From an uncultured Flavobacteriaceae bacterium (GTDB taxonomy: Bacteria > Bacteroidota > Bacteroidia > Flavobacteriales > Flavobacteriaceae): DNA of 64,000 nt. Positions 1 through 64,000 of this stretch are shown here, piece by piece (the stretch's first letter is position 1; each line of letters begins with the position of its first letter). Location: positions 62,001 through 126,000 of the forward strand of contig CANKZQ010000003.1 in NCBI GenBank assembly GCA_947488345.1, read 5' to 3'. A program made the position numbers and the translations under genes. The notes beneath the pieces were generated by a model. It was given only the letters and a program-made list of their open reading frames with translations, was not told the DNA's origin and made no database searches.

Positions 1-67
1 AGAAAAAAGTGGTTTCTTTGCAGACCGAATTAAAGCGGTCAAATTTTTACAACAAAATAAAGCATAA
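1..67 (+). CDS. 3' end of an unidentified upstream gene (partial)
   Basis: Reading from base 2 there is an open frame of 21 codons ending with TAA at 65-67, two bases before the secG start. The visible tail is charged and hydrophilic and ends in LQQNKA. Such tight spacing suggests that it is the last codons of the gene preceding secG in the same operon. In flavobacteria this position is often held by a TPR-like or LptE-neighbour protein, but too little is visible to assign a family. Confidence 0.5.
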   Translation, partial: EKSGFFADRIKAVKFLQQNKA

Positions 68-69
68 AT

Positions 70-408
70 ATGTTTAGTATATTTTTAATTTTAATCATAG
101 CGGTAGCGATTTTACTAATCTTGATTATTATGGTCCAAAACCCTAAAGGAGGAGGCCTATCTTCTTCTTTTGGAGGGCAAGGCGCTCAAAGTTTAGGAGG
201 TGTACAAAACACCAATAATTTTCTTGACAGAACAACATGGACATTGGCAATTGCCCTTTTTGTGTTGATATTGGCATCTAACTTTACAATACCCAGAGAA
301 ACGGTAGTAGAAGATTCTCAGATAGAAAATACAATCAATGATAGAGAAGTGACGACTCCATCTCAAGATGCGTTACCAGTAGCTACCCCTCAGGATACAA
401 CAAAATAA
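70..408 (+). CDS. secG: Preprotein translocase subunit SecG
   Basis: SecG is the small accessory subunit of the SecYEG protein-conducting channel in the inner membrane. The 112-residue product has the family architecture: a first membrane helix at about residues 3-22, the conserved cytoplasmic loop containing VQNPKGGGLSSSFGG, and a second helix at about residues 53-72. A hydrophilic Thr/Asp/Glu-rich tail follows, as is common in Bacteroidota SecG. It starts two bases after the end of the preceding gene and is closed by a good terminator at 431-467, so it is the last gene of its operon. The GGG loop motif makes the call secure. Confidence 0.95.
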   Translation: MFSIFLILIIAVAILLILIIMVQNPKGGGLSSSFGGQGAQSLGGVQNTNNFLDRTTWTLAIALFVLILASNFTIPRETVVEDSQIENTINDREVTTPSQDALPVATPQDTTK

Positions 409-430
409 CTAATTCAAATATTTTTTGAAT

Positions 431-467
431 AAAAATGCCAACGGGAAATGACACGTTGGCATTTTTT
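431..467 (+). terminator. Rho-independent terminator after secG
   Basis: AAAAATGCCAACG at 431-443 pairs with CGTTGGCATTTTTT at 454-467 around a 10-nt loop. The T-run forms part of the 3' arm. It separates the secG operon from groES. Confidence 0.8.
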
Positions 468-486
468 ATTTTATAGATATAACAAA

Positions 487-517
487 TTGTCATTCTTTTT
501 TAATTGGCATACTTTTC
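487..517 (+). promoter_or_regulatory. Predicted promoter of groES-groEL
   Basis: TTG at 487-489, a 20-nt spacer and TACTTTTC at 510-517 match the Bacteroidota housekeeping pattern TTG-N19-21-TAnnTTTG, with one mismatch in the final base. It lies 42 bases before the groES start. I see no CIRCE inverted repeat here, consistent with heat-shock control by an alternative mechanism. Confidence 0.4.
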
Positions 518-559
518 GCCAATTCATGTTAGATTAATAATAACTTAAATAGTATACAA

Positions 560-838
560 ATGAGTAAATTAAATATCAAACCTCTTGCTGATAGAGTTGT
601 GATTGAAGCGAAAGCTTCTGAAACAAAAACTGCATCGGGTATCTACATACCAGATTCTGCCAAAGAAAAACCACAAGAAGGTAAAGTGGTAGCCGTAGGA
701 AAAGGCACAAAAGATGAACCTACTACTGTAAAAGTGGGCGATACTGTTTTGTACGGAAAATATGCCGGCTCTGAATTGAAGCTCGGTGGAAAAGATTATT
801 TAATCATGAGAGAGACCGATATATTAGCAATTATCTAA
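560..838 (+). CDS. groES: Co-chaperonin GroES
   Basis: GroES (Cpn10) forms the heptameric lid of the GroEL chamber in the cytoplasm. The 92-residue product has the usual length and landmarks: [10 protein letters not shown] near the N-terminus, the mobile loop (about residues 17-34) with the hydrophobic contact segment SGIYIP, and the terminal segment containing [13 protein letters not shown]. groEL follows after 84 bases on the same strand, the classic groESL operon order. The ATG at 560 gives the canonical N-terminus. Confidence 0.97.
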
Positions 839-883
839 TACGTATAGGAAGTCAAATCTCAAACAACAATTTCAAAAATCAGG

Positions 884-902
884 ATTCCTGTTTTGCAGGA
901 AT
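884..902. repeat. Small inverted repeat between groES and groEL
   Basis: ATTCCTG (884-890) and CAGGAAT (896-902) form a 7-bp stem around TTTTG. There is no T-run, so it is not a terminator for groES. It may be an RNA-processing or stability hairpin, or a remnant of a dispersed intergenic repeat of the CCTG/CAGG type. I found no second copy in the window. Confidence 0.35.
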
Positions 903-904
903 GA

Positions 905-2563
<1,659 letters not shown>

Positions 2564-2581
2564 AATCATCAAAAATAATTT

Positions 2582-2614
2582 AAAAAAGTCGCTACTTCGT
2601 AGCGACTTTTTTTT
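2582..2614 (+). terminator. Rho-independent terminator after groEL
   Basis: GTCGCTAC (2588-2595), loop TTC and GTAGCGAC (2599-2606) form an 8-bp stem, extended by an A-run on the 5' side and a run of eight T on the 3' side. Confidence 0.9.
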
Positions 2615-2687
2615 GTGTTAAAGTTTTCTAAAACCAGTAACAGGAACCTCCTACCATAAGTCTTATATACATATGCCTTGCATTTAC

Positions 2688-3656
2688 ATGAGACTTAACT
2701 TCAAACTCATATCTCTCTTTTTACTCTGGTCTAGTTGTTTATTTGCAACTGATGACCCCATAGTGGAAGTACAACATATGCACTTTCCGAAGGCTGAATA
2801 TATAGGAGAGAATACCGTACGGATTCCATTTAAATTAATCGGACATCTCATGGTAATAGAAGCAGAAGTATACAACAAAAAAGGGAACTTCATTGTAGAT
2901 ACTGGATCTGAAAATTTACTATTGAACAAGGTTCATTTTACGAAACATAGAGGACGTGCTGCTCGCTCTGGTTATGCTGGCGTCAATGGCGAAGTAGATC
3001 AGGTTCGCATACGATGGCTAAAAAAAATACTCTTAAATGACTTTAGCATTGAAAATATAAAGGCAAATTCGGTCAACTTATCGCATATTGAGAAGAGCAA
3101 AAAAATGCAACTCTATGGAATTATTGGCTATAAAGTATTGAAAGATTATGAGGTTTTTATAGACTTTTATTTGAAACAAATTACCTTATCAAAAGTTGAC
3201 AAAAAAGGAAACAAGATTGATCAACTACCGTATCTTGAAAAAATTACCGATAGTTTAAATTTTATATTAAAAAGACATACGATTATCTTGAAATCGTATG
3301 TGAATGGCTCTAAACTAAATTTTGGTTTAGATACTGGGGCCGAAATAAATATGCTCCACACGGGAGTCTCTAAAAAGGTCTTGGAAAAATTTACGGTCGA
3401 TAAAAGGATTCTTATGGTTGGCGCCGATCAAAGAAAAATAGAGGTTTTGGCAGGAAAATTGAATGATGTCAGGTTTAGTGGTCGTATTTACAACAAAAGT
3501 ATGCGCACCATTCTAACAAATTTACGAGACGCCAATGTGGCCTATGGCACTCGGCTTGACGGAATTTTAGGCTACGAATTTATGGTAAAGCGAAGAATTA
3601 TATTAAATTACAAAAGAAAACGACTCTATTTTGTGGAAATTCCCATAGAGAATTGA
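2688..3656 (+). CDS. Secreted retropepsin-like aspartyl protease, two active-site motifs
   Basis: The protein begins with a signal peptide (hydrophobic stretch ISLFLLWSSCLFA) and carries two aspartic-protease motifs of the D-T-G-(S/A) type: IVDTGSENLL at about residue 71 and GLDTGAEINML at about residue 215. Each motif is followed by a beta-rich lobe with hydrophobic-hydrophobic-G motifs (YGIIGYKVL and DGILGYEFM). Known pepsin-like enzymes place two DTG lobes in one chain, while retropepsins use one per subunit, so this looks like a bilobal member of the Asp_protease_2 group. I chose the ATG at 2688, which starts the signal peptide directly. An upstream ATG at 2673 would add five residues. 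The next gene starts two bases after the stop, so they are co-transcribed. The substrate is unknown. Confidence 0.85.
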   Translation: MRLNFKLISLFLLWSSCLFATDDPIVEVQHMHFPKAEYIGENTVRIPFKLIGHLMVIEAEVYNKKGNFIVDTGSENLLLNKVHFTKHRGRAARSGYAGVNGEVDQVRIRWLKKILLNDFSIENIKANSVNLSHIEKSKKMQLYGIIGYKVLKDYEVFIDFYLKQITLSKVDKKGNKIDQLPYLEKITDSLNFILKRHTIILKSYVNGSKLNFGLDTGAEINMLHTGVSKKVLEKFTVDKRILMVGADQRKIEVLAGKLNDVRFSGRIYNKSMRTILTNLRDANVAYGTRLDGILGYEFMVKRRIILNYKRKRLYFVEIPIEN

Positions 3657-3657
3657 T

Positions 3658-4617
3658 ATGAAAATATATAAGAATTACATAGCACTATTACTCCTATGCT
3701 TTGCGACGCTCATTGCGAAAGCACAAGAAACCCCTGTCTATACTATTGACAATGGCGAAGTGGTTTTTAATTTCGATATGCGCGACTATAAAAAAGCTAC
3801 GAAAGATAAATCGACACAACGTTTAGACTTTCAAGATCTAGATATTCATGAGGTCAGCGTCTCTGGTGAATTCAACAATTGGTCAAGAGATCGATGGAAA
3901 ATGAACAAAACCGGTCCTTACACGTATCAACTTCGAAAGAAATTAAAACACTTTAAAAATACATTTTCTTGGGAATTCAAATTTCTAATTAACAATACCT
4001 ATTGGGCAGAGCCTACGGCAGACTTTAACGATGTTATTGCATCAGAGAAGAGTACTACCAAGCATATCTCATATAACCTAAAAATGTACTCAGCAAAAGT
4101 CGATACCACAGGGAACGCGGTCTTCTTTTTACCAGGTCATGAAAATGCCAAACGCGTGATTCTCTCGGGTACTTTTAATTTATGGAATGAAGACGTGTTT
4201 GAAATGCAAAAAGTAGATGACGGATGGCAACTTACCCTACTCTTAAGACCAGATACCTATGAATATAAGTTCATTGTTGATGGCAAGTGGATACACGATC
4301 ACAATAACAAGAAAAAAATACGTAACGAATATCACACCTTCAACTCTATCTATACAGTGGCTAAAGAAGTGACCTTTCGATTGAAAGGATTTAGCAATGC
4401 GTCTAAAATTGCCTTAGCTGGTGATTTTAATGACTGGAAAACTAACACGCTGTTGATGAAAAAAGATAAAGAATCCTGGTATCTAACAGTGACCCTATCA
4501 GGAGGAAAACATCATTATAAATATATTGTTGACGGAAAATGGATTGTAGATCCAACGAACAGCATTAAAGAACGCGATCGCTATGGAAATATCAATTCGG
4601 TAAAAATGGTGCATTAA
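3658..4617 (+). CDS. Secreted protein with three tandem AMPK/CBM48-type glycogen-binding-like domains
   Basis: A signal peptide (LLLLCFATLIAKA, residues 9-21) precedes three repeats of an isoamylase-N/AMPK1-type beta-sandwich. Each has the hallmark (S/A)G-x-F-N-x-W: FNNW at 72-75, FNLW at 173-176 and FNDW at 257-260. Each also has the Y-x-(Y/F)-K-(F/Y)-(I/L) strand followed by G-K-W or a similar segment. In known proteins this fold binds alpha-glucans or acts as a protein-interaction module. No catalytic domain is present, so the role is probably binding or scaffolding in the envelope. It is translated almost directly after the aspartyl-protease gene, which suggests a functional pair. The ligand cannot be told from the sequence. 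Confidence 0.85.
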   Translation: MKIYKNYIALLLLCFATLIAKAQETPVYTIDNGEVVFNFDMRDYKKATKDKSTQRLDFQDLDIHEVSVSGEFNNWSRDRWKMNKTGPYTYQLRKKLKHFKNTFSWEFKFLINNTYWAEPTADFNDVIASEKSTTKHISYNLKMYSAKVDTTGNAVFFLPGHENAKRVILSGTFNLWNEDVFEMQKVDDGWQLTLLLRPDTYEYKFIVDGKWIHDHNNKKKIRNEYHTFNSIYTVAKEVTFRLKGFSNASKIALAGDFNDWKTNTLLMKKDKESWYLTVTLSGGKHHYKYIVDGKWIVDPTNSIKERDRYGNINSVKMVH

Positions 4618-4689
4618 CTGCCTTCACAATTCTTCATTTTGGCACAACTTCTTAAAATTCATACCTTTAAGAAATTCAAAGCACAACCG

Positions 4690-5346
4690 ATGAAGAAAAT
4701 AAACTGGAATTATACACTTGGTGAAATATTAATTGTAATTATTGGTATCTCAATAGCCTTTAGTTTGAATAAGTGCGCCGAGAGTCGTCAAGATACAAAG
4801 TTAGAACAGCTATATCTCGAAAATTTAAAGAATGATATCGAAACAGATAAACGTTCTCTCGAAGAAAATTTAAAACAACTTTCCTCCAAACAGCAAACCT
4901 TATCCAATACGTTCCGATATTTCAATCCAACAATTCCGAAAAGAGATTCACTATTAACGATGAATTTCTTTCGCGTTGCTCGTATCATCGAATTTTCTCC
5001 GAAAAGTATAACACATCAAACATTGATGAACTCGGGAGATTTAAAACTAATTTCCAATTTTGGCTTAAAAACATCTATTCAAGAACATTACAGAAACTAC
5101 AATAGCTTGCAACAAGACTATGATCGAATGGTAAATATTAGTAAAAAATACATCGCCGATTATTTTATCTACAATTTAGATATGGATAAATTTAGACAGG
5201 GTAAAAAAGCGTTGAATGATGAGCGATTATTAAAGAGCATCATGCAAAGTATGCTCGGTGCTGTTCAATTTAAAATTACCTCAACGCAGAAAGGCATTGA
5301 AAGCTGTGACAACATTCTCAAACAGTTACATCAAGAACTAAACTAA
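4690..5346 (+). CDS. DUF6090-like inner-membrane protein with coiled coil
   Basis: The product starts MKKINWNYTLGEILIVIIG and has one membrane helix at about residues 9-29, then a long, charged, mainly helical domain of about 190 residues. The GE-I-x-I-V-x-I-G-I-x-I-A-x-x-x-N pattern at the N-terminus is typical of the flavobacterial DUF6090 group, whose function is unknown. Ile/Leu-rich heptads at residues 35-60 suggest a coiled coil. The frame is open back to a TTG at 4639, but the ATG at 4690 places the membrane helix at the N-terminus as in relatives. It lies 72 bases after the CBM-like gene and ends at a hairpin terminator. Confidence 0.75.
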   Translation: MKKINWNYTLGEILIVIIGISIAFSLNKCAESRQDTKLEQLYLENLKNDIETDKRSLEENLKQLSSKQQTLSNTFRYFNPTIPKRDSLLTMNFFRVARIIEFSPKSITHQTLMNSGDLKLISNFGLKTSIQEHYRNYNSLQQDYDRMVNISKKYIADYFIYNLDMDKFRQGKKALNDERLLKSIMQSMLGAVQFKITSTQKGIESCDNILKQLHQELN

Positions 5347-5374
5347 AAAACACCACAGAGTAGTGGTGCTTTTT
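5346..5374. terminator. Bidirectional terminator between convergent genes
   Basis: CACCAC (5351-5356) and GTGGTG (5363-5368) form the stem, with A-rich sequence on the left and CTTTTT on the right. It lies between the stop codon of the plus-strand DUF6090-like gene and the 3' end of the minus-strand metal cluster, so it can serve both. Confidence 0.7.
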
Positions 5375-5395
5375 AGTTGTGAAAGAATACATCGG

Positions 5396-5695
5396 TTACT
5401 GTTTCGTCGAATCTTTTTCAACTTCAGTTTCTTCTTCAGTATCAACTTTCTTTTCTTTTAAATCCATTTTACACACTGGACATTTACCAGCTTCTGTATA
5501 GCTCTTACCTTTTTCACAATCCATTGGGCATTGATGCAATACATCATTAGACGCCAAGACTTCTTGAGCTTCTTTTTTCACTTCATCTACCACTTCAGTT
5601 TCAGATTTCACTTCTTCTGCTTTGTCTTTTTTACAAGATGTAGTGGTAATAGCTACTGCGGCGACTACTGCCACCATTAAAATTAATTTCTTCAT
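5396..5695 (-). CDS. Lipoprotein with heavy-metal-binding domain
   Basis: A lipoprotein signal peptide ends at the lipobox TTSC (Cys21). A very acidic, Lys/Glu-rich linker follows, then a compact Cys-rich domain with HQCPMDC (residues 54-60) and KCPVCKMDL (71-79). This is the CPM...CPxCxM layout of the heavy-metal-binding domain found at the N-terminus of copper exporters and in CusB-like proteins. The expected role is binding or relaying Cu or a similar soft metal at the cell envelope. It is the last gene of a minus-strand cluster with an HMA protein and a TonB receptor, which supports metal handling. Confidence 0.85.
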   Translation of the reverse strand: MKKLILMVAVVAAVAITTTSCKKDKAEEVKSETEVVDEVKKEAQEVLASNDVLHQCPMDCEKGKSYTEAGKCPVCKMDLKEKKVDTEEETEVEKDSTKQ

Positions 5696-5715
5696 GTTAC
5701 AATAATTTAGAGTTA

Positions 5716-6072
5716 TTAATGTTTTTTGACCTCACCATCTCGATACAAGCAGCAAGCGTCTAGTTTCGAATACACTTCATCTGTCGCCTTGATCTCTTTA
5801 GAATCATGACCTACAGCCGCAAGTGCCTTCTTTATTTGTAACGTAGAAGTCTTTTTATTGTTGTAAATACAGTATAATTCTTTCGTATTTACATCCCAAA
5901 CGGCAAATTTCACACCTTTGGTTAAAATAGCCGCTTTTTCGATTCGTGCTTTGCACATTTTGCAAACACCATCTACTTCAAATCTTGCCTTTGATGTTTT
6001 TGATTTTTTCTGTGCTTCCGCGGAAAGCGTACAACTAACCATCACTAATAATACTATAACTAATCTTTTCAT
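5716..6072 (-). CDS. Secreted heavy-metal-associated (HMA) domain protein
   Basis: After a signal peptide (residues 1-20, ending SAEA) the protein carries one HMA-like fold with the metal-site motif GVCKMCKARIE (Cys37 and Cys40). Two adjacent cysteines (DACCLYRD) lie near the C-terminus, outside the fold. HMA proteins bind Cu(I), Hg or Zn through CxxC; export suggests a periplasmic metallochaperone. I chose the ATG at 6072, four bases after the TonB-receptor stop codon. The longer open frame starting at 6102 would put 10 residues in front of the signal peptide. The next gene of the cluster follows after 20 bases. Confidence 0.85.
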   Translation of the reverse strand: MKRLVIVLLVMVSCTLSAEAQKKSKTSKARFEVDGVCKMCKARIEKAAILTKGVKFAVWDVNTKELYCIYNNKKTSTLQIKKALAAVGHDSKEIKATDEVYSKLDACCLYRDGEVKKH

Positions 6073-6076
6073 TTTC

Positions 6077-8320
6077 TTAAATTTTAAAACGCAACCCTGC
6101 ATAATACATATTCCCTAAGATAGGCGCATATACGATACTACTATCAAAAGTTGGTCCAAAAGGATTCTCGGCCCCTAAGATAGGATTTTCTTGCGTATAT
6201 CCCGTAAGGTTCTCCCCTCCTACATATACCTCGAATTTCGAAGAAAAGACCTTTGCAACTTGCGCATTCATTAAACTATAACTCGGAACATTTTCAGGCA
6301 ATCGATCCTCAATAGGGTTTGAACCTGTAAAAGGCAAGCGTTGTTCACCTAACCAGTTAAAGGTATAGTCAAATCGCCATTGAGCTCCATTCAATTTTTT
6401 GGTTGTTTCGTAGGATACATTTGCAAAAAAACGATGTTCTGGAATTAATGCTTTTTGCAGTTTCCCTTTTAAATAATCTGTTTTTACATCATAGTACTTG
6501 TAGGCCAATCGCAATTCTACATTCTTCGCAAGTTCATAGTTCAACTGTGCCTGAAAATTGTTTGAATATGAATCACCATCCAGATCGTAAAATAACACCT
6601 GTTGCGGGCTCTGATCTACATCAACAATGACTTGATTTTCGAATATCGTACTATAAAAATCTAGGGTTACATCAGCTTTTTTACCAAATAGATTAAACCC
6701 TTGTAAGAAACTAATACCATAATTCCACGCAATTTCTGGATTCAAACCATAAATTTTGCCATCAGTATTTAGAATATTTAACTGTCTAGATGATGCGAAA
6801 AAAGCTTGATTCTCAGCAAAAATATTCGCACTACGTTTTCCTCTCCCTACAGACGTTCGAAGTACCCCTTTGTCCCAAGGTGCGTACCGAATATGCAATC
6901 GCGGTGTTATAAAAGTACCGAGTAAATTATGAATATCTAAGCGTACTCCAGCAATCAAACTAAAATCATCTAAATTATCATATGAATACTCAAAAAATCC
7001 TCCCACAGAATTTTCATTTCTACTAAAATCAGTACTATTCACCAATTCTTCATAAGCATCATAGGTAAAGCTAATTCCGGTTTTAAACTTATTTAATGTA
7101 TTACTCAAAATAGAATTAAATATAAGATTCGAATAGGCACTTTTATGATTAATTTCATACTGATTTAATCCAAAATAAGAATCTTGATTATGTGCGCTAT
7201 AGGCTACCTGAAAACCTAAACTCTGATAAGGAGTTTCTGGAAAAACGTACCCTAATTTTGCCGAAGTATCAAAGCGTTCGGTATTGATCTCAGATCCATA
7301 ACTATTTGTGGTTAAGCGATCTGTTCTCGGGTTGAAATCCGATTCTCCTGTTTGTTTATCATCTTTCAAGTATCTGAAATTTATAAAGCTCACAAATCCG
7401 TTTTTGGCATCGGTATATTGCCAACGGTTCATAACATTAATTTGCTCTGCTAAAGGGATGTCTAAAAAATTATCATCGTTTTTATCCACTTTTACAGTTC
7501 TCTGATTGCCATGTATGAATACACTTGTATGCCATTTATCGGAGACCTTTTGACTAAACTGGGTATTCAATTCTAATCTACCATTCAAGTTTGCATATGC
7601 ATTCAGAAAGAATTTATCATCATTATATGGCTTTTTCAATTCAGTATTTATCTGCCCTGCTATACTTTCATATCCATTCACCACCGACCCTGCTCCTTTC
7701 GTTATTTGAATACTTTCTATCCAAGTTCCTGGAGTAAATGTTAATCCGTACGCTTGCGAAGCGCCTCGCACCGAGGGAATATTCTCTTGTGCTATTAAAA
7801 TATACGGGCTCGTTAGACCTAACAATCGTATTTGCTTAGTACCCGTTAAAGCATCTGAAAAGTTGACATCAATCGATGGATTTGTTTCAAAACTTTCTGA
7901 TAAATTACAGCAGGCAGCTTTTAACAATTCTCCTTCATTAATAGTAACAATATTCGCTGATTGTAAATAGGATACTGCCGTGTTCTTCTTTTCCCCTTTG
8001 AGTATCACCTCATCTAATGTACCTTCTTCTTGCATGAAATGATGCAATTCTGTTGGTTCATTAACGGTTACGGTATCTGTTCTATATCCTACAAAACTAA
8101 ATACCAATTTCTTGTATTCAGGTTTATATTTTATAGTAAACCAACCTTTGTTATTGGTCGTGGTACCCACGTTGGTACCTAACCAATATACGGTCGCTCC
8201 AGGCAATCCTGAAACTTTACCGTCTTCCGATTTTATCATAGCCATTCCTTTCATTTCTGTCTGCGCTTGCAGTAGAAAAGGCAACATGATAATAATTATT
8301 TTTATATATGTAAATTTCAT
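6077..8320 (-). CDS. TonB-dependent outer-membrane receptor, probably for metal or metal chelate
   Basis: The protein has a signal peptide, then a carboxypeptidase-regulatory-like beta-sandwich (about residues 20-100; GLPGATVYWLGTN ... FVGYRTDTV). A plug domain follows (about 110-215; TKGAGSVVNGYESIAGQINTE in two stretches), then a 22-strand-type beta-barrel that ends with an aromatic strand (YYAGLRFKI). Total length is normal for the family. Such receptors import ligands across the outer membrane using TonB/ExbBD energy. The two HMA/HMBD genes directly downstream suggest copper or a related metal rather than a sugar, and no SusD partner follows. The ATG at 8320 is chosen because it directly precedes the signal peptide. 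The plug contains a CC pair (KAACCNLSESF), a feature of metal-linked receptors. Confidence 0.88.
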   Translation of the reverse strand: MKFTYIKIIIIMLPFLLQAQTEMKGMAMIKSEDGKVSGLPGATVYWLGTNVGTTTNNKGWFTIKYKPEYKKLVFSFVGYRTDTVTVNEPTELHHFMQEEGTLDEVILKGEKKNTAVSYLQSANIVTINEGELLKAACCNLSESFETNPSIDVNFSDALTGTKQIRLLGLTSPYILIAQENIPSVRGASQAYGLTFTPGTWIESIQITKGAGSVVNGYESIAGQINTELKKPYNDDKFFLNAYANLNGRLELNTQFSQKVSDKWHTSVFIHGNQRTVKVDKNDDNFLDIPLAEQINVMNRWQYTDAKNGFVSFINFRYLKDDKQTGESDFNPRTDRLTTNSYGSEINTERFDTSAKLGYVFPETPYQSLGFQVAYSAHNQDSYFGLNQYEINHKSAYSNLIFNSILSNTLNKFKTGISFTYDAYEELVNSTDFSRNENSVGGFFEYSYDNLDDFSLIAGVRLDIHNLLGTFITPRLHIRYAPWDKGVLRTSVGRGKRSANIFAENQAFFASSRQLNILNTDGKIYGLNPEIAWNYGISFLQGFNLFGKKADVTLDFYSTIFENQVIVDVDQSPQQVLFYDLDGDSYSNNFQAQLNYELAKNVELRLAYKYYDVKTDYLKGKLQKALIPEHRFFANVSYETTKKLNGAQWRFDYTFNWLGEQRLPFTGSNPIEDRLPENVPSYSLMNAQVAKVFSSKFEVYVGGENLTGYTQENPILGAENPFGPTFDSSIVYAPILGNMYYAGLRFKI

Positions 8321-8390
8321 TTTTAAGATTTTATAATTCATACAATATCACTACTAAGATGTAATGACGTCACTTTATAAAATTATAAAA

Positions 8391-8807
8391 TCAAATCAGG
8401 AAGGTATCGTAAAGTACTGGTATGTCTTTGACGACCAGCGGTGGTGCATAATTTTTAAAAGGAATAATATGCTCTTCTAAGCCTTCAAAAAGATTCACGT
8501 AACTGTAAATGAAAGCTGCGAGTACTTGTATCTTTTGAACATCTAGTTCTTTCACAACGGTCAGTATATCATTCGTACCATCTATCGTTTCAACACTATC
8601 TTGACAACATGGAGTTGTATTCAACAGGGTCTCTTTAGTCTCGTTATGTGTTGCCGAAGGCATCTCACAGCGATCCAGATTTCCTAGAATAGAATAATCA
8701 GCAAGTGCTCCGCCACAAAAGTGTTTTTCGATCGTAAACGAAAACGTTGAAAACAACACCATTACGGCTAAAAAAACAGATCCTATATTTGAAAAAGCCT
8801 TTCTCAC
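8391..8807 (-). CDS. HYC_CC_PP family secreted protein
   Basis: This small protein has a signal peptide and the three sparse motifs that name its family: HFC at residues 29-31, a CC pair at 67-68 and a PP pair near residue 123. The family is widespread in Bacteroidota, usually beside HMA and TonB-receptor genes for copper or other metals, and its biochemical role is unknown. Translation most likely starts at GTG (8807), because an in-frame TAA lies just upstream and no ATG is available. It sits between the TonB receptor and the HMA-MauE gene on the same strand, consistent with a single metal regulon. Confidence 0.8.
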   Translation of the reverse strand: MRKAFSNIGSVFLAVMVLFSTFSFTIEKHFCGGALADYSILGNLDRCEMPSATHNETKETLLNTTPCCQDSVETIDGTNDILTVVKELDVQKIQVLAAFIYSYVNLFEGLEEHIIPFKNYAPPLVVKDIPVLYDTFLI

Positions 8808-8864
8808 ATGGCAAAATTAAGACATTTGAACTATTAATTTCTAAACAAACTGTTAAATATTAAA

Positions 8865-9584
8865 CTATAACACTAACATGGCAATAGCCATGACTAACAT
8901 AACGGAATTTTCAATAAATGTTGCCTTGGTCATAGGTAATTGCAGAGCGGTACCGAGACAGGCACATTGAATTTGTTTCTTATCTAATAACACTTTAGTT
9001 ACACCAATTGTTGTAATACCTAAAATGACAATGGTAAGAATTAAGGCAACGTTCAATTGTGTTCGCGTCAAAAATAGCAACCCCAAACCCAATTCAATAA
9101 AAGGATAAATCCAGCCATATATTGGCAGGCGCTTTGCAATAGGATCGTACATTCTAAACGAATCTGGAAAACCCTTTAGATCTAAGAATTTAAAAAAGCT
9201 AAAGACGATGTAAAACAGGCCCATGAAATCTAACATAAAGCCAGAAAAATCTTTCCATCTATAATTTAATAGTATCGCACCAGCAATAATATATATAAAA
9301 ATCAAAAACAGCGGAAACAACTGTTGCAATTCAGATTTTTCGTCCGTTGATTTTACAACTCTTGATGTGTTTTCCTGTCTAGATATACTATACTTCGGTG
9401 CCAACTTCTCTTGTAATTCTAATATCGAAACGGGCTCATTGGCTTCAATAATGGCATTTCCCGCTTCCAAATTAACCTTCACATTTTGTACAGCAGCTAT
9501 CTCATTTAACTTGTTCTCAACGCTGTTTCGACAGCCATTACAAGTCATACCCGTAATTACATATGTATTCTTCATGGTACTCAT
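8865..9584 (-). CDS. HMA-MauE/DoxX-like fusion membrane protein
   Basis: An N-terminal heavy-metal-associated domain (about residues 5-70) carries the classic GMTCNGC site (Cys15, Cys18). It is followed by a four-helix membrane domain (about residues 90-239) of the MauE/DoxX type with a late QCACLGTAL segment. In known proteins this membrane fold is linked to thiol or quinone redox reactions, so the fusion may deliver metal or electrons across the inner membrane. The ATG overlaps the stop codon of the upstream dehydrogenase gene (ATGA), implying translational coupling. Confidence 0.85.
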   Translation of the reverse strand: MSTMKNTYVITGMTCNGCRNSVENKLNEIAAVQNVKVNLEAGNAIIEANEPVSILELQEKLAPKYSISRQENTSRVVKSTDEKSELQQLFPLFLIFIYIIAGAILLNYRWKDFSGFMLDFMGLFYIVFSFFKFLDLKGFPDSFRMYDPIAKRLPIYGWIYPFIELGLGLLFLTRTQLNVALILTIVILGITTIGVTKVLLDKKQIQCACLGTALQLPMTKATFIENSVMLVMAIAMLVL

Positions 9585-10870
9585 GCTTTAATTCCCTTAT
9601 ATTTTCTAATAATCAAACGATTTCCTTTATCATATGAGAAATAACTATTTAACCAATTTAATCCAACCCGCAATTTGTTTTTAAATCCACTTATCGACAT
9701 TAAATGAACAGTAGACCAGATAAACCAAGCGAACATACCTCTGAAATGAAACTTTCCAATATCGGCAACAGCTCTTTTCTTACCTATCGTGGCCAGCGAA
9801 CCTTTGTCGAAATATTTGAACGGTTTCCAGTCCGCCACATTTAAAACTAAATTCTTCGCTAAATGCTCACCTTGCTGAATCGCCGTTGGCGCCACCATGG
9901 GATGTCCATTTGGATAGGCCTCAGTTTTCATCAAAGCGATATCTCCTATTGCAAACACGTCGGCCATACCCTCCACTCTATTAAAGGCATCAACAGCTAT
10001 TCTATTTCCTTTAACAATAACACCTGGTAGTAATCCTTTAGGGTATTGACCTTTCACTCCGGCTGTCCAAATTAATGATGTTGTCGATATGGTTTCTCCG
10101 TTCGATAGTTCAACCTGATCTCCATTGTACGAATTTACAGCCGTATTTAAATGAACATCAACTTTCAATCGTTCTAAATCTTTTAAAGTATCCTTAGATG
10201 ACTTTTCAGTCATAGCACTAAGAACTTGACTACCAGCTTCTATCAAATGAATTGATAATGGAAAATCTAAAAGTTCGGGATAATCTTTTTTGTATATATA
10301 TTTTCTAAATTCGGCAAAAGCTCCCGCCATTTCGACACCTGCAGGTCCCGCGCCAACAATGACAATCGTTGTATTTTTTCGTTTTATCAAAGGATCGTTT
10401 GACTGGGCGGCTCTTTCAATATTTTGAAGCATATTACTACGTACATCTAGTGCTTCTTGAATTGACTTAAGTCCAATACTATTAGATTCAACATCTTTCA
10501 TTCCATAAAAGTTATTGGTACTGCCTGTTGCGATTACCAAATGATCATATGAAATGGCACCAATATCTGTTTGCACGTATTTATCTTTGGGTTGAATCGC
10601 CATTACATCAGCCATTCTAAAGATCAAATTTTTATATCCTCGGAAAACTTTTCGTACAGGAAAAACAATAGCATCCGGCTCTAGTCCACTCGTGGCTACT
10701 TGATACAATAAAGGTTGAAATTGATGAAAATTATTCTTGTCTAAAATGACAATTTGAAAGGGTAAATCCTTTAAGGCTTTTGCCAAGTGAATACCAGCAA
10801 ATCCAGCACCAATCACCAAAATTCTAGGATTCTCACTATCAGGAACATACACATTTTTAACTTGCTCCAT
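9581..10870 (-). CDS. NAD(P)/FAD-dependent oxidoreductase, NDH-2 type
   Basis: Two dinucleotide-binding motifs are present: GAGFAGIHLAKAL (FAD, from residue 21) and VGAGPAGVEMAGAF (NADH, about residue 170). The ATG motif for flavin (VIATGSTNN) and the VFAIGDIAL FAD-binding segment also fit. Length (429 residues) and a C-terminal amphipathic, membrane-associating region (FRGMFAWFIWSTVHLM) match single-subunit type II NADH:quinone dehydrogenases, which pass electrons from NADH to quinone without pumping protons. It is coupled by a 4-base overlap to the HMA-MauE gene, so a role in reducing quinone or a membrane thiol system for the metal cluster is possible. Substrate assignment is by family only. 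Confidence 0.88.
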   Translation of the reverse strand: MEQVKNVYVPDSENPRILVIGAGFAGIHLAKALKDLPFQIVILDKNNFHQFQPLLYQVATSGLEPDAIVFPVRKVFRGYKNLIFRMADVMAIQPKDKYVQTDIGAISYDHLVIATGSTNNFYGMKDVESNSIGLKSIQEALDVRSNMLQNIERAAQSNDPLIKRKNTTIVIVGAGPAGVEMAGAFAEFRKYIYKKDYPELLDFPLSIHLIEAGSQVLSAMTEKSSKDTLKDLERLKVDVHLNTAVNSYNGDQVELSNGETISTTSLIWTAGVKGQYPKGLLPGVIVKGNRIAVDAFNRVEGMADVFAIGDIALMKTEAYPNGHPMVAPTAIQQGEHLAKNLVLNVADWKPFKYFDKGSLATIGKKRAVADIGKFHFRGMFAWFIWSTVHLMSISGFKNKLRVGLNWLNSYFSYDKGNRLIIRKYKGIKA

Positions 10871-10927
10871 ACTATTATAATTTTAACTAGTTATTTAGTC
10901 GTTATAACTATTATAAAATTACAACTT

Positions 10928-11365
10928 TTAACGGGCTCTCACTAACTTTTTTTGATAATAAAATGCAGGCAATAAAATGAGTACAAAAACAGGGTGAATT
11001 AGAAAACGGCGCACATAGAAAGCAAATAGATGGCCATTGATCATTTCAAATTGAAGCAGGGCAAAATAGAAAACACTCAATACGACAAAAGCGGCGGTAT
11101 AAAACTTTATTGAAAATCGCACCAGACCCTTCTTTTGAAAGGCCATATAAATAATGACTAATGAGATAACGGTATTGATCAAATACCTAAAAAAGATGCT
11201 TGTCCACAACTTTAAACTATCATACTCAGGAATCGCTTCATTCAAATACGCTTTTTTAAAATAGGTTATAAAAGGATCATAAAACAATTCAGCCCCATAT
11301 GCTCTCACTAAAATTAAAAGTGCGAACAGTATTACCGTGAACAATAGTCGTATGCTTCTACTCAT
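10928..11365 (-). CDS. Exosortase F system-associated protein
   Basis: A 145-residue inner-membrane protein with about four predicted helices and the conserved N-terminal region R-A-Y-G-x-E-L-F-Y-D-P-F. This pattern and its fixed place directly after xrtF identify the exosortase-F-associated membrane protein of Bacteroidota. Its role beside the exosortase is not established. The start codon overlaps the xrtF stop (ATGA), so the two are translationally coupled. Confidence 0.85.
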   Translation of the reverse strand: MSRSIRLLFTVILFALLILVRAYGAELFYDPFITYFKKAYLNEAIPEYDSLKLWTSIFFRYLINTVISLVIIYMAFQKKGLVRFSIKFYTAAFVVLSVFYFALLQFEMINGHLFAFYVRRFLIHPVFVLILLPAFYYQKKLVRAR

Positions 11366-11943
11366 TTTGTCTTCTTTAAATATGAAAACTTATTGACCCA
11401 AATAACCCACAATATAAATACAGTTCCATAAATAATTGCAGGAAAAAACAGATCGTGCAACACACCTTGATATTCAGGATACATATAGAGTAATTTACTC
11501 AAGGCCAAAATTCTTAGAATATTGATGACATAGATGATAAAAGTTCCGACCAATCCGAAAATAATTGTCGCTTTTAAACTTCCCGAGAAGGCAATAATAA
11601 AAGATAAAAACAAAATAATAATACTCACCGAATTACAACCTTCAACGATGGGTATTGCATAAATGTCTCCAACAAAAAATAGCATTGACAATTCATCTGG
11701 ACTCTGTTGAACAACCGTAGGATAACCTAAAAAGTTTGCGACTTTTTCTGTGTGTTTCGCAACGGTCTGGGTAATTGGAGAACAAGAAAAAACAGGAGAC
11801 TTTTGCTGTGTTTGCTTTAAGTAAATTGAATATATACCTAATAACACGAAATAGGCAACAAAAAACTTTACTAAAAACTTTATAATTGTTTTTTTCTTTT
11901 TCAAATGAAAGTAGTTTAATTTTGTACGTACAAATAAAGACAA
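11362..11943 (-). CDS. xrtF: Exosortase family protein XrtF
   Basis: Exosortases are membrane transpeptidases thought to cleave C-terminal sorting signals and link proteins to the cell surface. This protein has several membrane helices and the full catalytic triad: Cys103 in VEGCNSVS, Arg144 in NILRILA and His163 in VLHDLFFP. Length fits XrtF. No ATG is available near the N-terminus. TTG at 11943 opens the frame, and a second TTG at 11904 (giving a start just before KKKKTIIKF) is at least as likely and would leave room for divergent promoters. Its partner gene overlaps by four bases. I see no PEP-CTERM-like substrate gene in the window. Confidence 0.88.
   Translation of the reverse strand: MSLFVRTKLNYFHLKKKKTIIKFLVKFFVAYFVLLGIYSIYLKQTQQKSPVFSCSPITQTVAKHTEKVANFLGYPTVVQQSPDELSMLFFVGDIYAIPIVEGCNSVSIIILFLSFIIAFSGSLKATIIFGLVGTFIIYVINILRILALSKLLYMYPEYQGVLHDLFFPAIIYGTVFILWVIWVNKFSYLKKTK
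11917..11924 (+). promoter_or_regulatory. Predicted -7 element for the fRMsr gene
   Basis: TAATTTTG is a perfect TAnnTTTG match, 33 bases before the ATG at 11957. No TTG is found at the right distance upstream, so only the -7 element is supported. Confidence 0.35.
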
Positions 11944-11956
11944 TCAAATTTACATA

Positions 11957-12430
11957 TTGCAAATGCAAATAGACATTCACAAGAATAAAATTATCAACAT
12001 AATAGATAACAATGTTCGTTTTGAAGATAAGTTACAAGCGATCTGCGACTATTTAGAGCACAGCATTGATTATTACGACTGGGTTGGGTTTTATTTCAAA
12101 AATGGCAACAAACAAGAATTAAAGTTAGCACAATTTACTGGGGAAAATACCGAACATGTCATTATCCCTTTCGGGAAGGGTATTTGCGGTCAAGTGGCTG
12201 TAAGTAATGAAAATTTTGTCGTTCAAGATGTGACTGAACAAGACAATTATATATCATGTGGTTTGAACGTAAAAAGCGAAATTGTCATACCTATTTTTGT
12301 CGCTGGCGAAAACATTGGGCAAATTGATATTGACTCGCATAGCATAAGCCCTTTCACTGAAGATGATACTAAATTATTAGAATTTGTTTGTCTTGAGGTA
12401 GCCAAACATATTAAATTACCTGTCATATGA
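11957..12430 (+). CDS. GAF-domain protein, probable free methionine-(R)-sulfoxide reductase
   Basis: A single GAF domain of 157 residues contains the pattern of free methionine-R-sulfoxide reductase: PFGKGICGQVA with Cys77, and YISCGLNVKSEIVIP with Cys101, the likely catalytic cysteine. From memory, the E. coli enzyme has a third cysteine ten residues before the first of these; the equivalent position here is His67, which leaves one resolving cysteine. The enzyme would repair oxidised free methionine using thioredoxin. The ATG overlap with the next gene (ATGA at 12427-12430) couples it to the DinB-like protein. It is divergent from xrtF. Confidence 0.8.
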   Translation: MQMQIDIHKNKIINIIDNNVRFEDKLQAICDYLEHSIDYYDWVGFYFKNGNKQELKLAQFTGENTEHVIIPFGKGICGQVAVSNENFVVQDVTEQDNYISCGLNVKSEIVIPIFVAGENIGQIDIDSHSISPFTEDDTKLLEFVCLEVAKHIKLPVI

Positions 12431-12873
12431 AACACTCCATTGTTCAATTATTCAAAAGAGATCTTGAAAGATTACAAGATGAACTTCACTTATATAGTGA
12501 AGAATCAAATCTATGGAAGATTGATAAGGAGATTAAAAATACCGCAGGCAATTTAACTATCCATGTCATTGGAAATTTGAATCATTTCATTGGAGCCGTT
12601 TTAGGGAATACAGGCTACATAAGACAGCGAGAAAAAGAGTTCAGCGATACTCAAATTCCGCGAAAGCAACTACACCATCAGATTGAGGAGATAAAAAAAA
12701 TCATTGATCGAACGATTCTAAATTTATCAGCTAGTGATTTACAAGAAACATACCCCATACATATTCGTAAAGAAGGAATGACTGTAGAGCAGTTTTTGAT
12801 GCATCTCTACGGACATTTAAATTACCATTTAGGACAAATTAATTACCACAGACGACTACTGGATATTTGTTGA
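12427..12873 (+). CDS. DinB-like/DUF1572 four-helix protein
   Basis: The 148-residue helical protein has the DinB superfamily layout with three spaced histidines that can form a metal site: H at HVIGNLNHFIG in helix 2 and the HLYGHLNYHLGQINYHRRLL segment in the last helix. Members include thiol-dependent transferases for bacillithiol or mycothiol and many proteins of unknown role. The start overlaps the stop of the fRMsr gene, suggesting a linked role in stress or thiol chemistry, which is an inference from position only. Confidence 0.8.
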   Translation: MKHSIVQLFKRDLERLQDELHLYSEESNLWKIDKEIKNTAGNLTIHVIGNLNHFIGAVLGNTGYIRQREKEFSDTQIPRKQLHHQIEEIKKIIDRTILNLSASDLQETYPIHIRKEGMTVEQFLMHLYGHLNYHLGQINYHRRLLDIC

Positions 12874-12905
12874 TAAAATGTTCATTAATAATACCTATTA
12901 TTTTA

Positions 12906-12936
12906 TTGTAGGAAGAAGGTTGTTTTAGTAGCTTTG
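12906..12936 (+). promoter_or_regulatory. Predicted promoter of purH
   Basis: TTG (12906-12908), a 20-nt spacer and TAGCTTTG (12929-12936) fully match the Bacteroidota vegetative promoter. The transcription start would lie near 12943, giving a leader of about 14 bases. Confidence 0.65.
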
Positions 12937-12956
12937 CGCGAAACACAACTAAAAAA

Positions 12957-14489
12957 ATGAGCACTACAAAAAAGGCAACATCAGCATTAATTTCGGTATT
13001 TCATAAAGATGGGTTAGCTCCTATCGCACAAAAACTAAACGAATTAGGAATCACTATTTATTCTACCGGTGGTACCGAAAAATTCATTAAAGAATTAGGG
13101 ATAGAAGTCGTTCCTGTTGAAGATATCACATCATACCCTTCGATTCTTGGCGGAAGGGTCAAGACATTACATCCGAAAGTATTTGGTGGTATTTTATCAA
13201 GAAGAGAAAATGAAGGTGATGCCGCACAATTGAATGAATTTGATATCCCTGAAATTGATATTGTTATTGTTGACCTATATCCTTTTGAAAAAACTGTTGC
13301 TTCTGGAGCGCCAGAACAAGATATCATTGAAAAAATTGATATCGGAGGGATTTCGCTTATACGCGCTGCCGCTAAAAACTTTAAAGATGTTGTATGTGTT
13401 TCTTCAATGGATCAGTACAGTGAATTTTTAGAAATTATAAGTGAGCAAAATGGTACTACGACCATAGAACAGCGTAGGCATTTCGCAGCTAAGTCTTTTA
13501 ATATTTCCTCGCATTATGATAGCGCTATTTTCAATTATTTCAATGCCGATCATAGTATTGCCTCGTTAAAAATAAGTGCCACCGACGGGAAAGTCTTGCG
13601 TTATGGTGAAAATCCACATCAAAAAGGTTTTTTCTTTGGTGATTTTGATGAAATGTTCACAAAATTACACGGTAAGGAATTGAGTTATAACAATTTATTA
13701 GATGTAGACGCAGCGGTCATGTTGATGAATGAGTTTAAAAATGACGCTCCTACTTTCGCTATTTTAAAGCATAATAATGCCTGTGGTTTGGCGCAAAGAG
13801 ACACCTTACATCAAGCATATATTGATGCCCTTGCTGGTGATCCTACTTCTGCTTTTGGAGGCGTCTTAATAGCCAATGAAAAAATTGATGTAGCCACTGC
13901 TCAAGAGATTCATAAGCTTTTTTGTGAAGTGGTGATTGCACCTTCATTTACTCCTGAAGCTTTAACCATATTGCAGGGTAAAAAGAATAGAATTATTTTA
14001 ATTTTAAAAGAAGTTGATCTATCGCACACGATTACCAGATCGTGTTTGAATGGTGCTTTAGTTCAAGAAAGAGATTATAAGACAGATACCATTGAAGATT
14101 TAAACAATGCGACCAAATTGGTACCGTCAGATGCCGAAATTAGAGACCTTATTTTTGCTTCAAAAATCTGTAAACACACGAAGTCGAATACCATTGTTTT
14201 GGTGAAGAATAATCAGCTTTGTGCTAGTGGAACCGGTCAAACTTCTCGAGTAGATGCCCTAAATCAAGCAATAACCAAAGCAACTCATTTTAATTTTGAT
14301 TTGAATGGTGCTGTAATGGCAAGTGATGCCTTCTTTCCTTTTCCCGATTGTGTTGAGATTGCACACAAAGCAGGCGTTAATGCTGTGATTCAACCTGGTG
14401 GCTCTATTAAAGACCAGTTATCTATTGATTATTGCGACGAAAATAAAATGTCGATGGTATTTACTGGTACACGTCATTTTAAACATTAA
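12957..14489 (+). CDS. purH: Bifunctional AICAR transformylase/IMP cyclohydrolase PurH
   Basis: PurH carries out the last two steps of purine synthesis: formylation of AICAR with 10-formyl-THF and closure to IMP. The N-terminal MGS-like cyclohydrolase domain (about residues 1-130) shows STGGTEKFIKELGIEV and GGRVKTLHPKVFGGIL. The C-terminal transformylase domain contains RYGENPHQKG, the KHNNACG segment, KHTKSNTIVL and ASGTGQTSRVDALNQ. The 510-residue length is that of the short flavobacterial form. It has its own promoter and stands alone before the mre operon. Identification is secure. Confidence 0.97.
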   Translation: MSTTKKATSALISVFHKDGLAPIAQKLNELGITIYSTGGTEKFIKELGIEVVPVEDITSYPSILGGRVKTLHPKVFGGILSRRENEGDAAQLNEFDIPEIDIVIVDLYPFEKTVASGAPEQDIIEKIDIGGISLIRAAAKNFKDVVCVSSMDQYSEFLEIISEQNGTTTIEQRRHFAAKSFNISSHYDSAIFNYFNADHSIASLKISATDGKVLRYGENPHQKGFFFGDFDEMFTKLHGKELSYNNLLDVDAAVMLMNEFKNDAPTFAILKHNNACGLAQRDTLHQAYIDALAGDPTSAFGGVLIANEKIDVATAQEIHKLFCEVVIAPSFTPEALTILQGKKNRIILILKEVDLSHTITRSCLNGALVQERDYKTDTIEDLNNATKLVPSDAEIRDLIFASKICKHTKSNTIVLVKNNQLCASGTGQTSRVDALNQAITKATHFNFDLNGAVMASDAFFPFPDCVEIAHKAGVNAVIQPGGSIKDQLSIDYCDENKMSMVFTGTRHFKH

Positions 14490-14495
14490 TTTTAT

Positions 14496-14503
14496 TAACT
14501 TTG
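14496..14503 (+). promoter_or_regulatory. Predicted -7 element of the mre operon
   Basis: TAACTTTG matches TAnnTTTG exactly and lies 42 bases before the mreB ATG, just after the purH stop codon. No good TTG lies 19-21 bases upstream. Confidence 0.45.
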
Positions 14504-14544
14504 GCAGATTCGCAAAATTAATCTAACTCTAATCAAATAACTCT

Positions 14545-15576
14545 ATGGGATTTTTCGACTTCATGACAGAAGACGTTGCGATTGATCTGGGCACAGCAAA
14601 TACACTTATCATTCACAATGGTAAGGTTGTGATTGATAGTCCGTCAATTGTAGCCCGTGATCGAACTTCAGGCAAAATTATTGCTATTGGTAAAAAAGCC
14701 AATCTTATGCAAGGTAAAACGCATGAGAACATCAAAACTATTAGACCTTTAAAGGATGGTGTAATTGCCGATTTCGAAGCGTCCGAACAGATGATTAAAG
14801 AATTTATAAAACAAATTCCTTCGATCAAAAAACGCTTCTTGTTCCCTCCTTCTTTACGGATGGTTATTTGTATTCCTTCTGGTATTACAGAGGTAGAGAA
14901 AAGAGCGGTACGCGACTCTGCGGAGCACATGAATGCCAAAGATATTTATCTGATACATGAGCCCATGGCTGCTTCTATTGGTATTGGCATTGATATTATG
15001 CAACCAAAAGGTAATATGATTATTGACATAGGCGGTGGTACTACTGAAATTGCAGTGATCGCTTTAGGAGGTATTGTTTGCGATAAATCAATCAAAGTAG
15101 CAGGTGATGTATTTACAAATGATATAGCCTATTATATGCGTACCCAACATAACTTATATGTTGGAGAAACAACAGCTGAAAAAATCAAGATTGATGTTGG
15201 AGCTGCAACCGAAGAAATTGATGAGGCGCCAGAAGATATTTTGGTGCAAGGTCGAGACTTATTAAGCGGTAAGCCAAAACAAATAAAAATTTCTTACAGA
15301 GAAATTGCGAAAGCATTAGACAAATCTATTTTACGTATCGAAGATGCCGTTATGGAGACCTTATCACAGACACCTCCTGAATTGGCTGCCGATATTTACA
15401 ATACGGGTATCTATTTAGCTGGTGGTGGTTCTATGTTACGTGGCTTGGATAAACGTTTATCTCGTAAAACCGATTTACCTGTTTATGTTGCGGAAGATCC
15501 TTTAAGAGCGGTTGTAAGAGGAACAGGTATTGCACTGAAGGACTTGGAAAAGTACAAGAGTGTATTGATGAAATAG
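14545..15576 (+). CDS. mreB: Rod shape-determining actin homologue MreB
   Basis: MreB polymerises under the inner membrane and guides side-wall peptidoglycan synthesis. The product has the actin-fold ATP-binding motifs: IDLGTANTLI (phosphate 1), NMIIDIGGGTTEIAVIALGG (phosphate 2) and YLAGGGSMLRGL (adenosine). Length (343 residues) is normal. The short, slightly hydrophobic N-terminus (MGFFDFMTEDVA) fits membrane binding. It is the first gene of an mreB-mreC-mreD-mrdA-rodA operon with small gaps or overlaps between genes. Confidence 0.97.
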   Translation: MGFFDFMTEDVAIDLGTANTLIIHNGKVVIDSPSIVARDRTSGKIIAIGKKANLMQGKTHENIKTIRPLKDGVIADFEASEQMIKEFIKQIPSIKKRFLFPPSLRMVICIPSGITEVEKRAVRDSAEHMNAKDIYLIHEPMAASIGIGIDIMQPKGNMIIDIGGGTTEIAVIALGGIVCDKSIKVAGDVFTNDIAYYMRTQHNLYVGETTAEKIKIDVGAATEEIDEAPEDILVQGRDLLSGKPKQIKISYREIAKALDKSILRIEDAVMETLSQTPPELAADIYNTGIYLAGGGSMLRGLDKRLSRKTDLPVYVAEDPLRAVVRGTGIALKDLEKYKSVLMK

Positions 15577-15594
15577 TAAATTCGCTTTCTTTTT

Positions 15595-16425
15595 ATGCAG
15601 CAAATTGTAAATTTTATACTTAAGTACAAATACTTTTTGTTCTTTTTGCTGCTCGAAATTATTGCTATTTCCTTCACTATTCAAAATCATTCATATCACA
15701 ACAGTGCGTTTAGTAATTCTGCTAACTTTTTATCTGGTGGTATTCACAAAAGGGTCAATCGATTTAAAGAATATGCTCACTTGCGTGAGCACAATGACCA
15801 ATTATTGAAAGAGAATGCCCAATTAAAAAACATCCTAGGACTAGAATTAAAAAACAATGATAGTGCTTCAGCACACGTTATTGACACCACTAAATACTTT
15901 CAAAAATATAGCTACAGAACGGCAAAAGTTATTGAAAATCAGTATCAAAAAAAATTCAATTACCTAACCATTGATAAAGGTGAGCGCCATGGTATAGCTC
16001 CTGAGATGGGTGTAGCAAATAGCAAAGGAATTATTGGAATTACAACAAATATATCAAGCGGCTACACAACTGTTTTATCCATCTTAAATGAAAACGCTAA
16101 AATAAACGTAAAACTTTCTAAAAGTTTTCATTTTGGAACCCTAGAATGGAATGGTGAAGATTACAATATCTTGCAGCTGTCTGACTTGCCGATACAAGCA
16201 AATATTCAAATTGGCGACACGCTCATTACCGGAGGTAAATCTGTGATATTTCCTGAAGGAATACCCGTTGGTACGATTTCCAATTTTAAAGTAGAAAATA
16301 ACGACTACAGTACTATTGATATTAAGTTATTTAATGATATGAGTGCTATCGGACCCGTCTATATTATTTCAAATATTGATAAAAAAGAAATAGAACAACT
16401 ACAAGAATCTACCACCAATGAATAA
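15595..16425 (+). CDS. mreC: Rod shape-determining protein MreC
   Basis: MreC is a periplasmic bitopic protein that links MreB and MreD to the PBP2/RodA synthase. The product has an N-terminal membrane helix (about residues 12-30), a coiled coil (KEYAHLREHNDQLLKENAQL, about 61-80) and a C-terminal double beta-barrel with the typical VANSKGIIGI and GDTLITGGKSVIFPEGIPVG segments. It starts 18 bases after mreB and its end overlaps mreD by eight bases. Confidence 0.95.
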   Translation: MQQIVNFILKYKYFLFFLLLEIIAISFTIQNHSYHNSAFSNSANFLSGGIHKRVNRFKEYAHLREHNDQLLKENAQLKNILGLELKNNDSASAHVIDTTKYFQKYSYRTAKVIENQYQKKFNYLTIDKGERHGIAPEMGVANSKGIIGITTNISSGYTTVLSILNENAKINVKLSKSFHFGTLEWNGEDYNILQLSDLPIQANIQIGDTLITGGKSVIFPEGIPVGTISNFKVENNDYSTIDIKLFNDMSAIGPVYIISNIDKKEIEQLQESTTNE

Positions 16426-16924
16426 CAATATTCTTCAAAATATTATCTTTTTTGTTGGCCTGATTTTACTACAAGTTACGATCCTAAATAATGTGGATCT
16501 CTTCGGGTATATTGACCCCTATTTATACATTTTATTTGTTATTATTTATCCTTTCAGAAAAGATAGAATTCCGGTCTTATTCTTTTGTTTTTTATTAGGA
16601 TTAAGTATTGATATTTTTTCAAATTCTGGTGGCACAAATGCCGCCGCCACTCTGTTTATCGCTTTCATAAGATTACCTCTACTTAAAGTAATTCTTAGAA
16701 AAAGTGAAATTGATTTTGTTGTTTTTAACATTACAAAGCAGCCTTTTCTAAAAATCTTATCATACGTCTCTATCTTGGCATTTACCCATAGTTTCATCAT
16801 TTTTAGTTTAGAATATTTTAAATTTTCTGACATCGACACGATACTTTATAGAACATTGTTAACGAGTATTTTTACCATTGTTTTAACAATATTTAGTCTT
16901 ATCTTGTTGACCAGAAAAAAATAA
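16418..16924 (+). CDS. mreD: Rod shape-determining protein MreD
   Basis: A 168-residue inner-membrane protein with five or six hydrophobic helices and the family segment DLFGYIDPYLYILFVI near the N-terminus, plus a GLSIDIFSNSGGTNAAA loop. MreD is a small integral partner of MreC. It overlaps mreC by eight bases and is followed after two bases by mrdA, the standard place for this weakly conserved gene. Confidence 0.93.
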   Translation: MNNNILQNIIFFVGLILLQVTILNNVDLFGYIDPYLYILFVIIYPFRKDRIPVLFFCFLLGLSIDIFSNSGGTNAAATLFIAFIRLPLLKVILRKSEIDFVVFNITKQPFLKILSYVSILAFTHSFIIFSLEYFKFSDIDTILYRTLLTSIFTIVLTIFSLILLTRKK

Positions 16925-16926
16925 AA

Positions 16927-18861
16927 ATGGAACGAAAATATTTGGCATACTTTTCAATTATTGGGATTAGCATTCTATTTATTTTACGCCTTTTTTATTT
17001 GCAAGTAATCGACAGTTCTTATCGTAATTCCCCATTAAACAATTCGGCCGTAGCTATTAAATATGATTATCCTAAAAGAGGATATATCTATGATAGAAAT
17101 GGTATTCTTTTAGTTGCCAATCAACCGTCTTATGACATTATGATTATTCCGCAAGATGTACGAGAGTTAGATACATTAGAATTTTGTGACCTACTAAAAA
17201 TAACTAAAGAAGATCTCATTAAAAGATACAGGCGAGCTCGGACGTATTCACCTCGTATTCCATCGGTATTTTTAACACAATTATCAAAAGAAAACTATGC
17301 GTTTTTACAAGAAAAAATGTACAAATACAAAGGGTTTTATATTCAAAAACGTTTGTTACGACAGTATCCTGTAAAAAGCGCACCCAATGTCTTAGGCTAT
17401 CTAGGAGAAGTAAACGAGGACGACTTAAAGAAAAACAAGTACTATCAACTTGGAGAAATTTTTGGAGTTAATGGAATCGAAAAGCAATATGAAGAACTGT
17501 TAAGAGGGGTAAAAGGTGTAAAATTTATTCAAAAGAATAGGTTCAATAAAGAAATTGGTCCTTACAAGGAAGGCCAATATGATACAGTACCTATAATTGG
17601 GAAAGACTTGACCCTCACAATTGATAGTAAATTACAACAATATGGTGAACAGTTAATGGTCAATAAACGCGGCGGGATTGTCGCTATCGAACCTTCATCA
17701 GGTGAAATCCTATCTTTGGTTTCGATGCCAACCTATGATCCTAACAGAATGGTAGGCCGAAAGCGCTCTAAAAACTCGGTAGAACTCTTTGGAGACACTA
17801 TCAATCGACCTATGTTTGATAGAGGACTGCTTGCTCAATACCCTCCAGGGTCTCCTTTCAAAATAATCAATGCCTTGATTGGATTACAAGAAGAAGTCAT
17901 TACTCCTGATACACATTTTTATTGCTATGGCGGTTATAAATATGGAAGAGCCGCTAACAATTTTATGGGATGTCATTGCGGTGTTTATGGTGCTCCCATT
18001 AAATTAGATCGTGGTATTTATAAATCTTGTAATGCCTATTTCGCCAATGTGTATCGAAGAACAATCGAAAAATATGGAAAAGCCTCTAAAGGTACCGATG
18101 TTTGGAATGAACATGTTGAAAGTTTTGGGCTGGGTAATTTTTTAGGAACTGATTTACCAACCGGTAAGAAAGGGCTTGTGCCCGATTCAAAGATGTACGA
18201 TAAATATTACCCCGGAGGTGGTTGGAGAGCACCCACAATTATTTCAAATGCCATCGGGCAGGGAGAAGTTTTAACAACTCCTATACAATTGGCCAATATG
18301 ACGGCGGCAATTGCGAATCGTGGTCATTTTTTCACACCGCATATCTTAAAAAAAATAGATAACAAAGCCATAGAAATAGAGGCATATACAAAACCGAAGC
18401 ATACCACTATAGATCCGAAACATTTTGAACCTATAGTTCAGGGCATGTTTAATGTTTTTGAAAAGGGAACAGCCCAAGGATCTAGAGTAAAAGGTATTAC
18501 CATTGGTGGAAAAACTGGAACTGCTGAAAACTTTGCCAGCTTCAATGGTAAGAGATTTCAATTCAAAGATCACTCAGTTTTTGTTGCATTTGCACCAATT
18601 GATAAGCCTAAAATTGCCATTGCCGTTTTTGTAGAAAACGGCTATTGGGGTTCTCGTTGGGCCGGCCCTATTGCTACGTTGATGATTGAAAAATACCTCA
18701 ATGGAGAAACAAAGAGACCCTATCTAGAAAAACGTATGTTTGAAGGAAGCTTACAGGAGGAATATGATGACCAGTTGGCTGTTGAAAAAGCAGCTAGAGA
18801 GGAATACCAAAAGGAACAACAACTTCTAAAAGAACAACAACTTGCGCAAAAGGGAGAATAA
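16927..18861 (+). CDS. mrdA: Penicillin-binding protein 2 (peptidoglycan transpeptidase)
   Basis: PBP2 cross-links the side-wall peptidoglycan made by RodA. The N-terminal membrane helix (residues 6-25) precedes a dimerisation domain with the RGYIYDRNG motif, then the transpeptidase domain. Active-site motifs are visible: SxxK at Ser309 (PPGSPFKI), SxN at Ser367 (YKSCNAYF) and KTG at Lys529 (GGKTGTAEN). The C-terminus ends in a charged Glu/Gln/Lys-rich helix. It lies between mreD and rodA and overlaps the latter by 20 bases. Confidence 0.97.
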   Translation: MERKYLAYFSIIGISILFILRLFYLQVIDSSYRNSPLNNSAVAIKYDYPKRGYIYDRNGILLVANQPSYDIMIIPQDVRELDTLEFCDLLKITKEDLIKRYRRARTYSPRIPSVFLTQLSKENYAFLQEKMYKYKGFYIQKRLLRQYPVKSAPNVLGYLGEVNEDDLKKNKYYQLGEIFGVNGIEKQYEELLRGVKGVKFIQKNRFNKEIGPYKEGQYDTVPIIGKDLTLTIDSKLQQYGEQLMVNKRGGIVAIEPSSGEILSLVSMPTYDPNRMVGRKRSKNSVELFGDTINRPMFDRGLLAQYPPGSPFKIINALIGLQEEVITPDTHFYCYGGYKYGRAANNFMGCHCGVYGAPIKLDRGIYKSCNAYFANVYRRTIEKYGKASKGTDVWNEHVESFGLGNFLGTDLPTGKKGLVPDSKMYDKYYPGGGWRAPTIISNAIGQGEVLTTPIQLANMTAAIANRGHFFTPHILKKIDNKAIEIEAYTKPKHTTIDPKHFEPIVQGMFNVFEKGTAQGSRVKGITIGGKTGTAENFASFNGKRFQFKDHSVFVAFAPIDKPKIAIAVFVENGYWGSRWAGPIATLMIEKYLNGETKRPYLEKRMFEGSLQEEYDDQLAVEKAAREEYQKEQQLLKEQQLAQKGE

Positions 18862-20119
18862 TATATTTGCTGGGATTGATTGGGTGTTGATATTATTATA
18901 CTTAACGCTTGTCTTCTTAGGTTGGATTAGCATTTATGCGGCCACCGTTTCACCTAGTGACACTCAGATTTTGGATTTTTCTACCCTTTATGGAAAACAT
19001 ATCCAAAAGATCGGTTTTGGATTGATTTTAGCGGTCATTGCCATTTCCATCGACGCTAAGTTCTATGAACGATTTTCTGGCGTTATATATATTCTTACGC
19101 TGATTGCCTTAGTGGGTTTATTTTTATTTGGCGCTAATATCAATGGTGCCACTTCTTGGTATCGTATAGGAGGATTTACGTTGCAGCCATCAGAATTCGC
19201 CAAGGTTGGCGCGGCATTAGCGCTGGCAAATTTCTTATCAGAACCAAACCGAGATCTAAACAATCTGAAGTCGCAACTCAATGCCTTTGCGATCTTACTA
19301 ATACCTGCAGTATTAATTACCCTGCAACCCGATGCTGGTTCAGCGCTTATTTATGCTTCTCTTGTATTTGTAATGTACCGAGAAGGTCTACCAGCCTACT
19401 ATATTGTTATTGGTCTATCGGCTATTATACTCTTTGTGGCAACCCTGGCATTCGGTTTGAAAATCACCTTGCTCACCATATTTGGGTTAATAGCATTGTT
19501 TTTTATCTACTTAATTAAAAATAATCATTTTGCTATCAAAAGAGAATGGCCAAAGCTTATCGCCTTTTATCTATGTGTAGGTGTCTTTATTTTTAGTGTC
19601 GATTATATTTATAATAATGTTTTTGAAAAGAGACATCAAGATCGTTTTAATATCTTACTCGGAAAAACTGCAGATACTCAAGGTATTGGTTATAATACAG
19701 ATCAATCAATGATTACGATTGGTTCTGGAGGTCTCACTGGAAAAGGATTTTTGGAAGGCGATAGAACGCAAGGTAAATTTGTGCCCGAACAGCATACTGA
19801 CTATATTTTCAGTACCGTTGGAGAAGAATGGGGTTTTTTAGGAACGACTGCGGTCATCTTATTATTTACCGCTTTTATACTGCGCATACTAACATTGGCA
19901 GAACGACAGAAATCTCCCTTTAGCAGGATATTCGGATACGCAACAGCAATTATTTTCTTCTTCCATTTTATGATTAATATTGGAATGGTCATTGGGTTGC
20001 TACCAACTATAGGTATTCCCCTACCCTTTTTTAGCTATGGAGGATCATCTTTATGGGGTTTTACACTCTTAGTTTTTATTTTTATTCGACTGGATGCCGA
20101 CCGAACGTATGAATGGTAG
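18842..20119 (+). CDS. rodA: Rod shape-determining peptidoglycan polymerase RodA
   Basis: RodA is the SEDS-family glycosyltransferase that polymerises lipid II, working with PBP2. The product has about ten membrane helices and SEDS signatures: the FTLQPSEFAKVGAALALA segment with its conserved Glu, the PDAGSALIY region with the key Asp, and a C-terminal GIPLPFFSYGGSSLWGF. The frame begins at TTG (18842), inside mrdA. The following codons give RKRENNIFAGIDW, the usual start of flavobacterial RodA, and no ATG is available nearby. It ends the operon. Confidence 0.95.
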   Translation: MRKRENNIFAGIDWVLILLYLTLVFLGWISIYAATVSPSDTQILDFSTLYGKHIQKIGFGLILAVIAISIDAKFYERFSGVIYILTLIALVGLFLFGANINGATSWYRIGGFTLQPSEFAKVGAALALANFLSEPNRDLNNLKSQLNAFAILLIPAVLITLQPDAGSALIYASLVFVMYREGLPAYYIVIGLSAIILFVATLAFGLKITLLTIFGLIALFFIYLIKNNHFAIKREWPKLIAFYLCVGVFIFSVDYIYNNVFEKRHQDRFNILLGKTADTQGIGYNTDQSMITIGSGGLTGKGFLEGDRTQGKFVPEQHTDYIFSTVGEEWGFLGTTAVILLFTAFILRILTLAERQKSPFSRIFGYATAIIFFFHFMINIGMVIGLLPTIGIPLPFFSYGGSSLWGFTLLVFIFIRLDADRTYEW

Positions 20120-20124
20120 TTTGT

Positions 20125-20430
20125 TTATGAAGAAGACTTGAACAAATCTAATATAGAAAATCGTTTCTTAGATTTTGTCAGGGAAGCATCGAGTAAGGGA
20201 GACTTAAACGCATGTTTTTTAAGATACAAATAGTCATTCTCAGGGATCTCGATAAAATCATCCCAATTTTTCTGCTCTAGCATAAAACGTTTTACATCAT
20301 TGTACGCTCCTACTTTGTAGGATACATAACTCGTTGATGATAACAATAGTTTTAGAGAAACATTATATAAATCAACCGCTTCCTTTCCGAACAAGATATA
20401 TGTATATTCATTATCAGTAACAATTTTCAT
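20125..20430 (-). CDS. Small conserved-type cytosolic protein of unknown function
   Basis: A 101-residue product starting MKIVTDNEYTYILFGK, with mixed alpha/beta character and a Lys/Ser-rich C-terminus ending LDLFKSSS. There is no signal peptide or membrane helix. The frame is open back to a TTG at 20457, but the ATG at 20430 is more likely. It is convergent with rodA and lies downstream of rpsT, separated by a terminator. I do not recognise a family. Confidence 0.6.
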   Translation of the reverse strand: MKIVTDNEYTYILFGKEAVDLYNVSLKLLLSSTSYVSYKVGAYNDVKRFMLEQKNWDDFIEIPENDYLYLKKHAFKSPLLDASLTKSKKRFSILDLFKSSS

Positions 20431-20497
20431 CACTTCAGCTTTTTTTGTATATAACAATTAAAACCGATAAACTCCCAGTACAAAAATATCAGAAAAC

Positions 20498-20526
20498 AAA
20501 AAAGGCTATCTTTTCAGATAGCCTTT
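20498..20526 (-). terminator. Rho-independent terminator after rpsT
   Basis: On the minus strand GGCTATC and GATAGCC (20517-20523 and 20504-20510) form a 7-bp stem, extended by AAA/TTT and followed by a T-rich run. Confidence 0.8.
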
Positions 20527-20547
20527 ACAAGTTTACATTTCAACACA

Positions 20548-20799
20548 TTAAAGTGCCGCAACAAATTTTGTCAGTTTAGATTTTATATTAGCCGCTTTGT
20601 TCTTGTGAATAATATTATTCTTAGCTAATTTATCAACCATCGCCACAACTAATGGAAGTTGAGCTTCTGCATCTTTCTTCTTTTCACTAGCGCGTAAAGT
20701 TTTGATAGCATTTCTCGTTGTTTTATGCTGAAACTTATTTCTTAAACGCTTCGTTTCGTTACTTCTTACTCTCTTTAATGCTGACTTATGATTTGCCAT
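20548..20799 (-). CDS. rpsT: 30S ribosomal protein S20
   Basis: S20 is a small primary-binding protein of the 30S subunit that contacts 16S rRNA. The 83-residue, very basic, all-helical product starts MANHKSALKRVRSNETKRLR, the expected N-terminus, and contains the HKNKAANIKSKLTKFV C-terminal segment. It is a single-gene unit with its own terminator. Confidence 0.96.
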   Translation of the reverse strand: MANHKSALKRVRSNETKRLRNKFQHKTTRNAIKTLRASEKKKDAEAQLPLVVAMVDKLAKNNIIHKNKAANIKSKLTKFVAAL

Positions 20800-20869
20800 A
20801 TTCTTTTGTTTAATTGTTTAACTGTTTCTTTGTTCGTTCATTGTCTCTAAGATCGATTTAACGAAAAAA

Positions 20870-20877
20870 CAAATCTA
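20870..20877 (-). promoter_or_regulatory. Predicted -7 element of rpsT
   Basis: On the minus strand TAGATTTG matches TAnnTTTG exactly, about 70 bases before the rpsT start and just after the tRNA-Glu gene. A TTG at the proper spacing is missing. Confidence 0.35.
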
Positions 20878-20894
20878 CAAATTAACATTTCTTG

Positions 20895-20966
20895 TAGTCC
20901 GTAGGGGAATCGAACCCCTGTTACCAGGATGAAAACCTGGCGTCCTAACCCCTAGACGAACGGACC
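20895..20966 (-). tRNA. tRNA-Glu (anticodon TTC)
   Basis: The minus-strand sequence folds as a full cloverleaf. The acceptor stem GGTCCGT pairs with ACGGACT (one G-U), followed by discriminator A. The anticodon arm is CCAGG, loop TTTTCAT, CCTGG, which places TTC at positions 34-36. The T arm is CAGGG-GTTCGAT-TCCCCT-like. CCA is not encoded. Confidence 0.95.
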
Positions 20967-21044
20967 ATTATATCACTTTAACTTTGTAAAGCGAGTGCAA
21001 AAATAAAACATTTTTACAACTCTGCAAGTACTTTTTAAAAAAAA

Positions 21045-22520
21045 TTAATATGCTTTCGCAAAAAGTACTCTTTTTGTTGATTTCTTACCTGAAAATACAC
21101 AAACACCATCTTCAATTTCGGCATCTAATGGGATACATCTTATGGTGGCTTTTGTCTGTTGTTTGATTTTATCTTCGGTCTCAATTGAGCCATCCCAATG
21201 CGCAGATACAAATCCTCCTTTAGAATTTAAAACCTCCTTAAACTCATCAAAGGTATCCACCTTCGTAATATGATCATTTCTATACGCTAATGCTTTAGAA
21301 AACAAACTATCTTGAATTTCTTTTAATAATTTTTCTATCATATCAACTAATATATCTTGTGCAACTACTTCTTTGCTCAGGATATCTCTTCTTGCCAACT
21401 CAACTGTTCCGTTTTCAAGATCACGAGGGCCCATAGCAATACGCAATGGCACTCCTTTTAATTCATATTCTGCAAATTTCCATCCTGGCTTGTGTGTGTC
21501 TCTATTGTCAAACTTCACTGAGATACCTTTGGCACGAAGTGCTTTCATAATTTCCTTCGCCTTTACGGAGATTTGTTCCAATTGCTCTTCTCCTTTATAA
21601 ATAGGTACAATAACTACCTGAATTGGGGCCAAATTTGGTGGTAATACCAATCCGCTATCATCAGAGTGCGTCATCACCAAAGCGCCCATTAAACGCGTAG
21701 ACGCTCCCCATGAAGTTGCCCAAACATATTCTTGTTTTCCCTCTTTCGACGTGAATTTTACATCGAAAGCCTTGGCAAAATTTTGCCCTAAAAAGTGCGA
21801 GGTTCCGGCTTGTAAAGCCTTCCCATCTTGCATTAAGGCCTCAATCGTATAGGTCTCTAAAGCTCCAGCAAAGCGTTCGCTCTCATTCTTAACTCCTTTT
21901 ACGACTGGCATCGCCATAAAATTTTCAGCGAAATCTGCATAGACACGCTGCATTTGCTCCGCTTCAGCAATCGCCTCACTTTCTGTTGCATGCGCAGTGT
22001 GACCTTCCTGCCAAAGAAATTCTGACGTTCTTAAAAACAATCGTGTTCTCATCTCCCAGCGTACAACATTGGCCCATTGATTCACCAAAATTGGCAAATC
22101 TCTATAGGATTGTATCCATTTTCGATATGTATCCCATATAATTGTTTCGGATGTTGGTCTTACAATTAACTCTTCTTCTAACTTGGCATTTTCGTCTACA
22201 ACAACTCCACTCCCGTCTTCAGCGTTCTTCAATCTATAATGGGTTACGACCGCACATTCTTTGGCAAAACCATCAACATGACTCGCCTCTTTACTAAAAT
22301 AAGACTTTGGAATAAACAGAGGGAAATAAGCATTCTCATGCCCCGTTTCTTTAAACATTCTATCTAATTCAGCCTGCATTTTTTCCCAAATAGCAAATCC
22401 GTATGGCTTTATAACCATACAACCTCTTACACCCGAATTCTCGGCTAAATCAGCTTTTACCACTAATTCATTATACCATTTAGAATAATCTTCGCTCCTT
22501 TTCGTTAAATTTTTACCCAT
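21045..22520 (-). CDS. proS: Prolyl-tRNA synthetase (archaeal/eukaryote-like short form)
   Basis: ProRS charges tRNA-Pro with proline. The class II core is visible: motif 1 around [16 protein letters not shown], motif 2 with [20 protein letters not shown], and motif 3 near [19 protein letters not shown]. An anticodon-binding domain ([12 protein letters not shown] onward) follows, then a C-terminal zinc-binding-like domain ending in KRVLFAKAY. There is no editing insertion, which marks the archaeal/eukaryote-type enzyme common in Bacteroidota. I chose ATG at 22520 ([19 protein letters not shown]), because the 13 residues added by the longer frame are not family-like. Confidence 0.96.
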
Positions 22521-22623
22521 ATTGTATGTTTGGCACAGATGTTGTGTTAAATCTTTCACAAATTATTATCAGTGCAAAACTAATTATAATTTGTAATTTA
22601 CAACAGTAAAAAGCCATTGGATT

Positions 22624-23943
22624 ATGAAATTTAATTATTACACCACCACAAAGAAAGTATTGTTCGTATTAATCGGAGCAATTCTATTAAGCTCTACAAC
22701 ATCATGTATCGTTTATCGTGATACAACTTCGACTGAAGATGATGGCATTTATGCTTCTGACGATAACAGAAGAGTTAAAAAACAGGTTGCCGTTGTCTCA
22801 GAAAATAATGGGTCAAAATATCAAGATTATTTTAAGAAAGAGGCTGAAAGATATGATAATATTGATGATGCTGATATCATTACAGATATTGATTCTTTAG
22901 GTTATGGTGATGATGAATATTATGAAGATGAGCAGTATGCAGGTGGCAATTCTCCTTGGGAATATACCGATCGTACCGATGTCATCATCAATACCAACTT
23001 AGGTTGGGGTGGTGGTTTTGGGTTCGGCTGGGGTCGTGGTTTTAACCGTTGGGGCCTTGGTTGGGGCGGTTTCAATCGTTGGGGTCTAGGCTGGGGTAAT
23101 GGCTTTGGATGGGATTATGGCTTCGGATGGGGCAATCCTTACGGATTCAATCGCTGGGGCTACGGTGGATTTTATAATAATTGGTATGGAGGTGGCTATT
23201 ATGGCTATAGACCATTGCATTGGAGAAACCATGGATATGGTAATTTTAATAATAGATATAGAACCACTTATGGAAGACGATATAACACAAATAGAAGAGG
23301 TATCAATAGCAGTATTGCAGGCCGAAGAGGTTCTAGTACTTTAAACAGAAATAATAGTCGCATAGCTTCAAGAAGAAATTCTTCATCTTCGATTTCGAGA
23401 AGAGGATCATCAGGCGTAAGAAGAAGTTCTACAAATGGAGTAAGAAGATCTTCTACAGGAATCAATAGAGGCACAAGAAGTAACGCATATAGAAATAACA
23501 ATGGTGTTAGACGCTCTACAAGTAGTGCTATTCGCCGTGGAGGAACTAGAGCCAGCGCACCTTCAAGATATGGAGTAACTAGAAGTGGATCTAGAGCGTA
23601 TTCAGGGAATCGTGACAATACATATAGAGGCACGAGAAGTGCTCAAACAAGAAGTAGGGTAAATTACTCTAGTAGAAATAGAAATAGTAGTGCTACAAGA
23701 GGTAGTTCTACAACAAGAAGAAATTACAGCAGTGGTAATCGTACCAGAAATTATAACTCGAGAAGTAGCTCACCTAGAACCAGAAATTACAATTCTAGAA
23801 GCCGATCGAGTAGCAACCGAAGCAGTGTGCGATCTTCTCCTTCAAGAAGCAGAAGTAGCAGCCGCGCTTCATCATCTTCGTCAAGAAGTTCATCAAGATC
23901 AACAACCTCCCGAAGTAGTTCAAGACGTTCAAATAGAAGATAA
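22624..23943 (+). CDS. Low-complexity lipoprotein: Gly/Trp-rich block then Arg/Ser-rich tail
   Basis: A lipoprotein signal ends at lipobox TTSC (Cys28). An acidic region (about residues 35-110) precedes a block of about 90 residues made of repeated G-W-G, GFGWG and NRWG(L) units (about 125-210). From about residue 215 to the end the chain is dominated by Arg, Ser, Asn, Thr and Tyr, with many S-R-S and RRSS groups ending SSSRRSNRR. No catalytic domain is recognisable. Flavobacterial proS is often followed by a lipoprotein and an OmpP1/FadL gene, as here. The strong charge switch (acidic, neutral aromatic, very basic) suggests binding to a polyanion or peptidoglycan, which is an inference. Confidence 0.85.
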   Translation: MKFNYYTTTKKVLFVLIGAILLSSTTSCIVYRDTTSTEDDGIYASDDNRRVKKQVAVVSENNGSKYQDYFKKEAERYDNIDDADIITDIDSLGYGDDEYYEDEQYAGGNSPWEYTDRTDVIINTNLGWGGGFGFGWGRGFNRWGLGWGGFNRWGLGWGNGFGWDYGFGWGNPYGFNRWGYGGFYNNWYGGGYYGYRPLHWRNHGYGNFNNRYRTTYGRRYNTNRRGINSSIAGRRGSSTLNRNNSRIASRRNSSSSISRRGSSGVRRSSTNGVRRSSTGINRGTRSNAYRNNNGVRRSTSSAIRRGGTRASAPSRYGVTRSGSRAYSGNRDNTYRGTRSAQTRSRVNYSSRNRNSSATRGSSTTRRNYSSGNRTRNYNSRSSSPRTRNYNSRSRSSSNRSSVRSSPSRSRSSSRASSSSSRSSSRSTTSRSSSRRSNRR

Positions 23944-23962
23944 AAATTAAACAACACATTTT

Positions 23963-25303
23963 ATGAAAAAGTTACTTTTCCTAATAGGAGGAATTTTATC
24001 CTCCATGGCAATTAATGCCCAAGTTTTAGATTACAATCAAGCTGGTGTCTTATTCACGAGTGAAGATAATAACGGTACAGCGCGCTACAATGCAATGGGT
24101 GGAGCTTTTGGAGCTCTAGGTGGAGATATCTCAGGTGTCGACATTAATCCTGCTGGTTTAGCGGTATTCAAAAAAACACAATTTAGTGGAACTTTAGGTG
24201 TATTCAATTCTGACATTATTTCTAACTTTTATGGTAATGCCATTGAAACAAATGAAAATAAGTTCGACCTAACCCAATTTGGAGGTGTACTCGTTTTAAA
24301 TGGAAGTCGTCATGCAGGAGCAAGAAAAGTGGCGGTTGGTTTTAATTATTCACGAAGTAAAAATTTTGAGAGTAATTGGTCAGCAAGAGGTAGTAGCGGC
24401 TTTGCCCCAATTACCGATTTTTATGACCCAGATTTATTGTATCCGAATGCAGAAGAACAAACGTTTCGAAACTTTACAAGTGGCAACAACGATAAGCTGG
24501 TAATTACCATTGCTTCCCAACCAAATGACAAACTATATATTGGAGCTTCTGTAGCAACTCATAATTTAGACTTTTATCAGTCAACCGTTGCTGAAGAATT
24601 TAACAGTGACAATGATGGCAACACATTTGATGTAAATGCCGCAGAAGAGTTGACAATCTTAGGTAATGGTATTTCTTTTAATGTTGGTTTAATTGCAAAA
24701 CCATCTCAAGAAGTAAGATTAGGAGTGGCTTATCAATCGCCTACATGGTATGAACTTTCGGAAGAATCTATTGTGCAAGAAGATCAGTTATTTTTCAATG
24801 ACCAATTAGATCCATCTACAGATTCACCAACGCGAAGCGTTTTTGATTATAGATTAACAACACCATCAAGATTGACAGGTAGTTTTGCTTATCTTTTCGG
24901 AAAGGAAGGTCTGATTAGTTTCGACTATACCTATAAAAATTTCAAGAATATCGAATTACGACCAGGTAACGAATTCGTAACTGAGAATCAAAATTTTACC
25001 AATGACTTAAAAGCAACTTCTCAATTCAAAGTGGGTGCTGAATGGCGTATTGATAATGTAAGCTTAAGAGGTGGATATTTATTTGAAGAGAGCCCGTATG
25101 AAGACGCTATTGATACCGATCATATTACTGGTTATTCATTTGGTGTAGGTTTCAAATTAAATGGAGGCATGAAGGTAGACTTAGCCTATCAGAATAGAAC
25201 CAACACAGATGTCTATAATTTCTTAAATACTGACGGTGCCGACCCTGTAGAATTGGATATAAACAACGATAAAATTACAGCGACTTTAGTATTTACATTC
25301 TAG
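23963..25303 (+). CDS. OmpP1/FadL-family outer-membrane transport protein
   Basis: The signal peptide (LLFLIGGILSSMAINAQ) is followed by a beta-barrel protein of 446 residues. It has the FadL-type N-terminal hatch features: NGTARYNAMGGAFGALGGD, then the PAGLAVFKKTQFSG segment. It ends in an aromatic terminal strand (ITATLVFTF). Members import hydrophobic compounds such as long-chain fatty acids or aromatics. Flavobacterial versions are often labelled hemin receptor without evidence. It starts 19 bases after the low-complexity lipoprotein gene and is probably co-transcribed. Confidence 0.88.
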   Translation: MKKLLFLIGGILSSMAINAQVLDYNQAGVLFTSEDNNGTARYNAMGGAFGALGGDISGVDINPAGLAVFKKTQFSGTLGVFNSDIISNFYGNAIETNENKFDLTQFGGVLVLNGSRHAGARKVAVGFNYSRSKNFESNWSARGSSGFAPITDFYDPDLLYPNAEEQTFRNFTSGNNDKLVITIASQPNDKLYIGASVATHNLDFYQSTVAEEFNSDNDGNTFDVNAAEELTILGNGISFNVGLIAKPSQEVRLGVAYQSPTWYELSEESIVQEDQLFFNDQLDPSTDSPTRSVFDYRLTTPSRLTGSFAYLFGKEGLISFDYTYKNFKNIELRPGNEFVTENQNFTNDLKATSQFKVGAEWRIDNVSLRGGYLFEESPYEDAIDTDHITGYSFGVGFKLNGGMKVDLAYQNRTNTDVYNFLNTDGADPVELDINNDKITATLVFTF

Positions 25304-25381
25304 AAAAGAGCTCTTTTAAAATTTTAACTAAATTTTTTCTTTTTTGGTACAATAAAAAAGATTCATTTGCAGTTAAAGTAT

Positions 25382-25447
25382 ATGTCTATGTTTAACGTAG
25401 GTATTAATACCGTAATTATTACGGCAATTATGGTTATTGGATTGTAA
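25382..25447 (+). CDS. Candidate 21-residue hydrophobic peptide (leader or small membrane peptide)
   Basis: A very short open frame starts ATG TCT ATG and ends TAA. The peptide has five Ile, three Val, three Met and one Leu in 21 residues and could form a single membrane segment. It lies in a 272-base gap and is followed 26 bases later by a strong intrinsic terminator. Its coding DNA includes two palindromic stretches: GGTATTAATACC at 25400-25411 and CCGTAATTATTACGG at 25410-25424. The arrangement resembles an attenuator leader, but the next gene is not an amino-acid gene. No ribosome-binding site is evident, so coding status is uncertain. Confidence 0.35.
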   Translation: MSMFNVGINTVIITAIMVIGL

Positions 25448-25473
25448 TTTAGAGTTTTTATACAGTAACTGAG

Positions 25474-25507
25474 GCCTGAGCATTTTTGCTCGGGCTTTTA
25501 TTTTTTT
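25474..25507 (+). terminator. Strong Rho-independent terminator after the 21-codon ORF
   Basis: GCCTGAGCA (25474-25482), loop TTTT and TGCTCGGGC (25487-25495) form a 9-bp stem with one G-U pair, followed by a T-rich run of 12 bases. Confidence 0.88.
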
Positions 25508-25575
25508 GAATACTTCGTACATTTTTCTAACTAAAGGACGCAAAACAACGTACAAAGTCCTTATTTTTATAGCTC

Positions 25576-26229
25576 ATGTTTTTGCACCAACACCCATACC
25601 AACCTTTTATTCCAAAAAATGCCACTAAACTAATTGTTGGCACCCTACCTCCGCCTCGCTTTTCTACAAATTCCTTGGTAACAGGAGATATCGATTTTTG
25701 TTATGGGAGTAAAAATGGCCAACTCTGGAAGATCATCGACCGCATTTTTAGTTTACAATTGGTTTATGAAACCTCAGCCGAAGCCATTGCACAACGAAAA
25801 GAATTTCTAAAAAAGCATGCTATTGGAATTTGCGATATTGTTGAGAGTTGTCATCGAGAAAAAATAGATGCTTCTGATCTCGGAATGCAAAATGTGAAGT
25901 TAAGAAATCTCCTCGGTTATCTCGAGAAGCATCCAACGGTTACTACATTGTTGTTTACCGGAGGGAATAGTAAAAATGGCCCTGAGTATTTCTTTAGAAA
26001 ACACCTCAAAGAACATGATTTAAAACTAAAGATAATTTCTAACGAAGTACCTCGCATACATGAATTTACTATTCATAATAGAACGATTCAAACAGTTTCT
26101 TTAACGGCTCCATCAGGAGCCGCAAATCGCGCTGTTGGTAGCATGGATCTCTATAAAAAGATAAAAGGTGAAAATCCAGATTTTACTACATTTGATTTTA
26201 GAGTGTTGCAATACCGTAATTATTTCTAG
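25576..26229 (+). CDS. Uracil-DNA glycosylase superfamily-like protein
   Basis: The 217-residue protein has an alpha/beta layout with an N-terminal VGTLPPPRFST segment that resembles motif 1 of the uracil-DNA glycosylase superfamily, and a C-terminal SLTAPSGAANRA segment that resembles the family's DNA-contact loop. A central LLFTGGNSKNG strand-loop also fits. Relatives in Bacteroidota are annotated as UDG-family proteins, but base specificity is not known. The HEAT-repeat gene follows after two bases and is probably co-transcribed. Confidence 0.65.
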   Translation: MFLHQHPYQPFIPKNATKLIVGTLPPPRFSTNSLVTGDIDFCYGSKNGQLWKIIDRIFSLQLVYETSAEAIAQRKEFLKKHAIGICDIVESCHREKIDASDLGMQNVKLRNLLGYLEKHPTVTTLLFTGGNSKNGPEYFFRKHLKEHDLKLKIISNEVPRIHEFTIHNRTIQTVSLTAPSGAANRAVGSMDLYKKIKGENPDFTTFDFRVLQYRNYF

Positions 26230-26231
26230 CC

Positions 26232-26990
26232 ATGGGTTTTTACGATTTAACACAGGAGGAACGTACACTGCGAGTACAAGAAATCAATCAGGAGATATTC
26301 AAAGATTTATCTGATGGTAAAAATGATTCTGTAGTGCTCCACGCTTCTGATGAGGATACTTATATAAGAAAAACAGCATATCAGGCTGTTGGTAAAATTT
26401 TTAATGCCAACAGAGATCTACGGTCAATTGTTCTGCAAATACTTCAGGGATTATTAAATTCAGACAACGAAAAAATACGTCAAACGGTTATAAATGCTGC
26501 AGGTGAAATAGGTAAATTTCGTTTTGAAGAAGTTCAAGGTTTCTTCGATATTGGTTTATTTGATGAGCACCACAGTGTTAGAAATGCCGTCATTGGATCA
26601 ATTAAAAAAATGGGGAATGCCAATCCAACTCCTGTATTCAAATGGACCAAACAATATCTACAACATCCTGATAAAGAAATACGAAGAGAGATCTGCCACG
26701 GTATCGAATTAAGAGGCAGAAAATATCCACAAGATATTCTCCCTATGCTAAAGACCTTGCAGTTTGATGAAACGAAAAGGGTTCGTAATACTTTAATTCA
26801 TGTTATTGGTCAGATTTCTTACAAGAAAGGGTGCTTAAAAACAGTTCTAGAACATCTAAAAACATGGGAGAATAACGTGCTCGTTATGGAGGCCATTGAG
26901 GAAATTATCGATGTGCACCATCGCTATAGAAGTTTTGCCATCTTAACACAACAAGAGGCGATTGCTTTGATCGATGCCAATTATCGCTAA
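26232..26990 (+). CDS. HEAT-repeat protein
   Basis: The 252-residue, all-helical protein is built from several HEAT-like repeats, with recurring D-x-x-(V/I)-R-x-x-(V/A)-(I/L) units such as DEDTYIRKTAYQAVGKI, NEKIRQTVINAAGEI, HHSVRNAVIGSIKKMG and KEIRREICHGIELRG. HEAT arrays are protein or DNA-backbone binding scaffolds, and related ALK-type arrays act in DNA alkylation repair. It starts two bases after the UDG-like gene, so a shared DNA-repair role is plausible but unproven. Confidence 0.8.
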   Translation: MGFYDLTQEERTLRVQEINQEIFKDLSDGKNDSVVLHASDEDTYIRKTAYQAVGKIFNANRDLRSIVLQILQGLLNSDNEKIRQTVINAAGEIGKFRFEEVQGFFDIGLFDEHHSVRNAVIGSIKKMGNANPTPVFKWTKQYLQHPDKEIRREICHGIELRGRKYPQDILPMLKTLQFDETKRVRNTLIHVIGQISYKKGCLKTVLEHLKTWENNVLVMEAIEEIIDVHHRYRSFAILTQQEAIALIDANYR

Positions 26991-27023
26991 ATTTAACAGA
27001 ATTTGAAAATAATTCCATTTTTA

Positions 27024-27039
27024 TGTGATTTTTTTCACA
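27024..27039. promoter_or_regulatory. CRP/FNR-type operator candidate TGTGA-N6-TCACA
   Basis: TGTGA (27024-27028) and TCACA (27035-27039) are a perfect inverted repeat separated by six T residues; one flanking base pair (A/T) extends it. It is identical to the E. coli CRP consensus core and lies 33 bases before the ECF sigma-factor ATG. It could instead be a short terminator-like hairpin for the HEAT gene. Confidence 0.4.
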
Positions 27040-27072
27040 TCTTCCTTACTAATAAGTTGTAATCGATTTTAT

Positions 27073-27561
27073 ATGCAAGATAAAGCGGCTTTCGTAGCGA
27101 TTGTTAAAGAAAACGAAGGGTTACTATATAAAGTAACGCGGGTCTATGCAGATACCAAAGAAGATCAAAAAGATTTGTATCAGGAAATAGTGTATCAGCT
27201 ATGGAAATCTTTCGACTCTTTTAGAGGAAATTCTAAAATAAGTACTTGGATGTACCGCATTGCGTTAAATACCGCCATTGCCTATCTAAATAAAAGTAAG
27301 AAAAAAGTACCTCAGGTTCGTTTAGAATTTGAGTTATCGCATCCTATTGATGAAAAAGATGGTACAACAGAAGAGCGACTCAAGATTTTATATGCAATGA
27401 TTAAGCAATTAAACGTGATAGAAAAAGGATTGATTCTATTGCTTTTAGAAGGAAAATCATATGATGAGATTGCCACGATTACTGGATTTTCAGGATCGAA
27501 TGTGGGTACACGTCTTTCAAGAATTAAGAAAAAATTAAAAGAAAATGTAAAAAATATTTAG
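27073..27561 (+). CDS. ECF-type RNA polymerase sigma factor
   Basis: A 162-residue sigma-70 family protein with only regions 2 and 4. Region 2 contains the DLYQEIVYQLWKSFDSF core-binding helix and the STWMYRIALNTAIAYL promoter-melting helix. Region 4 has the helix-turn-helix KSYDEIATITGFSGSNVGTR. It would redirect polymerase to a small regulon. The frame is open upstream, but the ATG at 27073 starts directly before region 2. The next gene, four codons or fewer away, encodes a two-domain membrane protein that may be its anti-sigma partner. Confidence 0.9.
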   Translation: MQDKAAFVAIVKENEGLLYKVTRVYADTKEDQKDLYQEIVYQLWKSFDSFRGNSKISTWMYRIALNTAIAYLNKSKKKVPQVRLEFELSHPIDEKDGTTEERLKILYAMIKQLNVIEKGLILLLLEGKSYDEIATITGFSGSNVGTRLSRIKKKLKENVKNI

Positions 27562-27564
27562 CGT

Positions 27565-28167
27565 ATGGAACTAGATGAAATGCAAGCACTCTGGCAAAAG
27601 ATGAGTGAAAAAATAGAACAACAAAAACAATTAACCGATACTCTAATTATGGATATGACACAACAAAAATATGTACAAAAATTTAATAAAATAACTACTT
27701 ATGAAACCATTGGAGCTGTTATCTGTTTCATAAGTGCAATTTTATTACTTCTAAATTTTGAAAAATTAGACACATGGTATTTAGCTGCTTGTGGAATTTT
27801 TACTATGGGCTATCTATTTACATTGCCAATTATTGTATTGAGATCACTAAAAACAATAAAAAACCTGAATATCAGTACCAGCAGTTATAAGGAAACTATT
27901 GTTGGTTTTGCAAAGGCAAAAAAACAGTTATTGTTGGTTCAGAAATTGGGTATATACGTAAACTTCATTTTATTTCTAGCAATAATCCCGGTAACGTCTA
28001 AACTTATGGGAGGAAAAGATATTTTTATAACTGGCGGAAGTCTATGGAAATTTGGTTTTATAGCTGTTGTGGCTATTGCAATGATCTTTGTTTCAAGATG
28101 GGGCTATAGATGTTATAAAAACATTACGAATTCGGCAGAAACTATTTTAAAGGAAATAGAGGATTAA
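27565..28167 (+). CDS. Four-helix membrane protein next to the sigma factor (possible anti-sigma)
   Basis: A cytosolic N-terminal segment of about 45 residues (MELDEMQALWQKMSEKIEQQ) precedes four membrane helices, two at about residues 48-90 and two at about 128-180. The order, cytosolic helix then membrane domain, and its location three bases after an ECF sigma gene fit a membrane anchor of the sigma factor. There is no zinc-binding anti-sigma motif (HxxxCxxC), so this is inference from position. Confidence 0.7.
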   Translation: MELDEMQALWQKMSEKIEQQKQLTDTLIMDMTQQKYVQKFNKITTYETIGAVICFISAILLLLNFEKLDTWYLAACGIFTMGYLFTLPIIVLRSLKTIKNLNISTSSYKETIVGFAKAKKQLLLVQKLGIYVNFILFLAIIPVTSKLMGGKDIFITGGSLWKFGFIAVVAIAMIFVSRWGYRCYKNITNSAETILKEIED

Positions 28168-28181
28168 AACCTTCCTACATG

Positions 28182-28219
28182 AAAAAAGTCCAGAATTCTA
28201 AAAAAAGAATTCTGGACTT
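28182..28219 (-). terminator. Terminator after odhB, 12-bp perfect stem
   Basis: On the minus strand GTCCAGAATTCT and AGAATTCTGGAC (28206-28217 and 28188-28199) form a 12-bp perfect stem around six T, followed by TTTTTTC. The plus strand lacks a T-run after the stem. Confidence 0.88.
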
Positions 28220-28241
28220 CGTATATATACTTGTATTAAGA

Positions 28242-29450
28242 TTACATTTCCAATGCTTTCTTAGGATTATTATCCATTAAAATTTCTACCGGATTTTCTA
28301 GAGCTTCTTTTATTGCCACTAAAAACCCTACAGATTCACGACCATCAATTATTCTATGATCGTATGAAAGTGCTACATACATGATGGGTTGTATCACAAC
28401 TTGTCCGTCAACAGCCATCGGTCTATTTACAATATTATGCATTCCTAAAATGGCACTCTGCGGTGGATTTATAATAGGCGTCGATAACATCGAACCAAAA
28501 ACACCTCCGTTGGTAATAGTAAACGTACCACCAGTCATTTCATCGATTGTAATTTCTCCATCTCTCGCTCTAATAGCCAAACGTTTCACTTCCGATTCTA
28601 CACCTCTAAAACTTAAGTTTTCAGCATTTCTAATTACTGGAACCATTAATCCTTTTGGACCAGAAACAGCAATTGAAATATCCTGAAAATCGTATGATAC
28701 TTTAAAGTCACCATCGATCATCGAATTCACCTCTGGGTACATTTGTAAAGCTCTTACTACAGCTTTTGTAAAAAAGCTCATAAATCCGAGACTCACTCCA
28801 TGTTTTGATTTAAAATCTTCTTTAAACTCTTTACGCAAGTCAAAAATGGGTTGCATGTTCACTTCATTGAAAGTCGTAAGCATTGCCGTTTCATTTTTAA
28901 CAGACACCAAACGCTCGGCAACTTTTCGACGTAACATCGATAGTTTTTTACGCTCGCTTCCACGTGCACCACCCGAGGTTGGTGTACCCATACTTGGAGA
29001 CGCTTTTACAGCATCATCTTTCGTAATTCTACCATCACGCCCTGTTCCTTTTACCGCACCTGGCGAGACACCTTTTTCATCTAATATCTTTTTAGCAGCT
29101 GGCGAAGCTGTTCCACTCGCATAGGTAGTTTTAGTCGCTGCAGGTTGCTCTTCTTTTTTGGGAGCTTCCTTCTTCTCTTCTTTTGCCGGTGCTGCATCAC
29201 CCGCAGGTTTGGCGGCACTCGTATCTATGTGACATACAACAGCACCAACTTCTACGGCATCACCTTCTTCCGCCTTGAGCGTAATAATACCACTTTCTTC
29301 GGCTGGTAGTTCCAAGGTTGCTTTATCTGAATCTACTTCGGCAATAGCTTGATCTTTTTCTACATAATCTCCATCTTCAACTAACCATGTTGCGATTTCT
29401 ACTTCGGTAATCGATTCCCCCGGAGAAGGGACTTTCATTTCTAAAACCAT
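28242..29450 (-). CDS. odhB: Dihydrolipoyl succinyltransferase, 2-oxoglutarate dehydrogenase E2
   Basis: E2 transfers the succinyl group from E1 to CoA in the TCA cycle. The N-terminal lipoyl domain has the lipoylation site [12 protein letters not shown] (Lys43). An Ala/Lys/Glu/Pro-rich linker leads to the peripheral-subunit-binding domain (about residues 113-150; [26 protein letters not shown]), then another linker and the catalytic domain with the [14 protein letters not shown] active-site motif. Length is 402 residues. It lies downstream of odhA on the same strand, separated by an M23 peptidase gene. Confidence 0.96.
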
Positions 29451-29471
29451 TATTTATTCTTTTTAATTTGG

Positions 29472-30440
29472 TTAATTTTTATCAATATTTTTTACAAAAT
29501 CTTCTTTAACTGGTATATAATCTTCCTTCAACTTACCGTTCACCATAATCTTATCGAAATACAACTTTGCTCCAGTTGCCTGAAAAAAATCAGCGACGTT
29601 TTGCAATTGTAAATGTAAATGAGCCTCGGTTGAATTTCCTGAATTCCCACATTGAGCCATAACCTGACCTTGCTTCACCTCATCACCTACTTTTACCAAA
29701 ATTGAATTTTGTTTTAAGTGTGCAAATAAGATATATTCTTGTTGAGAGGTTTCCAATACTATCGTATTTCCCGTAAGTTGTTTCGGATTTAACTCCCCGG
29801 GAATATTATCAATAACTCCTTTTGTTACCTTTACCACTTTCGCATCACATGGAGCCATCACATCTTTACCAAAAACGAAATAGCTTTCATTCTTCTTGGC
29901 ATCTCCCTTATGGGAAGAACCATTAGCTACCATTAAGATATCATAAGCATATTGCTGCACCTCTTGGGCCATATGATAATTTTGTGCTACCGTCTCACCT
30001 CCCCAAAAAACAAAAGACTCTTCTTTAAAAGGCCAAATCATTTTTGTTGTATTTCTCGCAAGTTTTGGCAAATCAGTGGGTCTATGCACCGAAACATACA
30101 TACCGCCAATTTCATTATTCTGATTCAAGTACATTGAAACATCTCTAATTCCGCTATCAAATGTAATTTTATAGATATGTGACAGGTTTTTCGTCTTTAA
30201 AAACTCATGTGTCTTAATGGCTCCAATACTTGTTTCAATGCTCTCGAAAAAAGCTTCGGTTTTATCTAAAGGTAAGGCCTTTTTCATATCTACATTAAAC
30301 ATCGTAAAAATTGAATCATAACTCTTGGCGTTGTAAAAACTCTTTAATTTTAACACTGCCTTTTTATAATTCTCTTTCTCATCTTGGGCTGATAGAACTG
30401 AGATGTTAAATAATAATATGATAATAATTAGTTGCTTCAT
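29472..30440 (-). CDS. Secreted M23-family (LytM-like) metallopeptidase with N-terminal NTF2-like domain
   Basis: A signal peptide (LIIIILLFNISVLSAQ) precedes a DUF3887/NTF2-like region (about residues 20-125) and a C-terminal LytM/M23 domain with KDVMAPCDAKVVKV, VGDEVKQGQVMAQCGNSG and the metal-binding H-x-H in EAHLHLQLQ. The upstream ligand pair appears as NYH and the Asp in QYAYDIL, a variant spacing rather than the classical HxxxD. The enzyme would cut peptidoglycan cross-bridges or peptides. The ATG at 30440 is one base after the odhA stop and odhB begins 21 bases later, so it is embedded in the odh operon. Confidence 0.85.
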   Translation of the reverse strand: MKQLIIIILLFNISVLSAQDEKENYKKAVLKLKSFYNAKSYDSIFTMFNVDMKKALPLDKTEAFFESIETSIGAIKTHEFLKTKNLSHIYKITFDSGIRDVSMYLNQNNEIGGMYVSVHRPTDLPKLARNTTKMIWPFKEESFVFWGGETVAQNYHMAQEVQQYAYDILMVANGSSHKGDAKKNESYFVFGKDVMAPCDAKVVKVTKGVIDNIPGELNPKQLTGNTIVLETSQQEYILFAHLKQNSILVKVGDEVKQGQVMAQCGNSGNSTEAHLHLQLQNVADFFQATGAKLYFDKIMVNGKLKEDYIPVKEDFVKNIDKN

Positions 30441-30441
30441 A

Positions 30442-33174
30442 TTATTTTTCAAAAACTTTATCAATGACTCTTTGATGTCTTCTTTTAAATCGCGCACTTG
30501 AACCTGCAGCTGGCACTGCATAAAATGGTCTAGAGGCGACTTCTAATTTCACCAAATTAAAACGCTGTAACATATAACTCCACGCCCCCATATTTTGTGG
30601 TTCTTCTTGCGCCCACACATAGGTTTTTGCATTCTTATATTTGTCTATTACCGCTTTTAATTTCTCTTCATGTAATGGAAATAACTGTTCTATACGCACC
30701 AAGGCGACATCTTCTCTTTCTAATTTTTCGCGCTCAGCTAACAAATCATAATAGAATTTACCAGTACAAAATACGAGCTTTTTCACCTTATCGGGATTGA
30801 TTGTATCGTCTATCACTTCTTCGAATGTTCCTTTTGCTAGATCATCTAAAGTAGATACTGCTTTCGTGTGACGCAATAAGCTTTTTGGTGTAAAAACCAC
30901 TAACGGTTTTCTAAAATTACGCTTCATTTGTCTACGTAAAATATGATAGATATTGGCAGGTGTTGTACAATTTGCTACCAACATATTATCAATCGCACAT
31001 AACTGTAAATACCGCTCCATACGCGCTGAAGAATGCTCTGAACCTTGCCCTTCATAACCATGTGGTAATAAAATCACAATTCCGTTTTGGAGCTTCCATT
31101 TATCTTCAGCTGCCGAAATATATTGATCGAACATTATTTGAGCTCCATTACTGAAATCACCAAATTGTGCTTCCCATATGGTCAGGGCATTAGGATGCGC
31201 CATGGCATATCCATAATCAAACCCTAATACCCCATATTCTGATAATAAAGAGTTATAGATGAACATTTCACCTTTATTATTCGGATTGGTATTCAATAAA
31301 TTGATACGCTCTTCAGAAATTTCATCTCGTAAAATCGCATGTCGATGACTAAAAGTACCGCGTTCAACATCTTGCCCAGAAATACGTATATCGAAGCCTT
31401 CTTCTAGTAAGCTCCCATAGGCCAATGTTTCAGCCATTCCCCAATCGAGCACATTCGTATCGATCATTTTTGCCCGATCACCTAAAATACGTTCGGCCTT
31501 TCTTAAAAATTTAACACCCTCAGGTACCGTAGAAACAACTTTAGCAATTTGCTTTAAATTCTCTACCTTGTAGGCGGTATTTGCGGGAGCCAGCATCGCC
31601 TCCACTCCTGCACGTTCGAATCCTTCCCAAGTATTTTGCATAAATGGCACTACTTTAGAAGATGTATCTTGCTTTGACTTTTCATAGTCTTCTTCTAGCT
31701 TTGCCTTAAAATCTGCAATGATTTTTTTCTTATAGTCTTCATCAATCACACCTTGATCCATGAGCTGTTGTGCGTAAATATCTCTCGGGTTTTGATGCTT
31801 TGAAATTACCTTATATAATTTTGGTTGTGTAAAGCGAGGTTCATCTCCTTCATTATGACCATATTTACGATATCCGAGTAAATCGATAAAGACATCACGT
31901 TTGAAACGCATTCTAAATTCTAATGCCATTTCGGTGGCATGCACTACAGCTTCGGCATCATCGGCATTCACGTGTAATACCGGTGATAGCGTAACTTTAC
32001 CTACATCTGTACAATACGTACTTGATCGAGCATCTAAATAATTGGTCGTAAATCCTATTTGGTTATTAACCACAATATGAATAGTACCTCCCGTTTTATA
32101 CCCATTGAGTTGACTCATTTGAATCACCTCATATACAACTCCTTGTCCGGCGATTGCCGCATCACCATGCACTAAAATCGGAACTACTTTTGAAGAATTA
32201 CCGTCATAGTGCTTATCAATTTTCGCGCGCGTAATTCCCTCCACTACAGCATCTACTGTTTCTAAATGTGACGGATTTGGGCACAAATTCATTTTTATAT
32301 TCTTACCATTTTGATAGGTTTTATCTAGGGTCAAACCTAAATGGTATTTTACATCACCATCAATTTCATCATCTTCAAAATCTTTACCCTCAAATTCGCT
32401 AAACAAATCTCTTGGTGATTTTCTAAACACATTGATGAGGGTGCTTAAACGTCCTCTATGTGCCATTCCAAGGACACATTCTTCCAAATCAAATTCGTTA
32501 ACAGCCTTATATAGCACATTACTAATGGCAGGAATCAAGGCTTCACCACCTTCTAATGAAAATCGCTTTTGCCCTACATATTTTGTTTGTAGAAACTGCT
32601 CGAATGTTACCGCTTGATTTAACTTCGACAGGATGTATTTTTTCTTGTCTGAAGAGAAATTTGGATGATTGTCGTTTTCATTCAATCGATTCTGCCACCA
32701 TTTGATCTCCTTTGGCTCTCGAATATACATATATTCAACGCCTATCGAATCGCAATAAATAGCTTCAACATGTCGCACAATTTCCCGAAGAGACTGACTT
32801 CCAATACCTAAAATTTCACCAGCGTTGAACACAATATCCAAATCATCGTTTGCCAGGCCAAAATTTTCTAAGGCCAATGAAGGCTCATAACTTCTACGTT
32901 CACGTACAGGATTTGTTTTTGTAAACAAGTGCCCTCTCGATCGATAACCATTAATTAATTCAATGACCTGAAACTCCTTATGAACGTGCGCAGGCACTTC
33001 TATACCGTCTGTAGTTTCTTCACCGTTTAGCGAATAGTTAGCATTCGCTAAATCATATCCTTGAAAAAAACTTCTCCAGCTCGGTTCAACCGCATCTGGA
33101 TTTACTAAATATTTTTCGTATAAATCGGCGATAAAGCCTGTATGTGCAGCGTTTAAAAACGAAAACCTATCCAT
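30442..33174 (-). CDS. odhA: 2-oxoglutarate dehydrogenase E1 component
   Basis: E1 is the thiamine-diphosphate decarboxylase of the 2-oxoglutarate dehydrogenase complex. The 910-residue product has the E1o N-terminus with the conserved YLVNPDAVEPSWRSFFQGYD segment, the VLGMAHRGRLSTLINVF motif, the ThDP site HGDAAIAGQGVVYEV and DLLGYRKYGHNEGDEP, and the C-terminal GYEGQGSEHSSARMERYLQL. Length and order are typical. It is the first gene of a three-gene unit with an M23 peptidase and odhB. Confidence 0.97.
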   Translation of the reverse strand: MDRFSFLNAAHTGFIADLYEKYLVNPDAVEPSWRSFFQGYDLANANYSLNGEETTDGIEVPAHVHKEFQVIELINGYRSRGHLFTKTNPVRERRSYEPSLALENFGLANDDLDIVFNAGEILGIGSQSLREIVRHVEAIYCDSIGVEYMYIREPKEIKWWQNRLNENDNHPNFSSDKKKYILSKLNQAVTFEQFLQTKYVGQKRFSLEGGEALIPAISNVLYKAVNEFDLEECVLGMAHRGRLSTLINVFRKSPRDLFSEFEGKDFEDDEIDGDVKYHLGLTLDKTYQNGKNIKMNLCPNPSHLETVDAVVEGITRAKIDKHYDGNSSKVVPILVHGDAAIAGQGVVYEVIQMSQLNGYKTGGTIHIVVNNQIGFTTNYLDARSSTYCTDVGKVTLSPVLHVNADDAEAVVHATEMALEFRMRFKRDVFIDLLGYRKYGHNEGDEPRFTQPKLYKVISKHQNPRDIYAQQLMDQGVIDEDYKKKIIADFKAKLEEDYEKSKQDTSSKVVPFMQNTWEGFERAGVEAMLAPANTAYKVENLKQIAKVVSTVPEGVKFLRKAERILGDRAKMIDTNVLDWGMAETLAYGSLLEEGFDIRISGQDVERGTFSHRHAILRDEISEERINLLNTNPNNKGEMFIYNSLLSEYGVLGFDYGYAMAHPNALTIWEAQFGDFSNGAQIMFDQYISAAEDKWKLQNGIVILLPHGYEGQGSEHSSARMERYLQLCAIDNMLVANCTTPANIYHILRRQMKRNFRKPLVVFTPKSLLRHTKAVSTLDDLAKGTFEEVIDDTINPDKVKKLVFCTGKFYYDLLAEREKLEREDVALVRIEQLFPLHEEKLKAVIDKYKNAKTYVWAQEEPQNMGAWSYMLQRFNLVKLEVASRPFYAVPAAGSSARFKRRHQRVIDKVFEK

Positions 33175-33212
33175 TATATGTCTTGTGATTGGTAGTTTAA
33201 AATTTAATTTAA

Positions 33213-33220
33213 CAAAAATA
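33213..33220 (-). promoter_or_regulatory. Predicted -7 element of odhA
   Basis: On the minus strand TATTTTTG matches TAnnTTTG, 39 bases before the odhA ATG. No TTG lies at the ideal distance. Confidence 0.35.
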
Positions 33221-33301
33221 CAATTAATTGCGTTAATATTAATCGCAAAAAAGTAGGAATTATTATTTATTCAACTTGATTAAAAAAAAAAATTATAAAG
33301 C

Positions 33302-33331
33302 TTGTAGAAATTATAAAAACGATTATATTTG
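33302..33331 (+). promoter_or_regulatory. Predicted promoter of tRNA-Asn
   Basis: TTG (33302-33304), a 19-nt spacer and TATATTTG (33324-33331) match the Bacteroidota consensus. The mature tRNA 5' end lies 34 bases downstream. Confidence 0.6.
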
Positions 33332-33364
33332 CACTCGCAAAACACCAAATAGTGTTTTCTAAAC

Positions 33365-33438
33365 TCCTCCTTAGCTCAGTTGGTTAGAGCATCTGACTGT
33401 TAATCAGAGGGTCCTTGGTTCGAGCCCAAGAGGGGGAG
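33365..33438 (+). tRNA. tRNA-Asn (anticodon GTT)
   Basis: Complete cloverleaf: acceptor TCCTCCT/AGGGGGA with one T-G pair, D arm with TTGGTTAGAGC, anticodon arm TCTGA-CTGTTAA-TCAGA giving GTT, T arm CTTGG-TTCGAGC-CCAAG, discriminator G. A terminator follows. A second copy of the 3' part of this gene lies 149 bases downstream. Confidence 0.96.
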
Positions 33439-33481
33439 CAAAATATAAATCCAGTCATTGCGACTGGATTTTTTTGTTTAG
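33417..33481 (+). repeat. 65-bp direct repeat, copy 1 (tRNA-Asn 3' end plus terminator)
   Basis: This segment, from the T arm of tRNA-Asn through its terminator, is repeated at 33566-33630. The two copies have the same length and differ at four bases that I can count: two just after the tRNA and two in the terminator loop. It looks like a local duplication or the att-type scar of a lost element. Confidence 0.85.
33448..33476 (+). terminator. Terminator of tRNA-Asn
   Basis: AATCCAGTC (33448-33456), loop ATTGC and GACTGGATT (33462-33470), followed by a T-run. Confidence 0.85.
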
Positions 33482-33525
33482 TACATATAGGGCTCTCCCA
33501 AGTCTGCGCGCCAGCTGGCACCTTC

Positions 33526-33556
33526 GTTAAATACATCCACTGGATGTATTCTTAAC
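33526..33556. repeat. Imperfect hairpin in the spacer between the tRNA-Asn repeats
   Basis: GTTAAATACATCCA (33526-33539) pairs with TGGATGTATTCTTAAC (33541-33556), with a 1-nt loop and a 2-nt bulge. No T-run follows. Just upstream the palindrome GCCAGCTGGC is also present. The function is unknown. Confidence 0.5.
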
Positions 33557-33560
33557 ACTC

Positions 33561-33630
33561 GGTCCGGTTCGAGCCCAAGAGGGGGAGCAAAACACAAATC
33601 CAGTCATTATGACTGGATTTTTTTGTTTAG
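33561..33630 (+). repeat. 65-bp direct repeat, copy 2: truncated tRNA-Asn 3' end
   Basis: GGTTCGAGC to the terminator (33566-33630) repeats the T loop, 3' T stem, 3' acceptor strand and terminator of tRNA-Asn. The 5' half of the tRNA is absent, and the shared GGTCC before it has lost the two T of the original CTTGG stem. It cannot fold as a tRNA. A 5-base match in front (33561-33565) suggests that the homology once extended further. Confidence 0.8.
33597..33624 (+). terminator. Second copy of the tRNA-Asn terminator
   Basis: AATCCAGTC (33597-33605), loop ATTAT and GACTGGATT (33611-33619), followed by a T-run. In this copy the loop is rewritten so that AT/AT pairing could lengthen the stem. 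Confidence 0.75.
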
Positions 33631-33732
33631 CATATCTATTTATATCTGGGTCTCTATCATACGTATTATATATCTCACTATATTTTATATCTTTACTTCA
33701 TATCAGTTACAAACTCTTTCAATTTTATAATT

Positions 33733-34758
33733 ATGAAATCTAAATTCCTTTTTTCAAAAGTTTTTGCAGCGTTAGCAATACTAATTTTTACTATGTCTTG
33801 TAAAAATGATGCCAAAAACGTGACTAAAGATACAGCCGCTATAGATTCTACTTCTATGGCTGAAGCTACTCCAGATTATCAAATTTCATTGGCACAATGG
33901 TCACTTCATAAATCGTTTTTTGGAGAATTAAAGAATGATTGGCAATGGTTTGGAAAAATGTTAATGACAAATCCAGACTCTTTGTTGCAAGGCAAACTAA
34001 ATCCTGATGACTTTCCGAAAATTGCAGCAGGATACGGTGTCAATTCTATAGAACTAGTGAACACCTTCTACTTTAGCAAAGCCAAAGACCTAGATTATTG
34101 GACTGCATTCAAACAAAGATGTGATGATGCGGGAGTTTCTGTAGGACTCATTATGTGTGATGCCCTTGGCGATTTAGGAAATGCAGATGATAAGGCACGT
34201 CAGGCTGCTGTTGACAATCATCACGCCTGGGTGGATATTGCAAAACTCTTAGGTGCGCATTCTATACGCGTAAATGCTGCGGGAAAAGGAACTGCCGAAG
34301 AAGTTGCTAAAAATGCAATAGACGGCTTAAAAAAATTAGGAGCATATGGTGCCTCAAAAGGTATCAATATTATCGTCGAAAATCATGGAGGGTATTCTTC
34401 TGATGGGAAATGGCTCGCTGGGGTTATGAAAAGTGTTAATATGGATAATGTAGGTACCTTACCTGACTTTGGTAATTTCTGTATTGAGAGAAGCGAAGAC
34501 GGTTGTGCGAACGAATATGATCGTTATGAAGGAATGAAAGATTTAATGCCATTTGCTAAAGGCGTGAGTGCTAAATCGCATGTTTTCGATTCGGATGGAA
34601 ATGAGATGAATTCGGATTTCTTAAAAATTATGAAAATCGTAAAAGCTTCAGGATTTAAAGGTTATGTAGGTATTGAGTATGAGGGAAAAGAGCTCTCTGA
34701 AGATGAAGGTATAAAAGCTACAAAAAACTTATTAGAAAAGGTATTTAAAGAATTATAA
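33733..34758 (+). CDS. Lipoprotein sugar-phosphate isomerase/epimerase (AP-endonuclease-2 fold)
   Basis: A lipoprotein signal ends at lipobox TMSC (Cys23), followed by an acidic linker and a TIM-barrel domain of about 290 residues of the xylose-isomerase-like/AP-endonuclease-2 type. Barrel-strand motifs that may bind metal are visible: NSIELVNTFY, GLIMCDALGDLGN, NIIVENHGGYSSDG, LPDFGNFC and YVGIEYEGKEL. The export signal is unusual for an isomerase, but such lipoprotein versions occur in Bacteroidota, where the substrate is normally unknown. It stands alone between the tRNA-Asn repeats and the H-NOX operon. Confidence 0.82.
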   Translation: MKSKFLFSKVFAALAILIFTMSCKNDAKNVTKDTAAIDSTSMAEATPDYQISLAQWSLHKSFFGELKNDWQWFGKMLMTNPDSLLQGKLNPDDFPKIAAGYGVNSIELVNTFYFSKAKDLDYWTAFKQRCDDAGVSVGLIMCDALGDLGNADDKARQAAVDNHHAWVDIAKLLGAHSIRVNAAGKGTAEEVAKNAIDGLKKLGAYGASKGINIIVENHGGYSSDGKWLAGVMKSVNMDNVGTLPDFGNFCIERSEDGCANEYDRYEGMKDLMPFAKGVSAKSHVFDSDGNEMNSDFLKIMKIVKASGFKGYVGIEYEGKELSEDEGIKATKNLLEKVFKEL

Positions 34759-34817
34759 CGCATTAGGTATAATTCGCTCCCTGCCACCTAAAATACTGGC
34801 AATAAATTTATGGTTTT

Positions 34818-34840
34818 ACCACCATCATATGGTGGTTTTC
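34818..34840 (+). terminator. Hairpin terminator after the isomerase/epimerase gene
   Basis: ACCACCAT (34818-34825), loop CAT and ATGGTGGT (34829-34836), followed by TTTCT. The T-run is short, but the location fits. Confidence 0.65.
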
Positions 34841-35040
34841 TAGTACATATGTTTACTCAAATTGAGTATCTTTATGTTCTATTAATTATCAATTATATCA
34901 AATTCGTGCTATACCATTCGTCTATATTTATCAGCATTCTAACGATTTGAAAGCACAGATCAAAGAATGTAATCTTGTCTTCATCATTTTTTAAATACTT
35001 TGGTCTCAATTTCTTTAAACGTTATAAGTAAAAACTATAT

Positions 35041-35445
35041 ATGAACATATTATTAATTGAAGATGATCAAATTGAAGTCATGAAGTTAAATCGAGTGATT
35101 TCAAAGTTAGGACTTTATCATACTATTATTGAAGCTAAAAATGGTGAAGATGCGCTTCAAATTTTAAATGAGAAAGATACACTTCCCGATATCATTCTTT
35201 TAGACCTGAATATGCCAAGAATTAACGGAATTGAATTTCTAAGTATTTTGAAGAAAGATGAAGTACTGAGTTATATTCCTGCGATAATGCTTACAACTTC
35301 GAACAATCAAAGAGATTTGATAGAATGTTATAAACTTGGAATTGCTGGATACGTTTTAAAACCATTAAGATTTGAAGAATACGCATCCAAAATTGAGAAA
35401 TTATTGGAGTATTGGAGCATAAATGAATTAAAAGTAAACAAATGA
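35041..35445 (+). CDS. Single-domain response regulator, first gene of H-NOX operon
   Basis: A 134-residue CheY-like receiver with the acidic pair Glu7-Asp8-Asp9, phospho-acceptor Asp55 (ILLDLNMPRI), a Thr-Thr segment (IMLTTSNN) and the invariant Lys in YVLKPLRF. No output domain follows, so it works as a phosphate shuttle or interaction partner. Its stop codon overlaps the start of the H-NOX gene (ATGA at 35442-35445). In this operon it can act as the intermediate receiver between the kinase and the Hpt protein, since the kinase carries no receiver of its own. Confidence 0.93.
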   Translation: MNILLIEDDQIEVMKLNRVISKLGLYHTIIEAKNGEDALQILNEKDTLPDIILLDLNMPRINGIEFLSILKKDEVLSYIPAIMLTTSNNQRDLIECYKLGIAGYVLKPLRFEEYASKIEKLLEYWSINELKVNK

Positions 35446-35984
35446 AAGGAATAATATTTACAGAGTTTTTGGATTTAGTTGAAAAGAAGTTTGGCTTGGA
35501 AATGGTTGATGATATTCTCAACAAATCCAATTTAGAGTCGAATGGAATATATACGTCAATTGGGACATATAAATTTTCTGAAATGCTTCAACTATTGCAG
35601 CACTTAAGTGCGAATACACAAATTTCAATAGATGATTTATTATTGGTATATGCCGAACATTTCTTTAGTGTTTTAGAAGATAGTTACCCAGGTTTGTTAG
35701 CCACGTATTCCGATCCAATAGAAATGCTCTCGTCTATAGAAGATCATATCCATGTAGAAGTAAGAAAAATATATCCGGATGCCGAATTACCAACTTTTGA
35801 AATCGTAGAGAAAACTCCAAACTCTTTAATAATGATTTATAAGTCTAGTAGAGCTATGCACCATTTTGGTCTAGGTTTAATGAATAAAACGTTTGAGCAC
35901 TTTAATAGTACCGCGAAAATAGAATTAGAAAAAATAAAAGAAGATGGCACGGAGGTAAGGTTTATCGTGAATAAGAATAAATGA
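35442..35984 (+). CDS. H-NOX haem-NO-binding protein
   Basis: H-NOX domains hold ferrous haem and sense nitric oxide (or oxygen) in the cytoplasm. The 180-residue product matches a full domain. By alignment from memory with guanylate cyclase beta-1, the proximal haem ligand is His104 in DHIHVEVRKIYPDAELPTF, seven residues before the conserved Tyr-Pro. The haem-propionate motif Y-x-S-x-R is YKSSR at 133-137. Gene overlaps on both sides (ATGA) join it to a receiver and a histidine kinase. In studied bacteria a stand-alone H-NOX inhibits its partner kinase when NO-bound, and this is the expected role here. Confidence 0.92.
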   Translation: MKGIIFTEFLDLVEKKFGLEMVDDILNKSNLESNGIYTSIGTYKFSEMLQLLQHLSANTQISIDDLLLVYAEHFFSVLEDSYPGLLATYSDPIEMLSSIEDHIHVEVRKIYPDAELPTFEIVEKTPNSLIMIYKSSRAMHHFGLGLMNKTFEHFNSTAKIELEKIKEDGTEVRFIVNKNK

Positions 35985-37939
35985 GTCAAAAACAAATTGA
36001 CATATTAAAGCGTGCTCTGCAGAGAGAAAAAGCAGCACGAAATGCAGCCGAAACTATTCTTGAAGACAAGTCTAGAGCCTTATATGATACATCTAAAAGG
36101 TTAGAACAATTATTAGATGAGAAATCTTCTCAACTTCAAGGCATTTTCGAAAACATAGTCGATGCGTATGTAGTAATGGATTTGGCTGGAAACATTATTA
36201 AATTTAACGAAGCAGCAGTTACTTTATTTGGTTTTGATGTAGAAAAGGAATCTCTAAATGTCGTAGATCTTATATACAAAGAAGACTATCAATATGCGAT
36301 GAACTCTTTTAAAGAATTACAAAGGAAAGGGGTTTTTAAAAATTATGAAGCCAGAATAAATACCAAGTCTGGAAATTTAAAATGGGCACATATCAATGCT
36401 AGTATGGTTTATGATAAAAACAGAAAACCTATTTTGGCACAAGGAATTGTACGTGATATTTCGGCTCAAAAAGCATCTGCAGAACGTCTCATTAAATCTG
36501 AAAGTAGATTGGCATCTCTTATTACGAACCTAGATAGTGGTGTTTTGTTGGAAGATGAACATGGCAGAATAGTTCTTACGAATAAAAAGTTTTGCGATTT
36601 ATTTGATATTTCTATTGAACCCGAACTACTTAAAGGAGAGGATTGCTTGGATACGGTTGAAAAAAGTAAGGGCCTTTTTGAAAATAAAGATGTCTTCGTG
36701 AAAACGATTAATGAAATTCTAGAAAAAAAGGAGACTGTTTTAGAAGACGAATTAACCATGAAAAATGGAACAGTTTTGGAGCGTAATTTTACACCTATAA
36801 TAAAAGATAATGTGTATCGTGGTCATCTATGGACTTATAAAGATGTAACTCTGAATAGAACTTACAGGAAAAGTTTAGAAGCTCAAAGGCAAAAATATAG
36901 TAGTATCATAGCTAATATGAATTTAGGTTTGGTAGAAGTAAATACCGAAGATGAAATATTAATGATAAATCAAAGTTTTATTGAAATGTCTGGTTATTCT
37001 GAAGCCGAATTACTCGGTAAAAAAGGACATGAAATCTTTCTGAAAGGTGTACATAAAGACAAACTCAAAAATGAGAATTCGAAACGTAAAATGGGCGAAC
37101 CGAGTTCTTATGAAATTGAAATCAAAAATAAATCAGGAGAAACAAAACATTGGTTGGTTAGTGGCGCTCCTAATTATGATATAAATGGCGAAGTAATAGG
37201 TTCTATTGGTATTCACTTAGATATTACGAATAATAAAGCATTAGAACTTCAAAAAGAAGAATTATTGCTAAAACTGGAGAAAAGTAACGATGAACTTCAT
37301 GAGTATGCGCATATTGTTTCTCATGATCTAAAATCACCTTTAAGAAGTATTAATGCTCTGGTAAGTTGGCTAAAGGAAGATAATTTGGCAAAATTTGATG
37401 AAACTAGTCTTCAGAATTTTAACCATATCGAAACAACCTTAGATAAAATGGAGCATTTGATTTCGGATGTGCTGGCCTATTCAAGCTTAGGAGCAGAGAC
37501 TACAGATAACGTCGATGTTGATACAAATAAATTGGTGCAAGATCTATTGAAGATTCTATATATCCCCGATCACATTGAAGTGAAAATATTAAATACCCTT
37601 CCTATCATTAAAGGCGACCAAACCAAATTACAACAGGTCTTTCAAAACTTTATCAGCAATGCCGCTAAGTTCATTGATAAAGAAAAGGGTCTCATCGAGA
37701 TTGATGTTTACGAAAAAGACGAGTACTATGAGTTTTCAATTAAAGATAATGGTATCGGAATTGACGAGAAATTTCACGCAAAAATATTCAAGATTTTTCA
37801 TTCATTAAACAACAACAAAGATTCTACAGGAATTGGGCTATCCATTGTCAAAAAAATTGTTGATCTACATAGTGGTAAAATCTGGCTGACCAGTGAACCC
37901 AATATTGGTACTACCTTTTACTTTAGTTTAAAAAAATAG
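35981..37939 (+). CDS. Soluble multi-PAS histidine kinase, H-NOX partner
   Basis: The 652-residue protein has no membrane helix. An N-terminal coiled coil (about residues 1-55) is followed by three PAS-like domains at about 55-170, 175-290 and 300-420. A HisKA domain follows with phospho-accepting His448 (YAHIVSHDLKSPLRS), then a HATPase domain with N box FQNFISNAAKF, G1 DNGIGID and G2 STGIGLSIVKKIV. It is a non-hybrid kinase with no receiver. It overlaps the H-NOX gene by four bases, the standard sign of an H-NOX-regulated kinase. It would pass phosphate to the receiver at 35041, the LytTR regulator or the receiver-GT2 protein. Confidence 0.93.
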   Translation: MSQKQIDILKRALQREKAARNAAETILEDKSRALYDTSKRLEQLLDEKSSQLQGIFENIVDAYVVMDLAGNIIKFNEAAVTLFGFDVEKESLNVVDLIYKEDYQYAMNSFKELQRKGVFKNYEARINTKSGNLKWAHINASMVYDKNRKPILAQGIVRDISAQKASAERLIKSESRLASLITNLDSGVLLEDEHGRIVLTNKKFCDLFDISIEPELLKGEDCLDTVEKSKGLFENKDVFVKTINEILEKKETVLEDELTMKNGTVLERNFTPIIKDNVYRGHLWTYKDVTLNRTYRKSLEAQRQKYSSIIANMNLGLVEVNTEDEILMINQSFIEMSGYSEAELLGKKGHEIFLKGVHKDKLKNENSKRKMGEPSSYEIEIKNKSGETKHWLVSGAPNYDINGEVIGSIGIHLDITNNKALELQKEELLLKLEKSNDELHEYAHIVSHDLKSPLRSINALVSWLKEDNLAKFDETSLQNFNHIETTLDKMEHLISDVLAYSSLGAETTDNVDVDTNKLVQDLLKILYIPDHIEVKILNTLPIIKGDQTKLQQVFQNFISNAAKFIDKEKGLIEIDVYEKDEYYEFSIKDNGIGIDEKFHAKIFKIFHSLNNNKDSTGIGLSIVKKIVDLHSGKIWLTSEPNIGTTFYFSLKK

Positions 37940-37942
37940 TTA

Positions 37943-38260
37943 ATGGAGCATCCAAACATTTCATATTTACAGGAACTTTCAGGAGGAGACATCCCCTTTG
38001 AGAGAAAAATCATCGCTATTTTGAAAGAAGAATTTCCAGAAGAAAAGAAAGTTTATTATGAAAATTTTGAGGGGAAAAATTTCAAACTAGCAGCGAATAG
38101 TGTACATAAATTAAGACACAAAATTAATATGCTAGGGCTTGAGAAAGGTTATAAAACTGCCGAGGCATTTGAAAATAATCTGCGAAATGATGACATTACT
38201 CTTTCGGAAGAATTTGATGGTATCCTACAAAACTTGACCAATTATATTGAACGTTTATAG
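37943..38260 (+). CDS. Stand-alone histidine phosphotransfer (Hpt) protein
   Basis: The 105-residue helical protein carries the Hpt site VHKLRHKINMLGL with phospho-accepting His55 and a nearby Lys/Arg as in family members. It has no other domain. It lies three bases after the kinase and 9 bases before the LytTR regulator, so it can relay phosphate from the single receiver to the DNA-binding regulator. Confidence 0.88.
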   Translation: MEHPNISYLQELSGGDIPFERKIIAILKEEFPEEKKVYYENFEGKNFKLAANSVHKLRHKINMLGLEKGYKTAEAFENNLRNDDITLSEEFDGILQNLTNYIERL

Positions 38261-38269
38261 TGAATATTT

Positions 38270-38980
38270 ATGAATTGTATTATTATTGATGACGAAAAAA
38301 CAGCTAGAGCCATAATTAATAGGTTATGCAGCACTAAAGAAGGTTTAACCGTTCTTAATGAATTTCCAAATGCAATAGAGGCCATTAAATTTTTGAATCA
38401 ACACCAAGTTGATCTAATTTTTCTCGATATACATATGCCTAGCTTTAACGGTTTTGACTTTATTCAAACATTAAAGAATCCACCTAGAATCATATTAACA
38501 ACTTCAGATCCCAATTTCGCAATAGCAGCTTTTGAATATGAATGTATTGTAGATTATCTAATAAAACCAATTCTACCACCTCGTTTCGAGAAGGCCATAC
38601 GAAAAGCGACATCATCGGCAATCAAACAAAGCACTTCGGGCATTTCAGATAGTCAAAAATCAACTATTGAAGATGAACTCTATGTTAATATAGATAGACG
38701 TTTGATTAAAATTGACATGACTAGTATTTATTTGATCGAAGCGAAAGGTGATTATATCTTGATAAAGACAGATAACGATAACTATATTGTTCATTCGACA
38801 TTGAAGAAAGTTGAAGAAAAATTACCCCCTTCATTGTTTTTAAAGGTTCATAGATCGTATATCATTAATATTAAACAAATTATAGATATCGAAGATAATA
38901 GTGTACTCATTAAAAAAGATGTTATTCCAGTTAGTCGTTCGAATAAACCTGAATTGATGCGACGACTTAACTTATTATAA
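38270..38980 (+). CDS. LytTR-type response regulator, H-NOX operon
   Basis: A receiver (about residues 1-120) with Asp7-Asp8, phospho-acceptor Asp53 (IFLDIHMPSFN) and Lys in DYLIKPIL is followed by a LytTR DNA-binding domain (about 140-236; IEAKGDYILI, FLKVHRSYIINI, VIPVSRSNKPELMRRL). It is the probable transcription-factor output of the relay. All receiver residues are intact, in contrast to the second LytTR protein at 58329. Confidence 0.93.
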   Translation: MNCIIIDDEKTARAIINRLCSTKEGLTVLNEFPNAIEAIKFLNQHQVDLIFLDIHMPSFNGFDFIQTLKNPPRIILTTSDPNFAIAAFEYECIVDYLIKPILPPRFEKAIRKATSSAIKQSTSGISDSQKSTIEDELYVNIDRRLIKIDMTSIYLIEAKGDYILIKTDNDNYIVHSTLKKVEEKLPPSLFLKVHRSYIINIKQIIDIEDNSVLIKKDVIPVSRSNKPELMRRLNLL

Positions 38981-39126
38981 GAAATAACCAATAATTTCTT
39001 CGCTTTTTTCGTTTTAAATACTCACTCTTTCTTGCCCTCGAATTCAATTATCTTTTCGATTCTTTCATTTATCTATATAAAGCAGTTAATTAACGAAGAC
39101 CTTCCCATTCGATCTTATTTCGATCG

Positions 39127-39275
39127 TATCTTTGAGTATCAATATCAAACAATCGTAAAGATCAATTTTAATTGTATTCAAACTTTAAAAATAGATCAAA
39201 TTGAATAATATACTGGGGAGTATAAAGAGGTGCGAATACGTGTTAAATATGAGTTTAACCCGCACCTCTTTTTTA
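39127..39275 (+). ncRNA. Candidate structured small RNA or leader (about 135 nt)
   Basis: A perfect -7 element TATCTTTG at 39127-39134 is followed about 80 bases later by two adjacent hairpins. The first is TATACT-GGGG-AGTATA (39209-39224). The second has outer stem AAAGAGGTGCG/CGCACCTCTTT (39224-39234 with 39261-39271), inner stem GTTAAA/TTTAAC, and then T-rich sequence. The layout is that of a short transcript with an intrinsic terminator. It could be a small RNA, or an attenuated leader of the T9SS gene at 39542. No Rfam family is claimed. Confidence 0.4.
39224..39275 (+). terminator. Rho-independent terminator with nested stem
   Basis: An 11-bp outer stem (AAAGAGGTGCG with CGCACCTCTTT) encloses a 6-bp inner stem, followed by TTTT. 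It lies 244 bases after the LytTR gene. Confidence 0.75.
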
Positions 39276-39518
39276 ACAATCTACCCTGAAAAGTTAATTA
39301 AAGCTAACAATTTAGGATACTTTTTTTAAAGGTTTACCTCTAAGGGAGTGTTATGACAAAGGATAAGTAAGACCTTATGACATAACATTCCGTTTCATTT
39401 TTAATAGAGTTCCATTTGCAAAACAACTAACTTTTCTACTCATCGACTCCGAATTACCATTCATCTATAGAGGTGGCATCCTTATCTATTTTGATCTAAC
39501 TCACACTCAATAAGCCGA

Positions 39519-39526
39519 TAAATTTG
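39519..39526 (+). promoter_or_regulatory. Possible -7 element of the T9SS surface-protein gene
   Basis: TAAATTTG matches TAnnTTTG, 16 bases before the ATG at 39542. The TTG upstream (39491-39493) is 25 bases away, longer than usual. Confidence 0.3.
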
Positions 39527-39541
39527 TCAAAAAAAAGAGTT

Positions 39542-42145
39542 ATGAAAGAATATTTCACAAACATCTCAAAGAAAATTATCAAAACAGCGATAGTTTTATT
39601 CGGCCTAAGCACAGGAGCTCAGGAACTTCCTTTTAATTGCGATTATAACGCTTACTTATTTCAATATAATGATGTCTACGCAATAGATTTAGCATCTGGT
39701 AATTCTTATGTAGTTGCCACTGACGTTACTACTGGTAACATAAACGCTGCTGCCTATAATCCGGCAGACGGTTTTATTTGGGGTTCCCTTTCGAGTCCAG
39801 CAAAGACTATTGTACGAATTGGTAAAAACTTTGAAACAACTACCTTTTATATTGATGAACTTCCAACTAATAATAGATATGTTGGGGGTATAAATGCTCA
39901 TGGTATTTACTATCTCAAAGGAGGAGGAACTACTTATTATAAAATAGATTTAAATCCAGATTCAGCGAATTACGGAAACTACATATCTACAGAAACATTA
40001 TCTAAAAATATTAGTATTCATGATTGGGCATTTAATGCTGTTGATGGTAATTTATATACGGTCGAAAAAAATACGAATCTTTTATATCGAATTAATGCAG
40101 ATACGGGTATCGCAGAAAGTTTAGGTGAAGTACCAGTACTATCTGGTTTAAACTACACATACGGAGCAGTTTATTTTGACGTTACCGGAAGCTTTTACGT
40201 ATCCGCAAATCAAACTGGAACAGTATACAGAATAAATAATGTACAAGATATAAATGAATCAAACCCTATATCTGCCAATATCTTTGCCTTTGGACCATCG
40301 AGTTCAAGTAATGATGGTGCCAGGTGTCCTACTGCACCCGTTCCACAAGAAAACTGCAATAATGGTGTTGATGATGATGGTGATGGTCTTGTAGATTGTG
40401 ATGACCCGTCGTGTTCTGGAGTATCTTCGTGTCCAGTAATTGAAGCCCCTACTAGTGGTGGAAATAGTGGCGGTTTAGAAAGCAATAACAGGCTCTCAGA
40501 TCAAATAAACAAAAGAAATTTCAACCGTATCAAAACCAATTACAAATTTGACGAAAAAACAGCCAAGAAGCTAAGAAAAACAGATAGTTACGCGAAAAAA
40601 TCAACTAGTACGAATATTAAAATAAAGGATTTTATTCCTATTGGACTCCTTAATGAAGATTATATTGTTGAATCCTCTCCATTAGATTTATTAAACATTA
40701 CAAACGCAACAGATTTATACTCGGTTGACTATATGAATAACGGCAACATTGTTGCTTCGATTCTAGCATTAAAAACCGATAAAGGCGTATATGAGCATAC
40801 CAAATATATTTGTGATCGACTCTTGGGGGCCGAATTAATTTCTGTATCGACTATTGAGATAAACGGACAAAGTTTTATTAAGTCAATAATAAAAAATACG
40901 GATAATTCTATCGAATATGTCTTGAGCTTTTCTGCGAAAAAAATCAATTCAGAGAAAGAGTTTTCTATTGAAAGCCACTGGAATCTTGATAAATATAGTT
41001 CAAATCAGCAATTTTATAATTTCCAAATCTGGTCGAACTCAATAGATGATTTATTACTTTTAGGAAGTAACGTTCTTGAATTATTACAAGTTCAGAATCC
41101 AATTACTGAGTATAATTTATCTAAACCACCTACAGTTTTTGTAAAAAAAGGTAACTATGTAAAAGGTGGACTCGAACTAGAGGTTGTAAATACAAATGGC
41201 ACGAGAGAAATCGTTTTTGACGCCGGTATCAGAGATACCGAAACAAGCACAATTGAGTATGTTAGCGCTACTATAGATCTAGAAAAAAAATACATTAGTA
41301 CCTTGACATTAGAAACTGGTAACTTGTTCGATATTGGGTTTAGGATAGGTGATGGTATTTCAACTCCAGATGATTTGTTCATGTCTGACGGACCATGGGG
41401 AATAGATGATGCTGCCAAAAGTACAGTCGTGAAAAATTATAAAATTGGGAAAGATGTTAGCTCTAGAGATGCGTCAGATTTTCCAATAGAGAGAAATGTT
41501 TCGATCACTGCAGATACAAAAGAATACGTTTCGGTTTATCGTGCCTTAACACCAAGATTCAAAGCAGTTGACCTCTCTAATTATTCAAACTTAAAATTAA
41601 CGACAAAAGGAACGGGACAGTTGGAGATTAGAATCATTAAAAAAAGCATTTCAAGTTGGGAGGATCAGTTTAAGGCAACAATTTCTTTAGATACTAATTT
41701 TCAAAATCATGAGATAGCGCTAGAGAGTTTCACCTCTTCTGCGTTGAATGAGCTCCAATTAAATGATATAGTTTCAATTGTATTCACAATGAAATCAGCC
41801 GACGGAACTTTAGAGACTAAAAACTTATCCATCAAAGATTTAAGTTTTTCTGTAAACAAAACCCTTTCAACAGAAAGCGAAACTTTAGCGACGATAAATC
41901 CAACGTTATTCCCAAATCCAATGTCGAAGAGTGCTACCATTACTTTTACAGCAACTAAAAATCATATAGCGAACTTATTCATCTATAATGTGACTGGAAA
42001 ATTGGTGAAACAGTTAAATTTTGATGTTGTTACAGGTATAAACGAAGTAGTTATTGATCGTGACTTGTTGACATCGGGTCTATATTTCTGTAAAATAGGA
42101 AGTCCATTTCACAGCTATGACACCATGAAGTTACTCATAGAATAG
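39542..42145 (+). CDS. T9SS-sorted surface protein with DUF6923-like domain and DxDxDG motif
   Basis: The 867-residue product starts with a signal peptide (IVLFGLSTGAQ). The first 240 residues form a DUF6923-like beta-propeller-type domain (FNAVDGNLYTVEKNTNLLYRI). Next is a Cys-flanked calcium-loop motif NNGVDDDGDGLVDCDDPSC (about residues 280-300). The central part is unassigned, and a CIA30-like beta-sandwich (SNLKLTTKGTGQLEIRI) follows. The last 80 residues are a type A T9SS sorting domain (LFPNPMSKSATITF ... LTSGLYFCKI). The protein is thus exported and attached to the surface by the type IX system. I chose ATG 39542 over a TTG at 39524. Its function may be adhesive or enzymatic. Confidence 0.85.
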   Translation: MKEYFTNISKKIIKTAIVLFGLSTGAQELPFNCDYNAYLFQYNDVYAIDLASGNSYVVATDVTTGNINAAAYNPADGFIWGSLSSPAKTIVRIGKNFETTTFYIDELPTNNRYVGGINAHGIYYLKGGGTTYYKIDLNPDSANYGNYISTETLSKNISIHDWAFNAVDGNLYTVEKNTNLLYRINADTGIAESLGEVPVLSGLNYTYGAVYFDVTGSFYVSANQTGTVYRINNVQDINESNPISANIFAFGPSSSSNDGARCPTAPVPQENCNNGVDDDGDGLVDCDDPSCSGVSSCPVIEAPTSGGNSGGLESNNRLSDQINKRNFNRIKTNYKFDEKTAKKLRKTDSYAKKSTSTNIKIKDFIPIGLLNEDYIVESSPLDLLNITNATDLYSVDYMNNGNIVASILALKTDKGVYEHTKYICDRLLGAELISVSTIEINGQSFIKSIIKNTDNSIEYVLSFSAKKINSEKEFSIESHWNLDKYSSNQQFYNFQIWSNSIDDLLLLGSNVLELLQVQNPITEYNLSKPPTVFVKKGNYVKGGLELEVVNTNGTREIVFDAGIRDTETSTIEYVSATIDLEKKYISTLTLETGNLFDIGFRIGDGISTPDDLFMSDGPWGIDDAAKSTVVKNYKIGKDVSSRDASDFPIERNVSITADTKEYVSVYRALTPRFKAVDLSNYSNLKLTTKGTGQLEIRIIKKSISSWEDQFKATISLDTNFQNHEIALESFTSSALNELQLNDIVSIVFTMKSADGTLETKNLSIKDLSFSVNKTLSTESETLATINPTLFPNPMSKSATITFTATKNHIANLFIYNVTGKLVKQLNFDVVTGINEVVIDRDLLTSGLYFCKIGSPFHSYDTMKLLIE

Positions 42146-42550
42146 ACATACATATTCATGTCCTAGAAAAAAATTTCGCAGGCGCGCTTGTTGCAAAAAG
42201 AAAGATCAAGTGCAGAGTAATAGAAGAGGAGTATAGAGAATCTTAGCTAAGATTCTCTATACTCCTCTTCTATTGAACGCCCCCACAGTTGTACCAATTA
42301 GAACACGTCTACCTTATATTCAAATTGCCCTGTTAGTTAACTTCAAAATAGAAGGTACGCTCTAGTAAAGGCAATAGTGACTTCTTAAAGTATGTAGTAA
42401 CCTTTACTTAATTAGATATGAATCTGATATAGATAAAGATCTTCTATCTATAAATAATAGAAGTTAGCTTTTATCTTGCCTGTCAAACATAAAGTTGTGT
42501 TGAATCTTTTAAATAGGTTATTAAACTAAAAGCAAGGAAAGCTATTGCTC
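42146..42550. other. 405-base gap between convergent genes with palindromes
   Basis: No credible gene. It contains the 56-bp perfect palindrome at 42219-42274 and a near-palindrome, TATAGATAAAGAT...TATCTATA, at 42428-42452. A weak hairpin AGCAA...TTGCT ending in TTTT follows the 3' end of the minus-strand gene at 42551. Confidence 0.6.
42219..42274. repeat. 56-bp perfect palindrome without spacer
   Basis: AATAGAAGAGGAGTATAGAG continues to the centre at 42246/42247 and is mirrored exactly by CTCTATACTCCTCTTCTATT in the other arm. Arms are 28 bp each with no mismatch and no loop. It lies between two convergent genes but lacks a T-run on either side. Confidence 0.9.
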
Positions 42551-44611
42551 TTATTTCTTGAAGACATTGCGCTTTGTTGGGAGATACCATTTAAAACGAA
42601 TACCCAGCTCGGTATATTTAAATCCGGCCGCGGTAACTGAGGCTATATTACTATTTGTTCCATAGAAGTTTAGTAAACCTCCACCTTTAAATTTATATCC
42701 TAATTTTCCTTGGATTCTATAGGTACTTTGCCTTTCAGTATTATCTATAAACTGGTAACCTGTCGCTAAATTTAATCCATAAAACCAATTAGATTCTTTT
42801 ACAGCATTTTCATCTTTCAGTAGATCTACAAAAATTTCAACAGCATTAAACTTTTCAGGACTAAAATAGATAGTCGGTACCTGATTCTTAAAAGATATAT
42901 ATTGATAATTTACACCCGCTTTTAAAATTGGTTTACTTAAAATGTTATAATACAACGAAGTAAATAGCAAGTTACGGGTATTATCATCATTTTGAGAAGT
43001 AAAATAATACTGTGTGAACCACCCAAGGTTAAAATTAGAACTAACATTATAATTTGCATAAAAATTATCCTGTACTATTTCTCGCGCCAATAGATCGGCA
43101 TTAAAACTTTCTATTGTTCTCTTATAACCAATTTCTAAGTCTTGCAATTTAAAGGGCTTTATTTTAAAAGACAAATCAGATAAAAATCGACTAAAATCAT
43201 TTAGTTCAGAATTGGCATTGCTTAAACCCGCTTGACCTTTGAATGAAACTGCTGGTAGTAATTGATAAGAAAATCCAACATTAAAAGTATTGGCAGTAGC
43301 TTTGTTTTTAGAATTTGAATTTCTAGTTGTTCGATATATATAATTACCTAACAGCGTCAATTTTGTTGATATGGGGTATTCAATACCATTAGTCAATGAC
43401 CATGCTGAGTTATCGCCATTATCAAAGCTATAGGCAACTTTATGCTCTGCAAAAGGTGAAAAGTTCTTCTCAAGTTGTTTTATAAATTGTACAACATCTT
43501 TTTGATTGTCATGATACGTCAAGGTTTTCTCTGCTCCAGTGTAAGCTTCTTGATAAGCACCTGTAGCCTTTAAGGCATTGGCCTTACCTAAATTACCATC
43601 AAAAGATGATGGGTCATTCTTTAGAATACTTTCATAATCTTGGATACTTTTTTTGAAGTTACCTTTATAAATATTCAACGTAGCTCTTAATGCTAAAGCC
43701 CAATTTTCGTTTGGATGTTCACTATTAAGTTCATCAATTAACGTTTTCGCAGCGGCATACTTCTTATTCCAAATCAAGGCTTGAGCATAGCGCTCTTTCG
43801 TTTGATTGATTAAACTCTTATCAGCTATGTCATTGATTTGTTGATAGGCTTGTTTGCTCAGGTCTAAGGCCTCGTTCTCCTTACCTTGCATATGACTCAC
43901 CAAAGCCAACCCATTAAGTGATAAGACATTACCCTGATTCGAATCTGCCAGCAATTTGTAGGTTTTTTCAGCTTCTTCTAATTCATTCGAATTTATATAT
44001 ACATTCGACAAGCTCAGTAAACTTTCTTTATCATTTTTAAACTCTTTTAAATTATCATTTAAAATTTTTATCGCCTCCGAATAGTTTTGCTTCATCAAAT
44101 ACTTATTCGCATACCCTAAACGAATATATTTCTTAGATACCAAGGCGTTATTGTTTCCTGGAGAAACTTTTAAAGCTTTATCTACATATTCTAATGCTGT
44201 GTCATACTCTTTTAAATTAGATAAGGTATTTGCGTATCCTAGCAAAGCTGGAAAACTTTGAGAATTCTCAACAATTAAAGCTTTGTAAAAGGGTTTTGCT
44301 TTTGCATACTCTTTATTCCATAATAAAGATTCAGCATAGTTTAATTTTATTTCATAATCATTCGGATGTATATCTAGTAAGTTTGTAAAAATAGCTACAG
44401 CCTTTTTAGAATTTCCGTTAAGGCCTACTGCTCTACCATAACAAAGATTAGCAGTTTTGTTATTCGGATATTCGATGAGAATTTTAGAAAAATAAGACTC
44501 AGCCTCAGCATATGCTCCCGTTTCTAAATAGTTAAACCCTTTTTTCATGTCTTGAGCATTTAAACTAATAACATACAAGAGCGAAATCCATAAAATAAAT
44601 TGATTCTTCAT
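42551..44611 (-). CDS. TPR protein with YaiO-type outer-membrane barrel
   Basis: A signal peptide (ILWISLLYVISLNAQ) is followed by about ten tetratricopeptide repeats (about residues 20-380) with typical A-x-x-x-(Y/F)-x-x-(A/L)-L-x-x-x-P units. From about 390 to the end there is a YaiO-type beta-barrel with alternating aromatic strands (LLGNYIYRTTRN, GLNLATGYQF) ending FKWYLPTKRN. This TPR-plus-barrel layout recalls export proteins of exopolysaccharide systems such as BcsC and the AlgK/AlgE pair. It is divergent from the STAS and glycosyltransferase genes, which supports a role in polysaccharide export. Confidence 0.82.
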   Translation of the reverse strand: MKNQFILWISLLYVISLNAQDMKKGFNYLETGAYAEAESYFSKILIEYPNNKTANLCYGRAVGLNGNSKKAVAIFTNLLDIHPNDYEIKLNYAESLLWNKEYAKAKPFYKALIVENSQSFPALLGYANTLSNLKEYDTALEYVDKALKVSPGNNNALVSKKYIRLGYANKYLMKQNYSEAIKILNDNLKEFKNDKESLLSLSNVYINSNELEEAEKTYKLLADSNQGNVLSLNGLALVSHMQGKENEALDLSKQAYQQINDIADKSLINQTKERYAQALIWNKKYAAAKTLIDELNSEHPNENWALALRATLNIYKGNFKKSIQDYESILKNDPSSFDGNLGKANALKATGAYQEAYTGAEKTLTYHDNQKDVVQFIKQLEKNFSPFAEHKVAYSFDNGDNSAWSLTNGIEYPISTKLTLLGNYIYRTTRNSNSKNKATANTFNVGFSYQLLPAVSFKGQAGLSNANSELNDFSRFLSDLSFKIKPFKLQDLEIGYKRTIESFNADLLAREIVQDNFYANYNVSSNFNLGWFTQYYFTSQNDDNTRNLLFTSLYYNILSKPILKAGVNYQYISFKNQVPTIYFSPEKFNAVEIFVDLLKDENAVKESNWFYGLNLATGYQFIDNTERQSTYRIQGKLGYKFKGGGLLNFYGTNSNIASVTAAGFKYTELGIRFKWYLPTKRNVFKK

Positions 44612-44707
44612 AGCGACGAATTTGATTATGGCAAGTTAAGTATATAAATGGAATCATTCATCGACAGTAATGGTTGTTCTATCGAAAGAATGGCATCAAA
44701 TCATCAA

Positions 44708-44715
44708 TAACTTTG
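44708..44715 (+). promoter_or_regulatory. Predicted -7 element of the STAS gene
   Basis: TAACTTTG matches TAnnTTTG, 44 bases before the ATG at 44760. No TTG at the ideal distance. Confidence 0.4.
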
Positions 44716-44759
44716 CAATTTTGGAGTGAGAAAAAGAAAAAGAATTTAAAAAAAAAGTT

Positions 44760-45038
44760 ATGGAATTAGAAATTAAAAGAATCAAAGAAGTCTTCTATTT
44801 AAAAGGTAATTTGACAAAGGCAACATTATCTCACTTAAAAAGCCATTTTAGCTATACCATTGATTTAGGGCCTAATATCATCTTGAATATTCGAGATATT
44901 AAAAAAATTGATACTTCAGGCATCAAAGTTCTTGAAGAATTATACGATCAGATTTCATGTATGAATCAACGTCTTTGTATTACAGGATTACAATTCAATC
45001 AGTTGCGAAGAGTTGAAAGCTCAAATTTTACCGCATAA
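44760..45038 (+). CDS. STAS-domain protein (anti-sigma-antagonist type)
   Basis: The 92-residue protein is one STAS domain. It has the strand LKGNLTKATLSHLKSHF, the phosphorylatable loop KIDTSGIKVLEEL, where Thr/Ser of the D-T-S-G motif would be the target, and a short C-terminal strand. Known STAS proteins are switched by a partner kinase (SpoIIAB-like) or by a phosphatase, and no such gene is visible nearby. It is 181 bases before the receiver-GT2 gene on the same strand, so it may recruit or regulate components of the polysaccharide machine. Confidence 0.85.
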   Translation: MELEIKRIKEVFYLKGNLTKATLSHLKSHFSYTIDLGPNIILNIRDIKKIDTSGIKVLEELYDQISCMNQRLCITGLQFNQLRRVESSNFTA

Positions 45039-45219
45039 CATATCGCACACTTCATTTACGGTTTATCAGTAAAAAATACGTGATTAAACCGCAAATATTA
45101 TCAGGCTTGTAATGTATTATTAACAAGAAACATCCGTTGGTAACTATGATTCGCATTGTAATTATTTTACAAGAGATTCAAATTACTATTAATAAAAGCG
45201 TTTGTTAAAAACAATAGAT

Positions 45220-46365
45220 ATGAAAATATTAGCAATAGATGATCAACAACTTATCACGCTGTCACTCGAAAAACACCTAGGTGATTTGGGATACAATGTG
45301 AAGACCGCTCAGAACGGATTAGAAGGAGTTAAACTATTTGATACTTATAAACCAGATTTAATTATCGTAGATATAAATATGGACGGTATGTCTGGTTTAG
45401 ATGTTGTTAAGATTATACGGGAAGTAAAAAAATCCGATGTTCCAATTTTAGTTATGTCTGGTAATACACGCGAAGATATTATCGTTTGTGGTTTCCACTT
45501 AGGTGCCGATGATTATATGAAAAAACCGGTTAGTCTCAATGAAATAGCTGCCCGTGTAAAACGAATTATTGGCGCTCCAAAAAATCCAAACTTTCAAAGT
45601 TCTAAAGATAAGTTCAAGACTAAAATGCTTCAAGAAAATTGTGTAGGCGTTGTAATACCCTGTTATAATGAGGAAGAACGACTTTTGAGCAAAGAATTTA
45701 TTGATTTTATAGATAGCAATTTAGGATACCATCTTTGTTTTGTAAATGATGGTAGCAAGGATAATACTTTAGAGGTTTTAGAAAAATTAAGAGAAGGGAG
45801 AGAAGATTATGTTAGTATTTATAATTGTAAAGTCAACGGTGGTAAGGGTGAAGCTGTACGACAAGGAATGCTCAATTTAGTAAAGGATCAACAGTTAGAT
45901 TTTATAGGTTTTTTAGATGCAGATTTATCAACAGACTTCAAAGATTTTGATGATTTAGTAAAAACGATCAGCACCTCTGAATTTAAGATTGTTAGTGGAT
46001 CTCGAATGTCAAGAATGGGTGCCAATATCACGAAGGAATCCGCACGAAAAATAATTAGTAAAACAATCAACATTATTATCCGTAAGATACTCGGAATGAG
46101 TTTTAATGATACACAATGCGGGGCAAAAATTATGCGTCGAGATATCGTTACTGACATTTTTAAAGAAAAGTTTATCACACGCTGGATTTTCGACGTTGAA
46201 ATTTTCAAACGTATGAGAATTAAATACGGTAAAGAGGAGGCTATTTCTATGATCTGCGAGCAGCCTTTAAAAAAATGGATTCATGCCGATGGTTCTAAAC
46301 TTTCAATGAAGGATTCTATTAAAATTGTTGGGCAACTAGCTCAAATTGCTGTGCACTACAGGTAG
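45220..46365 (+). CDS. Receiver domain fused to GT2 (DPM1/dolichyl-phosphate-type) glycosyltransferase
   Basis: Residues 1-122 form a complete response-regulator receiver: Asp7-Asp8, phospho-acceptor Asp51 (LIIVDINMDGMSG), a Ser/Thr loop (VMSGNTRED) and Lys in DDYMKKPVS. From about residue 135 the chain is a GT2 domain with VGVVIPCYNEEERL, CFVNDGSKDNT, FLDADLSTD (the catalytic DxD region) and GSRM. It resembles dolichyl-phosphate mannose/glucose synthases, without a membrane tail. The ATG at 45220 is preferred to an upstream TTG at 45202. A flippase follows after 17 bases. The expected chemistry is sugar transfer to a polyprenyl phosphate, with phosphorylation as a possible switch (inference). 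Confidence 0.93.
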   Translation: MKILAIDDQQLITLSLEKHLGDLGYNVKTAQNGLEGVKLFDTYKPDLIIVDINMDGMSGLDVVKIIREVKKSDVPILVMSGNTREDIIVCGFHLGADDYMKKPVSLNEIAARVKRIIGAPKNPNFQSSKDKFKTKMLQENCVGVVIPCYNEEERLLSKEFIDFIDSNLGYHLCFVNDGSKDNTLEVLEKLREGREDYVSIYNCKVNGGKGEAVRQGMLNLVKDQQLDFIGFLDADLSTDFKDFDDLVKTISTSEFKIVSGSRMSRMGANITKESARKIISKTINIIIRKILGMSFNDTQCGAKIMRRDIVTDIFKEKFITRWIFDVEIFKRMRIKYGKEEAISMICEQPLKKWIHADGSKLSMKDSIKIVGQLAQIAVHYR

Positions 46366-46382
46366 AAAATAAATTATTGATA

Positions 46383-47642
46383 ATGCATTTACTCTCCAAA
46401 ATCAAAACTAGAAGAATCTCTCCTGAGAAATTCTTTATGATTAGTGTCTTACTTGTTAATGGCGGTAATTATGTGTACAATTTGATTTTGGGAAGAATTC
46501 TCGGACCGGCACAATTTGCTGACGCGGCTGTGCTCGTTACTTTTCTTTTAGTCTTATCATTTTTAGCCATGACTTTTCAACTTGTTACGGCAAAGTTCTC
46601 GGTGCTACTGGAACCAGCCTCCTTCAATAGTTTTATTGTACGTATGTATAAATCAGGGGCCATTACGGGAATCGTTTTCGGAGTTTTGGTTATTCTATTT
46701 TCAGCCCAACTACAAAGCTTATTCAACACGATTTCTAGCAAGATGTTTGTTGTTTTTGGCCTAGGAGTGCCTTTTTATTTCATAATGAGTGTAAACAGGG
46801 GTATGTATCAAGGTAAAAAAGAATACAAGTCGCTTTCAATTACCTATCAAACTGAAATGCTGAGTCGATTACTAATCACTCTAGCTATATTGTATTATTT
46901 AAACATTCAATCATCTATTGCTGTTGCTATTGGGATTCTTATATCATTTTTGTTTGGTCTCTTCCCATTTGAGCTTAAGAATATTCTACGTAAGTCTACG
47001 ATAGTTCTTAAAAAAACTGAAAAAATTGAGGTTAGAAATTTCTTCATATTGACGGCCTTTTATGAATTCACCCAAATTATAATTAACAATAGTGATATTT
47101 TAATGGTGAAACACTATTTCAACTCATTTGATGCAGGACTTTATGCTTCATTAGCACTCATCGGACGTGTTGTTTATTTTATTGCCTGGATGTTCGTAAT
47201 GTTACTCTTACCGACAGTCGTTTCATTAAAAAAAGAAGGTAAAGAAACCACATCTATATTGTTTAAATATATAGGATACATTACTGCAATTTCTGTGATT
47301 ATAGTTATGGCGTGCTTTGTCTTTCCGGAAACAATTATTGCCTTACTTTTTGGTGGTAGCTATACGTCAATGGCTCCGCTATTATATAAATACGCTATTG
47401 CTACCTCTCTGTTTGCAATATCGAACATTTTCGCCTATTACTATTTATCATTAGGCAAGTATGTTCCTGTGATTCTTTCAGGAATTTTAGGAATGACCCA
47501 AATAATATTGATCATTATATTTCACGCAAATTTAGAACAAGTAGTTCATATGCAAATCATCGCAATGTTAGTACTTCTAGCAGTACAATTGATCTATTTT
47601 TTTAAAAACAATATGCAAGAACAAAAAAAATATAAAAAATAG
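46383..47642 (+). CDS. Wzx/MATE-like polysaccharide flippase
   Basis: The 419-residue product has about 12 membrane helices and the Wzx/MOP layout: an N-terminal GGNYVYNLILGRILGPAQFA segment, typical of oligosaccharide flippases, and symmetric halves around a central loop. Such proteins move lipid-linked oligosaccharides or polymers across the inner membrane. It starts 17 bases after the receiver-GT2 gene and ends two bases before the GT4 gene. The pairing of a MOP-type membrane protein with a GT4 recalls PelG/PelF, but sequence evidence for Pel is lacking. Confidence 0.88.
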   Translation: MHLLSKIKTRRISPEKFFMISVLLVNGGNYVYNLILGRILGPAQFADAAVLVTFLLVLSFLAMTFQLVTAKFSVLLEPASFNSFIVRMYKSGAITGIVFGVLVILFSAQLQSLFNTISSKMFVVFGLGVPFYFIMSVNRGMYQGKKEYKSLSITYQTEMLSRLLITLAILYYLNIQSSIAVAIGILISFLFGLFPFELKNILRKSTIVLKKTEKIEVRNFFILTAFYEFTQIIINNSDILMVKHYFNSFDAGLYASLALIGRVVYFIAWMFVMLLLPTVVSLKKEGKETTSILFKYIGYITAISVIIVMACFVFPETIIALLFGGSYTSMAPLLYKYAIATSLFAISNIFAYYYLSLGKYVPVILSGILGMTQIILIIIFHANLEQVVHMQIIAMLVLLAVQLIYFFKNNMQEQKKYKK

Positions 47643-47644
47643 TT

Positions 47645-48814
47645 ATGAGATTAGCCCTAGTAACCGCGTATCCACCTAGTAAGGTCACGTTAAATGAATA
47701 TGCATATCATTTAGTAAAATACTTCAGACAAAAACATGAAGTGTCTGAAATTATATTACTCACCGATGTCACCGTTGGTAAGAAAGATATTTCATTCACC
47801 GAAAAAGGTTGTAAAATAACTGTTAAAGAATGTTGGAATTTTAACAGTTATAAAAATATCGTGAGTGTTACAAAGGCTATAAATCAAACTAAACCCGATG
47901 CAGTACTCTTCAATTTACAATTCATGAAATTTGGAGATAAAAAAATTCCTGCATCATTGGGTCTATTACTACCATGGATCTGTAAAATAAAAAGAATACC
48001 CAATATTGTATTACTCCATAACATCTTAGAACAAGTAGATTTGAATACTGCTGGTTTCACGAGTAATAAGGTACTGCAAAAGATCTATAATTCAATAGGT
48101 ACTATGCTAACAAAATTTATTTTAAAAGCTGATACTGTTGCGCTAACCATGCCTAAGTATGTTGAGATATTAAAAGAAAAATACAATGTCACAAATGTTG
48201 TTAATATTCCTCACGGAACTTTCGAAATTCCCGAAGAACCTTCATATGGTTTAATTCCTGGACCTTTGAAAGTCATGACATTTGGTAAATTCGGAACGTA
48301 TAAAAAAGTTGAAATATTAATTGAAGCGGTAGAAAAAACACGCAAGAAAACTGGATTAGATATTGAAATCGTTATTGCTGGCACAGATAATCCCAATGTT
48401 CCAGGGTATTTAGAACAAGTAAAAAAAGAATATATAGATGTACCGCAATTACATTTTACAGGTTATGTAGAAGAAAGTGATGTCGCTCGAATTTTTCAAG
48501 AAAGTGCTGTTGTTGTTTTTCCATATACCTCCACTACTGGAAGTTCTGGGGTACTGCATCAAGCTGGGAGTTATGGTAAGGCTGTCGTAATGCCCAACTT
48601 GGGTGATTTAGCGCTTTTGGTTAAAGACGAAGGATATGAAGGTGAATTCTTTGAACCAAACAGTGTTGATAGTTTAGCCATTGGAATCGAAAATATCCTA
48701 ACCAATGATACCTATAGAAGAAATCTTGGAAAAATTAATTATCAAGCAGCAACCTCGCTACCAATGAGTCATATTACTGATTTATATATGGCCGAATTCA
48801 AAAGTATCTCTTAA
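47645..48814 (+). CDS. GT4-family glycosyltransferase
   Basis: A GT-B fold protein of 389 residues: the N-terminal half starts RLALVTAYPPSKVTLNEYA, and the C-terminal half has KVMTFGKFGTYKKVEILIEA, EIVIAGTDNPN, LHFTGYVEES and the nucleotide-sugar-binding VVVFPYTSTTGSSGVLHQAG segment with a Glu-rich end (EGEFFEPNSV). It follows the flippase after two bases and is the last plus-strand gene of the cluster. It is convergent with the GH5-like gene. Confidence 0.9.
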   Translation: MRLALVTAYPPSKVTLNEYAYHLVKYFRQKHEVSEIILLTDVTVGKKDISFTEKGCKITVKECWNFNSYKNIVSVTKAINQTKPDAVLFNLQFMKFGDKKIPASLGLLLPWICKIKRIPNIVLLHNILEQVDLNTAGFTSNKVLQKIYNSIGTMLTKFILKADTVALTMPKYVEILKEKYNVTNVVNIPHGTFEIPEEPSYGLIPGPLKVMTFGKFGTYKKVEILIEAVEKTRKKTGLDIEIVIAGTDNPNVPGYLEQVKKEYIDVPQLHFTGYVEESDVARIFQESAVVVFPYTSTTGSSGVLHQAGSYGKAVVMPNLGDLALLVKDEGYEGEFFEPNSVDSLAIGIENILTNDTYRRNLGKINYQAATSLPMSHITDLYMAEFKSIS

Positions 48815-48817
48815 ACC

Positions 48818-50338
48818 TTAATAAGAGATATATTCAAACGACGGTTTCGGTTTACCATTCACATCAACAAAACCAAACTTTTTTTGTAAACTTCTTCTCC
48901 ATGGTAGGTTTCCAACTACATCTTTTGGAACGTTTTTATAATCATATAATGTCCATGACATAAAATGAATTTTATTCTTTTTTAAAATATTTTGCACCTT
49001 TTTGTGAAACTTCAATTGTTTATTCTTAGATCCTGCAAAGGGTTTCCAAAACCCACCATATGACGAATAGCCAAACTCTCCCAATAAAATAGGCTTGTCA
49101 ACTAACTCCTTTCGCATATTTAAATATACATCTTCAAGAGCATCAATATCTTCATAATAGTGAAATGAAATCAAATCCGTCTTTTCTTTTAAGAGATACG
49201 CATTTTTATGTTTTGCCCATCCTATTGTAACGGCATGCTTATTATCAATTTTTTTTATACCCTCTATCATCGCGTTTAACCAAGCCATAACAGCTGATTT
49301 TGATCTTGACTCAAAGTCTAAATCAGGTTCATTTTTCACATCCCAAGCGAGAATAGCTTCATGGTCTTTAAAAGATGAAACAATCGTTTCCAAATGTTTT
49401 AAATTAATTGTCCAATCAAGCACCGAATAATCTCCATAAAAATCAAATAAGGTTACAATTACTTTTAACTCTTTGCTTTGAGCTAAATCAAGAAGAACTT
49501 TTAATTTTTCTATTTTCTCAGGTTCCACCTCCCCTTTTCCGAAGTCATTATATTGCACAAAAATTCGAATCGTATTGAGCTTTGCTTTCTTTATGATATC
49601 GAAATCTTTAGCGATAATCAACGGATCAAATTCTTCTCCAAAAGTATTCCATGGTGTAGCTTGCGGATAATAATTTATTCCTTTTATTTGATACTCATTC
49701 AGTGCAATTTGATTTGTGTTCTGAATTGTATCTTCTATAACTGTTTCCGTTTTTAACAAATGTCGAATACGCCAAAATCCATCCTCGAGTAAAAGCACTA
49801 TTTTATAAGTTGATGTCTCGTAAAACTCATTTATCAGCTCATCATTTTTATAAACTTTTTTGTATTCAGAAACGTCAGAATCTGTAAGAACAGCAAGTTG
49901 ACCGTCTTCACTAAAAAATTCTAATGTTGGATTATGTGCTAATGTTGTAGCTTCAATTGATACATTCTTATTCTCATTTGTTTCGATAAAATTGAAAATG
50001 TTTTTACGAGCACTTTCTGTATAATAATCTTCAATACCTAATGGGTTGTTATTCTTATAGGCAATATGTTTCACATACCATGCTTTTAAGTAGTCCTTTT
50101 CTATGGTTTGTAATGATTGTTTGTCTATAACCCTTCCTTTATTTATTTCATTAGACCATGACATGGAAGGCGTGTAATTTGATGCGCTTTGTAGTTCTAA
50201 ATGCAGCATACTACTTCTATCAGCTCCAGTATTTAAATATTCAAAAACACTACCTATTCCGAAAATGAGGAAGGCATTTATGACTATGAATGTCAAAATT
50301 AATAGTCCCCTAATTATATTTTTATTTAAGTTAATCAT
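48818..50338 (-). CDS. Membrane-anchored GH5-like glycoside hydrolase with NTF2-like region
   Basis: One membrane helix near the N-terminus (residues 8-28) anchors the protein. Residues about 70-200 form a small domain of NTF2-like type (YYTESARKNIFNFI ... DGFWRIRHL). The remaining 300 residues are a TIM-barrel hydrolase: NTIRIFVQYNDFG, then the acid/base Glu in AWDVKNEPDLDF, the HYYEDID segment, and the nucleophile Glu in ILLGEFGYSSYGG. Two glutamates in these places are the clan GH-A signature. In polysaccharide systems such enzymes trim or release polymer during export. It overlaps the Ig-like gene by four bases. Confidence 0.85.
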   Translation of the reverse strand: MINLNKNIIRGLLILTFIVINAFLIFGIGSVFEYLNTGADRSSMLHLELQSASNYTPSMSWSNEINKGRVIDKQSLQTIEKDYLKAWYVKHIAYKNNNPLGIEDYYTESARKNIFNFIETNENKNVSIEATTLAHNPTLEFFSEDGQLAVLTDSDVSEYKKVYKNDELINEFYETSTYKIVLLLEDGFWRIRHLLKTETVIEDTIQNTNQIALNEYQIKGINYYPQATPWNTFGEEFDPLIIAKDFDIIKKAKLNTIRIFVQYNDFGKGEVEPEKIEKLKVLLDLAQSKELKVIVTLFDFYGDYSVLDWTINLKHLETIVSSFKDHEAILAWDVKNEPDLDFESRSKSAVMAWLNAMIEGIKKIDNKHAVTIGWAKHKNAYLLKEKTDLISFHYYEDIDALEDVYLNMRKELVDKPILLGEFGYSSYGGFWKPFAGSKNKQLKFHKKVQNILKKNKIHFMSWTLYDYKNVPKDVVGNLPWRRSLQKKFGFVDVNGKPKPSFEYISY

Positions 50339-51549
50339 AAATTTATATGATGTATTTTTTTGGTTAAACCCGACACACTTACTTCAAACGTGTATGTACC
50401 TTTTGAAAGTAATTGATCATGTAAACTAAATGCAGCCTGGCCGTTTCTTGTGGTCTCTTGAAATTCGTTTATTAAAATTTTATCTTTTCTCAGTACTAGC
50501 TCTACGCGCTGTCCGTCAGGAATAAACTGATTCATAAAACTCATTAACCCTTGAACTTCTAGCGTACTAGATTCTTTATCAAACATCAATTGAAATTCTT
50601 TAATAGCCCTCTTGTATTCTAGATTTACTTCATTACTTTCGGCCATTCCTGGGATGTAGGCTTTTACTTTCCATTGTTCAGGATGATCAGGATGAATTAT
50701 ACTTCCAACGGCAACACCACGTATAGTAACTCCCGAAGTTTTTAGTATATCATCATTTTTGTTTCTAATAAAAAAATTCACATAGGTTCCATCACTTACA
50801 ACATTATCAAATTCGTCTCTTATGATGGAAGTCGAAAACTCTGTTAATTGGTTACCATCTGCAAAGCTATGATCTCTTTTTGCTTCAATTGTGAAATTAG
50901 CTGGTACATTTGGCAAGATGTCAATCGTATATTCTTTTGAAAAAGTAGTAGCACTTTCTGAAGTAACTAGTACCCTACCAGCTTTGTTCTTTGTGTAGAA
51001 ATTCTTATAACAAATTAGATTCGAAGAGCTTACCTTGGCTGTAGATATATCATCTAAAAATTGACTTTTGAAAATCGCATTGGTACTATCTGGTGGAGGA
51101 TTGCCATACTCATCATGTAATAGCAACACCATCATAGCAAAATCTTTCTCACCCGCTTGGATAGTATTCGGACCGAGATATGATTCTATTTCGCTAATCT
51201 CTGCATGAGGTTTTATAAAAAACGAACCCTTAATGCTTTTTTCTTTATCGAATATCAATTTCCAATTTACATGTCCTGATTTATTATTTAGGTCATTAGT
51301 AAGATCATATGTTAATAGGTTTTCCTTTTTCGTGGGCAGAGATACACTCGAACCATAACTATTTGAAAAATATAAATTAGGTATACTTTTATAGGTCGAG
51401 GAAAAAGTTAATCTAATTTCGTCTCCAGCGATGAATGTTGCCTTTGAAGTTATCAGCTTAACCTCATCTACCTTTTTCTCTTGAATTAAGGTAAAAGATG
51501 ACGCTAGCACTAGTAAAATTAGAAACGGATATGTATGTTTTTTTATCAT
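50335..51549 (-). CDS. Secreted Ig-like-domain protein of unknown function
   Basis: A signal peptide (FLILLVLASSFT) is followed by about 380 residues with all-beta character. At least three invasin/bacterial Ig-like repeats can be guessed: LITSKATFIAGDEIRLTF, LLLHDEYGNPPPDSTNAI and IIRDEFDNVVSDGTYVNF. The D-E-(Y/F)-x-N motif recurs in the two inner repeats, as in Big-1-type domains. No catalytic motif is seen. It overlaps its neighbours by 4 bases and 1 base, so it is translated together with the GH5-like and GT-C-like genes. Confidence 0.75.
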   Translation of the reverse strand: MIKKHTYPFLILLVLASSFTLIQEKKVDEVKLITSKATFIAGDEIRLTFSSTYKSIPNLYFSNSYGSSVSLPTKKENLLTYDLTNDLNNKSGHVNWKLIFDKEKSIKGSFFIKPHAEISEIESYLGPNTIQAGEKDFAMMVLLLHDEYGNPPPDSTNAIFKSQFLDDISTAKVSSSNLICYKNFYTKNKAGRVLVTSESATTFSKEYTIDILPNVPANFTIEAKRDHSFADGNQLTEFSTSIIRDEFDNVVSDGTYVNFFIRNKNDDILKTSGVTIRGVAVGSIIHPDHPEQWKVKAYIPGMAESNEVNLEYKRAIKEFQLMFDKESSTLEVQGLMSFMNQFIPDGQRVELVLRKDKILINEFQETTRNGQAAFSLHDQLLSKGTYTFEVSVSGLTKKIHHINL

Positions 51550-54500
51550 TAATCTATATTACCAATAAAACTATTGATTTCAATTTTTAAGTAACTATAT
51601 GCTTTATGATCGATTTGCTGCAATTGATCTTTTGAATGATTCTTTATTCTATTTGGTACTACTTTGTCAGAAATAGCGTCGTTAGGTAGGCCATTAACTA
51701 AACAATTTGACATATCTGTTGAAACGATTTTGATCATATTATTTAAAGGGAAATTGTACTGAAAATCACGCTTTCTTTGTTGGCGTATTCCTTCTTCAAC
51801 GAATTTATGATCTACCCAAATTATTTCCTTGTCTTCATTATAATAAGTAAAAAGTAATTGGGGTACGGTAACTTCTTGCACACCAGAATTGAACAAGGTG
51901 CCCGAGATCCCATACTCATTAAATTCAATTCGACTCACATTAAGATTTTTGTATAGATCTTCACCTGAAACATTTCCTGTAATCTGCAAGTTAAATTTCG
52001 TAGGGTTTTTGACAAAATCCATTGATGTAAATTCATCTGGGTCAAAAGTGGTGGGTATATCATCATTGATATCTGACCATGCAATTCCTTCGAAATTAAT
52101 TTTAAAGCTTGACGTTTCCTTTGGCATTAGTTTATGTTTTACATGATACTTGGCATTATATGTGGCCAATTCTGTATCGTCGTCAGCATATAAAGAACCC
52201 TGTAAAATAACATCAGCAGGCACATTATCTACATTTTGCACTTCGCCAATGATCGCATATTGCGTTCCCTTTTTTATCAACTTTGCAGAAAGTATTTCAA
52301 CAACAGGTTGTTTTAACAAATCTTCATGATGTGTTTGTTCTGTTGTTATTCTTCTTCTTCCATGGTTTACATATACTGAAGTATTCTGAGAATACAATTG
52401 ATCCGGCGGTAAATCCGCATCTATTTTGTGTTGTTTAATAAACCATTTGTTTTCTCTTTTAATTAATGATTTTAGAAATGTTTTATTAATTTTTTCTAAG
52501 GGTGTAATCCATTCTGTTTTTACGATCGCACTCGCCAATGTATCGTTGATTGGTTTGACTTCACATTCTATGGCATCTAGTTTGGCGTATGAGCTCAATA
52601 ATCCATCTGATACTGATATTTCTAGCATGTATTGAGAAAGAGATAAATCGTCACTTTTATCTATTAAGGTGAACGCCTTTTCAAAATTTTTAAAATCTAT
52701 AGCATCATAATATGCGAGAAGGGCATTTTTTGGTGTTCTATGCGCATCACTATTAAGATAAATAGTGTGAATTGAAAAAAGGGTTATCGCCATTAAAACA
52801 AAACTCCAAACATGAGTGACATTCCATATGGTTTTAAAAAAACTTGGAGGTTGATTTTTAAAATTTAAATAAACTGCTGGTTGTGGTGTTTTTTGTTTCA
52901 AGGCGCGTATCAACTTCCTTGGAACATTGAGCAAAATGGCTATTAAAATGGTCAATAAAGGAATAATACCCCACATTACTTTTTGCCAAGTAGCAATATC
53001 ATTCTTTGGCAGTATTGAAGACACAGGTGGGATATTAAGTCGTTCCCATACCATTATACCATTCTCTAATTGACGTAATCGTTGCCAACCACAGAAATAT
53101 AATATAGGATCATAAAATTTATCATTCGAGAATATGTACTTCAAATTATACTTTTCTGGGACTGTCAAAAACTGCTGAAGAGATCCGATACCTTCAATTC
53201 CTTTAAATTTTGAATTTTCTAATCGTTCTATAGCCTTAGTAGTCAACTCGGGCAATTGTCTAGCCGAATGATAATTACCGTCTACAGTCATTGCTTTTGT
53301 TTGTGCAGAGAGCCATGCCATTTGATCTCCAAAACCTAAGGTTAAATATCGCCATTGATCATGTTCATCTTGATTGAGAAAGTTTACAATGGGTAGCATT
53401 TTAATAGGTTGAGGCTGTGAAGGCCTAAAATGACTGAGCGTTAGGGTAAAAACGGTCATAAACAAAAGAAGCATACCTAAAAAACTTCCAAATAATCGAT
53501 AATAAATTTTTCCAAATTGATTCACAATTAAAACCTTTAGATCTCCTTCTATCATCCTAAAAACGAATTCTCCAAAAAGAGGCAAGGCCAATATAGAAGC
53601 CCAAAGTGTAAAGCGATCTAAAGTCAGTATATTAAAGGCATTTTCACCTAAAAAAAGTTTAGGAATTGGTGTAGTTCCTCCAGAACCTAACACAAATAAT
53701 ATAGTTATCGAGATTCCAAAAAATAAATATCTTTTACTAAAATAACGATAAAATATATAGGGTAACAATATCAGTAAGATACCCCATGGTATTAAAAAAA
53801 ATACCAACCCAGAAGATGCGATTTCAATAAAATTATCTCTAGAGCCATGTGGTATCGGTACTTGAGTTATTGGATTATTCTTTGTATTAATCCAGTAAGG
53901 TAAAATACACACTATAATAATGACTAATGAGATTATTCCGAAACCAACAATTCTTTTAAACAACTTTTTAAAGGTTTCTAGAAATAATATAAAGGTTACT
54001 TTTTTATAAGATCCTACCTGCTCAGAAGAAGCATCCATAATGACCATTCCTATTAAAGGGAAAATAAAGAATACCATTCCAAAAATAGGAGTAACATGAT
54101 GTGAACAAACGGTTACGGCAATTAGAGATAAGGAAGTAAAAAGATATTTTAGTTTTCCTTGTTTGAGCCATAGATAAACTTCAGGTAACGCATGCATTAG
54201 AATAGAGATTCCAATAATACTTGGCAGTTGGCCAAATAAGTGTAATGTTTCGGCAAAAGATGATGAGAAAACAGCTAAAACGGCTGCATAACCTGCTATC
54301 TTCCGACTTGAAGATATTAATAATGAAAATCTATAAACACCTGTTATGAATACAACTATCGCAATAATAGCAACAGAAAATAATCCAAATTTTAGTCCAC
54401 CAATGAATGAGAAAAGAGCAATCACCTGATGCACCAGTGGCGGATAACTCATTACTGTGAATCCCGTATACCATTTAAAATTCCAAGGTTCAAACCAACT

Positions 54501-54638
54501 TTCAGTGTAGTGATCCGCAAAAAATAAATGAATCAATGCATCATACGTACTTTCCAATGTGAAAAATATTGAAGTTCCGTGAAACATCAAACCTATGAGT
54601 AATGCAGAAACTAAATATTTACTGGTTGATTGCTTCAT
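51549..54638 (-). CDS. GT-C-like membrane protein with C-terminal NTF2-like and FxLYD-like domains
   Basis: The 1029-residue protein has about 14 membrane helices in its first 600 residues. The first periplasmic loop reads STYDALIHLFFADHYTESWF with Asp-x-x-x-His and ends MSYPPLVHQ, the type of acidic loop seen in GT-C transferases and PTPS-related membrane proteins. Another helix (about 610-635) leads to a periplasmic part. This part has an NTF2-like domain (DAIDFKNFEKAFTLIDKSDD) and two FxLYD-like beta domains (AIIGEVQNVDNVPADVILQG and SGTLFNSGVQEVTVPQLLF). It probably uses a lipid-linked sugar to decorate or lengthen a surface glycan. It is the first gene of a three-gene minus-strand unit. 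Confidence 0.8.
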   Translation of the reverse strand: MKQSTSKYLVSALLIGLMFHGTSIFFTLESTYDALIHLFFADHYTESWFEPWNFKWYTGFTVMSYPPLVHQVIALFSFIGGLKFGLFSVAIIAIVVFITGVYRFSLLISSSRKIAGYAAVLAVFSSSFAETLHLFGQLPSIIGISILMHALPEVYLWLKQGKLKYLFTSLSLIAVTVCSHHVTPIFGMVFFIFPLIGMVIMDASSEQVGSYKKVTFILFLETFKKLFKRIVGFGIISLVIIIVCILPYWINTKNNPITQVPIPHGSRDNFIEIASSGLVFFLIPWGILLILLPYIFYRYFSKRYLFFGISITILFVLGSGGTTPIPKLFLGENAFNILTLDRFTLWASILALPLFGEFVFRMIEGDLKVLIVNQFGKIYYRLFGSFLGMLLLFMTVFTLTLSHFRPSQPQPIKMLPIVNFLNQDEHDQWRYLTLGFGDQMAWLSAQTKAMTVDGNYHSARQLPELTTKAIERLENSKFKGIEGIGSLQQFLTVPEKYNLKYIFSNDKFYDPILYFCGWQRLRQLENGIMVWERLNIPPVSSILPKNDIATWQKVMWGIIPLLTILIAILLNVPRKLIRALKQKTPQPAVYLNFKNQPPSFFKTIWNVTHVWSFVLMAITLFSIHTIYLNSDAHRTPKNALLAYYDAIDFKNFEKAFTLIDKSDDLSLSQYMLEISVSDGLLSSYAKLDAIECEVKPINDTLASAIVKTEWITPLEKINKTFLKSLIKRENKWFIKQHKIDADLPPDQLYSQNTSVYVNHGRRRITTEQTHHEDLLKQPVVEILSAKLIKKGTQYAIIGEVQNVDNVPADVILQGSLYADDDTELATYNAKYHVKHKLMPKETSSFKINFEGIAWSDINDDIPTTFDPDEFTSMDFVKNPTKFNLQITGNVSGEDLYKNLNVSRIEFNEYGISGTLFNSGVQEVTVPQLLFTYYNEDKEIIWVDHKFVEEGIRQQRKRDFQYNFPLNNMIKIVSTDMSNCLVNGLPNDAISDKVVPNRIKNHSKDQLQQIDHKAYSYLKIEINSFIGNID

Positions 54639-55021
54639 CAAAAACTAAAAGTTGATTTCATTTCTTAAAGATACTATAAAGCTCAGTGAAGGTTATTGCG
54701 ATTAATCGAAGCAACTATTTCATTCATCGTTAGAAATGGTCATTTGAACTCTTAGGTATACTAATATCGTGTTGTCGAAGTACTTTTTTCAAAAAATAGT
54801 GTCAGTTTTCGTTAAAATACCCAGAATATCTGTTTAGATGTACTTACTTGGTAAGTCTCGAGGTTTTATTGATTAACTCAAAAATAGGAACAAGATGATA
54901 TAAGTAATGGAGGTTTTTACGCATATTAATTACGGTATAACCCTATAAATTGTCATTCAACAAGATAAAAGTATTGAAAGAAAATGGAAGAAATATAGCA
55001 AAGATTTATCTTCAAATTATT
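54639..55021. other. 383-base gap upstream of the GT-C-like gene
   Basis: No gene is credible. It contains the small inverted repeat ACTTAC-TTG-GTAAGT (54842-54856) and a minus-strand -7-like TATTTTTG at 54879-54886, about 240 bases before the GT-C-like start. I see nothing else. Confidence 0.5.
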
Positions 55022-55699
55022 TCAAATAAAACCTCTTTTTCGTGCTTCCCCAATGATATCTTCATCATTTGCCTTCTCGAGTTCGAGGATATTTTTGATT
55101 TGGATTTTCCTTTTTTCTATAGCACTCAAAGAAAGGTTGATGTAGTTCACCAAATTTTTTGTTTTTACTCCTTTGGATAGATGATAAATAATTTTTCTGT
55201 TTATCTCGTCTAACAAAGTTTCACCAAAATTCATGGTTTGATTTCTAAAAAACTTAGTCACGGTATTGCTATAATATGGAGGATCATTAACAATCGTATT
55301 AAAAGCTATTAAGAATTCATCTGGCGTAAGATCATTTTTAATTAGTAAGCCGTCAGGATTTACAGTTTTCAAGATATTGTGAATTCTATGATTCTCATTA
55401 AACATTGTAAGGATTACCACTTTTAATTTAGGAAGTAATTTTTTCGCATAAACCGCAAGCCCTTCTCCAGAAATAATTTCTCCATCTGACGCTGCTGGTA
55501 ACTTAATATCCGAAAACAACATGTCGTAAGGTTCTTTCTTGGCGGCAAGTTTTAATTTATCTATCGCTGTATCACAATCATGAGCTGTATCAATGATAAA
55601 ATCATAATGACTAAAACTTTGAGAAGATAACATATTTTTATATGCTTCAACAATCATTGGATGATCATCAACAATCAATAATTTCAGGTTATTTTTCAT
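55022..55699 (-). CDS. NarL/FixJ-type response regulator
   Basis: A receiver with Asp11-Asp12, phospho-acceptor Asp64 (MLFSDIKLPAAS) and Lys in GLLIKNDLT is followed by a GerE/LuxR-type helix-turn-helix (IIYHLSKGVKTKNLVNYINLSLSAIEKRK, here given only as a position at about residues 165-195). The long loop after Asp64 (PAASDGEIISGEGLAVY) is typical of Bacteroidota NarL-type regulators. Its cognate kinase lies 94 bases upstream on the same strand. Confidence 0.88.
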   Translation of the reverse strand: MKNNLKLLIVDDHPMIVEAYKNMLSSQSFSHYDFIIDTAHDCDTAIDKLKLAAKKEPYDMLFSDIKLPAASDGEIISGEGLAVYAKKLLPKLKVVILTMFNENHRIHNILKTVNPDGLLIKNDLTPDEFLIAFNTIVNDPPYYSNTVTKFFRNQTMNFGETLLDEINRKIIYHLSKGVKTKNLVNYINLSLSAIEKRKIQIKNILELEKANDEDIIGEARKRGFI

Positions 55700-55793
55700 A
55701 GGGAGAAACTTTATAAATGTTTTATAGCGACCCGATAAAGTTAGAAAAAATTATTTAATCAAAATTTTTGAGATAAAAATTTGAAGAATAAAA

Positions 55794-57815
55794 TTACTTA
55801 TTAGGAATAGTAATTTTTATAGAAGTACCTCTATTGAAATCTGAAATTATTTCGACAGATCCATCAAATTTTTCCGCACGAGATTTAATATTCTGTAATC
55901 CAATACCATTGGTTTTAGACAATTTATTAAATCCTACTCCATCATCTTTTATTTCTAGGATTAACTGATCGTTTTTAATACGAAATTCAACGAACACATT
56001 TTTCGCTTGCGCGTATTTATTAATGTTTTGAGTTGCTTCTTGTATGATTCGATATAAGTTCATTTTTAATTGTCCTTCTTTTTCTTTCCAAAGAATATTC
56101 TTATCATTTTTAAACTCAAAATTGAAATAGGTTATTGCACTTTGATCTAATAATAATGTTTCAATTAATGTTTCATATCCAATATTGGCATTTGCAATGT
56201 TTGATTCGTTATTCAACTCATGAGAAATATCTCTTATCTCTTCTTCGATTTCTTGAAGATCATTAATGTATTTTTCTCGTTTTTGTACAGCATCCGCATT
56301 AGAGTCTGCATTCAAATTACTCAAAATAAGTCTCGTCCCAAAAAGTTTTCCAAGTATACCGTCATGTAACTCTTCGGATATTCGTTTTTTCTCAATCTTA
56401 CTTCCTTCATCGAGTTTATTTTGCTGTGCAATCATCAAATTATAAATATCTTCATTGGCCTTTTGTTGCTCTTTCTCCAGTAAAAGATTTTTATTTCTTA
56501 CTCGCTGGGATCTTATAATGTACAACAAAACTCCAAACAAAATAGTCAAGATAGATACGATCAGTATCGATTCGTTTTGTCGACTCAACCTTTTATTTTT
56601 AACAATAAACTCATCAGTTTGAAATTGAATTCTTGCAAATTTATTGCGTATTGTTCTCTCCTGTTTCTTTAGACTATCGTTTATTAGTATATATTTATCT
56701 ATATAATTCGCGCTGTTTTTAGCATCTAATTTTGACAATAGCAATAATGATGGAAATAGTTCTCGATAGTTTTGAGTTCTTTCTGATAACTCACTAACTT
56801 CTAGTGCATATTGCTTGGCTTTCGCAGAATCTTTAGTATGCACAAAATATTCTGCTAAATGCAATTTATTCATTGCAATACCCATATAGTCATTAATACT
56901 GTCTCTTATTCTTAAAGACTCATACAGCCGCTCCTCAGTATCGGAAAGGTCGTCTATTTTAAATTCGCTATATGCCAAGTTATCAATTAACGTAGCATAA
57001 AGCTTAATATTCGTGTTTTTTAAATCAATTGTTTTTAAGGCAAGACGATAATATTCAATGGCATTGTGGTAATCTCCTTTATTTTTGTAAACAACTCCAA
57101 TATTATTTAGCGTATTTTCTTTGAATGTATTCTTTCTTTTAATTTGTTTTTGATATTCTAGCGCTATTTGATGATTTGAAATGGCGTCATCGTACTCTTC
57201 TAAATTATTAAAATTAATCGCTAAATTATTATAACAGCGATATAAAGATCCATATTCTTTTAGCGGTTTTAACTTGGATATAGCCCTAATTGTTGTTATT
57301 TCACTCCCAGTAAAATCTTTCACATCCGATTGCATAATTGCCATTTCAAGTAGCATTCGTCCTTCAAAATTATCATTCTTTAAACCTTGATACAATTTTT
57401 GAGCTCTAGAGTAAACATAATAAGCACTATCCTTAATTCCATTTCTAGAATAAAACCTGCCTAAATCCCATAAATTGGCCGCCAAATTTAATGAATCATT
57501 CAACTTTTGAGATAGCTCAGTTGATTCTTTATTGACGCGTCTAAAGTTTAATGAATCTCTTAGTACATAATACCTAAATGAAATTTTAAGTAAATATTTA
57601 TTTCTTATCGAATCTATATCTTCTTCAAGAGTTAATCGATATGCTTCTTTTAAAAAATCTTTCCGAGTCGCGAGATCAAGGTTCGAATTTTTAGCATTAC
57701 TTAAGCATATTTCAACACTATCTGTGCTATGCTGAATTGTAATATCGGCAACACAACTAGCATTAAAAAAAATGAGCTCAAAAATTAAATAAATATGTAG
57801 GAGTAAAAAATTCAA
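55794..57815 (-). CDS. TPR-sensor histidine kinase (NarX/DesK class)
   Basis: The N-terminus is hydrophobic (HIYLIFELIFFNASC) and is followed by a periplasmic array of TPRs (about residues 30-390), a membrane helix (about 415-433), a HisKA_3 domain with His484 (ISEELHDGILGKLFG) and a compact HATPase domain (VGFNKLSKTNGIGLQNI). This is the common flavobacterial TPR-kinase layout for cell-surface signals. The frame begins with TTG at 57815 right after an in-frame stop, and no ATG occurs near the N-terminus, so TTG is the likely start. It pairs with the NarL-type regulator downstream. Confidence 0.88.
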   Translation of the reverse strand: MNFLLLHIYLIFELIFFNASCVADITIQHSTDSVEICLSNAKNSNLDLATRKDFLKEAYRLTLEEDIDSIRNKYLLKISFRYYVLRDSLNFRRVNKESTELSQKLNDSLNLAANLWDLGRFYSRNGIKDSAYYVYSRAQKLYQGLKNDNFEGRMLLEMAIMQSDVKDFTGSEITTIRAISKLKPLKEYGSLYRCYNNLAINFNNLEEYDDAISNHQIALEYQKQIKRKNTFKENTLNNIGVVYKNKGDYHNAIEYYRLALKTIDLKNTNIKLYATLIDNLAYSEFKIDDLSDTEERLYESLRIRDSINDYMGIAMNKLHLAEYFVHTKDSAKAKQYALEVSELSERTQNYRELFPSLLLLSKLDAKNSANYIDKYILINDSLKKQERTIRNKFARIQFQTDEFIVKNKRLSRQNESILIVSILTILFGVLLYIIRSQRVRNKNLLLEKEQQKANEDIYNLMIAQQNKLDEGSKIEKKRISEELHDGILGKLFGTRLILSNLNADSNADAVQKREKYINDLQEIEEEIRDISHELNNESNIANANIGYETLIETLLLDQSAITYFNFEFKNDKNILWKEKEGQLKMNLYRIIQEATQNINKYAQAKNVFVEFRIKNDQLILEIKDDGVGFNKLSKTNGIGLQNIKSRAEKFDGSVEIISDFNRGTSIKITIPNK

Positions 57816-57851
57816 TCATGTAAGTTTAGCGATTCCAAAGTTATAATATTT

Positions 57852-57888
57852 AAACAAAGAACCACCCGAAATAGGTAGTTCTTTGTTT
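57852..57888 (-). terminator. Terminator after the 55-residue lipoprotein
   Basis: AAACAAAGAAC-C-ACC (57852-57866) and GGT-A-GTTCTTTGTTT (57874-57888) form a 14-pair stem with one mismatch around a 7-nt loop. On the minus strand it follows the lipoprotein stop and precedes the TPR-kinase gene. Confidence 0.7.
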
Positions 57889-57902
57889 AAAAGATAAATG
57901 AT

Positions 57903-58070
57903 TTAATCGCCATCTGGCCTATCTTCTCCTTCGTTACCTTCCTCTCCCGTTTTCATATGAATCTCTTCGATTGTCTCATTTTGAGGGTCGTCAATTGTCA
58001 CATCAGAGTCGCAGGCGTAAAAGCATAATGATACTAAAAGAATGGCACAGATATTTCGTAAATTTTTCAT
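57903..58070 (-). CDS. Small acidic lipoprotein, 55 residues
   Basis: An ATG at 58070 opens a frame with a clear lipoprotein signal: MKNLRNICAILLVSLCF then the lipobox FYAC, followed by the acidic segment DSDVTIDDPQNETIEE. The mature part is only about 35 residues and rich in Asp, Glu and Gly (TGEEGNEGEDRPDGD). A hairpin terminator follows. It is likely a small envelope protein of unknown function. It lies between the LytTR protein and the TPR-kinase on the same strand. Confidence 0.7.
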   Translation of the reverse strand: MKNLRNICAILLVSLCFYACDSDVTIDDPQNETIEEIHMKTGEEGNEGEDRPDGD

Positions 58071-58328
58071 GTTTATTTGATTTAAGTGTTAATAAGTGAG
58101 TACTTGAAATTAATCTCTACATCGCTACTCGTCAATAGAATATAGAAGGAATGCATATATAAGTAGCGTACTAGAAAAACAACCTATTATGCTAAAAGTG
58201 AAGCTTCAATTTCAATTCAAACTTAAGACAGAAAAATACATCTAACTAACATATTTACAGTGTTTTAGTAGATGTACCGTATATATGAGTGGTTGTCATT
58301 AAAATGAGAGTCAATGGTATATGACAGC

Positions 58329-59069
58329 TTAATTTAAGGAACTAAGAGCACCTTTCGAAAGTGATTTTTCCAAATGGGTAACATTACTTTTATAAGACCT
58401 TGAAAATGGTATTACATACGAGCAATTTTTAATATTGCACTTCGATTTTCCAAAATGAATTCTAGAAACGTAGTCACTATTAATTATATAGCTATTATGA
58501 ATTCTTATGAAGTTTTTTGGTAAAATTGATTCAAACGATTTTAATGTTTTGTAAGCACTTACCGTGCTATCATCATTCATAAAAAAGTCGGTGGCATTAT
58601 TATCAGCCTTCAAAAAAAGTATTTCGTCTATTTCAATAAATCTAAAGTCTTTATAAGATCTTAAGCATAGTTTATTGAGTTCATTTAAATCTATTCTTTT
58701 ATTGAGTTTTGCCACTGATTTTCGTAACTCAAATTCATTAATTGGATTTAACAGATAATCAAAAAAGTCATTTTTTAAGCAGTCATAAGCGTAGTTTTTT
58801 GTTGACGATATTGCAACGAACTTTGGTAATTCCATAACATATTTATTGAGTTCATTTACAAAATTAATAGCGTCAGAACATCCTTTGTCATCTTTACTGT
58901 CTACATTCACAAATACCACATCAGGTGCATGCTGTAAGATTAAATTCATCGATTCTTGAAAGCAAAAGGAAGTTCCAACACATATAAAATCAGAAAATAT
59001 TTTGAACTTTTCTTTTAATTTATCCACTACAGACTTTTCACTATCGATAATTGTATATTTAAAATTCAT
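58329..59069 (-). CDS. LytTR DNA-binding protein with degenerate receiver
   Basis: The C-terminal LytTR domain (about residues 145-240; FLKADNNATDFFM, FIRIHNSYIINSDYV, VIPFSRSYKSNV) is intact. The N-terminal domain has receiver-like fold but lacks the catalytic residues: the Asp pair is reduced to IIDSE, the phospho-acceptor is Asn55 in VFVNVDSKDD, and the invariant Lys is replaced by Asn in YLLNPINEF. It is therefore probably not phosphorylated and may respond to another signal or a partner protein. No kinase is adjacent. Confidence 0.88.
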   Translation of the reverse strand: MNFKYTIIDSEKSVVDKLKEKFKIFSDFICVGTSFCFQESMNLILQHAPDVVFVNVDSKDDKGCSDAINFVNELNKYVMELPKFVAISSTKNYAYDCLKNDFFDYLLNPINEFELRKSVAKLNKRIDLNELNKLCLRSYKDFRFIEIDEILFLKADNNATDFFMNDDSTVSAYKTLKSFESILPKNFIRIHNSYIINSDYVSRIHFGKSKCNIKNCSYVIPFSRSYKSNVTHLEKSLSKGALSSLN

Positions 59070-59234
59070 AGCATTTAATTTAGGCTTCTAAATTAATGTG
59101 GTAAACTCACTAACACTTACGGTTATTACACCAAAAAATTGCGGTTTATTGACAAGTTTTGCAATATATTTCTAGTTAATTTTAACTATCGTAAAAGTTT
59201 AATTAAAATCGTTGCTAGGCATTTTTAAGAATCT

Positions 59235-60197
59235 ATGAATAAGCTGTTATTACTCCTTTATTTCTTATCCTTTTCTTGCTTTTCTCAAATGACTAAAAAA
59301 GAGGAACTAGCAACTCTAATTACATTTAACTACTTACATAATCAAGCAGAAACACTCAAATATATTTCGTCAAACTATCCTGAGCAAAGCGATGCATGTA
59401 AACTTGTAGAATTAAAGTTTGCCAAAAAATATGGAATTGCTCAAAAAGACATTCAACTAAAAGTCAAGAAAATCTATGGAGATAACTTTGAAAAATATCT
59501 CTCAGATATAAATAACAACCTACAGTCTTATTTCAATTCTAATAAAATGACCCTTAAAGAGTCAGTTAATTATATACAAAGAGTAAAACACAGAGCAAAT
59601 GGTTTTATTGAATCACCTGTCCATGAGACTTTAATAAAACATCAACAAATGGGGCTAGCGACTCTCAGCTCTACTATTCTCTATCAAGTAGAAAACTACA
59701 CACAAAACGACAAAATTAAGTTTAGTATCAACATCCCGAGTAACTGGAAGGAAATTGAAGGCTCCTCGCCGTCCATTTTAAAAATGTTCAGAAATAATGA
59801 AGGTTTAGGAGAGCAAATAATAGCTATTCATAAATTTGAAAATACACATTCCGTTTCTTCCTTTTCAGATAAAACAATATTGAATTCTATTCCGAAAAAT
59901 AGTTTTAATGTTGTGATGAAAAAGAAAGTAATAAATAATGAATTAATAGATGTTGTTTCGTATGAAGAGATAAACCTATCCCGTAGTTCTAATCAGAGAA
60001 GAATAACATCGAGATATCTTATGATAAGAGAGAACGCTATTATATTAATTGACCATGCTGTATATGGTGAAAAAAATGAAAATTTACACATCGTATCGAA
60101 CGAATTTACCCCCTCAATTGAATCAATATTAACATCGGTAAAAATATCTAAACCTTTACAAAAGAAAAATATGATTGCCACAGTAATACAGCATTAA
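59235..60197 (+). CDS. Secreted protein of unknown function
   Basis: A signal peptide (LLLLLYFLSFSCFS) precedes about 300 residues with no recognised domain. The first part (about residues 20-120) is helical and charged. The second part (about 150-300) shows beta strands and the segment FSINIPSNWKEIEGSSPSIL, which resembles the mature domains of some stress or PsbP-like proteins. It is divergent from the degenerate LytTR gene and has its own terminator at 60332-60369. I do not assign a function. Confidence 0.65.
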   Translation: MNKLLLLLYFLSFSCFSQMTKKEELATLITFNYLHNQAETLKYISSNYPEQSDACKLVELKFAKKYGIAQKDIQLKVKKIYGDNFEKYLSDINNNLQSYFNSNKMTLKESVNYIQRVKHRANGFIESPVHETLIKHQQMGLATLSSTILYQVENYTQNDKIKFSINIPSNWKEIEGSSPSILKMFRNNEGLGEQIIAIHKFENTHSVSSFSDKTILNSIPKNSFNVVMKKKVINNELIDVVSYEEINLSRSSNQRRITSRYLMIRENAIILIDHAVYGEKNENLHIVSNEFTPSIESILTSVKISKPLQKKNMIATVIQH

Positions 60198-60517
60198 CAT
60201 TAATTACCTTCATACCTAATGATCTTAAACTTTCCTCACGTATTTATTTGTATATCATACAACGAATCGTTAGGTGGAGGTAACCTAAACTATTAGATAA
60301 TTTTCATAGCAATTATAATTATTTTTTAGTGCATAAAAGAGACCTCTCCAAGTCTCTTTTATGTTTTTTAACTTGTCATAAACAACAACATTATACAATA
60401 ACTAGAACGTATTTTAATCGAGCGGTTTTGCCGTAATAAATACGAGGTTTCCCATCCCTCTATTTATAAAACACATGGTTAACTTTAGAATAATATTAAT
60501 CTAAATGCTATTTGTTT
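60198..60517. other. 320-base gap with terminator and a pre-gene hairpin
   Basis: The gap holds the terminator at 60332-60369 and a hairpin at 60436-60467: ATAAATACGAGG pairs with CCTCTATTTAT with one bulged base. This hairpin lies 50 bases before the next gene and could be an operator or a leader structure. No gene is seen. Confidence 0.5.
60332..60369 (+). terminator. Rho-independent terminator after the unknown secreted protein
   Basis: CATAAAAGAGAC (60332-60343) and GTCTCTTTTATG (60352-60363) form a 12-bp perfect stem, followed by six T. Confidence 0.92.
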
Positions 60518-63223
60518 ATGAAAAAAATTATTACACTTAAAAATCTATTAACCCTTATTTTATCGATCGGATTAATAGCAATTTCAAATGCTCAACTTCA
60601 AAATACGAATTGGTATTTCGGCAATCAAGCTGCCTTGAACTTTAATGACGGAACCTTACCGCCAACTGTTTTAACCAACAGTGCGATAATAGCGAATGGA
60701 AGCTCAGCATCGGTCAGTGATGCTTCTGGGAACCTTCTTTTTTATACAAATGGTTCTGATGTATGGAACAGTAATAATCAAATTATGCCAAATGGTTTTG
60801 GTCTATTTTGTGATACTTCAATGAGTCAATCTGTAATTATCGTTCCAAACCCGTCAAATAACGACGAGTATTATATTATCACAAATCGTGGTAATACCAT
60901 GGGACAAACCGGTCTCTATTACACTATAGTAAGTATGGTTGCTGATGGTGGACTTGGCGACGTAGATAAAACACGAAAAAATGTTTTATTTATGGAAGAG
61001 AATGCTAGCGAGAAATTAACAGTAATCAAAAATCCTGAGGAAGATTCATATTGGCTTGTTTCATTTGCCACGAGTGACGATGTTCTAAAATATGACACTC
61101 TTTATTCATTCAAAATAAACACTTCGGGAATTAACCTTATTGCAGAATCTCTTTTCTCATTTAATACGCAAGATAACATTAATACTGGTGGTCAAATGAA
61201 ATTTTCATCAGATGGAAAAGTTCTTGCTTTGGTGCACAATACCTTCTTAAACAATGGAGAATCGAATGTAGTTACTGGTCTCTTCACATTTAGTTTCGAT
61301 AGTGTCAGTGGCTTATTTTCTTCGAAAAATTCTTCTTTCCTATTAGGAGATTATTTATACGGTAACGGAGTAGAATTTTCTCCGAATAGTAATTTATTAT
61401 ATTTCTCTAGTGTAAATTCTTTTGGGAATTCCTTACAACAGATTGATTTCAAAAACGTCGGAATGGGAAGTTTTTTAAATACTTTATACAGTGGACCTAA
61501 TACAATCTTCGGTCTTCAACTTGGTATTGATAATAAAATATATAGTGTCAGTTCTACTGGTTTTTTGGGTACGATTGACGATCCGGATATAAAAGGTACT
61601 AGTTCTAATTTTGTAGATCAAAATATTGATTTGAATCCTGCAAATGCCATAAAACAACTACCTCAAACTGTTCCTCCCGTTTTTGCATCTACCATGAAGC
61701 TATTAAAGGTTTATAATACATCATATGCAAATGATACTATCACAAAAATAAAAGCCACAAATTCAGGAGTTACTGTATTCGGAATTATTGGTGCTGATAA
61801 TGAAGATAATCTTCCAGGGCTAGGCGATGGTTTTATTGCTGAATATAGCAGTACAAATGATGTTTTAAGCTCTCAGATGCAGCAAATACCATATGCAACT
61901 CCTATTAATATAGAAGAAAATGTTTTTGCTTGGGATACACTCATGGTTGCAAGTACAGACCTCAATGGAAACCCTAATAAAAGTTTTAAACTAAGCAAAT
62001 ATAATAGTAACAATGCACTTGATTTTGAAATTACAACTGTTAATATTAATGAAACTTTAATTGAGGACGCGACCAGCGAACAAACGCTGCTTTTATTTCC
62101 TACTTCTTCATATCAAGACTTTTCTATTGTAGGAAGTACTGGTAGAACTTGGACAAAAAGTGCAACTCAGAATTTCGCACAAGATAGCACGGTTTTCAAT
62201 AAAACGTATAATCTTGCTCGATTTGATAACTCGGGAACGCTCATAAATGTTATTGAATTATTAAATTATAAATGGGCTAGAAATACGACTGGTGGTACCG
62301 ATCTTGTCACATTTCCTGCAAAAATAGTTGGTGACGCAAACAAACTTTACTTTACAGTTACTTCTAGAGACGAAGGCCTCTTTACAGAAAAAGCCACCAT
62401 AAATTTAAATGACGGTCAATCTCACAAAAATGGAGAATGGTTGATTTCCTATGATACTAGAGATAATTCTTATACTCAAGCAAAATTGATAGGTCAAAAT
62501 GGTTCGGTCATCCCAACTGAACTCATATATAATCAGTCAACATTATTCAAGAAACGTAAAAACGATATCTATAAATTAGATGCTAACTTGAATGAAACGG
62601 ATAGTTTGTCTTTCACTAAATTAGAAATATTTGAGACAAACCCTGATGATGGTTCAATGCTTGTGAGAGGTGGTAACAATCGAACTATTAAGAAGATTGA
62701 CATCAACCTAAATGAGGTTTGGTCTAAGACCTTAGGCAAGAAATTCATCATTGAACATGCTTCAGAAGCCGCAAACGGTTCGGTTTATATTAGCGGATCT
62801 TATATTGAAGATGCTCAATTTGATAATCCAGAAACTATAAACTTAGCTCATAATACAGGCACCGATGTTTTCATTGCGCTACTTGACGGATTACCACTTG
62901 ACGTGCCTGAAATGAAAGTCGCTACGTATAGTGAAGAAGCCGATGCCATTCAAGGAATTTCAGAATCGACAAATGTTGAGAAAGAATATATCGCTTATCC
63001 GAATCCTTTCGAAAATAATCTATCCATTACTCCAAATTTAAAATCGAGTTTTATGGTTCAAGTTTTTGACCAAAATGGGAGGTTAGTTTATAAAAAAGAT
63101 TTAAAGAAAGAAAGTAATGAGAATCATTCAATAAATACATCAAGATTTACATCAGGCATGTATTACGTGAAGATTACAGATGAAAATTCTAAAATCATCT
63201 ACAAAAACATTTTAAAGCTATAA
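60518..63223 (+). CDS. Large T9SS-sorted surface protein
   Basis: The 901-residue product has a signal peptide (LLTLILSIGLIAISNAQ) and a C-terminal T9SS type A sorting domain (AYPNPFENNLSITPNL ... FTSGMYYVKITDENSKI). The N-terminal 380 residues resemble a WD40/propeller-type region often seen in flavobacterial surface proteins: NWYFGNQAALNF, SASVSDASGNLLFYTNGSDVW and QMKFSSDGKVLAL. The middle portion (about 390-800) is another beta-rich repeat region without a known family. I chose ATG 60518; the longer frame starts with TTG. It is probably a secreted adhesin or substrate-binding protein. Confidence 0.87.
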   Translation: MKKIITLKNLLTLILSIGLIAISNAQLQNTNWYFGNQAALNFNDGTLPPTVLTNSAIIANGSSASVSDASGNLLFYTNGSDVWNSNNQIMPNGFGLFCDTSMSQSVIIVPNPSNNDEYYIITNRGNTMGQTGLYYTIVSMVADGGLGDVDKTRKNVLFMEENASEKLTVIKNPEEDSYWLVSFATSDDVLKYDTLYSFKINTSGINLIAESLFSFNTQDNINTGGQMKFSSDGKVLALVHNTFLNNGESNVVTGLFTFSFDSVSGLFSSKNSSFLLGDYLYGNGVEFSPNSNLLYFSSVNSFGNSLQQIDFKNVGMGSFLNTLYSGPNTIFGLQLGIDNKIYSVSSTGFLGTIDDPDIKGTSSNFVDQNIDLNPANAIKQLPQTVPPVFASTMKLLKVYNTSYANDTITKIKATNSGVTVFGIIGADNEDNLPGLGDGFIAEYSSTNDVLSSQMQQIPYATPINIEENVFAWDTLMVASTDLNGNPNKSFKLSKYNSNNALDFEITTVNINETLIEDATSEQTLLLFPTSSYQDFSIVGSTGRTWTKSATQNFAQDSTVFNKTYNLARFDNSGTLINVIELLNYKWARNTTGGTDLVTFPAKIVGDANKLYFTVTSRDEGLFTEKATINLNDGQSHKNGEWLISYDTRDNSYTQAKLIGQNGSVIPTELIYNQSTLFKKRKNDIYKLDANLNETDSLSFTKLEIFETNPDDGSMLVRGGNNRTIKKIDINLNEVWSKTLGKKFIIEHASEAANGSVYISGSYIEDAQFDNPETINLAHNTGTDVFIALLDGLPLDVPEMKVATYSEEADAIQGISESTNVEKEYIAYPNPFENNLSITPNLKSSFMVQVFDQNGRLVYKKDLKKESNENHSINTSRFTSGMYYVKITDENSKIIYKNILKL

Positions 63224-63242
63224 CTACGATTTTATTTTGACT

Positions 63243-63271
63243 AAAAAGAGGCCATTATAGGCCTCTTTTTA
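63243..63271. terminator. Bidirectional terminator between convergent genes
   Basis: AAAAAGAGGCC (63243-63253) and GGCCTCTTTTT (63260-63270) form an 11-bp perfect stem around ATTATA, with T-runs on both strands. Confidence 0.9.
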
Positions 63272-63290
63272 GTTTATTTATACGTTTGAA

Positions 63291-64000
63291 TTAACTTAAT
63301 TCTTCATCATAATAGTGCGTAGCATCCTGCAGTAGAATTGACAGCATCTCTTTTTCTTCAGCAATACGTGAATCATCCCAGTCGAGATATTCAACCATAT
63401 CACTAATAACTAAGTCTTTAAATTTCGTTACACTAGCAATATTAAAATAAAGACGACCTGTACGACGTACAAAGAAATCTGCTAAACTATTTGTCATTTC
63501 GTGATGTACACAATACCATAACTCAGCGCGTATTAATCTTTCTTCCATTGTTTCATTGGCGAAAAAATCAGCCTTATTCAACACTATATCGGCTTGCTTT
63601 CCATAGGTAGTCGTTAAATACCAAGCATCATATGTATCAGTAACACCTGCAACCTTTAGCCTATTTTCAAGCTCTTTTTGATAGGCACTAACTTCTTTTA
63701 CTGTTTGCATCGGTTGCGAAGTCAATGCTATTTTTTCGGTATCTGTCTTCTTAAATTTTGATCTACGTTTAGCGCTCATTGATTTTAGCACTACCTCAAT
63801 TACTCGATGCGCCATTTTCCGGTATCCTGTCAATTTTCCTCCAGCAATGGAAATCAGTCCACTTTCAGAAACAAAAGTCTCATCCTTTCGGGACAATTCT
63901 GAGGGATCCTTTTTATCTTCATGAATTAGGGGCCTTAAACCTGCCCAATTAGATTCCACATCATTTATAGTCGCCTTTACCGTCGGAAAAGTTTTGTTGA
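63291..64000 (-). CDS. glpD: Glycerol-3-phosphate dehydrogenase (FAD), C-terminal part
   Basis: The open frame continues to the right edge, so the 5' part of the gene lies outside. The visible portion of about 235 residues covers the end of the FAD domain (ATINDVESNWAGLRPL, ISIAGGKLTGYRKMAHR with the FAD-binding GGKLTGYR) and the C-terminal helical domain of GlpD (AELWYCVHHEMTNSLADF, VRRTGRLYF). The enzyme oxidises glycerol-3-phosphate to dihydroxyacetone phosphate and passes electrons to quinone. A GTG at about 63957 only mimics a start; the frame is open upstream of it. Confidence 0.9.
   Translation of the reverse strand, partial: NKTFPTVKATINDVESNWAGLRPLIHEDKKDPSELSRKDETFVSESGLISIAGGKLTGYRKMAHRVIEVVLKSMSAKRRSKFKKTDTEKIALTSQPMQTVKEVSAYQKELENRLKVAGVTDTYDAWYLTTTYGKQADIVLNKADFFANETMEERLIRAELWYCVHHEMTNSLADFFVRRTGRLYFNIASVTKFKDLVISDMVEYLDWDDSRIAEEKEMLSILLQDATHYYDEELS

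Follow-up and report, generated by a model that had tools for sequence, protein, structure and literature searches.

A receiver-GT2 glycosyltransferase fusion of Flavobacteriaceae, a candidate for direct phosphorelay control of lipid-linked sugar supply

Organisation of the locus

The window, a stretch of 64,000 nucleotides from an uncultured Flavobacteriaceae bacterium, contains a gene for a response-regulator receiver joined to a GT2 glycosyltransferase (RR-GT2). Its reading frame is unbroken from the ATG at 45220 to the stop codon at 46363-46365, and the gene lies in a cluster that was mapped in 79 loci, the window among them, with flanks of at most 10 kb, some of them cut by contig ends. 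The features are as follows, with recurrence given as a fraction of these loci.

35041..35445, + strand: single-domain receiver (REC), with a counterpart in the operons of loci L103, L107 and L115
35442..35984, + strand: H-NOX haem-NO/O2-binding protein (PF07700, E 2.7e-40)
35981..37939, + strand: PAS histidine kinase (domain match)
37943..38260, + strand: Hpt phosphotransferase with the motif VHKLRHK and H55 (PF01627, E 8.4e-5, 1.4 bits under the cut-off)
38270..38980, + strand: LytTR response regulator (domain match)
39524..42145, + strand: secreted protein with a T9SS sorting tail (Por_Secre_tail), a recurrent neighbour (17/79)
42551..44611, - strand: TPR protein (TPR families) with, by eye, a probable outer-membrane barrel half, recurrent in the locus maps
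44760..45038, + strand: small STAS-domain protein of 92 aa (PF01740, E 2.4e-9)
45220..46365, + strand: RR-GT2 fusion protein, a single frame of 381 aa (Pfam)
45220..45570, + strand: receiver domain of RR-GT2, residues 1-117, OmpR/PhoB-like (Pfam, solved-chain matches, residues)
45571..45639, + strand: linker of RR-GT2, residues 118-140 (low model confidence)
45640..46362, + strand: GT2 domain of RR-GT2, residues 141-381 (Pfam, model, residues)
46377..47642, + strand: polysaccharide flippase (PF13440; 64/79)
47645..48814, + strand: GT4 glycosyltransferase (PF13692/PF00534; 64/79)
48818..50338, - strand: glycoside-hydrolase-like TIM barrel protein (PF02836, E 1.2e-6; 62/79)
50335..51549, - strand: conserved protein, exported as judged by eye, with no Pfam match (63/79)
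51549..54641, - strand: GT-C-like membrane protein of 1029 aa (PTPS_related, under the cut-off, in one of three members scanned; 62/79)

The flippase and GT4 genes follow RR-GT2, just as an earlier, sequence-only reading of this DNA had described. Towards the other side, the TPR region of the 42551..44611 protein is matched by the PgaA and BcsC models, below their cut-offs. Of the 79 loci, 51 contain a gene from any of four STAS clusters (checked with Pfam in the window, L107 and L113). Partner switching between a PP2C phosphatase and the STAS protein was considered and rejected, as no SpoIIE phosphatase was matched in the genome of the window by a search that matched 5 of 14 controls. The fused gene takes one of two positions in the cluster. 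One, that of the window, is the TPR/STAS/flippase end, and the other is next to the GT-C gene at the opposite end; in some genomes both positions are occupied.

Domains and active sites of the fused protein

Pfam places Response_reg (PF00072, E 6.4e-26, 91.1 bits against a cut-off of 30.2) at residues 3-113 and Glycos_transf_2 (PF00535, E 1.5e-20) at residues 144-314. At E ≤ 0.001 the output half also has a weak match to PF13704, and PF13641 is absent from it. The receiver site is formed by D7, D8, D51, S80 and K102, and all five residues are kept in 126 of 128 distinct fused sequences, three of which are partial pieces. The other two (L065 and L066) have a histidine at position 8 and come from a genus in which the fused gene occurs in tandem. 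In the GT2 half, the residues D177, D233-A-D235, Q299, K303, D325 and E327 are present; the DxD motif is intact in 122 of the 126 distinct fused sequences in which it is readable, and the four exceptions all come from genomes lacking the GT-C-like protein. With both domains matched and the active-site residues in place, the complete receiver joined to a GT2 enzyme at 45220-46365, as claimed before, is real.

An AlphaFold2 model built with 36 of the 79 fused sequences has a mean pLDDT of 79 and contains two folded domains connected by a loose linker, with pLDDT below 50 at residues 126-137. Among the 50 Foldseek matches listed for this model, those that are not receivers are ArnC, GtrB and dolichyl phosphate mannose synthase (DPMS; 9asc, 9nyd, 5mm1), which within that list come closest in structure to the GT2 half; chains of PorX and PleD are among the listed matches to the receiver. 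As modelled, the fold of the GT2 half is thus nearest to polyprenyl-phosphate sugar synthases. Together with the coupling to the GT-C-like protein described below, this points to polyprenyl phosphate as the presumed acceptor. No transmembrane segment is evident in the RR-GT2 sequence by eye.

The solved receivers closest to that of RR-GT2 are mostly of a type that we take to be OmpR/PhoB, and the best NCBIfam model for the protein is that of Bacteroidota PhoB, which covers residues 3-160 at a score well under its cut-off. Because both comparisons point the same way, the receiver probably descends from a PhoB-like regulator in which the DNA-binding half was replaced. Of 124 sequences, at least 123 keep each of D98, E108 and R112, presumably the residues of an OmpR-like dimer face.

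Spread of the fusion

Counting the window, 12 of 60 near relatives carry the fused form, and so do 86 of 397 genomes of the family (E ≤ 1e-60). Fused and bare forms were assigned by hand from the match rows, a query start at or before residue 62 being taken as fused; among the 86, the matches in G101 and G145 are cut by contig ends and that in G426 has in-frame stops. In a sample of the phylum, 12 of 395 genomes have the fusion, one of them belonging to a different family within the class. Scanning named genomes gave 408 relatives, and the best 80 of the 408 were taken, yielding 78 loci. Nearly all of these belong to Flavobacteriaceae (Algibacter, Winogradskyella, Aquimarina, Lacinutrix and others), assuming the placement implied by the genome titles. 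Portibacter lacus (L109) has most of the cluster and a fused gene at 68% identity, which suggests transfer between families.

A frameshift or assembly error joining two separate genes had been named as the observation that would undo the fusion. This is ruled out, as the fusion recurs in 86 of the 397 family genomes and was also met in one genome of another family; already with the 12 of 60 near relatives, an artefact has next to no credibility.

The GT-C-like partner

The GT-C-like protein occurs in 109 of the 397 family genomes, and its presence follows that of the GT2 protein, fused or bare, almost without exception: 108 genomes have both, four have GT2 only, one has GT-C only and 284 have neither (Fisher p of about 2e-91, a value that ignores kinship). 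The sole genome with GT-C only has a partial match to it, covering residues 1-238. In 12 of 12 further genomes, eleven of Aquimarina in which the fused gene stands outside the cluster and that of Portibacter, GT-C is present as well.

The assignment of the 51549-54641 protein to GT-C is weak. It rests on a match to PTPS_related, presumably a member of the GT-C clan, in one of three orthologs scanned (E 2.8e-5, under the cut-off), and on a poor model, built with 20 of 62 GT-C sequences, that has a mean pLDDT of 55.5. Foldseek gave no row at E ≤ 0.001 for this low-confidence model; penicillin-binding proteins lead the list, and OST/STT3 rows at E of about 0.02 would fit a GT-C identity, as weak indications. 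A profile search of the PDB with the GT-C family gave no match.

The sequence-only reading had placed the target of control at an early step of lipid-linked glycan assembly. As the fold is nearest to the polyprenyl-phosphate synthases ArnC, GtrB and DPMS and the gene is tied to a GT-C-like protein, the controlled step is instead likely to be the supply of a lipid-phosphate sugar donor.

Fused genomes without GT-C

GT-C went unmatched, even at E 1e-3, in four of the 86 genomes with the fusion (G116, G152, G156 and G401). Each of the four has another residue in place of D235 (G, Q, E and E), and one of them in place of D233 too, so that the DxD motif is altered in 4/4 of these genomes against 0/122 of the other readable fused sequences, for part of which the presence of GT-C in the same genome was checked. 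The receiver residues are intact in all four proteins. The protein of G116 differs only at D235 among the eight GT2 residues read, and its GT2 half is still better conserved than its receiver; in the three others, which are divergent, further conserved GT2 residues are changed.

The relative conservation of the two halves follows the same division. In 98.8% of the 7140 pairs among 120 ordinary fused proteins, the GT2 half is the better conserved of the two (mean 77%, with 65% for the receiver), and among the three divergent proteins the order is reversed in 3/3 pairs (receiver 44-65%, GT2 30-37%). These three form one clade in the tree and G116 does not have the reversal, suggesting about two events of GT-C loss. 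Since the DxD motif is altered yet the receiver intact where GT-C is absent, the GT2 site seems to be kept for GT-C and the receiver seems to have a use of its own.

The RR-GT2 genes of L177, L178 and L179 are of this divergent type: the receiver is intact, the GT2 site is decayed and the genomes have no GT-C match. In L182 the fused gene lies between receiver-less GT2 homologues, with an H-NOX/FIST/Hpt relay nearby and the GT-C cluster absent.

The receiver-less twin and the history of the fusion

A bare GT2 protein, lacking the receiver, is the only form in 26 of the 112 family genomes with GT2 (E ≤ 1e-60), and G286 has both forms; few candidates were scored per genome, so these counts of bare copies are lower bounds. 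In all 20 of these 27 genomes that were mapped, the bare gene lies divergently beside the GT-C gene, and it evidently serves the same locus as the fused form.

A tree was built from 32 fused sequences, 3 divergent ones, 24 bare ones, of which three are relics, and 5 outgroups. In it the fused clade is sister to the bare clade, both splits having an ultrafast bootstrap of 100, and the outgroups are receiver-less. The simplest history compatible with this topology would be one fusion event.

A family of GT2 fragments is present in 39 of the 79 fused loci. Both D233 and D235 are kept in only 1 of 44 open reading frames shorter than 245 aa, a set that contains two genes fetched twice (L022/L075 and L023/L105), one copy cut by the edge of the fetched segment and one from the GT-C-less L177. 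The longer bare copies keep both residues in 21/21 cases; they come from 20 loci, including L163, which also has a fused gene, and one of them has a masked stretch. The 44 short relics (for example L150:11206-11694) are fast-evolving and mostly follow the fused gene directly. Their frame is still open across many genera, and they may function as pseudoenzymes. Displacement of the bare twin is not universal: among four Aquimarina GT-C loci, the bare copy beside GT-C is full-length in L184 and L186 and short in L183 and L185. Two receiver-less homologues lie beside the fused gene in G116.

The linked phosphorelay

The genes for REC, H-NOX, PAS kinase, Hpt and LytTR at 35041-38980 of the window are codirectional, and the Hpt gene begins 3 bp after that of the 35981 kinase. 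In L103, L107 and L115 the operon order is REC, H-NOX, kinase, FIST, kinase, Hpt, LytTR (domains checked for L107), and the same set of REC/H-NOX/kinase/FIST/kinase/Hpt/LytTR lies near the fused gene in G116, which has no glycan cluster. Within the fetched flanks of the 79 loci, H-NOX is found in 5, FIST in 11, LytTR in 19 and Hpt in 29.

The Hpt family is a distinctive one. PF01627 is matched by 14 of 16 members at E ≤ 0.05, and for the Hpt of L107 Pfam gave nothing at E ≤ 0.01. A profile made from 16 of the 30 Hpt sequences gave no Hpt match among solved chains of the PDB; H55 is invariant in the 16. At E ≤ 1e-25, with E-values used as rounded exponents, a member is present in 85 of the 86 fused genomes, in all 26 bare-only genomes and in 45 of 285 genomes with neither form. 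That bare-only genomes have it too shows Hpt to belong to the whole locus and not just to the receiver. For 84 of the 86 fused genomes, taking one fused copy each, Hpt and the fused gene are on the same contig in 75 and within 25 kb of each other in 71. In 11 of the 79 loci, all from Aquimarina, Hpt directly adjoins the fused gene in convergent orientation, 1-38 bp away; these eleven fused genes stand outside the cluster, in several different genomic settings. The LytTR regulator beside Hpt is an equally good target for its phosphate.

Two kinases of the window, beginning at 35981 and 55794, had been put forward as phosphate donors. The former is the better candidate, with Hpt 3 bp downstream and co-occurring with the fused gene. 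The NarL-type kinase/regulator pair 55022/55794 was rejected as a general partner, with homologues in 3 of the 79 loci, the window included, within flanks of up to 10 kb. Elsewhere in the genome of the window (L180:5986-11507), a second REC-kinase-Hpt-LytTR set lies beside a gene that, by eye, encodes a small Ras-like GTPase. No GGDEF match was found in this genome, which is 95% complete, by a search that matched 8 of 14 controls.

Proposed mechanism and alternatives

We propose that a phosphorelay gates the synthesis of a polyprenyl-phosphate sugar used by the GT-C enzyme, a reading to which we give a probability of about one half. RR-GT2 would be a response regulator with an enzyme as its output. 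Signals would enter through kinases associated with the haem sensor H-NOX and, in certain relatives, with FIST, and Hpt would be the last carrier, phosphorylating the receiver; both roles are suggested by gene linkage. Phosphorylation would alter the pairing of receivers through the OmpR/PhoB-like face and thereby switch the activity of the GT2 half, with activation being favoured. The GT2 half would take a sugar from a nucleotide donor and attach it to polyprenyl phosphate, and the GT-C-like protein would use the lipid-phosphate sugar across the membrane, building or decorating an exported polysaccharide. The result would be fast, direct control of the supply of sugar-lipid in an organism whose genome gave no match to GGDEF. 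The scheme presumes the catalysis, the phosphotransfer and the direction in which control acts.

The reading is supported by the single origin of the fusion, the intact sites, the co-inheritance with GT-C and Hpt, the degradation of the bare copy in many loci with the fusion and a GT2 site that is altered in genomes lacking GT-C. Against it stand the presence of H-NOX and FIST in only a few of the fetched flanks and the membrane topology: GtrB and ArnC carry C-terminal membrane helices, which by eye have no evident counterpart in RR-GT2. The direct link between phosphorelay and enzyme, as envisaged by the sequence-only reading, holds as far as the fusion of an intact receiver to an intact GT2 is concerned, and fits the comparative evidence; the control itself we infer.

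The missing transmembrane segment, in a protein whose acceptor would be in the membrane, would be accommodated if the receiver governed location or assembly, phosphorylation recruiting a soluble GT2 to a membrane partner (flippase or GT-C) or pairing the GT2 domains while catalysis is constitutive. The near-invariant dimer-face residues D98, E108 and R112 would suit this too, and the comparative data fit it and allosteric control alike. Speaking against it is the bare GT2, which evidently serves the same locus with no receiver to recruit it, and we judge control of location rather unlikely. Phosphate flow could also be the main role of the receiver, as a sink or branch point that competes with LytTR for the phosphate of Hpt and has a minor effect on GT2. 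The adjoining Hpt and LytTR genes and the receivers kept intact in the three divergent proteins with decayed GT2 sites would be explained in this way, but a sink would need no catalytic partner, and the DxD motif is kept in all 122 readable fused sequences outside the four GT-C-less genomes; such a role appears decidedly improbable. That the receiver is an unphosphorylated structural relic finds some favour in the two of 128 receivers with H at position 8. The five active-site residues are kept in the other 126, the proteins with decayed GT2 included, and an Hpt gene adjoins fused genes lying outside the cluster, making a relic very improbable indeed.

Beyond gated synthesis of the sugar-lipid, a wider scenario can be offered tentatively, as a possibility that we hold to be on the unlikely side. 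A gas-sensing relay (H-NOX, FIST) in bacteria without c-di-GMP would control exopolysaccharide by phosphorylating a polyprenyl-phosphate sugar synthase. The regulated form would have displaced its unregulated twin across much of the family, and where the glycan pathway was lost it would have become a receiver-pseudoglycosyltransferase with a purely signalling function.

Relation to known systems

PorX (REC-PglZ) and PleD (REC-GGDEF) are, like RR-GT2, response regulators with enzymatic outputs. To our knowledge these outputs are not sugar transferases, unlike that of RR-GT2, and we know of no ArnC, GtrB or DPMS with a receiver. NosP, which appears below, we take to be a FIST protein.

A glycosyltransferase fused to REC has been reported in Methanobacteriaceae, where MTH_548 and its relatives have a BcsA-like enzyme (PF13641) (PMC5847659). 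In the part of that report consulted, the likeness to RR-GT2 lies in one or two receivers fused to a glycosyltransferase, a narrow phyletic spread and the status of enzymatic-output response regulator (PMC5847659). The differences are that these proteins are archaeal and cellulose-synthase-like, whereas RR-GT2 is from Bacteroidota, has the ArnC/GtrB/DPMS fold, and comes with a linked phosphorelay and a GT-C-like partner. In H-NOX/NosP pathways, as far as the consulted part of a review covers them, haem sensors work through kinases and phosphorelays to influence biofilm traits, elsewhere largely via c-di-GMP enzymes or quorum sensing (PMC8738867); unlike in those that use c-di-GMP, the genome of the window shows no GGDEF match. 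In the Caulobacter holdfast, a glycosyltransferase, HfsJ, is inhibited at the protein level by HfiA at the end of a sensory network. According to the sections consulted, HfiA is a separate inhibitor with a transcriptionally regulated gene, while RR-GT2 has its receiver fused (PMC6530869).

Given the report from Methanobacteriaceae (PMC5847659), the REC-glycosyltransferase is a known kind of protein. A bacterial receiver-GT2 protein is described neither in the consulted parts of PMC8738867, PMC6530869, PMC9950754, PMC3609779 and PMC4933973 nor in the open-licence papers listed by the searches, as judged mostly from titles and the beginnings of abstracts. At that same depth of literature, no description was found of the subfamily, its lineage, the tie to GT-C, the bare twin or the receiver-pseudoenzyme forms.

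Two-component systems are usually held to control polysaccharides through transcription or c-di-GMP. In RR-GT2 the enzyme that would make the lipid-linked sugar donor appears to carry the switch itself, and in many marine flavobacteria a relay apparently controls a surface polysaccharide at the enzyme itself and not via gene expression. RR-GT2 could also be the output of H-NOX/FIST sensing, in a bacterium whose genome gave no match to a c-di-GMP-making domain. Because fused and receiver-less versions occur in the same gene cluster, and forms with a damaged GT2 exist as well, nature provides the variants with which the value of direct phospho-control can be tested directly.
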